Assembly (NCBI GenBank): GCA_009780345.1
Contig: WRAG01000018.1
Span: forward strand, 1-47,275
Direction: 5' to 3'
DNA: 47,275 nucleotides
Source: Oscillospiraceae bacterium
GTDB lineage: Bacteria > Bacillota > Clostridia > Monoglobales > WRAG01
Every line of letters begins with the position of its first letter. The first letter of the stretch is position 1. A model generated the notes under the pieces. It was not told the origin of the DNA. It did no database searches and saw only the letters and a list, made by a program, of their open reading frames with translations. The position numbers and the translations under genes were made by a program. Below, piece after piece: positions 1 through 47,275 of the stretch.

Positions 1-801
1 CATAAACGTGTGACCGGCTCGCGAGAAGCCGTTTCCACGCAGCGCAACGTTCGCGTTTCTTGATATTACTTGGTTTGCCGTCGTTCCCGTTCCGCCGTTC
101 GCGTTGAACACTACCGTATATGTTGTTGGCGGCGGTGGTGGGGCGGCTGCGTATGGTCTAAAATTAGTCACGGCGCCAACCGGTACTGCAAGGTGAGCGA
201 AAGTCGAACCCACGTAAGTATCCGCGGACGCGCCTACGGTTCGAGCAAAAGCTACAACCTGAGTTGGCGTAACTCCTGCCACTTGTATGTCCACGGCTCT
301 TCCATGTCGGTGGTTCGAGTTCGCGGCGCCACCAACAGCGGTATTATGAGAAGGACATCTAAATCCGCTGGTTATGGTAATAGCCCTACCAAAATGTGAG
401 CGAACATGATGCATTATATCAACCAATCTTGAGTCAAACTGAAAAGTCGCCGGACATGTGCCGCCGCTTGTATGACGACATCGTATCATGCCTACGGTAA
501 ACAACGAAGACTGCTGACCATTAAACAGGTATAAGCTTTGATTCACATTGTTTCTGTTGTATGTACGCATAGTTGTGGAGAATGGCACAAATAACGGCAA
601 TTCTCGGTATCTCGCCAACTCATAATGATAGTAATCACTATAACCACCCTCGGCGGGTAAGCATTCGTCATTATAAGCATGCCAATAGCAACATTCAAAT
701 TCCGAAGCATCATGGTCGGCATCATTCGGAGCCGCCAAAACTCCTGCGCTTACCGTAAAAACCAAAACAAACACCAATAAAACATTTAAAATTTTCTTCA
801 T
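1..801 (-). CDS. Secreted M15-type D-Ala-D-Ala peptidase with InlB-like repeat (3' part outside window)
   Basis: The frame is open without a stop from ATG at 801 to the window edge (267 codons seen), so the protein is C-terminally incomplete. The start follows GGGAGG at good spacing. Residues 1-23 form a signal peptide (MKKILNVLL..., then VLAA). Residues about 118-205 match the VanY/M15 peptidase family, which cleaves D-Ala ends of peptidoglycan stem peptides: TSGFRCPSHN, then SNHRHGRAVD, which fits S-x-H-x2-G-x-A-x-D with zinc ligands His164 and Asp171, and a later His203 (FAHLAV). A proline run (221-225) leads into the start of an InlB/Flg_new-type repeat (VVFNANGGTG, GHTFM) at the edge. 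A secreted wall-modifying or wall-binding enzyme is likely. The catalytic core seems complete, but activity is inferred. Missing residues beyond the edge may hold more repeats or an anchor. Confidence 0.85.
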   Translation of the reverse strand, partial: MKKILNVLLVFVLVFTVSAGVLAAPNDADHDASEFECCYWHAYNDECLPAEGGYSDYYHYELARYRELPLFVPFSTTMRTYNRNNVNQSLYLFNGQQSSLFTVGMIRCRHTSGGTCPATFQFDSRLVDIMHHVRSHFGRAITITSGFRCPSHNTAVGGAANSNHRHGRAVDIQVAGVTPTQVVAFARTVGASADTYVGSTFAHLAVPVGAVTNFRPYAAAPPPPPTTYTVVFNANGGTGTTANQVISRNANVALRGNGFSRAGHTFM

Positions 802-922
802 ACGTAAGATTCCTCCCAATTAAATTCAAATTTTTAAATATTAAATAAGAATTCTCTCCCACTTCAACTTAAACCATTGGAATCACAACCTTTTTTATAT
901 GTAAAATTTTTCCTTGTAATCA

Positions 923-951
923 ATTGTAAACTATGTCTATTTAATTGTCAA
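923..951 (-). promoter_or_regulatory. Sigma-A type promoter for the M15 peptidase gene
   Basis: On the minus strand TTGACA (946-951) and TACAAT (923-928) are separated by exactly 17 bases. The expected transcription start near 916 gives a leader of about 115 bases to the ATG at 801. The -35 box is consensus and the -10 box has one mismatch. Confidence 0.75.
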
Positions 952-1010
952 GAAAAATTTGTTAAATTAAGTAAAAATTTGCAAATTTTAAGTTTTTTTG
1001 ACATTAAAAA

Positions 1011-1037
1011 TCCCGCAACACTTAAAATGTTGCGGGA
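1011..1037 (-). terminator. Rho-independent terminator after the Na/Pi symporter gene
   Basis: A perfect 10-bp inverted repeat (TCCCGCAACA / TGTTGCGGGA, 7-base loop) is flanked by A and T tracts. It lies downstream of the minus-strand symporter gene and is followed on that strand by TTTTTAATG. The flanks make it able to work in both directions. Confidence 0.8.
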
Positions 1038-1099
1038 TTTTGGCTTATTTCAATATTTTATTTATTCGAGATTGCAAAAAATACTCGCTTGCCGATAGG

Positions 1100-1123
1100 T
1101 TGCAACCAATCATGCGGCGGCAA
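1100..1123. repeat. Dispersed 24-bp repeat, copy 1
   Basis: TTGCAACCAATCATGCGGCGGCAA here matches 34669-34692 in the same orientation with three mismatches. Both copies are intergenic. The function is unknown. Confidence 0.45.
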
Positions 1124-1150
1124 TCTACCGTGCACCGGGGTAGATACCCG

Positions 1151-2803
1151 TCATTTTTGATACCTAAGCGAATACGCGATATTGGTCGCATGGTCTGCTA
1201 TACGTTCTAAATCGGTAAGCATATTTACATATAACATTCCGGAGGCGGGATTGCAAATGCCTTTTTCCATACGTTTTATATGCGCCTCTTTATATTTATC
1301 CATTTCGGCGTCGATGGCTTTTTCGACTTTATGAATATCGTCCATTACTTCCGGATTATATTCCCCTGATGTGAACACATCTATCGCGCGCGTAAGCAAG
1401 TTTTCAACATTTTTTGACGCGACAGTCAGTTCAGAAATTGCTTCTTCCGAAAACATTTTTTCGTTTTCGTGATAGTCATCACTGAATTCCACTATGTTTT
1501 CAGCATGGTCGCCGACGCGCTCAATATCGTTAACTACATGATACAGCGAGCCAATCATTTTGTTATCCGCGTAAGCTAAATACATTCCGTTGATTCTTAC
1601 CAAGTTTCGAGTGATTTCGTGATTCAAATAGTTGATTATCTTTTCGTTTGCCAAAGCGTCGTCGATCAATTTTATTTTTCTTCCTAAAAAGATTTTGATA
1701 GACAAACGATAATTCTCCAACGCGAGATTCGCCATTCGCTCGACTTCTCGGCGCGCTTGCATTGCGGAGGCTGATGGCGTGCTTTGCACGCGCGGATCAA
1801 TGTACAACAGTTTCCTTTCGTAAAGTTCGCCTTTTCCGTTCCCTTCTGTCGGAATAATTTTTTTCATTAACGCGGCAACCCATTTAACAAACGGCAATAG
1901 CAGAAGCATTGTCGCAAGATTGTACAAAGTATGGAACATCGCGACCTGACGCTCGGGCGACGTAAAAGTCGCTTGAAACCAATACAAAATCTGCGGAACA
2001 AAGAAAATCAGCAGACCGAACACCGCACTACCTATAATATCGTACATAATATGGAACAAGGCGGCGCGCTTACTTTCGCGGTTCGCCGGAATTGACGCGA
2101 TTAACGTCGTCACACTCGTACCGATATTTACGCCCAGTAAGATAAACGCCGCCGTTGCAAAAGGAATAGGCGTTGCGACGTAAGGATAATATGGCGACGG
2201 CATGTGCATAGCAATTAAAATTCCCGAAGCGGCAGTTGAACTTTGAACAACGGCGGTGAAAACAAAACCTGCCAATATTGCCAAAAATGGGTTTTCAAAC
2301 GCCGTCAACATTGTTCGGAAAGCCGGTTGGGCGGCAAGCTCTCTAAGCGGCGCCCCCAATGTCGTAATACCAAAGAATAAAATACCGAATCCTAATATAA
2401 CATAACCGATATTTTTAATACTTCTTTTTTTGAAAAACATATACATGATTACGCCAATAAGGATAAACACCGGAGCATACGCGTCAATTCTAAACGCGAT
2501 TAACTGCCCGCTAATCGTCGTTCCGACATTTGCACCCATAATAATCCCGATTGATTGCGTTAAATTCAACATTCCGGAATTAACAAAGCTAACCGTCATA
2601 ATGGTGGTTGCCGTCGAGCTATTAATAGCGACCGTTGCGACAAATCCGACAAAAACAGCCAAAAATCTGTTCGATGTCGCTTTTTGCAGAATATTTTGCA
2701 TACGGTCGCCCGCGATTATTGTCAAGCCGCTTGACATCATTCTCATTCCGAATAAAAACAAACCAAGTCCGCCAAGCATCAATATAAGTTGCATCAATTC
2801 CAT
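1151..2803 (-). CDS. Na+/phosphate symporter with C-terminal PhoU domain
   Basis: This 550-residue protein belongs to the NptA/Na-Pi cotransporter family (two PF02690-type repeats), which drives phosphate uptake with sodium. The two halves carry the family's Ser/Thr-rich signatures, NSSTATTIM and QSSTAASGI, inside hydrophobic segments covering roughly residues 1-320. Residues about 350-550 form a soluble helical PhoU-like domain (RMANLALENY, RVGDHAENI, RIADHATNI), usual in bacterial members and thought to regulate transport. The ATG at 2803 was chosen because AGGAG lies about 8 bases upstream; an earlier in-frame start at 2827 has no such site. It is a monocistronic unit between two terminators. 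Length and domain order are normal for the family. Confidence 0.93.
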   Translation of the reverse strand: MELMQLILMLGGLGLFLFGMRMMSSGLTIIAGDRMQNILQKATSNRFLAVFVGFVATVAINSSTATTIMTVSFVNSGMLNLTQSIGIIMGANVGTTISGQLIAFRIDAYAPVFILIGVIMYMFFKKRSIKNIGYVILGFGILFFGITTLGAPLRELAAQPAFRTMLTAFENPFLAILAGFVFTAVVQSSTAASGILIAMHMPSPYYPYVATPIPFATAAFILLGVNIGTSVTTLIASIPANRESKRAALFHIMYDIIGSAVFGLLIFFVPQILYWFQATFTSPERQVAMFHTLYNLATMLLLLPFVKWVAALMKKIIPTEGNGKGELYERKLLYIDPRVQSTPSASAMQARREVERMANLALENYRLSIKIFLGRKIKLIDDALANEKIINYLNHEITRNLVRINGMYLAYADNKMIGSLYHVVNDIERVGDHAENIVEFSDDYHENEKMFSEEAISELTVASKNVENLLTRAIDVFTSGEYNPEVMDDIHKVEKAIDAEMDKYKEAHIKRMEKGICNPASGMLYVNMLTDLERIADHATNIAYSLRYQK

Positions 2804-2867
2804 GATTTTTCTCCTGTATATACGCAATTTTTGTGATGTTTTGTATTATTTTGTATTATCAACGACA

Positions 2868-2873
2868 ATTATA
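2868..2873 (-). promoter_or_regulatory. Extended -10 promoter for the Na/Pi symporter gene
   Basis: The minus strand reads TGGTATAAT, an extended -10 (TGn-TATAAT), about 65 bases upstream of the ATG at 2803. No good -35 box is present, which fits an extended -10 promoter. Two tandem TTTTGTATTA units lie just downstream (about 2839-2859). Confidence 0.5.
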
Positions 2874-2940
2874 CCATGAATTTTTTTAAAAAGCGAGCAT
2901 TATTTTAAAAAATATTGATAATTTCGCGTTCCATATCAAA

Positions 2941-2962
2941 ACCCCCTGCAAATGCAGGGGGT
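2941..2962 (-). terminator. Terminator after the giant sortase-anchored protein gene
   Basis: A perfect 10-bp hairpin ACCCCCTGCA/TGCAGGGGGT with a 2-base loop is followed on the minus strand by TTTTGAT. It lies 37 bases beyond the stop of the minus-strand gene ending at 2999. Confidence 0.8.
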
Positions 2963-2998
2963 TTGTGTAACATCCTGGAATTTCAGTATTTTTTCATG

Positions 2999-5900
2999 TT
3001 ATCTGAAAAGTTTTTTCCGCTTGCCATATACAACCGCGCTGCTTATAACCACAATGCCTGCAATCAGCAGAATGATAAAGATTGTGGTTTGCCGCTGATC
3101 GCCTGTTTGCGGCGCTTGAGGCGGCTCGCCCGGTTCTGTCGGTTCAGTCGGCACCGTAGGATTTTCAATATCCGGTGGTTCGATTATATCCGGAGGATAT
3201 GGTAGTTCTACCGGCGGATACGGTGGTTCGATTGGCGGATATATCGGCGGCTCAACCGGTGGATATATCGGCGGATGTGTCGGCGGATGTGTCGGCGGCG
3301 GGTTGATTGGCGGCGGATATACCGGTGGCCGCGTAGGTGTAATCGGTCTCGGAGGTATCGGTTGTGGCACCGGAGGTGTCGGCGGAATACGATATACATT
3401 GGTGATTATGACTTCTATATCCGAATCCACAGTTACATTTACAGTATATGGCAACGCCGGATTCACAGTCATATTGAATCCTGCAACCTGGCTGTTGCGT
3501 TCTGTAATTGTGTAGCTTCCGACAACAAGATCGTCAATCCGAACTCCCTCCAAAGCTTCCGCAAGTCTGATTATTTTTTCGAAATTATCAGGACCTCTGA
3601 CGACAAGCTCAAAGTTTTGTGGGATTTGCGCTTGTGTCAGCCCGTCGAACACCTTGCGCACGGTTAGCGATCCCACTTGCTGCGGCGGTGGAACTTCGGC
3701 ATAGCTGTTGATAAAATGCACTATTCCGTGCCTGCTAGGAACTGTTACGGACGCAAGTTCTGGAACATTCGGACGATCCAAAATATATCTGACCGCGTCT
3801 CCACCGTGTTCATAAACCTTATAGTGTCCCAAAGGCAAATTAATCAAAATGATTTCATATCTGCCCTTCAGCGGATTCCATACAAAGTTTCCGCCTTGTA
3901 ATTTTACTTCTTCACTATATATTTCGTGCCCCGCGCTGTCTTCGCCAACTACCAGGAACGTAATCTGTGACACGAAGTTGAAGACGTTTATTCCAACCGG
4001 AAGTCCTTCAAATTCTTTCGTTATTGTCAAACTTCCTAAAGGCTCTTTTGTGGGTATGTAGAAATTATCTATATTGATAAATATGTGCGGGTTATTGGCA
4101 GTTATACTGAACTTATGCGGCAATGTCAGCCGTTCGTTGTTTATCAATACTTCCAAAACTCTAAACCCGGGAACGTTGAAGTTAAACTCTTCTACCGTAT
4201 ATTCGCCGAATTCAAGCCCTATAAAGTTTTTGCCCGATATTGCTTCGTCAAGATTCAACGTTTCGTCAAAATTACTCGGACCGGTTATGCGAATAAAGAA
4301 CTCTCTCGGCAAATTGTCGTGTGCCAAACCATGGAACACCTTATGAATAACCAAAGTAGGCACCGGCGGCGGTGGAACGAAAGTATAACTGTTCACGAAA
4401 TTCACAATCACGTTGTCGCCATCAGCCGCTATCTCTGCAAGTTCCGGCACGGTCGGTCGGTTAAAGATATAGCCGACTGCATTACCACCACTCTCATACA
4501 CGCGATAGCTTCCAAGCGGCAAGTCAGTCAACGTGATTTCATACCTGCTCGTATTCGGATTCCAAGTGAAGTTTCCGCCTTGCAAAGCGATTGTTTCGTT
4601 ATATACTTCACTACCGTCCGAGCCTGTGCCCACAACCAAGAACGTAATTTGCGATACAAAGTTGAATACATTTATACCATTCGGCAGATTCTCGAACGCT
4701 TTTGTGATTGTCAAGCTTCCGCGCGGATCATACAACTCGTTTTGAATGGTTATAAAGTCGGATATCGGGTTGATAGTATTCCCCAGCACATCTTCGTGAT
4801 AAATTATTTCCGTGCCTGGTATTTGAGGATTAATAGTAAAGTATGTATAAGCACTATCACCGTCAGGAAGCACATAGCCGTTAGGCGCTCCTGTTTCAAC
4901 CAATAGGAACAGGAATTTGTACGATCCTGTAATCCAATTGTCCTCAAATAACGCCATGCCGTCTGAATCAGTAGTCACATCTTCTAAAAGAAGGTAGAAA
5001 TCTCTGACTACGCCGTCTGTTCCTGTTACGGGGAACGCAACGTCAAGATTTCCCGGAGCTTGATAATTCGTGGGGTCTGTAACATCTGCCACATAAAGGT
5101 TAAATACGGCGCCGCCTAAGTTAACTGTAGCGCTTCTGTCTGTCGGCGAAGGACCTTGTTTAAATACTCTAAGATCCACCACGCTCGCGCCCGCTCCCAC
5201 TTGCGAATCGTCAACTGTATATTGGTCATTGCCGGCGTCGCTTTGGTCGCCGAATATGCTTATTTTGTTACTGATTTGCCCCGTTTGCCCCGCAGGCGTT
5301 GTTACAAGCGCGGTATATACAATCCTAATCGGCTGCTCATTCGGAAGTATAAAATCAACTTCGCTTTCGCTGACGACATTAACGCTCCATACATCGCCGC
5401 TGTTAAAGGTTATCGCTTGTTGCGTCCATATGCCGTCCCAAATGCCGTTAACTTCAGTTTGAGTATAGATTGTGATTGTGTCTAGGTACAGCATTAAGTT
5501 GGTAAGCTCGTCCTTCGCGGTAATTTCAGCCGGACCAACACCCGAACTATCCGGAGCAAACATAACGCCGCCGGTAGGATTGATAATAATCTCTACATTT
5601 ATCATGTTCGAGCCGGTCGATACCGGCGTCATAGTTTTTGCCAACGGATTCGGAGAATAATTCACTTGAGTACCGTTTTCAAACATACATTCGCCCGGAT
5701 TTACCTCTATCGAAACGGTGTTTACCAAATTCGGCTGCGCAAGCGCAAGCTCGGCGTCTAAGAGATGCAATTGATAGTGCGCCTCGAAATTATTCTTCAC
5801 CGCGAACCAATCAACAGGCGGAGCCGTTCCGATTTGCGCGCCGCCCGCAAGTGGCGGAGCGGTAAATTCGTACAAATCGCTAAGAACTACGCTGAACTCG

Positions 5901-8509
5901 TTGCCGTTAACGGTTACATCGGTTATCGGAGCGAAATATCTTACCGGGTTGCTCGATGTGTTAACCATATAGAACGAACCCGCGACATATTCAAGTCGGT
6001 CATCGAAAGTATCCGTGAAAATCGGAGTTGAGCCCGACATAAACAACGGATTGGGGCTTAAAGAATATCCACCCTTAATGCTCACCGTATAGTTAAACAA
6101 CGAAGGATTAGCCGTCGCTATGGCTGTTTTAAAAATTGGCCAGTAGTCATTCATATTTTGCGCGCCAACGACGTTATAGTTGGGTAGGTTCGACGCTATT
6201 TGCGGCACTCCTACGCTGTTTATCAAATATGCCGTGTTTTGCACCATGTTGTTGGCGTTGCTTTGCAGGCCGATAACCGTAGCGGCGTCTAACTGTATCT
6301 GATACGTTATAATAAGCTGCATTTCTCTGTTATACTGCCAAAACGCTTGCGACGGGTCGGTGCCTACGCTCGTGCCGAAGAATACCGACCACGAGTTTCC
6401 GCCAAGTTGATAATAAGGCGTAGGTCCGCTATATACCAACGGAACCACAGGCGCAACTCCGGTAGCAGGGTCTATGGCGGTAATTATAAAGTTTTGCGGA
6501 ACATTCGGTATGTATGCACCGGACGGCATCATTCCCAAAGTGTCGAAAAGATAGAGCGGTTGCCCCAAAAGTCCCGCAGGAACATTAAGCGTAATCGTAT
6601 AATCTATAAAATATCCGATTTCCGGTCTTCCGCATATGCCTGATGTGGTTTTAGTAAGAATTGCGGGACCTGCCGGCGTCAGCGGCAGTTTGCCGGTTGT
6701 GCCTATGTCCATATGACCGTCGTTGTATTCCACATAGTTTGTGTAAATAACCGCCGGCATGCCCGGTCTTGGCGGCGGATTGATGTCAGTGTAAAAAACA
6801 ATCACTGCTTGGTAAATATCACCATTTGTGTATGGGTCGGGTATTGTTAATTCGAAAGTTGTGTAAGGCGCCGCCCCTGTACCGCTGTCAAACGAGGGGT
6901 TTAAATCCCCGGATAGATTTAGCAGATTATCGCTTACTACCGGAGTCGAATTGTTTTGCGCGTATAAAGATATATCTATCTGGTCTGCGGTCGGCAAGAA
7001 TAAATTCGGTCCGAGCGTATCTGTTATCGTTCCGCCGTTCAGGCGTGTCAAGGCGCCATCACCTACCGTGATTGTCCATTGAATTTGGTACGAATCACCC
7101 GTATTTACCGGAGGAACAAGCACAGCACTCTTTGAAATCGGGAAAACTTTGCTCACAGGGTCTGTTGTCGTATCGATTACAGTACCGCTAATATCAGGAC
7201 TTGTGACCGAAACTTGATTTCCGATTGAGAAATTATAGTTGAGCGTGCTTGGAACAAGAGTCGGATTGTTTATAATCAACGTATTAATGTTAAGATTATA
7301 CCTGATGGTTATAAAATCGCCCGGATTGAGTGATTCCGCAAAGTCGTATGAAAACACAGCGGGGTCGTCAAGCCAATTTACAGACATGGGCGTTAAGGTT
7401 CCCGGGGGCATTCCGACTTGATTCACGGTATAAGTGAAAGCGGAAAACGCGTTCGAATTCACATGATCGTTCACTATAGACTGTCCGTTTATGGTCGGCG
7501 CGTCGGCGAGCGTAATATTTGTTACAGGATCGCCTCCGGGCACGCCCAAAGCCGTGATGGTAATCATATAGTATATTATGCCCGCAGCGGGGTCATACCT
7601 TGAATCTTTATGAACGCCTAACGATGGCGGCGGATATTCGGGGCTGATTTCTATTACATTACCGCCGCCGAAATCTAAACCGCTGCCCGAATCGGTAAGT
7701 TGCGCAAAAATTTCAAGCCTGATGGTCACATTAGTGAAATCAATATAGTTGTAATCAGACGGATTACCGTTTTGGTCAACATCATTGAACCATACTAAAA
7801 CTAAGCCGCTTGTATCGATTGTATACCAACCGACGATGGCGTTATTCGCTATACGAATCGGTGTTTCAGCGACCGCGTTTTGAATGTTAAGTGCGGCAGG
7901 CAGTTGATAAACTAGAACTCCGTCGGGATAAGGCGGATTGCTGTTGGTATATTCAAGCTGCAAGCTCGGCGTTTCCGCGAAATCAAGCACAAATTTGTAT
8001 GTATCGCCTATGTAAGTAGGATCTCCCGGATTTATAAGTACCGGGTTTGCGGAATCGCTAATATCATACATGTTTGCGCCCGTGATAAAGTCGCTCAAGT
8101 CCCACGATGTTCCCGAAGCCAGCGCAAATAGGCTCATCAGCATGTCAATCTCTTCTGTTTCGTCATCTATTCCGTCTTCCGAATCTTCGTCGATGTCCGC
8201 CTCAGGCGAACCGTCTTCGGTAGGAGGAATATCAGCTTCTTCATCATCATCGTCTAAATTTAAGTCTTTTTCCGACGTTTCTTCGCCCTCTTCCGGCGCG
8301 TCAGTATCGGTTTCCGACGCGTCAGCAATTACATTGGATGTCTCGCCGCCATCTTCCGAAGAAATGTCGGAAGAGACAACCGACTCGGTCGTCTGCACAT
8401 CCCCGTCATTCTCAGAATCGGCAAAAACGGCGATGCCGCCCGCCAGCGAGAAAAGCATTGTAAAAGCAATTAAAACTGAAAATAATTTCCTTGTTTGAGT
8501 ATTAAACAT
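2999..8509 (-). CDS. Giant wall-anchored surface protein with Cna-B-like modules and sortase-like tail
   Basis: This is an 1836-residue surface protein. The ATG at 8509 follows AAGGGAGGG; an upstream in-frame start at 8554 lacks a site. Residues 1-30 are a signal peptide, followed by a D/E/S-rich stretch (about 30-125). Long beta-rich repeats resembling DUF11/isopeptide adhesin modules fill about 150-1100. A Cna-B/SpaA-like domain sits near 1105-1245 (LVETGAPNGYVLP). Four repeats of the type SLTITKAFEGL...GSYRVYE (DUF5979-like) occupy about 1263-1700. A proline-rich spacer with YPP/HPP/EPP repeats covers 1706-1800. The C-terminus has APQTGD, a hydrophobic helix and KRKKLFR, the layout of a sortase substrate with a non-canonical xPxTG motif. 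It is transcribed alone, between terminators. A role in adhesion or wall structure is inferred; no ligand can be named. Confidence 0.85.
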   Translation of the reverse strand: MFNTQTRKLFSVLIAFTMLFSLAGGIAVFADSENDGDVQTTESVVSSDISSEDGGETSNVIADASETDTDAPEEGEETSEKDLNLDDDDEEADIPPTEDGSPEADIDEDSEDGIDDETEEIDMLMSLFALASGTSWDLSDFITGANMYDISDSANPVLINPGDPTYIGDTYKFVLDFAETPSLQLEYTNSNPPYPDGVLVYQLPAALNIQNAVAETPIRIANNAIVGWYTIDTSGLVLVWFNDVDQNGNPSDYNYIDFTNVTIRLEIFAQLTDSGSGLDFGGGNVIEISPEYPPPSLGVHKDSRYDPAAGIIYYMITITALGVPGGDPVTNITLADAPTINGQSIVNDHVNSNAFSAFTYTVNQVGMPPGTLTPMSVNWLDDPAVFSYDFAESLNPGDFITIRYNLNINTLIINNPTLVPSTLNYNFSIGNQVSVTSPDISGTVIDTTTDPVSKVFPISKSAVLVPPVNTGDSYQIQWTITVGDGALTRLNGGTITDTLGPNLFLPTADQIDISLYAQNNSTPVVSDNLLNLSGDLNPSFDSGTGAAPYTTFELTIPDPYTNGDIYQAVIVFYTDINPPPRPGMPAVIYTNYVEYNDGHMDIGTTGKLPLTPAGPAILTKTTSGICGRPEIGYFIDYTITLNVPAGLLGQPLYLFDTLGMMPSGAYIPNVPQNFIITAIDPATGVAPVVPLVYSGPTPYYQLGGNSWSVFFGTSVGTDPSQAFWQYNREMQLIITYQIQLDAATVIGLQSNANNMVQNTAYLINSVGVPQIASNLPNYNVVGAQNMNDYWPIFKTAIATANPSLFNYTVSIKGGYSLSPNPLFMSGSTPIFTDTFDDRLEYVAGSFYMVNTSSNPVRYFAPITDVTVNGNEFSVVLSDLYEFTAPPLAGGAQIGTAPPVDWFAVKNNFEAHYQLHLLDAELALAQPNLVNTVSIEVNPGECMFENGTQVNYSPNPLAKTMTPVSTGSNMINVEIIINPTGGVMFAPDSSGVGPAEITAKDELTNLMLYLDTITIYTQTEVNGIWDGIWTQQAITFNSGDVWSVNVVSESEVDFILPNEQPIRIVYTALVTTPAGQTGQISNKISIFGDQSDAGNDQYTVDDSQVGAGASVVDLRVFKQGPSPTDRSATVNLGGAVFNLYVADVTDPTNYQAPGNLDVAFPVTGTDGVVRDFYLLLEDVTTDSDGMALFEDNWITGSYKFLFLLVETGAPNGYVLPDGDSAYTYFTINPQIPGTEIIYHEDVLGNTINPISDFITIQNELYDPRGSLTITKAFENLPNGINVFNFVSQITFLVVGTGSDGSEVYNETIALQGGNFTWNPNTSRYEITLTDLPLGSYRVYESGGNAVGYIFNRPTVPELAEIAADGDNVIVNFVNSYTFVPPPPVPTLVIHKVFHGLAHDNLPREFFIRITGPSNFDETLNLDEAISGKNFIGLEFGEYTVEEFNFNVPGFRVLEVLINNERLTLPHKFSITANNPHIFINIDNFYIPTKEPLGSLTITKEFEGLPVGINVFNFVSQITFLVVGEDSAGHEIYSEEVKLQGGNFVWNPLKGRYEIILINLPLGHYKVYEHGGDAVRYILDRPNVPELASVTVPSRHGIVHFINSYAEVPPPQQVGSLTVRKVFDGLTQAQIPQNFELVVRGPDNFEKIIRLAEALEGVRIDDLVVGSYTITERNSQVAGFNMTVNPALPYTVNVTVDSDIEVIITNVYRIPPTPPVPQPIPPRPITPTRPPVYPPPINPPPTHPPTHPPIYPPVEPPIYPPIEPPYPPVELPYPPDIIEPPDIENPTVPTEPTEPGEPPQAPQTGDQRQTTIFIILLIAGIVVISSAVVYGKRKKLFR

Positions 8510-8752
8510 AACATACCCTCCCTTATCATAATAAAATTTATAATGCCGGAACACGGCAATCGACTGTACCTTGTTCCCTCCCCTTCACCTTGGGGCGCAA
8601 AATAATTGTTTTCACTAAATACAACCTCTTAAAGCACCGAATCGGGGACAAACTTAATTGACTTTTCACCGACGTAATGTTCGACCCGGTCCAACCGTCA
8701 AAAAATAGCGCAAGGCTTTAAAATTCAAGCCTTGCGCTATTTTTTAAGTATG
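8510..8752 (-). other. Leader/intergenic region upstream of the giant sortase-anchored gene
   Basis: This region holds the terminator of the upstream gene and about 190 bases of leader. On the minus strand the leader contains small hairpins, GCCG-TGTTC-CGGC and CCCC-AAGGTGAA-GGGG, just before the ribosome-binding site. No convincing promoter or known riboswitch core was identified. Confidence 0.4.
8701..8745 (-). terminator. Strong terminator after the giant SLH protein gene
   Basis: The arms at 8701-8718 and 8727-8744 are perfectly complementary over 18 bases, with core AGCGCAAGGCTT, an 8-base loop and flanking A and T tracts. It lies immediately beyond the stop of the minus-strand gene at 8753. 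Confidence 0.9.
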
Positions 8753-11700
8753 TTATTGATTGTATGGAGCGTCCAAACCGGTTCCTAAAATCGCCGTCCA
8801 TGTTTCGTTTATGCTATCGTCGATTCTTTCAAATGTGTGAGAATGCGCGGCTTCCATAAATGCCGCGTATGCCCAGTGTGTGCGGTCTAAATCAGGGAAG
8901 TTAAACACATCATCGGGAATATCTTCAAGCGCGATGTATCTTTCAAGCATACGATTCACCGCGGTTACAAGCTCGGCGCGAGTAAGATTAAATTCCGGGC
9001 GGAATAAACCGCCGTATCCGACAAACCAACCTTTTTCGGTTGCCGAAAGGATATATTTGTACGCCCAATCGTCGGAGGTGACGTCTGCGTATGGGCTTGT
9101 GTCCGATTCAAGCAAACGATCAAACCGTGACACAACCGCCGCAAGCTCGCGTCTTGTAATATGCGCGTGCGGCCTAAATTCGCCGGTTTCGTAACCTGTG
9201 AAAATTCCATGATACGCAAGAACGCTTACGCCAAGCCCAAACCAGTCATCGCTTGCGACGTCAACGAAAGTAACATTCGACTGAACCACTCTCATCTCAG
9301 GGCGCAACAAACGATAAAATATCATTACAACTTCCGCGCGGGTAATGTAATTATCGGGCCGCATTTCGGTGTTTTCATATCCGCGGATATACCAAATATG
9401 TTCTCCTGTGAAAAAGTCCCATCGTGTAGGGGCGACAGGCTGCCACCCCGCGTAAAGCGTTACATTTCCGGTCGGCATGGTAAACGTATCGCTCAATTGA
9501 TACCAATTGCCGCTTCCGTCGCTTTGGGTATTCCAGCCGATGAATCTGTAGTCACTTCTGCTAAGGTTCCCCGAATCTAAAACTGTCACAGTTTCTCCCG
9601 AACGGTATCTCCGGCCGTCAACCGGCGGCGAGCCGCCTGTATGACCGTTTCCGTTATAGGTTACCGTATATAAAGGAGGTTCGGTTATACGAGGAACCGT
9701 TGTAGGACCACCGCCGCCGGTTTGTTCCCACTGCGCGTAAAGCGTTACATCCCGATTTGGCATTGTAAAACTACTACTCGGTTGACGCCATTCGCCGCTG
9801 CCGTCTCTTTCTGTATTCCAACCCAGGAAGTTATGCCCGCTTTTGACTAAATCGCCTCGATTTAGAGCTGTAACCACGTCGCCTGCCTCGTATTCGTTAG
9901 CGTCAACAGGCGGTTCACCGCCTGTATGACCGTTACCGTCATACGTTACCTTGAAAACAGGCGGTGCTGTGATGTTCACAGGTTCCCATTGCGCGTATAG
10001 ATATACATTTTTATTGGCTTTAGCGAAAGTGTATCCCGGACGACGGAGGCTGTAGCAGCCGTGCCTTTGCTTATTCCAACCGAGGAATCTATACCCTGCT
10101 CTGACTAAGTCGTTTCGGTCCATGATTACAACCGTTTCACCCTCGTAATATAACAAAGCGTCAATCGGCACGAAACCGCCCGTGTTGCCGTTGCCATAGT
10201 AAGTTACCGTAAAGACGTAAGGAACAGGCCCCCGCGGTTCCCATTGCGCGTAAAGAGTTACGTCGTGATCACGCATAGTGAGCATATCGCCGGGCTGATA
10301 CCATTCGCCGTTGCCCTCGCGTTCGGTATTCCAGCCTATAAACACATGACCGGTTCTGGCTAAGTCGTTTCGACCTAGGATTACAACCGTTTCGCCCTCG
10401 TAATATTCCAAATTGTCAATCGGGGCGGAGCCGCTTGTGTTACCGTTGCCGTCGTACATCACCGTAAAAGTTTCATAAATAGGCTCCCACGGCTCCCATT
10501 GCGCGTAAAGGGTTACGTCATGATCGCGCATAGTGAGCATATCGCCGGGCTGATACCATTCGCCGTCGCCCTCGCGTTCGGTATTCCAACCTATAAATAC
10601 ATGACCGGTTCTGACTAAGTCATTTCGACCTAGGATTACCACATTTTCACCCTCGTAATATTCCAAATCGTCAACGGGCGGCAAACCGCCTGTATTTCCG
10701 TTACCGTCGTATGTTACACTGAAACTTGGCGCCTGATTTGGCGGGAAATGGTTCGTTATAAGTGACGTTAATACATCGCCGTTCCACATTATGCCTAAAG
10801 GTTCATGTATCGCCGTATGAACGCCCGGCAATTCCTCGATAACATACACACGACCCGACCATAGATTTATTATGGTGGCGTAGTTGCTTACGCTAAATGG
10901 AATTCTGTCCACAATTCCGGTTTCTCCGTCCGCTTCGTCCCAATCAGAGGTATTTCCCACATGGCGCCAAAGATTTTCAGCCTCGTCTTCTAAAACAAAG
11001 AGCAAATGATACGTGCTCGCCGAATCTCTGGCCTGCGCGTAAAACCAATAGTCATCGTCTATAGGTGACGAAGCGTTGACCAACGCTTTTTTAATTCTAA
11101 GAGTTCCAAAGCCATGCTCGAACCTGTTTATAACCGTCGCTATCATATTTCCGCCTTCGGAAAAAGCGGATCGGTCATAGTTGATCTCAACTTCAAATCC
11201 GATGGCAAATATATCGTAAATACACTTTCCGTCCTTGCAAAGCTCAACCACTTCATATACCAAATTCGAATTAAGTTCGGTTATAATGATCGGATTCGCC
11301 GCGCTGAACGGCAAAAGCCATACTGTATCGCCCACATAGCTTTTGTCGGCGGGAATATATCGCATAGTACCATTCAATTGCGGCGAAAATTTCAAAAATT
11401 CGTTTGAGCCGACTTCTCTGACCGCTACGAAGAATTCGGTGAATTCATATACGTCCCAATCTTCAGGAAAGCCGGCAAGTTCTTTGACGACAACTAAATT
11501 TCCCGTTCCATAGGCGTACTCGTTTCGCACATTTACGATAAGACTGCTGTTTTTATCGCCGCTGACTTTAATTCCGCCGACGGGAATAGGCTCGCCGTTA
11601 TTAAACGTGTAAGTTATATTGATGTGGTCAGTAACAACGCCGTCATCGAAGAATTCTTCAACTATGTAATTATAGTCATCTCCCACAGGCAAGTCAATCA

Positions 11701-14020
11701 ACAACGCGGGCGAATTCACGCTAAACGGAATCCGATATATAAACTCAATATATCTATCTCCCGGATAGTAAAACACGGGAAGGCCCGTTACGCTGTTTAT
11801 ATATCCAATATTCCGATAAACAAGATTTCCATTCATCCACCGAGGTGTTCCGTTCATGATCTGCGACCGGAAAATTTCCTCAAATATCAACATATGCCTA
11901 ACTTCCGGATTCGCAACGTCGGGAACACTCCATACTTTCGCATGGAATATGGTGTCATCGTTTACGCCCCAATCGGCGGGATAGCCTAACAGTTCTTTAG
12001 TAATCGTCATGTTTCCTGAACTGTACTTATATCGATTGGTCATAGTTATAACGATGGTTTCGTCAAAATGCAATTTCCTTGTTCCGTTGTTATCCGAATA
12101 CGCGACGCCCCAAACCCAATCATCGTCAGCGTTCCAAGCATTTTGATCGATTATTTCTTCTACATACTCCCAGTGTTCAAGCCAAACCTCTTGTATCCAA
12201 GCGCCATCTGTCCAAACGCCGCCCGACGTCGAATTGCGGTCAAGATCAATGTTATTCCAAAACGCCGCCCATTTCGCTTCTATCGGCTCGTTAACCGTCG
12301 GACGAACCTCGCGCACTTCATATCTTCCCCACGTCCACAAATTGGAAAGTGTGACAGGATTGCTGACACTGATCGGAATTTCCAATATGGGCGTGCCCCC
12401 AAAATCTTCGTCTAAACCGAAAACATGGTCGCCAATGTGCCGAAAACTGCCATCAGGTTCTTGATAATCCTTGAACAGCAGATAGTTGTCGTGATCAACG
12501 TCCCAAATCCGCACAAAAAACACGGTGTCGTCGTCAACGCCCCAATCCGCCGGAAATCCGTCAAAAAATTTGTGAATTTCCAAATATCCTATACCGTGGA
12601 GGAATTCGTTTGTTACCGTTACATATTCAGTTTCGTTTTCCGTGACTTGAAAACCGTTCGCGCCAAAACTATACGTCACAATAATTCGGTCGGTGTCGTA
12701 ATCAAGAATCTCTTCCACAAAATATCTTTTAATGCGTGCGTTCGGCAAAGGCGTCTCTCTCACCGGCATTTCCGCGATTATGGCAGGATTGTCTTCCGAA
12801 AACGTGATTACGGTTGTCAGTTCTCTATAGCGAACAAGCCCGGTATATGTGAATGTATTGATTCCCGGCTCGACGCTAAATGTTAAGTAATATCCATCTT
12901 GGTTCGTCATAATCGCGCTAAACTGTGTTTCGGCGCCGACGCCCCAATCTTCTTCAAACCAGCCTTCCAAAATTTTATTAATCTGCAAATATCCAACCGG
13001 CAATATGTATTCTTGTAGCTGAATTTGCGCGATAATATCCAATCGAGAAATAATCGCCGCTCCGTCCCAAGTAAAATGCGTGTCCGGATTGTCCGGCTCG
13101 ACACTTCTGTGGAAATATTCTTCACTTATAATGGTTCTGCCGCCCGGAATAGATGTGTTTCCGCCCGGATTTGGAAAAACCAATTCATATCTAATATTCG
13201 TTCCCGGCCCTTCCGCGTCTCGAATGGTAAAAAAATGTGATTTAGGGCCGCCGCCTCTTGTCCATTCAAGATGCCAATAGTATAGTTGGCCATTAATCAC
13301 CGCATTATTAGCCCAATGTGCGGGGAAAGTCGATTGATCGGCGGTTTGTTCAGCCGGACTGCGGTTCGCGCCTAAGGAAATGGTGATTCCAAGTATGTTA
13401 TCCATAATCATTCCGTTGTTAAAACCGTTGCCGTTATTCCAACTTACGCTCGCGTCAAACGCATTAAATGTCGTCTCTTTCCGCGTCCAATAAAAAGGAT
13501 TTCCCTCGGCAGGATAAAACCTAACGTCCGCCGCGCCACTTGAATACCAATAACCTGTTCTCCAGTCGGTTTCGTCTAAAAAAATGATGTAAGAGACTTG
13601 CGCCGGCGCTGGTCCGATTATATCATCTTGATGAATTCTCCAAATTGCCGTATTGCCGGCACCGGCAACAACTCCGGAAGGCAACGCGCCAAGATGAAAT
13701 TCGCCTATATGATCGGTAATGGTTACATATTCATCACTTTCGCAAAGAGGCATTCGGGCGTTTCCGGAAGTGTCAACATATGTGCTTCCCCACGCTTTAA
13801 GGGTTATTGTCGCGGTTCCATCACCATTGTATTCTACGGATTTACCCGTCCAAATTTCGCCGTCCCTTAAACTTGCGGGCGGCACAGTTAACACAGGTGT
13901 GCCGTCGATGATATCAAAGTTTCCGATATTCGCATAAGAAATGAGCGAAATTTGTCCGAAAATTCCGAAAATAAAAATTAAAGCCATCGAAAGTACCAGC
14001 ACTTTTTTCACGTTTTTCAT
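8753..14020 (-). CDS. Giant SLH-anchored surface protein with five InlB-type repeats
   Basis: This 1755-residue secreted protein begins at an ATG preceded by AGGAG. Residues 1-30 are a signal peptide. About 345-1090 hold five modules opening with patterns like YLEIHKFFDGFPADWGVDDD or NMTITKELLGYPADWGVNDD (DUF5979-like, related to those in the neighbouring giant). About 1095-1530 hold five InlB B/Flg_new repeats of 81-85 residues, each with YDGNGNTGG...FIGWNTERDG...VTLYAQWEP. Two of these are nearly identical in DNA. Three SLH domains (about 1535-1700; TRAEVVMIFYRLL, TRRELAAVVSRF, TRAELVTAVNRML) and a half-repeat end the chain. SLH domains bind pyruvylated secondary wall polymer, so the protein should sit on the wall surface. 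The modules suggest adhesion; ligand unknown. It is transcribed alone. Confidence 0.87.
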   Translation of the reverse strand: MKNVKKVLVLSMALIFIFGIFGQISLISYANIGNFDIIDGTPVLTVPPASLRDGEIWTGKSVEYNGDGTATITLKAWGSTYVDTSGNARMPLCESDEYVTITDHIGEFHLGALPSGVVAGAGNTAIWRIHQDDIIGPAPAQVSYIIFLDETDWRTGYWYSSGAADVRFYPAEGNPFYWTRKETTFNAFDASVSWNNGNGFNNGMIMDNILGITISLGANRSPAEQTADQSTFPAHWANNAVINGQLYYWHLEWTRGGGPKSHFFTIRDAEGPGTNIRYELVFPNPGGNTSIPGGRTIISEEYFHRSVEPDNPDTHFTWDGAAIISRLDIIAQIQLQEYILPVGYLQINKILEGWFEEDWGVGAETQFSAIMTNQDGYYLTFSVEPGINTFTYTGLVRYRELTTVITFSEDNPAIIAEMPVRETPLPNARIKRYFVEEILDYDTDRIIVTYSFGANGFQVTENETEYVTVTNEFLHGIGYLEIHKFFDGFPADWGVDDDTVFFVRIWDVDHDNYLLFKDYQEPDGSFRHIGDHVFGLDEDFGGTPILEIPISVSNPVTLSNLWTWGRYEVREVRPTVNEPIEAKWAAFWNNIDLDRNSTSGGVWTDGAWIQEVWLEHWEYVEEIIDQNAWNADDDWVWGVAYSDNNGTRKLHFDETIVITMTNRYKYSSGNMTITKELLGYPADWGVNDDTIFHAKVWSVPDVANPEVRHMLIFEEIFRSQIMNGTPRWMNGNLVYRNIGYINSVTGLPVFYYPGDRYIEFIYRIPFSVNSPALLIDLPVGDDYNYIVEEFFDDGVVTDHINITYTFNNGEPIPVGGIKVSGDKNSSLIVNVRNEYAYGTGNLVVVKELAGFPEDWDVYEFTEFFVAVREVGSNEFLKFSPQLNGTMRYIPADKSYVGDTVWLLPFSAANPIIITELNSNLVYEVVELCKDGKCIYDIFAIGFEVEINYDRSAFSEGGNMIATVINRFEHGFGTLRIKKALVNASSPIDDDYWFYAQARDSASTYHLLFVLEDEAENLWRHVGNTSDWDEADGETGIVDRIPFSVSNYATIINLWSGRVYVIEELPGVHTAIHEPLGIMWNGDVLTSLITNHFPPNQAPSFSVTYDGNGNTGGLPPVDDLEYYEGENVVILGRNDLVRTGHVFIGWNTEREGDGEWYQPGDMLTMRDHDVTLYAQWEPWEPIYETFTVMYDGNGNTSGSAPIDNLEYYEGETVVILGRNDLARTGHVFIGWNTEREGNGEWYQPGDMLTMRDHDVTLYAQWEPRGPVPYVFTVTYYGNGNTGGFVPIDALLYYEGETVVIMDRNDLVRAGYRFLGWNKQRHGCYSLRRPGYTFAKANKNVYLYAQWEPVNITAPPVFKVTYDGNGHTGGEPPVDANEYEAGDVVTALNRGDLVKSGHNFLGWNTERDGSGEWRQPSSSFTMPNRDVTLYAQWEQTGGGGPTTVPRITEPPLYTVTYNGNGHTGGSPPVDGRRYRSGETVTVLDSGNLSRSDYRFIGWNTQSDGSGNWYQLSDTFTMPTGNVTLYAGWQPVAPTRWDFFTGEHIWYIRGYENTEMRPDNYITRAEVVMIFYRLLRPEMRVVQSNVTFVDVASDDWFGLGVSVLAYHGIFTGYETGEFRPHAHITRRELAAVVSRFDRLLESDTSPYADVTSDDWAYKYILSATEKGWFVGYGGLFRPEFNLTRAELVTAVNRMLERYIALEDIPDDVFNFPDLDRTHWAYAAFMEAAHSHTFERIDDSINETWTAILGTGLDAPYNQ
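9430..10740 (-). repeat. Tandem intragenic repeats encoding five InlB-type modules
   Basis: The plus strand shows CCCA[C/T]TGCGCGTA-like starts near 9725, 9985, 10240 and 10495, with a more divergent copy near 9430. The copies at 10240 and 10495 are 255 bases (85 codons) apart and almost identical at the DNA level. This suggests recent duplication or gene conversion inside the giant SLH protein gene. Confidence 0.8.
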
Positions 14021-14087
14021 AAGAACACGCTCCTAAACTTTAAGTAAAATTTGAATGTTTTTTGAAAATATGTTGTATTTTTCCATA

Positions 14088-14116
14088 AAAATAACACAAA
14101 TTTCAACAATTGTCAA
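14088..14116 (-). promoter_or_regulatory. Sigma-A type promoter for the giant SLH protein gene
   Basis: On the minus strand TTGACA (14111-14116) and TATTTT (14088-14093) are separated by 17 bases. The predicted start lies about 60 bases upstream of the ATG at 14020. Confidence 0.7.
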
Positions 14117-14315
14117 CTTAAAAAGTCAAAACATGTGATAATTGTCATTCTGCTTTCATATTATTCGTATGATGCTATGTTTGATATGTAAAAATTTTGA
14201 AAAATTTTGAAAATGTTGGATTATCGGTAATATTACGAAAATAGGGTTGCAAAAGCAAAGAAAATGTGGTAAAATGATTGGAAATGAAAGTAGAAATGAA
14301 AGGGGTTTTATAAAA

Positions 14316-17300
14316 ATGAAAAAAATTACCGCATTATTGCTGATTATGCTATTAGTATTCGCTCTTATGCCGATTCAGCCGGCTGTCTCAAACACAGGAC
14401 GAGAGAGAATTGACTTAGTAACCGCAAGTACGCCGGTCAACCTAGGTTCACCATTTCCGCTTGGGGCAGTGGCGTCAACAAATATGTCCGCCACCACAAG
14501 ACGGTGGAACGAAGATGAAAACCGTTACCAATACATCGTGCTTAGCGTTGCCGGGGGCGGCGAGGGGTCAATGTTAAATGTTGTTTGTATAGATAACCCC
14601 GACGCTCCTATATCGATGTACAGTTTTACGGTTCGCACAGGAACCGTTTGGGAAATGATCGTTGATTCATATGGACGTGTTTATATTGCCGGGTTCGGCG
14701 ACCCGGAAACTGTTAGGCTTTACAGATATTCTCCTGACAATGACGAAGGGCAAAGGCTTGAATTTTGGCCGATGAACGGCCGCGGAGCCGTTACCGGCAT
14801 GGCGCTTGACGACGACGACAACCTGTATTTCACGAATACAAGAGGAACTCACCCAATTTTCAGATTTAATCAAGCTACAAGTACATTTACAAATTTGGGT
14901 CCGGTTTTTGGCACAGGTATAAACATTCGCGCCATTGCATATCACAACGGATATCTATATGGCGGAGAAAATACGTCAAACGCGCGTTTTTTCAGAAGAA
15001 ACATCGAAACGGGCGTTGTTACGCAACTTCCGAATCCTAATATAGCGAACCGAGCAAGGTATGAGCATATGCGAGTGGTGGATAATTATTTATTTGCCTT
15101 AGTTTACGGCGCTTGGCATATGGCAATTTTCGATTTAACGACTCAGCAATGGATTGGAAATTGGCCATCGGCGGGGCGTCTGCCAACCGGAAATATCAAT
15201 GGATTTGTTTATTTCACCCGCTCGGACAGGGGGTGGCAAAGATTTAATCTTGAAACTCGCGCGGTTACGTCTACAGGAGCAAACCCTTCTCCATTCCCAA
15301 ATCACGGCCTTCAAGGAATGGGTATTGCGAATTTAACCCATCCGACAAACCCAAATCTCAACGGCCAGATTGTTGTATCAGTTCATTCGGGCACAGGACA
15401 TTTGGATTTTATTAATTTTGCTACAGGAAGCAGAATAAGAAGGGAAAACGTTATAAGAGGGGCACAGCCGGCGGTGCAAAATTTAGGATTTTTAGGTGAT
15501 GATTTTTACGCAAGCGCGTATATGGGCGGACCGCAAGGTCTCGCGAGAGTAAACGCGCAAACAGGCGTTAGATCTTGGTCGGGAAATATGGGGCAAGCGG
15601 AAGGGTTTATATCCTATAACAACAGATTGTATATCGGAAGATATATGGGCGCAAGAGTTACCGAATTTAACCCTACCAATAATTCAACGATTGACTTTCC
15701 CGAGTTCGGGCAAAATCAAAACCGCCCGTTCGCAATGTCGGCATACAACAACCGATTGGCGGTCGGAACAATTAGCGCGGCAGGGCATCTCGGAGGCGCG
15801 CTTACCGTTTACAATATAGCAACAAGGCAACAAATCGCGCAACACAGGTTCCCGACACGCGGCGTAAGCGGCGTTGCGTATAGAGACGGACGCGTTTGGG
15901 GTTCAACCACCATTTACGGCGGACTTGGACCGGCTCCTACCGAGACGCGCGCGTCGCTATTTATATTTGACGTAGCGAGCGGAGAGGTAATACAAGAAGT
16001 AACACCTCTGGCGCGTCAGCATATTGGGCAACTTGCGTTTGCTCCCGACGGACGACTTTGGGGGATTTCCGGCGGAATCATTATTGAAATTAACCCCGAA
16101 AATTTGGATATAATTTCTCAAACGCAGATAAACACAGGTGGAAACGACGGAAACTGGCGCCCAAGACTTTTATTCTTTGACCAAACAGGGCTGATGTTCG
16201 CAAACCCGGGCGGAACTTTGATCGTATTCGACCCTGATTCAAGAGAATGGAGAACTCTCGCAACAAGCGTTCTTCATTTCCATATGAACGAAACGAGAGA
16301 TACAATCGTTTACGTACACACATGGGCGAGGGCGTCGGTGTTTAGAATGAATATTACGAACAACGCCCCCACTCTTCCGGCTTTAGAAATAGTTGGCGTT
16401 AACACCACTCCGTCGGGAATTAACAGCCAAGTAACGTTAAATGTTACACAACCGCGCCCCGGCAATTCGATGTTGATCGTCGCCGTATATGCGAAATATG
16501 ACGTATATAAGGTATGCGAGTATTCGTCAACATACTACGAAAATGTATATGTGTTTTATACACAGCAGGAGAGGTTCGCGGGCGCAACAACGGCAACAAT
16601 TGAACGAAGCGGATATATGAATGTAAGCACGAGAATCCCCGCAAACGCGAGTATCGTCCGAGCCTTTATGTGGGACAGCACAAACTTGATGAATCCGTGG
16701 CTTCCGGCAAGAATGGCTGAATTCACCGTGCCGCGAATGGAAAATATCGTTACAACCAACCTTGTCGGAATTGACTTTGCCGGAAACACAGGCACTCCGG
16801 CAACTTCCGGCGATAATACACCGAGCAACGCGAATACTGTGCTTGACGGCAGAGTAAGCAACGGCGCGTTTAGCAATAATAACGGTAATCGGCATAGACT
16901 GTTTTTCATGACATTCGATATATCTGAAATTATCGATGATTTGGATAATATATATTCAATCAATATAGGCATGCGAACCAATGGCGACACCGGTTCTAAC
17001 AATGTTAACAGTCGCTTTAACGCTTATCTCCTTACGCCCGCGCTTGCGGCAAATGTTAATCCTACCGCCATACCAACTTACGGCGCGGCAAGAAACTTAG
17101 GATTGATTTCTTACCGCACTAATATTGTATGGGAACATACAACAGGGTTAGACGCGAATATTCCGGTCACTTCACCTGATATACTTCCACATATACGACA
17201 ATATTTAGAGCAAAATCCAAACGCGACAACGATAGGTTTCCAATTCTTCGGAACTAATCACTTAGCGGCGTTCCTAAACGCAGGAGCAAGTGGGTTTGAC

Positions 17301-17351
17301 TCTGAAGGCTATCCGAACAGACCACATCTTCGTATTGTTTACAGCGATTAA
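14316..17351 (+). CDS. Secreted beta-propeller-like protein with DNRLRE-like C-terminus
   Basis: This 1011-residue protein starts at the ATG at 14316, preceded by GAAAGGGG; an upstream in-frame start at 14247 would put about 23 polar residues before the signal peptide. Residues 1-25 are a signal peptide. About 30-685 show recurrent four-strand-like units with asparagine, glycine and aromatic turns (for example LYIGRYMGARVTEFNPTNN and VYNIATRQQIAQHRFPTRG), typical of a PQQ/NHL-type propeller, though I cannot assign a blade family. About 688-805 is a beta module ending in VRAFMWDSTNLMNPWLP, also seen in the cohesin-cluster protein at 26762-27727. Residues 808-1011 resemble a DNRLRE-type beta sandwich. 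No SLH or sortase anchor is visible. It is transcribed divergently from the giant SLH gene; secretion is well supported and function unknown. Confidence 0.75.
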   Translation: MKKITALLLIMLLVFALMPIQPAVSNTGRERIDLVTASTPVNLGSPFPLGAVASTNMSATTRRWNEDENRYQYIVLSVAGGGEGSMLNVVCIDNPDAPISMYSFTVRTGTVWEMIVDSYGRVYIAGFGDPETVRLYRYSPDNDEGQRLEFWPMNGRGAVTGMALDDDDNLYFTNTRGTHPIFRFNQATSTFTNLGPVFGTGINIRAIAYHNGYLYGGENTSNARFFRRNIETGVVTQLPNPNIANRARYEHMRVVDNYLFALVYGAWHMAIFDLTTQQWIGNWPSAGRLPTGNINGFVYFTRSDRGWQRFNLETRAVTSTGANPSPFPNHGLQGMGIANLTHPTNPNLNGQIVVSVHSGTGHLDFINFATGSRIRRENVIRGAQPAVQNLGFLGDDFYASAYMGGPQGLARVNAQTGVRSWSGNMGQAEGFISYNNRLYIGRYMGARVTEFNPTNNSTIDFPEFGQNQNRPFAMSAYNNRLAVGTISAAGHLGGALTVYNIATRQQIAQHRFPTRGVSGVAYRDGRVWGSTTIYGGLGPAPTETRASLFIFDVASGEVIQEVTPLARQHIGQLAFAPDGRLWGISGGIIIEINPENLDIISQTQINTGGNDGNWRPRLLFFDQTGLMFANPGGTLIVFDPDSREWRTLATSVLHFHMNETRDTIVYVHTWARASVFRMNITNNAPTLPALEIVGVNTTPSGINSQVTLNVTQPRPGNSMLIVAVYAKYDVYKVCEYSSTYYENVYVFYTQQERFAGATTATIERSGYMNVSTRIPANASIVRAFMWDSTNLMNPWLPARMAEFTVPRMENIVTTNLVGIDFAGNTGTPATSGDNTPSNANTVLDGRVSNGAFSNNNGNRHRLFFMTFDISEIIDDLDNIYSINIGMRTNGDTGSNNVNSRFNAYLLTPALAANVNPTAIPTYGAARNLGLISYRTNIVWEHTTGLDANIPVTSPDILPHIRQYLEQNPNATTIGFQFFGTNHLAAFLNAGASGFDSEGYPNRPHLRIVYSD

Positions 17352-17376
17352 TTCGCAAAACCTACTATAACATAAG

Positions 17377-17403
17377 AAAAGCCCACCATACGGCGGGCTT
17401 TCC
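17377..17403. terminator. Bidirectional terminator between convergent genes
   Basis: AAGCCCACC and GGCGGGCTT pair with one mismatch around a 4-base loop, with A residues before and T residues after. It sits between the plus-strand propeller gene and the minus-strand RadC-family gene and can serve both. Confidence 0.75.
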
Positions 17404-17417
17404 TTGTATTATCTAAT

Positions 17418-18104
17418 TTAAAAAAATATACCACTTTTCTTCATGCTTATATATTTATTGCCGGACACGATAATATGGTCTAACAACTTCACATCCATTG
17501 CCGTTAATGCGGCGGCAACCTTTTGCGTAACAATAATATCTTCATTCGACGGAAACAACTCGCCGCTTGGATGGTTATGCGTCAAAATCACCGAATGCGC
17601 TTTGCTTGTCATAGCGTAATCCATAATATTTCGAACATAAACAGGAGCGTCGGATACGCCGCCGCTTGCGACCTTGTCGTGCCGCAAGCATCGTTTGTTT
17701 GCCGTCAAACTGATAAGATATACTTCTTCGGTAAGCTTGCCGCCGAACAGGGTTGCCGCGTATTCGCCCATTTTTTCGGTGGTATCCAAAACCACCGAGT
17801 TGCCCATTGCCGCGCGTTGATAAATTCCCGCGATTGCCGGAATTTGGGTTAAAAATTTGGCGGTTCTTGCGCCTACGCCTTTTACGGTGGTAAGTTCCCG
17901 CTCGCTCGCGTGAAACACTTGCTCTAAACTTCCGAATTTTTGCAACAATTCATGCGCGATTCCGTTTGTATTTCCCCGCGCGATAATTTGATAAAGCATG
18001 TATTCAAGCTGTTCGTGGGGCGGCATGGCGTCAAGTCCTATCGACTTTACTTTCTCGTCGATACGGCTTCTATGCCCTTCGTGGACATTTATTTTCTTCT
18101 CCAA
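17418..18104 (-). CDS. radC: RadC/UPF0758 family JAB-domain protein
   Basis: This protein of about 228 residues has the RadC family layout: an N-terminal helix-hairpin-helix region (VKGVGARTAKFL) and a C-terminal JAB/MPN-like domain with the metal-binding motif THNHPSGELFPSNED. The biochemical role of the family is uncertain; an older link to DNA repair in E. coli is not well supported. The upstream DUF2339 gene ends in CATGAGGAGTGA. A GTG at 18113 overlaps that stop by four bases but has no room for a ribosome-binding site. The TTG at 18104 lies 8 bases after GAGGAG and is the better start. Translation is probably coupled to the upstream gene. Confidence 0.88.
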   Translation of the reverse strand: MEKKINVHEGHRSRIDEKVKSIGLDAMPPHEQLEYMLYQIIARGNTNGIAHELLQKFGSLEQVFHASERELTTVKGVGARTAKFLTQIPAIAGIYQRAAMGNSVVLDTTEKMGEYAATLFGGKLTEEVYLISLTANKRCLRHDKVASGGVSDAPVYVRNIMDYAMTSKAHSVILTHNHPSGELFPSNEDIIVTQKVAAALTAMDVKLLDHIIVSGNKYISMKKSGIFF

Positions 18105-18109
18105 CGAAA

Positions 18110-20728
18110 TCACTCCTCATGGGGCTCGTCATTTGTCGGTTCGGCAATCACCTTGCTCAATTTATTATAGACCAGCGAAATGGTTATCAATATCACGCCG
18201 AGCGAAACGAGAGAGATAATTCTCATCTCGCTTGAGGCGCCCCAAACGTCAATAATCAGCAATTTCGCAACCGCCGCCATGGATAAAAACAGTCCCGCCA
18301 AGCGCATAACCTTGTTCCGCAGCGCGAATCCGAGAACAATCCACGCAAGCGCCAGAACGGCGTACATTATGCTGATTACCGCGCTGTAAAACGCAATGTC
18401 GCCTTGAACCATCATGGTTTGAGTTGTGACGATCAAGAAATACGCCGATAATATCACAATTTTCACCGGATTTTCGCGCATTTTCGCGCTAAACAGATTA
18501 AACAAATCATTTATCGCAATCATCGCGACAATCTGCGCCGCGCCGTTTATCGCAAGCAATTGCCAAACGTTGTTTTGATATTGCATCGAATTGAAGCCGA
18601 AAAGCCAAAGTAATCCGATCAAATGCGCGATGATCGCGAGCGTTTTTACGCCTAAACCTTTGTCTGTATCGCGAATCGCGGGAATTCTTGTAATCGCGAT
18701 TGCGACAACGAATAAAAACATGATCAACATCGGCTGAATTCCGAAGAAGTCATTAAATATGCCGCCGGCGACCATCATGACAGATAACAGTAGACTTACA
18801 ATATTTATGTTCTTATACGAAACCGTCCAAGCGTTTCTCTTTTCGGTCATGTGATAGATTAAAACCGCGGTAAACCCTATCATTTGCGCGACCAAGACAG
18901 ATATAAGGTTGGCGTTAAGAATATCTCGTCCAAAGACAACGATAGGTTCCACCAAATTTACTGTAATGAAAAACAGACCAACGATTCCAATAAAGTGCAT
19001 AATATTTGCAAGTATCTTCGTGCCAACATCCGACCAAAGCTTAACTTTCGCGTAAATAAACGCGATCGCGAACGTTTTGACCGCCCACAATGACGGTGTG
19101 ATATATTCCGCCCATCCTTCGGGTAAATATCGCGGAACATATCTGAATATCATATACATCGCGAAAATCCATAGGGTTATAAAAGTAAGGATTTTGTGCG
19201 CCTGCCCGTATCCTGCGCGGTGCCTGTCTTTTACAAGATAGCTTGCAAAAACAATCGTCATGCCGGTTGTTAGGAACGCGAAGTTAAATGTAAATTGCGG
19301 GGCAAGCATGAATGGCGCGAATAAATCATTCATCGCCAATAAATCATGCGTAAAGAGGAATATAAACGACCACGCTAAAATACCTATTCCGCTGTATTCG
19401 GCGAGTTTTTTGCCGTTTAATATTCCGCCCGCCGCTAAAATGATACCTTGAATCGTCCACGCAAGCGTGAATTGCGCCGGTTCGAAGAAAAACGGCACAA
19501 ACAGAATGCAGAAGCCAACCGCCGAAAGCTCGAATATTGTTCGCAGAATCGAATGATCGAACACACGTTTCGCCACGAACGCCAATCCGACGTAAAATGC
19601 CGCGAATCCGGCGCATAGCCACGAATGCAGGTTTTCAATATCAAGCCTGCTTGCGATTGCGAGAATCACAATTGAACTGATAAACGTATTAAGTATCACA
19701 AGGGTGAGGTCGAGGGTTCCAAGCTTCTCTTTCGCTCCATATGCCGCGACCAACGGAAGCGCGGTATATACAACGAACGCGAATCCGGCGTAAGCGAGCG
19801 CGATTGTCGCGTCGATTTGCCAACCTAAGGCTAATGTTCCGAATACGGTTAAAACGAAGCCGAATATGTTCATTACCGACCATTTGCGCATAAGCGCGAT
19901 GGTGAGCGAGAATACTGAAAGCAACACTAAATATGCGACCAGCCCAATAACTATCGGATTATCAAGCGAATCCAGTGCGAATATCGGCAAATATCCGCCA
20001 ATCAACGCGAATACGCCGATAATTTGCGCGTTATATCTTGTCGCGAGATAAACACCCAAAACCGTTACCGCGACGCAGCTGATTAAGGCGGCGTATGTTC
20101 CGATTGTATGTAAACCGAAGTAACTTGCGGCGATTGTGACGTACATGAGCGCAACGCCTGTTGCGGATACGCCGATTGAGGCGACGGTCGTTTTTTTGCG
20201 GTTCAAAAATTCGCCGAACCCTACAACCGCAAGCGCAAACAAAAACAATATAAGCGAACGCACCCATTCGGGGAACCCGTCGTGCGCCGCGGTCGCTACC
20301 GCGCCGATGACGATTAAAAGCGCGCCTATGCGGTTAAGTAAATTAACGCCGACCCAATTTTCGTTTCTGGGTTTGCGCGGCGGTTTTGGGGGTTTTTGCA
20401 TTTGAGGCGCGGCTTGAGGCGCCTGAGGCGCGACGGGTTGCTGAAACTGTGGCCGCGGTTGCTGAAATTGCTGTTGAGGCCGATTCTGCTGCGCCGATGG
20501 TTGCTGCTGTTGTGTTTGCTGTGGTTGTGCCGGGCGCGGCTGTGGAGATGGCTGCGCCTGCATACGCGGTTGCTGTGGTTGCTGCTGAAGATGTGGTTGT
20601 GGTCGATTAGGCTGAGCCTGATTCGGCATAGGCGATTGTGGCGCAGACGCCGCCGGCCTCCTTGCCCCGCATTTTTTGCAGAAATTCCCTGATTCTGTAT
20701 GTTTATGCCCACAATTTACGCAAAACAT
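18110..20728 (-). CDS. DUF2339 polytopic membrane protein with N-terminal zinc ribbon
   Basis: This is an 872-residue protein. Residues 1-25 form a zinc ribbon (CVNCGHKHTESGNFCKKCG, CxxC-x13-CxxC). A Q/P-rich low-complexity linker follows (about 30-120), then many closely spaced hydrophobic segments filling about 130-855, as in the DUF2339 membrane family, and a short acidic tail. No catalytic motif is recognisable and the family's function is unknown. The ATG at 20728 follows AAAGGGGG at a usual distance. It is the first gene of a two-gene unit with the RadC-family gene. The gene is divergent from tRNA-Lys. Confidence 0.85.
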   Translation of the reverse strand: MFCVNCGHKHTESGNFCKKCGARRPAASAPQSPMPNQAQPNRPQPHLQQQPQQPRMQAQPSPQPRPAQPQQTQQQQPSAQQNRPQQQFQQPRPQFQQPVAPQAPQAAPQMQKPPKPPRKPRNENWVGVNLLNRIGALLIVIGAVATAAHDGFPEWVRSLILFLFALAVVGFGEFLNRKKTTVASIGVSATGVALMYVTIAASYFGLHTIGTYAALISCVAVTVLGVYLATRYNAQIIGVFALIGGYLPIFALDSLDNPIVIGLVAYLVLLSVFSLTIALMRKWSVMNIFGFVLTVFGTLALGWQIDATIALAYAGFAFVVYTALPLVAAYGAKEKLGTLDLTLVILNTFISSIVILAIASRLDIENLHSWLCAGFAAFYVGLAFVAKRVFDHSILRTIFELSAVGFCILFVPFFFEPAQFTLAWTIQGIILAAGGILNGKKLAEYSGIGILAWSFIFLFTHDLLAMNDLFAPFMLAPQFTFNFAFLTTGMTIVFASYLVKDRHRAGYGQAHKILTFITLWIFAMYMIFRYVPRYLPEGWAEYITPSLWAVKTFAIAFIYAKVKLWSDVGTKILANIMHFIGIVGLFFITVNLVEPIVVFGRDILNANLISVLVAQMIGFTAVLIYHMTEKRNAWTVSYKNINIVSLLLSVMMVAGGIFNDFFGIQPMLIMFLFVVAIAITRIPAIRDTDKGLGVKTLAIIAHLIGLLWLFGFNSMQYQNNVWQLLAINGAAQIVAMIAINDLFNLFSAKMRENPVKIVILSAYFLIVTTQTMMVQGDIAFYSAVISIMYAVLALAWIVLGFALRNKVMRLAGLFLSMAAVAKLLIIDVWGASSEMRIISLVSLGVILITISLVYNKLSKVIAEPTNDEPHEE

Positions 20729-20782
20729 AATAAACCCCCTTTAATATAAAAAAATTAGCATAAAAAATTTTCATTTTAATAC

Positions 20783-20811
20783 TTGACATCGTAATAATTT
20801 TATGGTAAAAT
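20783..20811 (+). promoter_or_regulatory. Sigma-A type promoter for tRNA-Lys
   Basis: TTGACA (20783-20788) and TAAAAT (20806-20811) are 17 bases apart. The predicted start near 20818 lies about 105 bases upstream of the tRNA. Confidence 0.75.
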
Positions 20812-20922
20812 ACGAAGTCGGTTGACTTTGCAGGTTATGTTTGTTGTATGATTTGCATTATACCATTTATATTTCCGATAGTCAAGCGAGAATATATCGC
20901 AGGTACTTAGGCGATTATGTTG

Positions 20923-20998
20923 GACCCATTAGCTCAGCTGGTAGAGCATTTGACTTTTAATCAAAGGGTCGGGCGTTCGAGCCGCCCATGGGTCACCA
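20923..20998 (+). tRNA. tRNA-Lys (anticodon TTT)
   Basis: A full cloverleaf of 76 bases with encoded CCA can be drawn. The acceptor arms GACCCAT and ATGGGTC pair perfectly. The D-arm contains AGCTCAGCTGGTAGAGC. The anticodon stem TTTGA/TCAAA encloses the loop CTTTTAA with anticodon TTT at 20956-20958. The T-arm reads CGGGCGTTCGAGCCGCCC. A terminator follows directly, so it is a single-tRNA transcription unit. Confidence 0.97.
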
Positions 20999-21009
20999 AT
21001 TTAGAGAGA

Positions 21010-21047
21010 CGGCAAAACTCATTATTTTATGGGTTTTGCCGTTTTTT
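21010..21047 (+). terminator. Terminator after tRNA-Lys
   Basis: The arms at 21010-21022 and 21029-21041 (CGGCAAAACTCAT / ATGGGTTTTGCCG, one G-T pair) enclose a short loop and are followed by six T residues. Confidence 0.9.
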
Positions 21048-21463
21048 CTATGCTCTGAATTGCTTTCCATATTCTACCGATTAGCGCCCACTAAAACTAT
21101 CTTTTTCCTGCTTATTTGAATGCATTTGCAGAAAGCTCAACATCCAAACCGGAATTTTTCGCTCATAACAATTATCAAGTGTTATATGAATATCGTATGC
21201 GTTTTGGCGCAAAGCAAAAAAACGTTTTTTCGACAATGAACGTAAAATCGCAAAAAAACGTTTTTTTTATAAATTTTATAATGATAATGTTCCTCTGACT
21301 ATTAAGAAAATTATAATTACATCAAATTTTTATGGAAGGCTAAGGGAGAAAAGGAGTCTGCGTTTCCAATGCGAAGGAAACGAAGTAAAAATCTCCCTTA
21401 ACCGCAACCATATATGTCCAAGCACCGAAAAACCTAAAGATTGTCCGATGTTATTGGCAAAAA
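21048..21463. other. Decayed accessory DNA without an intact gene
   Basis: No intact gene is supported here. Two copies of GCAAAAAAACGTTTTTT lie about 40 bases apart (near 21214 and 21251). A plus-strand frame is open for 109 codons (21190-21516) but has no start codon. It covers the hairpin at 21341-21400 and runs antisense into the end of the regulator remnant. The stretch is AT-rich and looks like remains of an older insertion beside the tRNA. Confidence 0.4.
21341..21400. repeat. Hairpin-forming element with two nested inverted repeats
   Basis: TAAGGGAGA (21341-21349) pairs with TCTCCCTTA (21392-21400), and inside it CGTTTCC (21361-21367) pairs with GGAAACG (21376-21382). The two helices are separated by internal loops. 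It has no U-tract, so it is not a simple terminator. Origin and role are unknown. Confidence 0.4.
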
Positions 21464-21799
21464 TTATACTACCAACTGCTTATCATCCAACATTTCCGCC
21501 ATATATAATGCGGCAATAAACCCTCTCGCCTGTCCGCGTCGATGTTCGGATAATCCTGCCAAAAGTGTAAAAAGACATTTTTGTTCGTGATTAAAATAAT
21601 CCGTTTGCGGAAGCGTTTGGAATTCGTCCATATTCCTGGTCATTTTGCCTGAAAGCGATATATCTTCTATTCCTTTAATCTCGACATTTTCCGGAACAGT
21701 TCCAAGTTTTAACCACACCATAGGCACATCAAATTCCTTGGATATCTTCTTTAATTGGGCATCCGATGGTCTGCCTTTTCCTCTCTTTTGCTGTGTTCG
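21464..21799 (-). pseudogene. 5'-truncated XRE-type helix-turn-helix regulator
   Basis: The minus-strand frame is open from 21799 to the stop at 21464 and its N-terminal end has no start codon or helix 1-3. The first residues, KRGKGRPSDAQLKKISKEF followed by DVPMVWLKLG, match the tail end of an HTH_3/XRE DNA-binding domain (IEKGKRxPS...LKKIAxxLGVPxxxLL). The remaining 90 or so residues are a helical C-terminal region that I do not recognise. A GTG at 21727 could in principle give an 87-residue protein without the DNA-binding part. The break point lies beside a 13-bp inverted repeat at 21818-21861. A remnant of a mobile-element or host regulator is most likely. Confidence 0.6.
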
Positions 21800-21817
21800 T
21801 TAAAATTAAAAAAAGTT

Positions 21818-21861
21818 ACACGGCAACGCATAAAATATAACGTGCGTATGCGTTGCCGTGT
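21818..21861. repeat. 13-bp perfect inverted repeat
   Basis: ACACGGCAACGCA (21818-21830) and TGCGTTGCCGTGT (21849-21861) are perfectly complementary across an 18-base spacer. No T-tract follows. It sits at the truncated end of the regulator remnant and could be a small non-autonomous repeat or a recombination scar. Confidence 0.5.
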
Positions 21862-21987
21862 CGAAGCGCAAACTAATTTTGTGGAAAAAAGGAAAAGGAA
21901 TCCGCTATGGAGCAGCGAAAAACAGCCACAAATCGTGCGCTTCTTAAAATGAAAAAGTTTAAGTATTACCTGAGTTGAAAATTTATT

Positions 21988-22155
21988 CTATATACTATTT
22001 ATCACTTTTGGTTTGGATATACTGTCGGTTATTTTTGTTTCTGCGAGCTCATTATAAATTTTTCGCCAAACAAACTCACAAATTTCCGGCGTTGCAACTC
22101 GTTTTGATTCTTCATACAAAATTTTTGCAATAATCGGTATAGTTACAACAGACAT
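21988..22155 (-). CDS. Small hypothetical protein (55 aa)
   Basis: This is a 55-codon ORF beginning MSVVTIPIIAKILYEESKR and ending KPKVINSI. It starts at ATG 22155 behind TTGGGGTGATATACT, a plausible though not perfect ribosome-binding site. It is predicted helical and soluble, with no signal peptide or known motif. It lies 52 bases downstream of the cohesin/SLH gene in the same direction, and no terminator was seen between them, so read-through is possible. It may be real or a chance ORF in a decayed region. Confidence 0.4.
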   Translation of the reverse strand: MSVVTIPIIAKILYEESKRVATPEICEFVWRKIYNELAETKITDSISKPKVINSI

Positions 22156-22207
22156 AGTATATCACCCCAAGTGGAAAAGTCATAATTTCAAAGTGTGTTT
22201 CTTGTTT

Positions 22208-23827
22208 TTACAGCGCCAACATACCATATATAATCCTCGCCGCCTGCGCGCGTGTTGCGTTGCTAAGCGGACGGAATGTTCTGTCCTCGAAACCATTGAT
22301 GATTCCGGCTTGCTGCATTGCGTTTACTGCGTCAGCCGCCCAAGACGCGATGTCGGCTTGGTCTATAAATTCTTGCGTCGCATTTGTTTGAGGCAAGTTT
22401 TCAATCGCTCTTGTAATCATAACAGCCATTTCTTGACGAGTGATGTTTGACTCCGTTCCAAATGTTCCGTCGTAATGGCCGAGGATAATTCCGGCATTTA
22501 CCGCACTTGCAACCGATGTAAACGCCCAATGTGTCGTGTCAAGGTCGGGGAAATTTACCGTTGCGCTTTCGTCGTAAATATCGAGTGATGATACCAACAT
22601 TCTCGCGAACTGCTCGCGTGTAACATTGTAATCAGACGCGAAATGTGTCGCGCTGATTCCGTTTAAGATTCCACGCTCAACAAGCGACATAATATATCTA
22701 TACGACCAATGTGACGGCGGCAAGTCTGCGAAATCAGGACGCCCGGTATGTTCTCCGTCCGGTTCAGCTATAAGAGGTACTCCGTCGATTGTAACACTCC
22801 ACTCATTTGCAGAGATTGTCGCGATTACAAATTGCGAAGTCGGTAATGCATTATCAATAACATCAAAGTGGTCGAATCCTATTCTACCGATTGGCGTTTC
22901 AAATTCGGTTGAGAAAACTAACGACATAAGCGCAAGTTCAACTGCCTCAACGGGCATGCGTATGATGAACGTCGTAATATTCGAGCTTGCGTCAAATCTA
23001 ATGTTAAGTTCGCTATTCGTTTCACCAAACGCGCGTGCAAGTAAATTTTCCACTTGCTGTACGGTTAACGTATAAGTTAAAGTGTCATTTTGCACTGACG
23101 GAGGAGTGATTACTGCGGTTGTGTTGTCGTTATCGTTCCCTGTGCCCGGTTGTTGTACGGGTGGCGGGTTAAACGGAGTATCACTTGCCGTTACTGTAAG
23201 CGATTGAACATTTACCTGCGAAAAATATTCGCTTGGTATTGCCGTCATAGTTCCCGGCGGTGCAAAAGGCAAAAAATCCGCGCCGCCCGGCGCTGTAGTA
23301 TCATAAGCCGCATCACCTTGAACCGCAAACCGAATATCAGCATCACCCTCGCCAACCGCAATGAAATTAACTGTTATAAGAGTTTCATTAACAATTGCGC
23401 GTGGTCTTGCATTATTAAACATCAATCGAATAAGTCCGTTTTCATTGTCAATTGCGGGATATTGCGGATTTTCAAATATTCCGCCGTTCCAAAATAGTGG
23501 TTGATAATTTTCGGCCCATTCATTGCTTAAAGCCTGTCCCGGCGTTAATCCAACACTTCCGTTCCGCACTTGAGCGGCAGTTTTAGCGCCTGAGCGCACA
23601 AGGTTTCCGACATTGTCAATCACTTGAACAACATCAGCATTAAAGTGAATTGGCACGGTGATAAAATTCGGTGTTACGTTTTGCACTCGAATCGTTGCAG
23701 AAATTAAGTCTCCAACCTGTGCCGTTGTTCTGTCAAGCTCAATTGAAATGACCGAATCTGCCGCAAATACAGGAATTGCGGTTGCTAACATTACTAAAAC
23801 TACTACCAAACATAATATTTTTCGCAT
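22208..23827 (-). CDS. Secreted cohesin-like protein with three SLH domains
   Basis: This 539-residue protein starts at ATG 23827 behind AAGGAGAG. Residues 1-22 are a signal peptide (ending VFAAD). Residues about 24-205 match the cohesin fold pattern: DRTTAQVGDLISATIRVQN, then VPIHFNADVVQV, then GLIRLMFNNARP, and a late hydrophobic strand with VNFIAVGEGDADIRF. A middle region (210-355) is not recognised. Three SLH domains follow (359-539; TREQFARMLVSSL, TRQEMAVMITRAI, TRAQAARIIYGML). The architecture is that of an anchoring scaffoldin: SLH binds the wall polymer while cohesin receives a dockerin partner. It is last of four consecutive cohesin-like genes. The cohesin call rests on pattern only. 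Confidence 0.8.
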   Translation of the reverse strand: MRKILCLVVVLVMLATAIPVFAADSVISIELDRTTAQVGDLISATIRVQNVTPNFITVPIHFNADVVQVIDNVGNLVRSGAKTAAQVRNGSVGLTPGQALSNEWAENYQPLFWNGGIFENPQYPAIDNENGLIRLMFNNARPRAIVNETLITVNFIAVGEGDADIRFAVQGDAAYDTTAPGGADFLPFAPPGTMTAIPSEYFSQVNVQSLTVTASDTPFNPPPVQQPGTGNDNDNTTAVITPPSVQNDTLTYTLTVQQVENLLARAFGETNSELNIRFDASSNITTFIIRMPVEAVELALMSLVFSTEFETPIGRIGFDHFDVIDNALPTSQFVIATISANEWSVTIDGVPLIAEPDGEHTGRPDFADLPPSHWSYRYIMSLVERGILNGISATHFASDYNVTREQFARMLVSSLDIYDESATVNFPDLDTTHWAFTSVASAVNAGIILGHYDGTFGTESNITRQEMAVMITRAIENLPQTNATQEFIDQADIASWAADAVNAMQQAGIINGFEDRTFRPLSNATRAQAARIIYGMLAL

Positions 23828-23860
23828 TTATATTACTCTCCTTTTTTAGTGTTACATTTT

Positions 23861-23902
23861 ATCTACACATTACCTGCAGGCATCTACACATTACCTGCAG
23901 GC
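23861..23902. repeat. Perfect 21-bp tandem duplication at a gene end
   Basis: ATCTACACATTACCTGCAGGC, split here as ATCTACACATT plus ACCTGCAGGC, occurs twice in direct tandem (23861-23881 and 23882-23902). The inner copy encodes the last residues and stop of the 23884-26697 protein (...PAGNV-stop). The other copy repeats the same codons just downstream, including a second stop. It does not change the protein. Confidence 0.9.
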
Positions 23903-26697
23903 GCGTAAGTTTCTGTCGCCTCATTCCAAACATAAAGCTGTTCACCAAAGTTAACGTCTACTCCCGGGCCTGTCCAGTTTTTAAGAGGCTGATTCTGATA
24001 TCTTCGTTCAAAGTCATTAGAAATGGTTGCTTCTTGCATTGCGTAAAATGCCCAATGGTATCTTGGCAAATCGGGCCAATCAATCAACATCCACTCTAAA
24101 GCGCCGTAGTTGTCCAAAACACGATACAAAACACGGTTAATCAATGTTACAGCCTCTGCACGAGTGATGAACTGATCCGGTCTGAAAGTGCCGTCCGGAA
24201 ACCCTGCAACCCAACCGCGTTCTGCGGCTGATGCAATAGAGGTCTCTGCCCAATGCCCTGCAACATCAGAAAAACTGTGTACTGCACTAGGTGATAAATT
24301 GTCAAAACGCATAGTCATTGTCGCGAATTCCGCACGAGTTATAGGCGCTGTCGGCTCAAAATAGCCATACAATCGTCCTTGCACAATTCCTGCGCGTTGC
24401 ATTGTCGAAATCTGCTGATTCGACCATCTATCTGCATAAACGTCGGGGAATGTGTTGATAAACGCGCGATTTGTATTCCGCGCTTCTGTCGTCAACAAAC
24501 GGAAGAATATGGTCGCAACTTCTTCGCGAGTAATCTGTGCCTCGGGTCGAATTGTGCCGTCCGGGAACCCGAAAATATATCTATAATGATGTTCATGTTC
24601 AAGCATAGAACGCACATATCGGAACGTAATCACGTTTTGAGAACCGTCTGAAACCGTAGTTATAGTTTTTGTGCGGTCATCGTCTAATACAAAACCCTCC
24701 AAATTCGGAGCAGTTGCCGTTTGCGTTGAACCAATTTGCACTTGCGTTATTACTTGGCGATAAATTTCGTTTCCATCTTCATCTATTCCTCGGATTGTGA
24801 TTGTGGTCATTGGAGCCGTGACAGTTCCACCACCGCCGCCACCCCAACCACCACCGCCGCCGGTTTGGTTTCTAATGTAAATAAAGTTTTGGTTAACTTG
24901 ATTGTATGTTACCGATCCAAGTGTTCTGTTTGCCGGCGATACAATCCAATCGCTTTGTGCGGGCGGCGTAATTACAACACGTGCGCCATACGGAATTTCT
25001 GTGATAATATAGTTTCCGTTAGCGTCGGTATTTACTGTTCCTGCTCTGTATTGAACGCCGTCTATCGTTATGGTATAGCTAACAGGTTGGTTTGCAACAG
25101 TTCCGCCTGCCAAATTACCTGTTATGGTGAATACGTTATCGCTTATCCATATTGCGCGTAAAAAAGTATGTTCAAGTATAGGAGTATCAAAATCAAATAG
25201 TGCATTAGTGGTTTCGTCAACCCAACCGCCGAACGTGTAACCCGGTCTTGCGGGGAAATCCACGCCTATTTGCGGCTCGTCAACCATTTCGCCAACTCTT
25301 ACTATTTCCCAAAAAGTCGATCCTGCATTTGTGAATACAACAATTCGTTCATCTACACTCATACCATCCGGCAAAATGAAAACATCTTGATAAACAGGGA
25401 GTAGTAATTCGCTATAAAGAGCGTTTGGTGTATCGGGATGTGATAAAGTTCCTCTAAATACGAATTCGTATAATCCCGGAACATTTGGGTCGAAAGTTCC
25501 GATAGGTTCCCAATTTTGTGTTACAACAGTAAGCGTTACAGGGTTCACTATTCCGTCACCCACAAATAATCCATATCCGGGCGGTATGGTCGGTCTGCCT
25601 ATAACACGAATTCCTAAAACTCCGTCAAGGGCCGGATGCCAATTAGTGATTGCGCTCGCCGCGGTTCCGAGCGGAACAAAAATTAAAGTTGAAGGCTGCG
25701 CAATTACAATTACTAATTCTGTTTCAAATTCGCCGGGATAACCAAGTGTTGTTGTACTTTCAGTTCTGTTCGGCTCAGTTGCGGCAGCGTAAAATCTATC
25801 GTTTGTCACCAAATTAAGCGACACATTGTAAAATATGACATAACCGTAATTATTTAAGATATAATCTCCCGCGCCGCCTGCAATAGGATTGCCCATAGCT
25901 CCTGCGTTATCATATAACCTTATAAACGCTCCCGGAGCCGGACCGCCTTGTGAAACGTCGCTTCTAACAATCACCGTCGCGGTACCGTTAGAGTTTTCGT
26001 GAACGATTACTTCGGTCGGCGGAGATGTTCTGTCTCGCACGATTTGTAAAGGAGCAATAGCAGTCGCAGGATAAACAGCCGGAATTTGTATCATACCGCC
26101 TGCATCTGTTATTCTTTCACGCACTCTAACTCCGCGTGGCAGCCATTCATCGTGGGTCGTAGAAAAAAACGGTGTAAAGTTACCGGTTTCAACAGCTCTA
26201 AAGTATAACGTCGCAACTATTCCATTTGGTAATATGCTCGTATTTATAGGCGGATTTGCCATGTTTTGTAATCGTATAAGCAAAGATACAAACCCGATTT
26301 CAACATCAAACCGCGGCCAATGTCCGCCGCCGCCCAATAGTGTATCATCTGCAGTATGCAATACTAAACCGCCGTTCACGCGCACGTTATCACGAACGGG
26401 CGACCCTGCTATTACAGGATTATGATTCGTGGTTGCGTCGAGCAATGTAACCATTTCCGGGTCATATGCAAAAGGAAGATAAATGCTTGAAAGAGTAGCT
26501 ATATTTTCAAGATGAAAATTCACGGCGAATATATCACCGACATTTATCGTGGTTACCTCTGCGCCGTTTACGGTTACGGTAGTTCGTACTAATCGTTCAG
26601 CACTCATTTCCGGCTGTGCTGTTGCGGGCAAAATATAAAATTGTGTAACTAACAGTATGCAAGCAATAAGCACCCCTATAATTCTTTGGATTCGCAT
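23884..26697 (-). CDS. Multidomain cohesin-like surface protein with InlB-type and SLH domains
   Basis: This 937-residue protein starts at ATG 26697 behind AAAGGAGAA. Residues 1-28 are a signal peptide. About 33-225 are cohesin-like (VTTINVGDIFAVNFHLEN, then YLPFAYDPEMVTLLD). About 437-519 is an InlB/Flg_new-like module (RPGYTFGGWVDETTNALFDF). About 520-610 resembles a Cna-B-type beta sandwich, followed by a poly-glycine linker (GGGGGWGGGGGG, near 616-630). A MucBP-like module (ITIRGIDEDGNEIYRQ) precedes three SLH domains (about 702-885) and a half-repeat that resembles the end of the giant SLH protein (8753-14020). It is third in the cohesin cluster. An SLH-anchored scaffold is the likely role. 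The cohesin call is by pattern; the SLH call is firm. Confidence 0.8.
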   Translation of the reverse strand: MRIQRIIGVLIACILLVTQFYILPATAQPEMSAERLVRTTVTVNGAEVTTINVGDIFAVNFHLENIATLSSIYLPFAYDPEMVTLLDATTNHNPVIAGSPVRDNVRVNGGLVLHTADDTLLGGGGHWPRFDVEIGFVSLLIRLQNMANPPINTSILPNGIVATLYFRAVETGNFTPFFSTTHDEWLPRGVRVRERITDAGGMIQIPAVYPATAIAPLQIVRDRTSPPTEVIVHENSNGTATVIVRSDVSQGGPAPGAFIRLYDNAGAMGNPIAGGAGDYILNNYGYVIFYNVSLNLVTNDRFYAAATEPNRTESTTTLGYPGEFETELVIVIAQPSTLIFVPLGTAASAITNWHPALDGVLGIRVIGRPTIPPGYGLFVGDGIVNPVTLTVVTQNWEPIGTFDPNVPGLYEFVFRGTLSHPDTPNALYSELLLPVYQDVFILPDGMSVDERIVVFTNAGSTFWEIVRVGEMVDEPQIGVDFPARPGYTFGGWVDETTNALFDFDTPILEHTFLRAIWISDNVFTITGNLAGGTVANQPVSYTITIDGVQYRAGTVNTDANGNYIITEIPYGARVVITPPAQSDWIVSPANRTLGSVTYNQVNQNFIYIRNQTGGGGGWGGGGGGTVTAPMTTITIRGIDEDGNEIYRQVITQVQIGSTQTATAPNLEGFVLDDDRTKTITTVSDGSQNVITFRYVRSMLEHEHHYRYIFGFPDGTIRPEAQITREEVATIFFRLLTTEARNTNRAFINTFPDVYADRWSNQQISTMQRAGIVQGRLYGYFEPTAPITRAEFATMTMRFDNLSPSAVHSFSDVAGHWAETSIASAAERGWVAGFPDGTFRPDQFITRAEAVTLINRVLYRVLDNYGALEWMLIDWPDLPRYHWAFYAMQEATISNDFERRYQNQPLKNWTGPGVDVNFGEQLYVWNEATETYAPAGNV

Positions 26698-26761
26698 ATT
26701 TTTGTTCTCCTTTTTTTGTATTTGTGAAACATATCAGTATATGTGAAGCCTTATTAGGCAT

Positions 26762-27727
26762 TTACTTCAAAATTAGCGGTCTAAATATCGGATTCATTGT
26801 TCCAATGGATTCCCATACAAAAACCTGTATCTCTGTATTTCGCATATCATTCGGCAATCGAATATATTGCGTTCGGTCAATGTTGCTAATGGTTACTGCG
26901 TAAAATATTCCGTTGTTACGTACTGCAAGAATTAATATGGCTGAGTCGGGAACATTTTCCCTATTAAGTGTTGCAAAAATCTCATATCCGCCTTGTAGTT
27001 GTGACATATCCATAATCAATGTTCCGTCAGTTTTGAATACTTGCGCTTCTGATTTCGGCAAAAGTACCGACGGTGAAATAAATTGCGGAATTGAAAACGA
27101 TATATTCGGGAAAATGAATTGAGGTGTAAAATCACCTTGTCCCGATCGCGGATAAATTAAAGGATCATGATGCCAATTCGCAGGATTCCCGCCCGGCGCA
27201 GGGCCGTCAGCACGGCGCGATAGCCGAATATCACTATAACCCGCGCCAATCGCTCTCATATATACAGTATATACTGTCTGCCTGCCTACTAAATCGCGAG
27301 GCACATCGCCGCAGTCAATAATTATTCCGATTAAACCTGTTCTGTTATTCAAAAACGGGTGAACTGCTGCGTTTAAAATATCGCCGCCCCAATTATGCGG
27401 CAAAAATGCGTTTCCTCTTATAAAAAAATCTGAACCTCGAATTAGTGATTCCGTAAAATCATCTTGCGTTACAGGATTTATCACCTGCATAACACGCGGA
27501 TTAAAATGTAAGGATACAACGGCGTTCGCAAGACCGTCAAAATCGCTCAAGCTTACCGTTACCCTTATGATGCCTCCGATTTCCAAAGTTGACGGTGCGG
27601 GCAATCCGTTTTGTGTTATATCAATTATAAGTTGCGGCATTTGCGCCGCGTTTGCCGGTGTGAGCGGGATTATTGAAAACATTAGTATAAACGCAAGCAA
27701 TAATGCCGCAAATCTTTTGTGAAACAT
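26762..27727 (-). CDS. Secreted cohesin-like protein without a wall anchor
   Basis: This 321-residue protein starts at ATG 27727 behind GAGGGTG. Residues 1-27 are a signal peptide (ending ANAAQM). Residues about 30-205 are cohesin-like: LEIGGIIRVTVSLSDFDG, VVSLHFNPRVMQVIN, RTGLIGIIIDCG and a late YTVYMRAIGAGYSDIRLS strand. The C-terminal 90 residues form a beta module ending IQVFVWESIGTMNPIFRP, the same type as in the propeller protein at 14316-17351. There is no SLH, sortase or dockerin motif, so attachment would have to come from a partner or from non-covalent retention. It is second in the four-gene cluster, behind a GC-rich intergenic hairpin. Confidence 0.7.
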   Translation of the reverse strand: MFHKRFAALLLAFILMFSIIPLTPANAAQMPQLIIDITQNGLPAPSTLEIGGIIRVTVSLSDFDGLANAVVSLHFNPRVMQVINPVTQDDFTESLIRGSDFFIRGNAFLPHNWGGDILNAAVHPFLNNRTGLIGIIIDCGDVPRDLVGRQTVYTVYMRAIGAGYSDIRLSRRADGPAPGGNPANWHHDPLIYPRSGQGDFTPQFIFPNISFSIPQFISPSVLLPKSEAQVFKTDGTLIMDMSQLQGGYEIFATLNRENVPDSAILILAVRNNGIFYAVTISNIDRTQYIRLPNDMRNTEIQVFVWESIGTMNPIFRPLILK

Positions 27728-27750
27728 AGTTTGTCACCCTCGATTAGTTG

Positions 27751-27773
27751 GGGGCGGGGAAGAACCCCGCCCC
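27751..27773 (-). promoter_or_regulatory. GC-rich intergenic hairpin within the cohesin cluster
   Basis: GGGGCGGGG (27751-27759) and CCCCGCCCC (27765-27773) pair perfectly around AAGAA. It lies between the stop at 27806 and the next start at 27727. No T-tract follows on the minus strand, so it is more likely an mRNA-stabilising or processing stem, or an attenuator, than a full terminator. Confidence 0.5.
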
Positions 27774-27805
27774 TATAAGTATAAATCAATTCATATTGCT
27801 CGATA

Positions 27806-30800
27806 TTACGGTAGTGTTACGGTAATTCCATCAATTACGATAGTTCCTCGGTCTCTTGTCATACCTACGAACCATTGAACTCTACCTAAGTCTCCTGAAT
27901 CAATTCCGTTGATTTCGTTGATGTCAAAGATTGTGCTTTGCTCAACTGTCGTTCCTACCAACGCTCTGATAAGATTAACGTCTGCCAAAGAAATTCTTTC
28001 GCTAACCGACGGAGTGATAAACGCGCCCGCGATTAACCATACAGGGCTTCCGAAGTTAGAAATCTCAATTACATCTTCATCGTCGATATCAGCGTCAGTA
28101 AGATCGATCAAGAATTCAGCGATAAGATAACTTTCCTCACGTGTGTTTTCAGCGTGAAGACCTACACCGATTCTTGTAAATCTCAACATATATCTTTCGT
28201 AATCTTCAACGTCGAAATCAGCAATGTTAAGGTCAACAAGCTCAAAGTTTGTAGTCGTAGCAGTCGCCGCCGCAGTTAAAGGTTGAGTAATCGCCGTACT
28301 CATAACGCTGTTGTCGTAAAGGTCGATAAGTTCAACCAATATTCCCGCGTCAACCACCAACGGGCGAATATCTTCATATTTACCTGAAAGTCGCGCAAAT
28401 CCTGTAAGCGAGAATGTTACATCAGGAACAATCACAGGAATATACTCTTCAACGGTCGGACCTTGGAACGCCGCGTCGATAGGTAGCTGCTCTCTTAGCA
28501 ATGCGCCAAAAGGATTAGCGGGATTGATTACCGTCATATACGCGCCGGCAGGATTCCAAGTCCACCAGTCGTGCGATGTATTTTGAGCAAATCCGGGGCT
28601 TGCATTGTTCGCCGCATCTTCATTTACCGTAAACGTAATCGTCCAAAAATGATGAACGTTCGCAGGAGCCAAAGTTACGTCGCCCACAACCGCAGGAACG
28701 CTAGTCGGAGCCGCATCTTCTCTTGTAACCGACAGCAAGAACTGACCCGCCGCGTTAATTGAGTAAACATCAGACATTGTTCCGATTTGATACGCGCGTC
28801 CCGCAAAATCAAACGCCATATGACCCGCGCTATAGTTCGCATTGTTCGTTCTCGCGCCCCATTCGATGTTTTCAATCGTAATTACATCAGTATCAAACTG
28901 CATAGGAATATACATTCCCGCAAACGGACCAACATCTTGCAACCAAACTTCCATAGTGTAAGTTCCGCCGCGTGTAAGCGTGTCTACTGAAACGCCTGTA
29001 ACGTTCAACGGCGCAAACAAGCCGCCCGCCGCTACTTGCGTAAAGTGGAACATAACTCGTCCGTCGAAAACAGGAAGAGTTTCGCCCGGAGTAACCAAAA
29101 TCGGGTCGTCTTGCCCCGGATCTGACGGATACGGCCATACAGGGATAACAACTCCCGGATAATTCGGCTCGCCCGGTTGAGAATCCCGAGGCTCGCCCAC
29201 TATTGTTCCCACAGGCACCTCTATCTCACCCGCGGGATAAGGCAAATTTACAGTCCAAGTGTCGTCGCCATTATCTTCTCCGTCTCCGCCAACAGGGAAA
29301 GAGACTAAAAGTTCGCCATTTTCGTCACGTACATTAACATTTCCGTTGCCAACATAAATTTCATAGTCTGAACCATCGTCAGAAACAGTCACAGTCGCCG
29401 GACCGTGCGGAGGAACAAGATTAACTGTTACCGTTCCATCGCCGTTATCTTCAATCCAAGAATTACCCGGGATTTCAACTTCACCGCCGTCAGGAAGTGT
29501 TACGGTGTTTGTTTGTCCCCAGAAAACGATGTTTTCCGGCAACCAACGTCCGTTGGCATTTGCAGGATTCGTATGAAGCAATGGTGCTTCATCACCTAAA
29601 AACCATCTATGCGCCCATGAATTTTCTTCAACGTATACAATCGCTGTACGCGGTACATTTTGGAATACATTTGTAGTTTCGATGGAATTCAAATTACCAC
29701 CTACTGATATACTTCTAAGCGGAACATTAAAAAATGCACGCGAACCAATACTAACTATATCCAATAAGTCAATAGATGTAATGGCGGTGTTTTCAAACGC
29801 CTGACTTCCAATAGTTGTTGCGCTATAAGCACTTACACTTCTTACTGATGGGGAATGTAAAAATACTTGAGCAGAAATATATTCCACATTAGGCATATAG
29901 ACACTTACAAGTGAAGGCATTGATCGAAATGCAGAGTGTCCAACAAATGTTGCATTAGGTAACGAAATCAATTCAAGCGACTGATTATATCGAAACACAT
30001 TATTACCAACGAAAATTACGTTAGGCAGATAAACTGATGTAAGATGCTCAGTTCCTCTAAACGTGTCATTTTCAATACGTGTTACGTTAGGCAAATCAAT
30101 TGATGTAAGTGATGTGTAACGAAATGCTCCACTTCCCACAACGGTCGCAGAATACAATGCTGCTGATGTAATTGGGGTGCCGTGGAAAACACTGCTTCCA
30201 ATTGCATCCACATTTGGTAGATCAATTGTTGTAAGCAAGGTTTCGCGAAGAGCACTATTACCCAAAGACGTCACTTCAGGAAAGTCAACTGATGTAAGGT
30301 TTGTATTAAAAAATACATTATTACCAATTCTTGTTACATCTGCCGACGAATATGTTCCCGCAAAAGAAATCGGAACATATAATAAAGTCAATCCAAATGT
30401 TGAATCTTGCTTGTACAATCTGCCATTGTCCATTACATATCCTGCAGGAACTCCGGCAGTAAATGTCAAGCCTGCAAGATTTTCGTTAATTGTAAACGCA
30501 CCCTCGCCTAATCTTGTGATGTGTGCGCCGATTTCTACTGATGTAACTTCAAGTCTGCCTGCTAATACGCCATCCGCAATAGCTGTAATTGGCGTGCCTT
30601 GTAGCATAGTTGGAATCACAACATTTACAAGGTCAGCGGTAACAAGGCCATTGCCTATATCAGCTGCGTTAATATTTCTTAAAACGCCGTTTGCTGTAAA
30701 TCTCCAACCTGTATCTTCACAAAGCATTTCGTATTCGCCCGGCTCAAGACCGTTAAATCCGATACGCAATCCGGTGTCTGGGTTAATTGTGCCTTGCAAA

Positions 30801-30979
30801 GCTACCGGAAATCCGGTGTCGGGATTTCCTTGTGCAAGGTCCGCCCAAGTTGAAAACGCAACTATATCCGATGTTGCTTCTGCGTCGTATATATAATCCG
30901 CGATAGCCATCATTGGGATTACACTAAGTACCATTGCCAACGCTATTACTAACGCCAGCAGTTTTCTTGATTTAACCAT
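27806..30979 (-). CDS. Surface protein with leucine-rich repeats, cohesin-like module and dockerin-like C-terminus
   Basis: This 1057-residue protein starts at ATG 30979; GGAGA lies about 11 bases upstream. Residues 1-27 are a signal peptide. About 126-446 are BspA/LRR_5-type leucine-rich repeats (TSIDLPNVTRIENDTFRGT and similar). A linker with DNGDGTVTVNL follows. About 635-843 is cohesin-like (LTRGGTYTMEVWLQDVG, then MYIPMQFDTDVITIENI). About 860-985 is a beta-sandwich (FSLTGFARLSG...) of the kind that often precedes dockerins. Residues 994-1057 are dockerin-like, with two helices, ISLADVNLIRALVG and IDSGDLGRVQWFVG. The second loop DINEINGIDSGD keeps Asp1, Asn3, Asp9 and Asp12; the first has lost most acidic ligands. 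No SLH is present, so it could be held by a cohesin partner. A promoter lies at the end of the upstream sigma gene. Confidence 0.8.
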   Translation of the reverse strand: MVKSRKLLALVIALAMVLSVIPMMAIADYIYDAEATSDIVAFSTWADLAQGNPDTGFPVALQGTINPDTGLRIGFNGLEPGEYEMLCEDTGWRFTANGVLRNINAADIGNGLVTADLVNVVIPTMLQGTPITAIADGVLAGRLEVTSVEIGAHITRLGEGAFTINENLAGLTFTAGVPAGYVMDNGRLYKQDSTFGLTLLYVPISFAGTYSSADVTRIGNNVFFNTNLTSVDFPEVTSLGNSALRETLLTTIDLPNVDAIGSSVFHGTPITSAALYSATVVGSGAFRYTSLTSIDLPNVTRIENDTFRGTEHLTSVYLPNVIFVGNNVFRYNQSLELISLPNATFVGHSAFRSMPSLVSVYMPNVEYISAQVFLHSPSVRSVSAYSATTIGSQAFENTAITSIDLLDIVSIGSRAFFNVPLRSISVGGNLNSIETTNVFQNVPRTAIVYVEENSWAHRWFLGDEAPLLHTNPANANGRWLPENIVFWGQTNTVTLPDGGEVEIPGNSWIEDNGDGTVTVNLVPPHGPATVTVSDDGSDYEIYVGNGNVNVRDENGELLVSFPVGGDGEDNGDDTWTVNLPYPAGEIEVPVGTIVGEPRDSQPGEPNYPGVVIPVWPYPSDPGQDDPILVTPGETLPVFDGRVMFHFTQVAAGGLFAPLNVTGVSVDTLTRGGTYTMEVWLQDVGPFAGMYIPMQFDTDVITIENIEWGARTNNANYSAGHMAFDFAGRAYQIGTMSDVYSINAAGQFLLSVTREDAAPTSVPAVVGDVTLAPANVHHFWTITFTVNEDAANNASPGFAQNTSHDWWTWNPAGAYMTVINPANPFGALLREQLPIDAAFQGPTVEEYIPVIVPDVTFSLTGFARLSGKYEDIRPLVVDAGILVELIDLYDNSVMSTAITQPLTAAATATTTNFELVDLNIADFDVEDYERYMLRFTRIGVGLHAENTREESYLIAEFLIDLTDADIDDEDVIEISNFGSPVWLIAGAFITPSVSERISLADVNLIRALVGTTVEQSTIFDINEINGIDSGDLGRVQWFVGMTRDRGTIVIDGITVTLP

Positions 30980-31067
30980 TTCTAAATCATTCTCCTTTAA
31001 ATTCTAATTTTTTAATTTTTTCCTAATTTTAAGTACTTTTTTTAACTTTAATGCCACCTTTCTTTAA

Positions 31068-31096
31068 AATTTATAATTAATTTAATTTTTTGTCAA
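31068..31096 (-). promoter_or_regulatory. Sigma-A type promoter for the cohesin cluster
   Basis: On the minus strand TTGACA (31091-31096) overlaps the stop codon of the sigma gene. TAAATT (31068-31073) lies 17 bases downstream, with an alternative TATAAA at 15 bases. The cluster could therefore be transcribed apart from the sigma gene. Confidence 0.55.
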
Positions 31097-32313
31097 ATTT
31101 GTTGCCGCGCAAACCAAGCGGGAACGTCTTCCGAAGTTATTCGCGGCAAGCTGCTATCCGCTATCTCGTACGTAATCCGGAAATTATTTTGCAAACATAT
31201 CGTATATCCGACATAAATGAAATGTTCGAAATATTCGAGATAGTAAAGCATTTGTGTGCCGAACTCGGTTGACCTTTCCCCGCCGACAAGCCTGAAATCG
31301 TGTTCGTTAATGAAATCAATCAGTTCGGGTCGGCTCGCAATCGGCGTTATAAGGCTTCCGAAGTCGGTTGCGATATAATATTCGCCGTCATAATCTTCAT
31401 AATTTTCATATTCGTCATCGTAAACGATTTCAATTGGGTTGATAAAGTTTTGATTGACGTAATATGTAAAATAAGTACCTGTCGCCAACACCGCCGCGCA
31501 TATTAGTGTTACGCATGCGTAGAATAAGAAGCCCGACGACGCGGTAGTCACGGTGGCGGTAGTTCCTGCAGTTGTTGCGGCGGTTGTTGCCGTTGCTGTT
31601 GCCGCCGCCGCGCCCGCGGCTAATCCAAGTGTGCCGCAAACGCCTTGCCAAAGCGCGTCGCATACTTCCGGCGTGTTAATTGCCTGTGCCTCATCTAATA
31701 GTATCCGTGTAATAACCAGAATAGGAACAATAGCCATAATACGGTTTATCACACCTTTCTCACTTAGGTCGTCGGCATGCGCCCGCAATGATTTCCGCGC
31801 TGTAACTAAACGATTATTTACTGCGTTAACTCCACTATGGGTCATTTCTGCTATTTCTTTTATCGACATTCCTTCTAAATAGAAAAGTAGTATCGCCTCA
31901 CGTTGCTTCGCCGGCAATTCGCTGATCATTTTTGCTATTTCCTGCCGAACATCTTGCCGTTCAAACGCTTCCTCCGGCAAGAAATCCGAATTATCTTCCG
32001 GCAACACTTCTTCATACTCGTCAAGCTCGTCCGCCTCATTGCGATAATTCTTTCGGTGGAAGTCATTGCAAGTGTGCGTCATTATAGTGCGCAGAAATTT
32101 ATGAAACGCCTCCGGGTTTTTCAGTGTTTGAATCTGATTATACAGCTTTATAAGAACCGTTTGCGCCGCATCTTTCGCGTCCTGCTCGTTGCCAAGATGT
32201 TTGTAGCAAAAATAATTAACTGTGCCCCAAATTTCTTTATATAACTCTTCAAAATAAATTTCTTTGTTCTTTTGAACTTTTTTAACCAATCTTACAATTT
32301 CCTTATTTTTCAT
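31093..32313 (-). CDS. ECF sigma factor fused to a transmembrane and extracytoplasmic domain
   Basis: This is a 406-residue protein; ATG 32313 follows GGGAGG (the in-frame start at 32331 lacks a site). Residues about 10-90 are sigma region 2 (NEQDAKDAAQTVLIKLYNQ, FHKFLRTIMTHTCNDFHRKN). About 120-180 are region 4 (LPAKQREAILLFYLEGMSI, EIAEMTHSGVNAVNNRLVTA). A hydrophobic stretch (about 190-207), an Ala/Thr-rich linker and a clear membrane helix (about 262-288) follow, then about 118 residues outside, with an acidic start and no family I recognise. Standard ECF factors are near 180 residues and soluble, with a separate anti-sigma factor. Here switch and sensor appear joined, so release by proteolysis is a plausible inference. 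It lies directly upstream of the cohesin cluster and has its own promoter. Confidence 0.85.
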   Translation of the reverse strand: MKNKEIVRLVKKVQKNKEIYFEELYKEIWGTVNYFCYKHLGNEQDAKDAAQTVLIKLYNQIQTLKNPEAFHKFLRTIMTHTCNDFHRKNYRNEADELDEYEEVLPEDNSDFLPEEAFERQDVRQEIAKMISELPAKQREAILLFYLEGMSIKEIAEMTHSGVNAVNNRLVTARKSLRAHADDLSEKGVINRIMAIVPILVITRILLDEAQAINTPEVCDALWQGVCGTLGLAAGAAAATATATTAATTAGTTATVTTASSGFLFYACVTLICAAVLATGTYFTYYVNQNFINPIEIVYDDEYENYEDYDGEYYIATDFGSLITPIASRPELIDFINEHDFRLVGGERSTEFGTQMLYYLEYFEHFIYVGYTICLQNNFRITYEIADSSLPRITSEDVPAWFARQQI

Positions 32314-32406
32314 AGACTGCCTCCCGATCACACCACTTTTAACATTTTTAATTCCTTATGCCAAAAAATATTAAAAGCACCATTTATTTTGTTCAAACAC
32401 ATCTAC

Positions 32407-32435
32407 ATTATACCACCTTTTTCTACAAATGTCAT
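32407..32435 (-). promoter_or_regulatory. Sigma-A type promoter for the membrane-fused sigma gene
   Basis: On the minus strand ATGACA (32430-32435) and TATAAT (32407-32412) are separated by 17 bases. The -10 is consensus and the -35 has one mismatch. The leader to ATG 32313 is about 87 bases. Confidence 0.75.
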
Positions 32436-32503
32436 CAAGCAATGTAATACAATAATGCCATTTTAAAGTATTCGTTTTTGTAGCTGTAAGTAGTATTCGA
32501 TAA

Positions 32504-32531
32504 TTGACATCATTTGCGTGTTTGATAAAAT
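32504..32531 (+). promoter_or_regulatory. Sigma-A type promoter for the ribbon-helix-helix gene
   Basis: TTGACA (32504-32509) and TAAAAT (32526-32531) have a 16-base spacer. The predicted start near 32538 puts the tandem 22-bp repeats in the leader. Confidence 0.7.
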
Positions 32532-32555
32532 AAATATATAACTCATCACCTTTTT

Positions 32556-32599
32556 ATTGTATAATTATAGGTATAAAATTGTATAATTACAGGTGTAAA
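32556..32599 (+). repeat. Tandem 22-bp repeat, candidate operator
   Basis: ATTGTATAATTATAGGTATAAA-type units (copy 1 at 32556-32577, copy 2 at 32578-32599) are directly adjacent and differ at only two positions. The 22-bp period equals two helical turns, so a protein would see both copies on one face. They lie between the promoter and the start of a ribbon-helix-helix gene, suggesting autorepression. Confidence 0.65.
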
Positions 32600-32612
32600 G
32601 TGGGTGATATTT

Positions 32613-32789
32613 ATGGCTGTGTTCAAACCAACTAAATCCGTGTCGAAATGCGAAAAATCGGTCATTTCTATTCGGCTTGACAAAGACAAATTGGCACAAG
32701 TGGACAGTATTGCACATCAATCAGACATCAGCAGAAATGAATTAATATTGCAATGTATTGATTTTGCTATACGTCATATTAAAAAATAA
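32613..32789 (+). CDS. Ribbon-helix-helix (CopG/Arc-type) DNA-binding protein
   Basis: This 58-residue protein starts at ATG 32613, behind GTGGGTGAT; a GTG at 32604 is too close to that site. The motif VISIRLDKDKLAQVDSIA followed by SDISRNELILQCIDFAIRHI fits a beta strand and two helices of the ribbon-helix-helix fold (strand residues ISIRL contact DNA; SRNE marks the helix-helix turn). Such proteins bind DNA as dimers, often tandem ones, and often repress their own gene. No toxin gene follows in the same direction, so an antitoxin role is not supported. A terminator closes the unit. Confidence 0.8.
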   Translation: MAVFKPTKSVSKCEKSVISIRLDKDKLAQVDSIAHQSDISRNELILQCIDFAIRHIKK

Positions 32790-32818
32790 AATCTGTATCT
32801 GCATAACCTTAGAACAAA

Positions 32819-32846
32819 AGAGGCGTCATTATTGACGGCTCTTTTT
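32819..32846 (+). terminator. Terminator after the ribbon-helix-helix gene
   Basis: AGAGGCGTCA (32819-32828) and TGACGGCTCT (32833-32842) pair with one mismatch around TTAT, followed by a T-rich tract. Confidence 0.75.
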
Positions 32847-32971
32847 GTATACCATTTATGCAAATTATGCAAAATTGGGTCTTTCATTTCCTGCGCCTAT
32901 ATATAACGTCGTTGCAAAACTCAAAAATAGTAGATAAATTTCAAAAATTTTTTTGAATTTAAAAAAAGATC

Positions 32972-33000
32972 TTGAAAATCGTCAAATTTCGTGTTACAAT
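32972..33000 (+). promoter_or_regulatory. Sigma-A type promoter for the acidic surface protein gene
   Basis: TTGAAA (32972-32977) and TACAAT (32995-33000) are 17 bases apart. The leader to ATG 33058 is about 50 bases. Confidence 0.7.
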
Positions 33001-33057
33001 GTTGCCGTGATATGAGTATTTATATTTTGTAATCTAATCGAGAGTGAGAGAAACTTT

Positions 33058-34605
33058 ATGAAAAAAATTCTAAAAATTTTATTGGCATTATTAATAGCAA
33101 TAGCTATGATACTATTGCCAATGTCTGCGATGGGTGTCACTATTACCGTCCCCGCCGGGTCTGTCATCACCACACCTGCGCCAAACGTAGTAAGAGTGGC
33201 CGTCGCTAACGGAACTGCAGTTACTATGCCTGCAATGAATAATATAGTGGTTGCGGATAACGGCAATGGAACATTAACCGTAACTTTGCCCGGCGAGTCA
33301 CCTATTAACATAGTTTCAAGCGGCGGAGATTGGTATGTTGTTTTCTTTAATTCAAACGGCGGAAGTCAAGTGGCAACCCGAATACTCGAAAGCGGAACAA
33401 CAATCGCAAGACCGACAAACCCGACTTTAACAGGACAAATTTTTGTAAATTGGTATAGCAATTCCACGCTCACAAATGTTTGGAATTTTGACACAAGTAC
33501 AGTAACCGGCATCACCACTTTATACGCAAGATGGACACCACAACAGACCGGTGATGGCGGCATATTTATACCACCTCCGATTGAAGAGCCGCCGGCAGAA
33601 GAATCTCCCGAAGAAGATGAACCTTATGAGGAAGAAGAACCCGATGAGGAAGAAATAGAAGAAGATGAGCCAACTGAAGAAGAAATGTCTGACGAGGAAG
33701 AAGCTTACGAAGATACGTCGGATGAAGAATTAGACGAAACCGAACAAGACGACACATACGAGGATTCCCAAGTAAGCGACACCGAATTCGAAGAGTCATC
33801 CGATGAATCGGAAAATTCGACTGACGATATAAGTGACGAGGATAATGAAGAATTGCAAGACGATGAGGACGAAGAGATTGAGCCGACAATCGTTACATTC
33901 ACATTTGCGAATTTCGATAATCCAACCACCGGCAATATTGCTAATTTTAGAATTATCAGTCTTCCGGCGCTAGGATTACAGTTTTTGTCCGGCGAAATAC
34001 CCGCATTCACTCGCGGTGACGGACTTTTTTATACTGTAACTTACAGAACTAATTTGAATAATTCGTTCCGCGTTATGGCAAGTAATATTTCTGCAAGCGC
34101 ACCATTTTCGCTTTTGCCTCCGGGGCTGACAGACAATGAAATTATTACCGAAATAATTCTCGCGTTTGATTCCGTTCCCGGCGGATTCGGAATGGGTGAC
34201 ACAATTGCGTATAGTTTTATGGTATTAGACGAAAACAACACGGCAAATAATTGGTCGGTTATGTTTGGCGAGGCAAGCAGACGCCCCTTTTTAATAAGCG
34301 CCATATCAAGCGACATAAATGAATTATTAAATCGTCAAAACAGCTTCGACGCAGAAACATGGGAACATTTACAATATGTAATCAACTATGTGCAAATAAT
34401 TTTGGACAATCCGAATTCCACAACAGAAGAAATCGAAATGGCATACGCGCTTTTGCAAGAAACGATAAACGAGCTAAATTCTGTATCTTCAATACGATAT
34501 ATAATAATAGCAGCATTTATTTTTGTTCTGTTTGTTTCTTTGATTTTTGTATTGATAAAATTTTGGAAACACCACAAAAAACGAATTGCATCACGTAGAG
34601 TGTAA
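33058..34605 (+). CDS. Membrane-tethered secreted protein with InlB-type repeat and acidic stalk
   Basis: This is a 515-residue protein. Residues 1-24 are a signal peptide. A beta-rich N-terminal region includes ADNGNGTLTVTLPG, similar in pattern to DNGDGTVTVNL in the LRR/cohesin protein. An InlB/Flg_new-like repeat follows (VFFNSNGGSQVATRI...TTLYARWTPQ, about 95-160). Residues about 171-276 are almost entirely E/D/S/T/P and probably form an extended, highly charged stalk. About 277-420 is a beta module of unknown family, and about 425-475 a helical FIVAR-like segment (SFDAETWEHLQYVINYVQ). A C-terminal transmembrane helix (about 481-503) ends in KFWKHHKKRIASRRV. No sortase motif precedes the helix, so the protein is likely held in the membrane. 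The ribosome-binding site (GAGTGAGAG) is weak. Confidence 0.75.
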   Translation: MKKILKILLALLIAIAMILLPMSAMGVTITVPAGSVITTPAPNVVRVAVANGTAVTMPAMNNIVVADNGNGTLTVTLPGESPINIVSSGGDWYVVFFNSNGGSQVATRILESGTTIARPTNPTLTGQIFVNWYSNSTLTNVWNFDTSTVTGITTLYARWTPQQTGDGGIFIPPPIEEPPAEESPEEDEPYEEEEPDEEEIEEDEPTEEEMSDEEEAYEDTSDEELDETEQDDTYEDSQVSDTEFEESSDESENSTDDISDEDNEELQDDEDEEIEPTIVTFTFANFDNPTTGNIANFRIISLPALGLQFLSGEIPAFTRGDGLFYTVTYRTNLNNSFRVMASNISASAPFSLLPPGLTDNEIITEIILAFDSVPGGFGMGDTIAYSFMVLDENNTANNWSVMFGEASRRPFLISAISSDINELLNRQNSFDAETWEHLQYVINYVQIILDNPNSTTEEIEMAYALLQETINELNSVSSIRYIIIAAFIFVLFVSLIFVLIKFWKHHKKRIASRRV

Positions 34606-34668
34606 ACGATATATGAAACCATTTCGCATAATTATGCTTTAAAATAGCGATACTAATGTGGCGGTAGA

Positions 34669-34692
34669 TTGCAGCGAATCATGCGTCGGCAA
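34669..34692. repeat. Dispersed 24-bp repeat, copy 2
   Basis: This copy matches 1100-1123 in the same orientation with three mismatches (core AATCATGCG[T/G]CGGCAA). It lies in the intergenic region upstream of the oxidoreductase gene. Confidence 0.45.
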
Positions 34693-34727
34693 GCCACGCC
34701 TTGCATTCTTTGGCAATCTTCAAGTAC

Positions 34728-34761
34728 GAGTCGTTCGCTAAATCAAAAATTTAGACGACTC
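34728..34761 (+). promoter_or_regulatory. Hairpin in the leader of the oxidoreductase gene
   Basis: GAGTCGT (34728-34734) pairs with ACGACTC (34755-34761), and inside it CTAAAT pairs with ATTTAG around CAAAA, with a 3-base bulge. It ends about 20 bases before the ATG, close to the ribosome-binding site AAAGGG. An effect on translation is possible but unproven. Confidence 0.4.
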
Positions 34762-34780
34762 AGCAAAGGGATTGGTAATT

Positions 34781-36079
34781 ATGGATTCTGTATGGGTTGA
34801 AACTACTACGAAACTAAGTTTTCCTGCGTTGCAAGGAGATATTACAACCGACGCACTTATTATCGGCGGCGGAATGTGCGGAATACTTACAGCGCACAAG
34901 CTTTCGGAGACGGGAATGCGTTGCGTGGTCGTTGAGGCGACAACTATCGGAAGCGGAATTACCCAAAACACCACCGCTAAAATCACCGCGCAGCACGGGC
35001 TTATATACGCCGATTTAATAAAGCGATTTGACGCAGAAAAAACGAAGCAATATTATAGCGCAAACTCTCGCGCGATTCAAAACTATCATAAATTGTCCGA
35101 GCGGTTCCCTTGCGATTTCGAACGCAAAACGGCGTATGTTTACTCTACTGACGACATTCGAAAGTTAGAGCGTGAAGCGGAGGCGTATCAACGATTGGGT
35201 CTATCCGCGAACCTTGTGGAATTGCCACAGTTGCCAATTAAAACCATCGGCGCGATCGCTATGGAAAATCAGGCGCAGTTTCATCCGCTGAAGCTACTTT
35301 ATGCGCTTGCTGACGGATTGGAAATCTACGAAAACACCTTTGTTAGCAAAATTGACGGAAATACCGCTTACGCGGCAAACGGTAAAATCACCGCAAAACA
35401 TATCGTGTTAGCGACGCATTTTCCGATGATTAATATTCCGGGGCTGTATTTTTTGAAATTGTATCAGCATCGCAGCTATGTCCTCGCGTTGGAGAACGCG
35501 CCGCTGATCGACGGAATGTATCTGGACGAGCGAGAGAGCGGAAACTCATTCCGAACTTATTGCGATTTGCTGTTTATCGGCGGCGGTGATCATCGAACAG
35601 GTGAAAAAGGCGGCGGATATGCGGAGTTAGAAGCGTTGACGGCGCACGCTTACCCTGATGCAACCGTAAAATATCGTTGGGCGACGCAAGATTGCATGAG
35701 TTTGGATAAAATCCCCTACATCGGACGACACCGAGCGGGCAAAAAGAACCTATACGTCGCGACAGGGTTTAATAAATGGGGCATAACGGGCTCAATGGTT
35801 GCGGCGGAAGTTTTAACTGACTTAGTCACAAGCAGAAAAAGCGAATTTGAAGAATTATACTCGCCGCAACGTTCAATGTGGTCGAAACAGCTTTTCGCCA
35901 ATATAGGTTCTGCCGCGGCAGGGCTTTTATCTCTCGGCGGACCGAGGTGTACTCATATGGGATGCAAACTGCATTGTAATTCCGCCGAAAAATCGTGGGA
36001 TTGCTCGTGCCACGGCTCAAGGTACGAGGAAAACGGACATATTATCAACAATCCGGCGAAGCGAGAGAAAAAGCTATGA
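34781..36079 (+). CDS. FAD-dependent oxidoreductase with C-terminal Rieske iron-sulfur domain
   Basis: This 432-residue protein starts at ATG 34781, 9 bases after AAAGGG; the TTG at 34772 is less well placed. Residues 24-50 have the dinucleotide-binding motif DALIIGGGMCGILTAHKL, and the body fits the DAO/glycine-oxidase-like family, whose members oxidise amines or amino-type substrates with FAD. The C-terminal region (about 386-432) is a Rieske domain: Cys390-x-His392 and Cys408-x-x-His411 ligate a 2Fe-2S cluster, and Cys395/Cys410 match the disulfide pair of such domains. The fused arrangement is known in Firmicutes, but the substrate is unknown. No signal peptide is visible, so it is probably cytoplasmic. 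The stop overlaps the next start (ATGA), implying coupled expression. Confidence 0.88.
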   Translation: MDSVWVETTTKLSFPALQGDITTDALIIGGGMCGILTAHKLSETGMRCVVVEATTIGSGITQNTTAKITAQHGLIYADLIKRFDAEKTKQYYSANSRAIQNYHKLSERFPCDFERKTAYVYSTDDIRKLEREAEAYQRLGLSANLVELPQLPIKTIGAIAMENQAQFHPLKLLYALADGLEIYENTFVSKIDGNTAYAANGKITAKHIVLATHFPMINIPGLYFLKLYQHRSYVLALENAPLIDGMYLDERESGNSFRTYCDLLFIGGGDHRTGEKGGGYAELEALTAHAYPDATVKYRWATQDCMSLDKIPYIGRHRAGKKNLYVATGFNKWGITGSMVAAEVLTDLVTSRKSEFEELYSPQRSMWSKQLFANIGSAAAGLLSLGGPRCTHMGCKLHCNSAEKSWDCSCHGSRYEENGHIINNPAKREKKL

Positions 36080-36981
36080 GCGGACGATTTGAGGGTTGGT
36101 ACTATAAGCATAATGCAAACGGCAAAACGCTAGCTTTAATTCCCGGAAAGGCGGTAGATAAAGCGTTCGTGCAGGTTGTCACCGATAGTCGGGCGTATAA
36201 TATTCCATATTCGTTGGACGAGTATCATCTTAACGGCGATGTCTTGCGTGTCGGCGGCAATATTTTCTCAAAATACGGCGTAACGCTTGATATTCAAAAT
36301 TCGGATTTAATGCTGAGCGGCGAGATTAAGTATAGTAATTTAACTCCGATTCACGGAGATATAATGGGTCCGTTTCGGTTCTTTCCTATGGAATGCCGCC
36401 ACGGAATTATCAGTATGAATCATACTCTTACCGGCGCGGTTATGCTGAACGGTGAAATATATGATTTCACAAACGGATGCGGATATATCGAATCGGACAG
36501 CGGCCGATCGTTCCCGCAAGGCTATACTTGGGTTCAGTGTAATGATTTTGAAAATTGCTCTATTACAACACCAAAAAACGGCATTGAAACGGCACAAGGT
36601 ATTGCCACGCGCTTTTCGCGGGCTGCCGTTATGTGCGCGGTGGCGCGGATTCCGTTTTACGGACTGAAATTTTGGGGTTGCATTTGTGTTGTTCATCTTA
36701 ACGGACGTGAGTATCGCCTCGCGACATATAACGGAGTGAAAATATTGCGTTGTGAGCCGGGAGTTATTGCATTGAAACGCGGGAAATATCGGTTGATTAT
36801 TGAAATCAACGCCAACGAAGGGCATATGCTGCCCGCTCCGCGGTTTGGCAAGATGAGCCACGCCATTTGCGAAAGCCTCTCTTGCGCGGCGCGATTTCGG
36901 TTTATGGAAGGTAATCGTATTTTGTTCGACGGAGAAAGTAATTTTGCAAGTTATGAATATGAGCCGGAGCAAAACGTTTAA
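36076..36981 (+). CDS. Tocopherol-cyclase-like family protein
   Basis: This 301-residue protein starts at ATG 36076 in an ATGA overlap with the oxidoreductase stop; a much earlier in-frame start inside that gene (35995) was rejected. The N-terminal [20 protein letters not shown], followed by AFVQVVTDS and later [19 protein letters not shown], matches the bacterial relatives of plant tocopherol cyclase, a lipocalin-like beta-barrel family. Bacterial members are not thought to make tocopherol and their substrate is unknown. Length is normal. Pairing with a Rieske/FAD enzyme suggests the two act on one lipophilic or quinone-like substrate; this is inference. Its end overlaps the end of the convergent SelO gene by four bases. 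Confidence 0.82.
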
Positions 36982-38414
36982 GTTCCGCAGAATGTTTGAT
37001 ATTTGCAAAAATTCGGCTCCGGCGGCGAATAATATTCAGAATCCTCGAACGGATTTTGCAATGCGTCAAGCAATTTGTGCATAGTTAATAAATCACCGTT
37101 TTCGGCAGTCGTTAATGCTTCTTCAACTCTATGATTGCGCGGAATAACAGCCGGATTATTGCGTTTCATCATATCCAAAGCATCATCCAAGCTTTGCGGT
37201 TGACGAGATAATCTTGATTGCCATTTTTCTCGCCAATCCGAAAGTTCGCTAATTTCTTCCGCAAAACTTAATCTACGAAACGTATTAGTGTAATCCAATT
37301 TATGTGTTTCCATCAAGCTAAGCAATTCTGCGACAAATTCACCATCTTGCGGTTCCGTGTTTGTAATTCCAAGCTTGGCGCGCATTCCCGCAAGCCAATA
37401 ATCATCGTAATATTTTCTATAATTCGCAATTTCAGCTTGCGCAAACTCAATAGCGCGGTTTTCATCACTATCAATCAACGGCAGTAAGCTTTCCACAAAC
37501 CGCGACAAATTCCACGCGCCGATATCAGGTTGATTTTTGTATGCATATCGCCCACGAATATCTATGGAACTAAAAATCGTATTCGGATCGTAAGTATCCA
37601 TAAACGCACACGGTCCATAGTCAATCGTCTCTCCCGAAATTGCCATATTGTCGGTATTCATAACACCATGAACAAAGCCGACCAACTGCCATTTTGCAAT
37701 TAATTGGGCTTGCCGTTTGGCAACTTCGCGCAACAAAAAAAGATATCGATTTTTTTCGTTTTCAATATACGGAAAATGCCGCGAAATTGTGTAATCTGCA
37801 AGTTTTCGCAGGTCATATTCGGTTCCGTAAGCGGAAATATAATCGAAAGTTCCGACCCTGATATGACTCGCGGCAACTCGTGTCAAAACTGCGCCTTGCA
37901 AGGCTTTTTCGCGGATAACTTCCTCACCTGTAAAAGCAACCGCCAACGAGCGCGTCGTCGGGATTCCTAAATGAAACATCGCCTCGCTAATAATATATTC
38001 TCTCAGCATAGGAGCGAGTGCCGCACGCCCATCGCCTCGACGAGAGTACGGCGTTCGTCCCGAACCTTTTAGCTGAATATCAAACCTTTCGCCATTCGAC
38101 GTGATTTGTTCGCCGAGCAAAACCGCGCGACCATCACCGAGCATAGAAAAATGACCGAATTGATATCCGGCATAAGCCTGCGAAATTGGTTTTGAACTGT
38201 GCGGCAGTACGTTGCCCGTGAATATTTCGGGACATAACTTTAATTTATCTGAATTCAACCCTAAATCCCGCGCAAGTTCATCATTGAAAACAGCTAATTG
38301 CGGTACAGAAACTGCCGTCGGAATCTGTTCGGTGTAAAACATTCCCGGAAGTTGTTCCGCGTAAGTATGTTCCAAATTCCAGCCATCGTTTAAAAATCTA
38401 GTATCCTCGCTCAT
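36978..38414 (-). CDS. selO: SelO/YdiU protein adenylyltransferase (pseudokinase fold)
   Basis: This 478-residue protein starts at ATG 38414 in an ATGA overlap with the upstream small gene; the in-frame start at 38438 was rejected. SelO transfers AMP from ATP to protein Ser, Thr or Tyr residues and is linked to redox stress. Family motifs are intact: [49 protein letters not shown] and [10 protein letters not shown] (Asp of the metal-binding site). The C-terminus reads FCGT with a TGC cysteine codon at the third-last position, where some homologues carry selenocysteine. Length is normal for the family. Confidence 0.95.
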
Positions 38415-38683
38415 TTTGCGCTCAACGAACTGTCCCATTCTGATAAAAGGGTTTTATCAGCAGCGACTTTATTTATAATTTCGTCTCCGTCACGGCAAGT
38501 GTCAAAAGTGCCTTCTTCTATTTCGTGCGTTACGGCATTTAACAGATTTTCATAATATCGTTCGGGAGTTATGCCGACGCTCGTTTGATGAAAATGATTC
38601 TGATCTTCCTGTGACGCTATGCTTGCATACAATTCTTTAACTTGATTTATAAGGTCTTGCCGCCGCTCTATTATTCGGTCCAT
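38411..38683 (-). CDS. Small helical hypothetical protein coupled to SelO
   Basis: This 90-residue protein starts at ATG 38683 behind AAGGAGAT. The sequence is charged and helical ([20 protein letters not shown]..., [16 protein letters not shown]), with no signal peptide, membrane segment or motif I recognise. Its stop overlaps the SelO start (ATGA), so translation is probably coupled. A helper or target of SelO is possible but unsupported beyond position. Confidence 0.7.
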
Positions 38684-38760
38684 AATGATTTATCTCCTTT
38701 ATCTGTGTTTTATCTTAATTTTCTTTTACATATTATTTGAGATTGTGACATTAAATATAC

Positions 38761-38925
38761 TTATTAACTGAGGACAAATTTTTACGACATCAAATCTCTG
38801 AGCAGTTCAACGAAAATATGAAAAGTATGTTTGAAGCACACAAAAAGGGCGGATGACCGTCGGAACAAGATGAAGTTATAGAAAATATGAAAGACCTGGT
38901 TCAGATTTATTTGAAAGGCAAATAA
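38761..38925 (+). pseudogene. Gene remnant interrupted by an in-frame TGA
   Basis: A plus-strand frame reads EDKFLRHQISEQFNENMKSM, then FEAHKKGG, TGA (38854-38856), PSEQDEVIENMKDLVQIYL and a TAA at 38923. Both halves look protein-like and continue each other across the TGA, which could be a single-base change from CGA (Arg). There is no proper start. It is probably the 3' end of a lost gene; I do not recognise the family. Confidence 0.5.
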
Positions 38926-38982
38926 AATGAATAAGGATTGAACGAAATACTATTAGTGACGAAGATGATTGAGCGATAAATC

Positions 38983-39016
38983 AAGCCTGTTGGAATAAAT
39001 CATATCCAACAGGCTT
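38983..39016 (-). terminator. Terminator after the four-gene sigma operon
   Basis: AAGCCTGTTGGA (38983-38994) and TCCAACAGGCTT (39005-39016) are perfectly complementary with a 10-base loop. It lies 33 bases beyond the stop of the minus-strand gene ending at 39049. Confidence 0.8.
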
Positions 39017-39048
39017 TGTCGTTTAATATCTGATTTAAACTATGTATA

Positions 39049-39942
39049 TTAAAACGGAATTTCGCCGGAATTGAATACGTTCGCATTTATAAAGTCATCG
39101 GTATTTATAAAAATTGCTTGCGATACGCCGTCCCACTCAACATTTGCGCCAAACGATTCCGCAACCGCTCTCGCCGGAACTAATGTGCGACCACCGTACA
39201 ATATCGGCGGAACGTCAAGCGTTAGATTGTTTCCGTTAACTGTAATAACAGGATTGCCAACTTGCATTGTAACGATTGCACCGGCGCGAACAGCCGTAAC
39301 CGTTTGAGTGTCGCCGTCCCAATCAATATCCGCGCCCATAGCCTCGAATATCGCGCGTAGCGGCACAAGTGTTCGTCCGTCTTGCATAATCGGCGGTTGA
39401 TCGAACTCTACTTGCATTCCGTTAAAGAAAACGCGGATTCCGCCTTCGTAAGGCTCGTCACGAGCAAACATTAATTGAGTAGCAGCCGAGTAGTGCGCTA
39501 CTGCGTGAGATGCGTCCGCAATTGAAACGCCGAAATACTCAGCAAAATCTTCAAGGTTAACCGTAGCAGGATAAAGGAACGCCTCTGTGAATGTTAGCCC
39601 TAACTCATCTAAAAAGCTGCGCATAAGCGGAACTATTCTTCTATAAGAATATACAGCCATTACTCTATCAAGAAACGAAATCATTTCCGCTCCGATTTGC
39701 TCTGACAAACTTTCAGTACTGTTACGATCGAAAGCAAACATGTATGGATAACTGTTCGCGCGAGCGTAATCCATAATTTCATCAATTGTCATATCAAGCT
39801 CAATCGCCCAACCGCTCAAAAGACGTAAGCTCCACTCATAGTTGCTTTCCTCGTCTGCCACTCGCGCTTGCACAGGAATCATAAACCCCACAAGCATAAT
39901 TGCCGCCATTACTCCTGCCACTACTCTTCTTTTAATGTTCAT
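39049..39942 (-). CDS. Secreted protein with paired copper-amine-oxidase-N-like modules
   Basis: This 297-residue protein starts at ATG 39942, 8 bases after AGGAGG; the ATG at 39948 is too close to that site. Residues 1-27 are a signal peptide ending VQARVA. About 30-160 is a helical region of unknown family. The C-terminal 130 residues contain two copies of the stalk module PF07833: PPIMQDGRTLVPLRAIFEAMGA with DIDWDGDTQTVTAV, and PPILYGGRTLVPARAVAESFGA with NVEWDGVSQAIFI. These modules are common in clostridial surface proteins and do not imply amine oxidase activity. It is last of four genes in a unit headed by an ECF sigma factor. Confidence 0.82.
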   Translation of the reverse strand: MNIKRRVVAGVMAAIMLVGFMIPVQARVADEESNYEWSLRLLSGWAIELDMTIDEIMDYARANSYPYMFAFDRNSTESLSEQIGAEMISFLDRVMAVYSYRRIVPLMRSFLDELGLTFTEAFLYPATVNLEDFAEYFGVSIADASHAVAHYSAATQLMFARDEPYEGGIRVFFNGMQVEFDQPPIMQDGRTLVPLRAIFEAMGADIDWDGDTQTVTAVRAGAIVTMQVGNPVITVNGNNLTLDVPPILYGGRTLVPARAVAESFGANVEWDGVSQAIFINTDDFINANVFNSGEIPF

Positions 39943-39963
39943 AATCATATCCTCCTGTTGAAT

Positions 39964-41001
39964 TTAATTAAAAACTAATTCCGCCGGAACTTGTACGTTA
40001 TAAACCATTCCTGTAAACGTACCGTCGCCGTTGCGTCTGAATCTTGTTATAATTCCTTCGCCGCTTTCCCATTCGCCCCAAATTCCCCACGGCGAATTCT
40101 CTCTCGGCAGATAACCGTTTTCGTCAAACTCGAGCCACTCTTCCATTCCGTCCCAAATTCCGAACCACACAGGTCTGCCGCCGCCAATGTCAAACTCATA
40201 TTCAGTCGTAAAAGTTTTTACACTCTCGGGAATTAGCATTGAATCCTCAAGGGTCACATTCATAAAGAAATCTTCCAAAATTCTGAATCTCGCCATAGAT
40301 TCTTGAAATTCTCGTTCTAATTCTACATTTCGCTCAGCTTGCGCTCTGAGCAGTCCTTCGCGAATCGCAATATCTTCCCCAGATTCGGGAACGTAACCTC
40401 TGCTTGTGTCGATAATAATTCTGCCGTCCCAATCAACGAAGAAGTCAAAAATCACTGCCAAATCACGAAGTTTGATATAGTTGTTACAGCTAAAATTGTA
40501 TACCACGAAATTAGTTTCCTGCCCGTCAACCGTAAATCGATTCGTGCTGACGCGAACTCCGCTTGTTACCGAGCAAAAGTATTCAAGAAGTCCTCTGTGG
40601 GTGTTTGCCAACTCGCCGCCGACAGGTGTATAAGACTGACCGCTTGTAATCGCCACGCTATTTGTTGCCGCGTCAAAACCAATATCAAACTGCGCCGATG
40701 TTCCGTTCAAAATATACGCCAAATCGCGAAGTCTGAAATAATTATTGTAATTTAGCACAAATGCGTCAAACTCAAACTCTGTGCCATTTACCACAGTCGT
40801 TGCAACAATCGGATGTCCTGTCGGCGCCGCTGTGCCGTCCTCAAGCCACGCAAACATTTGTATCCTGTCGCTATCATTCGTCATTTCCGCAATATCTTGC
40901 CAACCTGTTGATACTCTTGCGCTTACAGCTGTAAACACCCCGGCAATTGCGATTGCGGACATTACAACCGCCAAAGATAAACCAATTATTTTTTTAATCA
41001 T
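39964..41001 (-). CDS. Secreted stalk-module protein sharing a domain with the anti-sigma factor
   Basis: This 345-residue protein starts at ATG 41001 behind AAGGAGA. Residues 1-28 are a signal peptide. Two diverged copper-amine-oxidase-N-like modules lie at about 70-200 (FRLRDLAYILNGTSAQFDIG, IKLRDLAVIFDFFVDWDG). Residues about 234-345 match the C-terminal domain of the neighbouring anti-sigma-like protein (41035-42084): FFMNVTLEDSMLIPESVKTF here and FYENVPLEDLELIHESVKTF there, with a common end (DGTFTGMVYNV versus NGTFTGRVYLV). It is the third gene of the unit. The shared domain suggests a common ligand or direct contact; this is inference. Confidence 0.8.
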   Translation of the reverse strand: MIKKIIGLSLAVVMSAIAIAGVFTAVSARVSTGWQDIAEMTNDSDRIQMFAWLEDGTAAPTGHPIVATTVVNGTEFEFDAFVLNYNNYFRLRDLAYILNGTSAQFDIGFDAATNSVAITSGQSYTPVGGELANTHRGLLEYFCSVTSGVRVSTNRFTVDGQETNFVVYNFSCNNYIKLRDLAVIFDFFVDWDGRIIIDTSRGYVPESGEDIAIREGLLRAQAERNVELEREFQESMARFRILEDFFMNVTLEDSMLIPESVKTFTTEYEFDIGGGRPVWFGIWDGMEEWLEFDENGYLPRENSPWGIWGEWESGEGIITRFRRNGDGTFTGMVYNVQVPAELVFN

Positions 41002-41034
41002 TTTAAAAATCTCCTTAAATTTAATTTTTTGTTA

Positions 41035-42084
41035 CTAAAATACCACACTGTCAATCAACTCTTGCGGCACTAAATAAACTCTTCCTGTAAAAGTGCCGTT
41101 ATCATTGCGTTGTACTATTAAAATTGCTCCCTCGCCATCGTCGTCCATAACCCACGAAGTATTTTCCCTTTGCAAAACTCCGTTTTCGTCAAAGAACTCT
41201 TCCATTCCGTCAAACCAACGGAAAGTTAGAACAAACCTACTCTCGTCAATCTGAAATTCATAGTAATCTGTGAAAGTTTTCACGCTTTCGTGGATTAATT
41301 CTAAATCCTCAAGCGGAACATTCTCATAAAAATTTCTAAAAATCTCAAATTGTCGTTGGGATTCCAAAGTTACATTTTCATCCATTGTAATCCAACCGAA
41401 TCTGTCCTCAAGGTTAATGTTGATGACCTCTTCTTGCGTTGTGCCATCGTTGAAAGTGGCAATCGCGCGAACTGTTCTATGTCTGTTATCCATATCAAAT
41501 TCGCCCTCTTGACCCAAGAACAATATCCAATCATCTGCAATGAAACTCTCGTCAACGATGAAGCTATTGCCGATTATCTCAAAATCATCGCCGAACCGCA
41601 GTATCCTTCCGCCCGAAGTCGTTGGATGTATATCGTCCGTAATGCTTTCACGGTCAATAAATTGCTTCGCGAAGAAACCGAAGTCTGTGGTAAACTCCAC
41701 TTGTTTAATATTTTCGCCTATAAATCCTATCGCAATATTCAGATAGAAATTTTCGCCGTCATAATGACCGTGCCACACGCCGTGCGATGAATAATTGAAA
41801 TTCGCATATTCAAGCATACGCAATTCAATCGTTCCGTCCTCCCGAACTTCCATTGCATAGGCTTGGAGGGCGAAGAAGTTGTTCGAGTCGGGAGTAAAAA
41901 ACCTAACCCCGAATAATGCGAACATCAACACCGCAGCCGTTGTTGCGAGTGAGATAGCAGTGCGGAAAACTGGACGTTTTTTATTGCGTTGTTGCTTTTG
42001 TTTGATTTTTTCAAGAATACGTCTGTTTGAGACTTCACTCAACTGAAATTTATCATAAGCATTAACTATTTTGTCGTTCTTCAT
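41035..42084 (-). CDS. Transmembrane anti-sigma-like protein
   Basis: This is a 349-residue protein. An N-terminal cytoplasmic part of about 38 residues (NDKIVNAYDKFQLSEVSNRR) precedes one membrane helix (about 39-63) and a large outer part. This is the arrangement of anti-sigma factors of the DUF4179 kind encoded next to ECF sigma genes. The gene starts at ATG 42084 behind GGGGGTG and overlaps the end of the sigma gene by 23 bases, so the two are made together. The outer C-terminal domain (about 238-349) is shared with the next secreted protein. A role holding the sigma factor at the membrane until a surface signal arrives is inferred from context. Confidence 0.8.
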   Translation of the reverse strand: MKNDKIVNAYDKFQLSEVSNRRILEKIKQKQQRNKKRPVFRTAISLATTAAVLMFALFGVRFFTPDSNNFFALQAYAMEVREDGTIELRMLEYANFNYSSHGVWHGHYDGENFYLNIAIGFIGENIKQVEFTTDFGFFAKQFIDRESITDDIHPTTSGGRILRFGDDFEIIGNSFIVDESFIADDWILFLGQEGEFDMDNRHRTVRAIATFNDGTTQEEVININLEDRFGWITMDENVTLESQRQFEIFRNFYENVPLEDLELIHESVKTFTDYYEFQIDESRFVLTFRWFDGMEEFFDENGVLQRENTSWVMDDDGEGAILIVQRNDNGTFTGRVYLVPQELIDSVVF

Positions 42085-42592
42085 TTTCCAACACCCCCTT
42101 CAAAAATTTTCTTGCTTCCCGCATATGGTATAAAATAGTAGATTGCGGTTTTTTGAGTATCCCTGCAACTTCGGCAGTTGAATATCCCTCGTAATAGTAA
42201 AGATAAATAACCGCCTTAAAGCGTTCGGGCAAATCCAAGATAGCTTGTGATAGTTCGCTTTCTTGGAATGGGTTTACAGTTTCCAAGTTTTCGTAATCAT
42301 CAATATCCGCACGACTTCGCCACCAATGTTTGAAATGATTTCTACATTTATTGATTGCTATCCGCAAGAGCCAAGCTTTTTCGTGTTCGACATTTTGAAA
42401 TGTTTTATTAGTTTCTATCAGCTTTGCGAATACATCTGCCACCATATCTTCTGAGTCTGCTACATTCTTCATATAAGAGAAGCAAACTCGATACACCATA
42501 AAGGATTGTCGTTCATAAACTTCCTCAAAAGTTGAGGAATATCCGATATGTGATGGTTGAGCTTCGCCGTGCACAAGCGAAGTTTTTATCAT
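42062..42592 (-). CDS. ECF-type sigma-70 factor
   Basis: This 176-residue protein starts at ATG 42592, 9 bases after AAAGGAGG; the TTG at 42601 abuts that site. Region 2 is visible (FMVYRVCFSYMKNVADSEDM, then EKAWLLRIAINKCRNHF) and region 4 (LPERFKAVIYLYYYEGYSTA, then EVAGILKKPQSTILYHMREA). It is first gene of a minus-strand unit with the anti-sigma-like gene and two secreted proteins. The likely targets include this unit itself. Length is normal for the family. Confidence 0.93.
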   Translation of the reverse strand: MIKTSLVHGEAQPSHIGYSSTFEEVYERQSFMVYRVCFSYMKNVADSEDMVADVFAKLIETNKTFQNVEHEKAWLLRIAINKCRNHFKHWWRSRADIDDYENLETVNPFQESELSQAILDLPERFKAVIYLYYYEGYSTAEVAGILKKPQSTILYHMREARKFLKGVLENEERQNS

Positions 42593-42675
42593 CAACTGCA
42601 ACCTCCTTTCACTAGTAATACAATTGAGAGTGTCAAATTATTGGGAAAAATCAAAAAAAATTTTCAACTATATGG

Positions 42676-42681
42676 ATTATA
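42676..42681 (-). promoter_or_regulatory. Extended -10 promoter for the minus-strand sigma operon
   Basis: The minus strand reads TGATATAAT, an extended -10 about 85 bases upstream of ATG 42592, with no good -35. It lies back to back with the plus-strand promoter at 42691-42719. An additional TTGACA at 42631-42636 has no matching -10. Confidence 0.5.
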
Positions 42682-42690
42682 TCAGAAATA

Positions 42691-42719
42691 TTGCCTTAAA
42701 TACACAACCGTGCTATAAT
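42691..42719 (+). promoter_or_regulatory. Sigma-A type promoter for the plus-strand sigma operon
   Basis: TTGCCT (42691-42696) and TATAAT (42714-42719) are 17 bases apart. The leader to the start at 42884 is about 158 bases and carries no clear hairpin. Confidence 0.65.
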
Positions 42720-42883
42720 TATTTCAAACTAAAGTAAGTGTTTCTACAAATATCCTCGTATAGTAAAGTATAACACAGAATTCGTGTTGAAACGGGCAGA
42801 GGAAAGAAAAAGTTTTTACAGTCAAAACCTTTTCAACTTATTCCGTTATAAGCGCTTAGTAAAAAAATCGGGAGGTGATTTCT

Positions 42884-43453
42884 TTGAATGATAACGAGTT
42901 GGTTCAAAAACTTCAAAATCAAGATCCGGACGCTTTTTTGTATATGATTGATACTTACAGCAAACTCCTTTGGGTGATCGTTGGCGGAATTTTAGGCAAC
43001 GTCGGAACGACTCAAGATATAGAAGAATGTATCAGCGATGTATATGTTCAGGTTTGGAAAAATCCTGAATCCTTCAACCATAAAAAAGGCTCATTGAAAA
43101 CATTTTTAGCGGTTATTGCAAGAAGCAAGTCGCTTGACACTTACAGAAAGCTATCCAAATCTAAAATCGTCGAGCTTGATGAAGCTATTCGATCAACCGA
43201 CGACGATTTGCTTGATTATATTGTAGACAAAGAAATGTGCCAAGAACTTTACACCGCAATCGAATCGCTGACAGAGCCGAACAAAGAAATTGTTATACGC
43301 CGATATTTTTTTGAAGAAAAACCTGCAAATATCGCCAAAATCACTTCCCTACCTGTGAAAGAGGTGGAAAATCGACTGTATCAAAGCAAATTAAAGTTGC
43401 GTGAAAAATTAGAGGGAAAAGGAGGATTTGCGTTATGTCAAAAAAAGACTTAA
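42884..43453 (+). CDS. ECF-type sigma-70 factor
   Basis: This 189-residue protein starts at TTG 42884, 8 bases after GGGAGG; the GTG at 42875 overlaps that site. Region 2 (DIEECISDVYVQVWKNPESF, FLAVIARSKSLDTYRKLSK) and region 4 (LTEPNKEIVIRRYFFEEKPA, then IAKITSLPVKEVENRLYQSK) are clear. It is divergent from a second sigma operon and overlaps its own anti-sigma-like gene by 19 bases. Confidence 0.93.
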   Translation: MNDNELVQKLQNQDPDAFLYMIDTYSKLLWVIVGGILGNVGTTQDIEECISDVYVQVWKNPESFNHKKGSLKTFLAVIARSKSLDTYRKLSKSKIVELDEAIRSTDDDLLDYIVDKEMCQELYTAIESLTEPNKEIVIRRYFFEEKPANIAKITSLPVKEVENRLYQSKLKLREKLEGKGGFALCQKKT

Positions 43454-44604
43454 TCTCAAATTTGTCGAAAGAACAGATTAACGAATTATTAACTTACACG
43501 CCTGCTTTTTCCGGGGAAAGCCTTACCAATATTAAGGCTCGTTCGATGGAAAAAATCAATTATATGGAGGAATCAAATTTGAAAAAAACTACTATTAAAC
43601 GACCATTGCGAATGATTGCCGCGGCGGCGATTGCAGTAATACTTATTGCGGCGACCGTATTTGCGACGGTGCAACTGCTAACCGCCGGTGAAGTCGCCGA
43701 CCGATTCGGCAACGCTACATTAAGCGCGGCGTTTGAAAGCGAAAGCGCCATCAATATCAACCAATCAGTCACATCCGGCGATTACATCTTTACGTTGCTC
43801 GCCGTTGTGTCGGGAGAAGATATTAACAACCATCCGATTTACGACAGAACCGGAGAAATACGTAGTGACCGTACTTATGCTATACTTGCGATACAAAATG
43901 CAGACGAAAGCCCGATGATTTTACCTAATGAAGGTGAATTCGTTCCGTTTATGGTTTCGCCGCTCATAAGAGGGCAGGAAATTTTACAGGTTAATGCGTT
44001 TACGTTGGACGGCGGCAGCATTACAAGCGTGATTGACGGCGTGAAGTACATCATATTTGACTTTACAAATATAACAATGTTTGCGGACAAAGGTATATAT
44101 TTAGCTGTAAATTCGGGCGGATTTTCAATGGGGACTCTTATAGACGCGTTCGATTTCAACGAACAAACAGGAGAAATCACCGCTAATCCGAATTTTGATG
44201 GTGCAAATGTTATTTTCGAGATTCCATTCGACGAATCTCTTGCAAACCAAGAGCGAGCGCAACAATTTTTGGAAAATCTAATGTCGCCATCGAAGGATGT
44301 TGGCGAAACTGACGATTTGTGGAGCACTACTGATTGGGATAGAGCCGTTCCGATTGAGTCTTCAATTCGAGAATTATCGGTAAACGCAAACGGATTTCTT
44401 GAATTTGCCTATGAGTTAGAGAACATCGCAACCGGAAGCAAGTTATCCGCATTTGACGGGCTTTTCGAGGACAATGGATTACCGCAATCGGTTATTATCG
44501 GCGGCGGCGAGGCCGAAGGCGAGGACTGGCATTTTGTTTATGCAATCAGAGTTTCGATAGATGAAAATGGTATTATTACAGGCAAGATAGTTGTGCCGGA
44601 ATAG
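43435..44604 (+). CDS. Transmembrane anti-sigma-like protein (DUF4179 type)
   Basis: This 389-residue protein starts at ATG 43435 behind AAAGGAGG, overlapping the sigma gene by 19 bases. Residues 1-55 are cytoplasmic (SNLSKEQINELLTYTPAFSG), about 58-80 a membrane helix (MIAAAAIAVILIAATVFATV), and about 85-389 an outer domain rich in beta strands (NQSVTSGDYIFTLLAVVSGE, FAYELENIATGSKL). The layout fits DUF4179-type anti-sigma factors next to ECF genes. The end of the outer domain (DENGIITGKIVVPE) resembles the end of the shared domain in the opposite operon (GTFTGRVYLVP). Two terminators follow. Confidence 0.85.
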   Translation: MSKKDLISNLSKEQINELLTYTPAFSGESLTNIKARSMEKINYMEESNLKKTTIKRPLRMIAAAAIAVILIAATVFATVQLLTAGEVADRFGNATLSAAFESESAININQSVTSGDYIFTLLAVVSGEDINNHPIYDRTGEIRSDRTYAILAIQNADESPMILPNEGEFVPFMVSPLIRGQEILQVNAFTLDGGSITSVIDGVKYIIFDFTNITMFADKGIYLAVNSGGFSMGTLIDAFDFNEQTGEITANPNFDGANVIFEIPFDESLANQERAQQFLENLMSPSKDVGETDDLWSTTDWDRAVPIESSIRELSVNANGFLEFAYELENIATGSKLSAFDGLFEDNGLPQSVIIGGGEAEGEDWHFVYAIRVSIDENGIITGKIVVPE

Positions 44605-44618
44605 ATATATATAAAATA

Positions 44619-44652
44619 AAAAAGCGAGGATTTTTCGAAATCCTCGCTTTTT
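44619..44652 (+). terminator. Terminator after the plus-strand sigma operon
   Basis: AAAAAGCGAGGATTT and AAATCCTCGCTTTTT pair perfectly around the stable TTCG tetraloop (44634-44637). The U-tract is part of the right arm. Confidence 0.92.
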
Positions 44653-44669
44653 ATAATAATTTTTCTATT

Positions 44670-44707
44670 AAAACCCCCGCTAACTTTTTACGATTAGCGG
44701 GGGTTTT
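44670..44707 (-). terminator. Terminator after the beta-lactamase-like gene
   Basis: AAAACCCCCGCTAA (44670-44683) and TTAGCGGGGGTTTT (44694-44707) pair perfectly with a 10-base loop. It lies 42 bases beyond the minus-strand stop at 44749 and can also back up the plus-strand terminator. Confidence 0.88.
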
Positions 44708-44748
44708 GTTTTTTCGATTTACCTCAATGCAACAATAAATCCGATTAC

Positions 44749-46848
44749 TTAAAAAACATAAACTGCTTGATTCGCGCCGTCCCAACGAACATTAACGTTC
44801 AAGGCATAAGCGATATATCTTATCGGAACGAATATTCGCCCTTCGATATTGTGCGGAACGCCCATTTCGTTCGGCAACGGCTCGTCTGCCGATAACTCCA
44901 AGCTTACATCGCCAAGCGAAATCGTTACGGTGCGAGTTTCTTCAATCCACTCAACTTCCGCGCCGAAAATTTCAGCGATAAGGCGCAAAGGCACCATTGT
45001 TCGGTAATATTCCGGGTCGATAAAAGGTGCGCTTTCCATTTCATAAAGGTTACCCTCATAGCTATATTCGATATCGCCGATTACAAATCGCAATCCCCCA
45101 ACAGGCACATCCATTCTCACAAACGTCCAGTCGCTATATCTTAAAGTTGCAACATCGCCGTCCATGCTAAACCGAGCGACAGAGCCAAACATTCTATGTC
45201 TGCCCGGGAAATGGTATGTATAGTCGTCGACTCTATCCATCAAATGCATCAAACCGCCTTGGCGCATATAAGCAAAACCATTTTCGTTTATACCTAAGGT
45301 CATTGGTTCTGTAAGCGGTGTTATTAGTGGATTTCCGTCCGCGTCGAGAACGAAATATGTGCCGATCCATCTTTCAAAGTCAGCAGTCGCGGGAGAAACT
45401 TCAATTCTTTCGCCAATCATTTCTCCGGCAAGGAATACGAACATAATTCCGCCGATATATTCAAAATGAACTTCCACGCCTATTTCTGTCGCGAATCTGC
45501 CTTCGCCCATTGGAGTAAGCGTAAGAGGCATACCCGGAAGGTTAGGGAATACTAATATTCCGTCGTCGTTTAACACCAATTCGCCCGCTAAAGTATACCA
45601 GCCCGTCAATTCCTGTAAATCTTGCGCAACAAATCGGTTTCTATCGTCCAAATCAACCGTCGGCGGAATTGGCGCGCCCGTTTTTTCGTATACAGCGGCG
45701 CTTAAAACCTCTAAAGCAAGATGCGTTACTGCCGCCACCGCGGGAGTGCTGTTGCTTGATACAAAAACGCCGATTCCGTTGTCGAAATCTAAAAACATTT
45801 CGGTTACATGTTGCAATCCGCCGGCGTGCCCGGTAGTAACAAAGCCGCCCGGACGAGGTAAGCTCATAAGTCCAAGCCCCATTTGCATATTTCCCGGTCC
45901 GAACGTCGGATATTGAATACCTAAATCTTGAACGTCAACCATTGATTGCACGGACTCGGAAGAAAGGAGGTCTCCGCCGCCGCTTAGCATGATACGCATC
46001 CATTGCGCCATATCATATGCGTTTGAAACCATGCCGCCCGCAGACGTCGGGCCTACATAAAGAATCCATTCGCTCGGCGTTGTTGCGTCGTCGTAGGGAA
46101 GCGCAACATACGGTCTGTTGTATCGGTTGATTACAAAACTGCTTGAAGCCATATAGGCGGGAATGAATATGTTATCTTGGGTATATCTTACAAATCCTTC
46201 GAAATAATTTTCGCTGCCTGTAAGTCGTGCCACAAGTATGCCCAACAACGCATATGCTGTGTTATTGTAGGTCATTCGATTCATTTCCTCGTTTTGCATA
46301 TGCAGATTAGAAAGTGTAGGCAAAAGTCTGTTCATCAAGTCTCTATCGTGTCCGTATGGTGTAGCGAATCCATCTCCTGAAAATTCATGCGCGCCTGACG
46401 TGTGAGTTATCAACATTCGAGTGGTGATATTTCTGTAATCTCCGCCATAAACAGGATGCGGCAACATGCTGAATTCGGGAAGATAAGTTACAATCGGCTC
46501 GTCTAAGTCTAATATGCCGGCTTCAACAAGCTGCAATATCGCTATTGTTGTAAATATTTTAGCGGTCGAGCCTATGTTGAATAATGTATGCTCGTCCACA
46601 GGCACTTGGTTGGCAACATCGGCGTAGCCAAAACCTTGAAGAAAAGTCCAGCCGCTGTCGATATCCACCACGGCTATTGTCATGCCCGCTATGGGTAACG
46701 CTTCCATTAATTCGGCGGCTGTTGCGATTGCCACTTCTCTGGTTTCCTCAAACATTTCGGTTGTTGTGTTTGCGCCTACAAGAACGGGAGTAAGCGCCAT
46801 TGCCGCCGCTAGAAATACGGCTGTTACTTTTTTAAATACTTTTTGCAT
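44749..46848 (-). CDS. Secreted serine beta-lactamase/esterase-family protein with stalk module
   Basis: This 699-residue protein starts at ATG 46848 behind AAGGAGG. Residues 1-26 are a signal peptide. Residues about 35-400 have the class C beta-lactamase/DD-peptidase fold motifs: Ser94-Thr-Ala-Lys97 (SxxK with the nucleophile), Tyr194-Asn-Asn196 (YxN) and His341-Ala-Gly343 (HxG). About 405-590 is a beta-rich extension of the kind seen in secreted peptidase-like members. Residues about 600-699 are a copper-amine-oxidase-N-like module (RTMVPLRLIAEIFGAEVEWI, RIFVPIRYIAYALNVNVRWD), here at the C-terminus. The substrate may be D-amino peptides or esters; antibiotic resistance cannot be assumed. 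It is transcribed alone, from a promoter about 145 bases upstream. Confidence 0.88.
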   Translation of the reverse strand: MQKVFKKVTAVFLAAAMALTPVLVGANTTTEMFEETREVAIATAAELMEALPIAGMTIAVVDIDSGWTFLQGFGYADVANQVPVDEHTLFNIGSTAKIFTTIAILQLVEAGILDLDEPIVTYLPEFSMLPHPVYGGDYRNITTRMLITHTSGAHEFSGDGFATPYGHDRDLMNRLLPTLSNLHMQNEEMNRMTYNNTAYALLGILVARLTGSENYFEGFVRYTQDNIFIPAYMASSSFVINRYNRPYVALPYDDATTPSEWILYVGPTSAGGMVSNAYDMAQWMRIMLSGGGDLLSSESVQSMVDVQDLGIQYPTFGPGNMQMGLGLMSLPRPGGFVTTGHAGGLQHVTEMFLDFDNGIGVFVSSNSTPAVAAVTHLALEVLSAAVYEKTGAPIPPTVDLDDRNRFVAQDLQELTGWYTLAGELVLNDDGILVFPNLPGMPLTLTPMGEGRFATEIGVEVHFEYIGGIMFVFLAGEMIGERIEVSPATADFERWIGTYFVLDADGNPLITPLTEPMTLGINENGFAYMRQGGLMHLMDRVDDYTYHFPGRHRMFGSVARFSMDGDVATLRYSDWTFVRMDVPVGGLRFVIGDIEYSYEGNLYEMESAPFIDPEYYRTMVPLRLIAEIFGAEVEWIEETRTVTISLGDVSLELSADEPLPNEMGVPHNIEGRIFVPIRYIAYALNVNVRWDGANQAVYVF

Positions 46849-46995
46849 AATATTATGCCTCCTTTTTTGATTTCATACTGATTTTACAGCATTACCTTAC
46901 GTCGTGAGCAATAGGTTACGTTAGGTGATTTTTTGAGTTTCATCAAATTTTCCACACAAATTCACTCTATTTTAACAAATTATTGCAATTCACAG

Positions 46996-47022
46996 AATAT
47001 AGTGTATCACACAATATAGTGT
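46996..47022. repeat. Direct repeat AATATAGTGT overlapping a promoter
   Basis: AATATAGTGT occurs at 46996-47005 and 47013-47022, a period of 17 bases. One copy covers the -10 of the minus-strand promoter and the other lies in the spacer. It could be a regulator binding site. Confidence 0.4.
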
Positions 47023-47029
47023 TTGTCAA
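47001..47029 (-). promoter_or_regulatory. Sigma-A type promoter for the beta-lactamase-like gene
   Basis: On the minus strand TTGACA (47024-47029) and TACACT (47001-47006) are 17 bases apart. The -35 is consensus and the -10 has two mismatches. Confidence 0.6.
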
Positions 47030-47122
47030 CAACTTTTTTAAAAAATTTTCAATAATTTTGCTATGCCAAAAATACTACTATTTGCAAACGAGTAGGATGA
47101 TTGACCGGACTACTCTGCCGTA

Positions 47123-47267
47123 ATAACACAAACTGCGTGTTATAATGAGCGTGTGTTGTCGAAATAGCAAAGCTATTTCGCCGCGGCGCAAAACGCCGCC
47201 AAAAATTTTCATAGAAAATTTTTACATGCCTCTCACAATGGGCATTGTTTGAATTTTTCAAATTCAA
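47123..47267. repeat. Run of six adjacent perfect inverted repeats
   Basis: In order: ATAACAC/GTGTTAT (47123-47143), CGAAATAGC/GCTATTTCG (47160-47180), GCGGCG/CGCCGC (47183-47199), AAAAATTTTC/GAAAATTTTT (47201-47223), ACAATG/CATTGT (47235-47248) and TTGAATTT/AAATTCAA (47249-47267). All are perfect. From the second to the sixth they are almost contiguous and their sequences are unrelated to each other. Confidence 0.75.
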
Positions 47268-47275
47268 TATGCAAA

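Follow-up and report, generated by a model that had tools for sequence, protein, structure and literature searches.

A conserved cluster of SLH-cohesin genes and a dockerin-tailed LRR gene suggests a surface-display cassette in Oscillospiraceae-like Clostridia

The window, the whole 47,275-nucleotide stretch analyzed here, is contig C18 of the draft genome G000 (2.05 Mb, 59 contigs, 96% complete). Ribosomal protein S2 places this genome, which is from an uncultured gut-type bacterium, among Oscillospiraceae-like Clostridia; its nearest named records are MAGs from the rumen, from the gut of other vertebrates, and from the termite gut. Positions 22208-30979 are occupied by four consecutive open reading frames, A, B, C, and D, all on the minus strand, as are the modules within them, and all with visible signal peptides. 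With 78, 64, and 56 nt between them, they have the appearance of a single operon. Gene A (27806..30979; 1057 aa) codes for a signal peptide followed by BspA-type leucine-rich repeats (LRRs; Pfam LRR_5, E=8e-36), a probable cohesin-like module (28418..29062, residues 640-854), an X-like (CnaB/Ig-like) module (28046..28423, residues ~853-978), and a dockerin-like C-terminus (27854..28045, residues ~979-1042). No SLH or LPXTG-like anchor was found in A. Gene B (26762..27727; 321 aa) codes for a secreted protein with one cohesin (27080..27649) and a short C-terminal domain (FVWESIGTMNP); B of the window has no SLH repeats, and its counterpart in the related genome G005 is SLH-fused. The product of gene C (23884..26697; 937 aa) contains a cohesin (26032..26607), weak List_Bact/MucBP-type repeats, and three SLH repeats (approximately 24046..24459; E=5e-28). 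That of gene D (22208..23827; 539 aa) contains a cohesin with a type II-like predicted fold (23177..23761), a conserved middle domain, and three SLH repeats (22238..22732; E=2.4e-33). C and D thus each combine SLH repeats and a cohesin within one secreted protein, as an SLH anchoring scaffoldin does. Enzyme domains were looked for in A-D and none was found. The initial annotation of this DNA had described four consecutive secreted proteins with cohesin-like modules, two SLH-anchored and one also dockerin-like, and the reading frames, the SLH matches, and the fold and profile data given below all agree with that description.

A short domain whose motif resembles F-x-W-[ED]-S-x-x-x-M-x-P, and to which no Pfam family is assigned, recurs before or after the cohesin of small proteins, at the end of B (window 26762-27000) and at L163 2603-3511, L027 11363-12412, and L023 3741-4550. 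Directly upstream of A lies the gene for a possible regulator, an ECF sigma factor with a transmembrane/extracellular extension (31093..32331, minus strand), which has a 52% identical paralogue directly upstream of a dockerin gene on contig C25. An ECF sigma factor and a divergent Flg_new membrane protein are present in the same arrangement in the window (31093-34605) and on C25 (L034 9638-13589), where both paralogues are ~50% identical and lie upstream of a dockerin gene of the class 2 described below. Since this pair is paralogous at the two loci, surface-sensing sigma factors may act as switches for the dockerin genes. Two giant surface proteins are encoded elsewhere in the window (8753-14020 and 2999-8554), one with five List_Bact repeats and three SLH repeats and the other with a terminal PQTGD-type LPXTG-like signal.

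The HMM searches proposed in the initial annotation gave a clear answer for SLH and a poor one for the other modules. The Pfam cohesin model matched D at 22.3 bits against a cut-off of 24.1 (26.3 bits once neighbors in the frame were counted), matched B at 12 bits, and matched neither C nor A; the Pfam dockerin model did not match A. Pfam/NCBIfam as the sole test of the window modules was rejected as too insensitive. An AlphaFold model of the D module was of good quality (pLDDT 87.5, pTM 0.83), and in a Foldseek search of the PDB its best 50 matches were all cohesins or cohesin-bearing chains, with type II cohesins ahead and 37 matches at E<=0.001. The best match was 4u3s_A (E=1.3e-7, TM-score 0.66 by target length). 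The nine-strand jelly-roll was judged by this fold match, the strands not being counted individually. We conclude that the D module, as modeled, has a type II cohesin fold and is not the generic beta sandwich that the initial annotation had named as grounds for refutation.

The remaining modules were assigned by profile comparison. A profile of D, B, and their relatives (A10) had 16 matches in the PDB, and 16/16 were cohesins (best E=9.8e-12); B by itself matched ScaB cohesins (E=3.4e-4). The C module was recovered with the D/B profile (E=6.9e-7) and aligned with it in hhalign (85%), and a small profile of the C module itself picked ScaB cohesins. By their sequences, then, the B and C modules are homologous to the D cohesin. 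The cohesin-like module of A could be aligned with the corresponding module of 17 proteins of G005, and a low-confidence model of the A tail ranked type II cohesins first in the PDB (E=2.4e-3). Sequence and profile comparison of this module with cohesins gave no significant match; it is probably a cohesin, the least certain of the four. An HMM built from the canonical cohesins of G000 matched the window modules at noise level only, so the window cohesin family appears to be a diverged branch.

The tail of A lacks a Pfam dockerin match, and the dockerin reported in the initial annotation is upheld instead by a family profile, A9, made of 16 X-dockerin rows (A, its paralogues and relatives, and the canonical class of G000). 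In the PDB, A9 matched dockerins and X-dockerin chains (best E=4.2e-6), among them CelS (E=5.6e-6), 5k39_B (E=7.1e-6), 4u3s_B (E=7.8e-5), and 2b59_B (E=2.9e-4); the weak end of the match list includes one EF-hand protein. The alignments with 4u3s_B, 2b59_B, and 5k39_B cover the X region and the dockerin in part, and an X module lies ahead of the dockerin in A, as in type II dockerins. When the canonical rows were removed (profile A12), the matches had E-values of 0.24-0.87 only, and five of the six were X-dockerins, mostly of scaffoldins, aligned in the dockerin region. The full-tail profile A8 had zero matches in the PDB, and hhalign of the A X-dockerin against the canonical class-2 X-dockerins of G000 was not significant. 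In the second dockerin repeat of A, the calcium loop D-I-N-E-x-x-G-x-D-x-x-D is conserved, and the pattern D/N-x-N-E-x-x-G-x-D-x-x-D is found in this loop across genera. The loop of the first repeat is degenerate across genera; its normal ligands are gone, and the last acidic position alone is kept. The AlphaFold model of the tail, mostly of low confidence (pLDDT 52) and best in the X-like module, has helices at both expected dockerin positions and is too poor to serve as proof. Taken together, these results identify the tail of A, with moderate to high confidence, as a divergent dockerin.

G000 has dockerin genes at other loci too, which the initial annotation had named as support and whose absence was part of its second ground for refutation. 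Pfam matches in G000 numbered 11 for dockerin, 5 of them over the cut-off, and 11 for cohesin, 4 of them over the cut-off alone and 5 if D is counted with its neighbors. The whole window set has a paralogue on contig C5, made up of A', in which there are two cohesin-like domains, and B', C', and D', accompanied by one more dockerin gene. The contigs C32, C20, and C10 each have a dockerin gene adjacent to the genes for a cohesin-SLH protein and a small protein that is cohesin-like, and the SLH proteins have Pfam-grade cohesins (36-41 bits). Besides the window, G000 therefore has at least four cassettes of dockerin, cohesin, and cohesin-SLH genes, and some eight other dockerin proteins. The class-2 dockerin proteins share a near-identical tail with canonical calcium loops (DLNDDGQINVLD) and are encoded on C1, C2, C25, C31, and C44, with fragments on C20 and C51; their remaining domains are List_Bact and Ig-like repeats. 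A contig search with A as the query found no relatives. On C40 (L028 1263-6606) and C2 (L029 6250-9832), proteins with a C-terminal cohesin-like module, one of them with LRR-like repeats, adjoin proteins of the subtilisin-like serine protease type, possibly a separate cohesin-protease pairing.

Outside G000, relatives of the D cohesin among 100 related genomes were found in G005, G008, G018, and G078, and relatives of the A-type X-dockerin in G005, G008, and G018. The receptor family is sparse, occurring in 4/51 genomes of the order and 10/391 of the class. G005, a 1.5-Mb genome of a different family, keeps the A-B-C-D order on its contig C10, with all three cohesin proteins bearing SLH repeats; the order thus recurs on C5 of G000 and in G005, and in pieces in G018. 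The gene at the A position in G018 has the dockerin type of the G005 cargo and adjoins the cassette cohesin, which links the two. In G078, from another family, the gene for a near-canonical dockerin protein lies near genes for an SLH protein and a D-type cohesin-SLH protein. Contig C2 of G008 (L168 1793-15955) has three consecutive genes for X-dockerin proteins of 1000-2200 aa; the D-type cohesin gene of G008 is located on a different contig. A-type tails are most numerous in G005 (about 31; 32 matches with a broader profile). Among 18 long proteins with such tails that were scanned, nine had beta-helix repeats, six BspA LRRs, and one TSP3 repeats; a CAZy or SLH domain was found in none. The cargo is thus LRR, beta-helix, and Ig-like both at the window locus and among the dockerin proteins of G005, in line with the initial annotation, which had called it adhesive and not hydrolytic at this locus.

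Domain content, the fold of the D model, the conservation of gene order, and the inventory of cargo were observed directly in this analysis. We think it likely that A-D form a cohesin-dockerin surface-display cassette, in which SLH-anchored cohesin receptors dock LRR/adhesin-type proteins through their X-dockerin tails. C and D would be held at the wall by their SLH repeats, each presenting one type II-like cohesin, and A, with its LRRs and no wall anchor, would be docked onto C or D by its C-terminal X-dockerin. B would be a secreted single-cohesin adaptor in G000 and an SLH anchor in G005. A further dockerin protein could bind the cohesin-like module of A itself, so that short chains might form. 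From the pattern of modules and genes we infer cohesin-dockerin binding and the pairing of partners; the adhesin-type cargo (LRR, beta-helix, Ig-like) makes adhesion or surface coating the likely job of the cassette. The initial annotation had proposed a surface scaffold of the cellulosome logic. The cohesin folds are real and other dockerin genes exist, but "scaffold" overstates the case, since one cohesin per receptor looks like monovalent anchoring and not like a multivalent array.

The sharing of a cohesin-like module and a dockerin in one tail by A and by 17 cargo proteins of G005, whose tails align as cohesin-like–X–dockerin, could also mean that the tail mainly chains A to A, the dockerin of one copy binding the cohesin-like module of its neighbor to give a fiber of which C and D are merely the base. 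However, the cohesin-like module that would be bound in this way is the more divergent one and the least cohesin-like of the set, and the tails encoded on C5 and in G008 are arranged non-identically; we regard a predominantly chaining tail as unlikely. In the 17 G005 tails, mean pairwise identity was 75% for the cohesin-like module, 81% for X, and 87% for the dockerin. The dockerin is therefore the most constrained module, as expected if one receptor is common to many cargos.

The same figures bear on the idea that nothing docks at all, with the cohesin-like modules being structural beta-sandwich spacers and the tail of A a degenerate EF-hand-like cap. Pfam scores at or under the cut-off, the first dockerin repeat of A without calcium ligands, and the weak cohesin assignment in A would all suit spacers. 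On the other hand, the fold search matched cohesins specifically, the dockerin is the best conserved module in the 17 G005 tails, and its calcium-loop positions are kept across genera. Moreover, receptor and dockerin genes occur together at all five of the SLH-cohesin loci found in G000 (C18, C5, C10, C20, and C32), as well as across families; in our rough judgment, made with no computed test, this is unlikely to be due to chance. Spacers without docking are accordingly a rather improbable account.

GH9 was found in none of the four genomes examined for it, and GH5 in neither G000 nor G005. A multi-cohesin CBM scaffoldin was not seen among the cohesin matches of G000, and in place of the dockerin-bearing cellulases or hemicellulases of a cellulosome we found cargo that is non-catalytic, with one exception. 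This is the class-2 dockerin protein of C2 (L030 7879-13035), in which a TIM-barrel-like domain after the dockerin matched a putative GH97 structure (E=1.3e-5). It is the sole enzyme-like dockerin protein seen in G000, where no CAZy catalytic domain was found in the other dockerin proteins scanned. The absence of enzymes reported in the initial annotation is thus true at the locus, with this one enzyme-like dockerin protein elsewhere in the genome, and the candidate statement that no dockerin protein carries an enzyme was rejected. A reduced or specialized cellulosome-type complex, with catalytic subunits encoded at other loci or in the part that the 96%-complete draft lacks, is very improbable, since the GH97-like domain and the subtilase-like neighbors of the C40 and C2 cohesin-like proteins are outweighed by the lack of GH9 and GH5 in G000 and G005, by the absence of CAZy catalytic domains both from the 18 dockerin proteins scanned in G005 and from the rest of those scanned in G000, and by the single cohesin of each receptor.

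Sortase was absent from G005 and G008, and three sortases were found in G000. In G000 and G005, SLH repeat matches numbered 110 and 86, and given this abundance docking would supplement direct anchoring and would not be the sole route to the wall. The notion that dockerins replace all other wall anchoring in G005 was rejected for the same reason.

Cohesin-dockerin pairs have been studied almost wholly as assemblers of enzymes. The SdbA and ScaB/ScaA anchoring systems of the C. thermocellum and A. cellulolyticus cellulosomes likewise use a type II cohesin fold for anchoring and have an X module directly ahead of the dockerin, and ScaB/SdbA-type type II cohesins are the best structural matches of D. 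In contrast to clostridial cellulosome anchoring, no cellulases or CBM scaffoldin were seen here, each protein has one cohesin, the dockerin is divergent, and the cargo is LRR, beta-helix, and Ig-like. In Ruminococcus flavefaciens FD-1, dockerin proteins bear LRR, transglutaminase, and serpin domains, and it was suggested that some group 4 dockerins may structure the cell surface (PMC2930009). LRRs are found on dockerin proteins there as here, but within a large enzymatic cellulosome (PMC2930009), whereas here non-catalytic cargo dominates and is accompanied by its own conserved receptor cassette with SLH anchors. ScaO-type and C. pasteurianum proteins have C-terminal Coh-Doc tails (Coh1-Doc1, and FN3 repeats with Coh2-Doc2), and are long extracellular proteins that end in a cohesin and a dockerin (PMC11557425, PMC5590126), as A probably does too. 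Such proteins are few per genome, some with undescribed partners (PMC11557425, PMC5590126), compared to about 30 in G005, and the tails studied here differ in that they contain an X module and have a receptor operon linked to them. In the parts of the reports on ANME archaea and syntrophic SRB that we drew on, cohesins and dockerins occur with surface/adhesion domains and have no role in cellulose use, a non-cellulosic adhesion-domain use like that proposed here; those systems are from other phyla, their cargo consists of solute-binding proteins and S-layer domains, and those parts make no mention of a four-gene SLH cassette (PMC9012536, PMC10553843).

Non-cellulosomal cohesins and dockerins, LRR-dockerin proteins, and Coh-Doc tails are already known, so that systems of the kind proposed in the initial annotation are not new as such. 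What is new relative to the literature compared is a conserved SLH-cohesin receptor operon with largely non-catalytic dockerin cargo, for which we found no precedent. About 31 Coh-X-Doc tails are encoded in the 1.5 Mb of the sortase-less G005, and a broader picture, to which we would grant a little less than an even chance, is that in a small-genome lineage of Clostridia one conserved SLH-cohesin operon accepts dozens of interchangeable LRR/beta-helix proteins through a single kind of Coh-X-Doc tail, possibly with chaining into fibers. If the docking reading is true, these loci would be a source of divergent, probably orthogonal cohesin-dockerin pairs for protein engineering, and the cohesin-dockerin lock-and-key would be a general tag for surface attachment, with a defined set of modules on which this can be tested.
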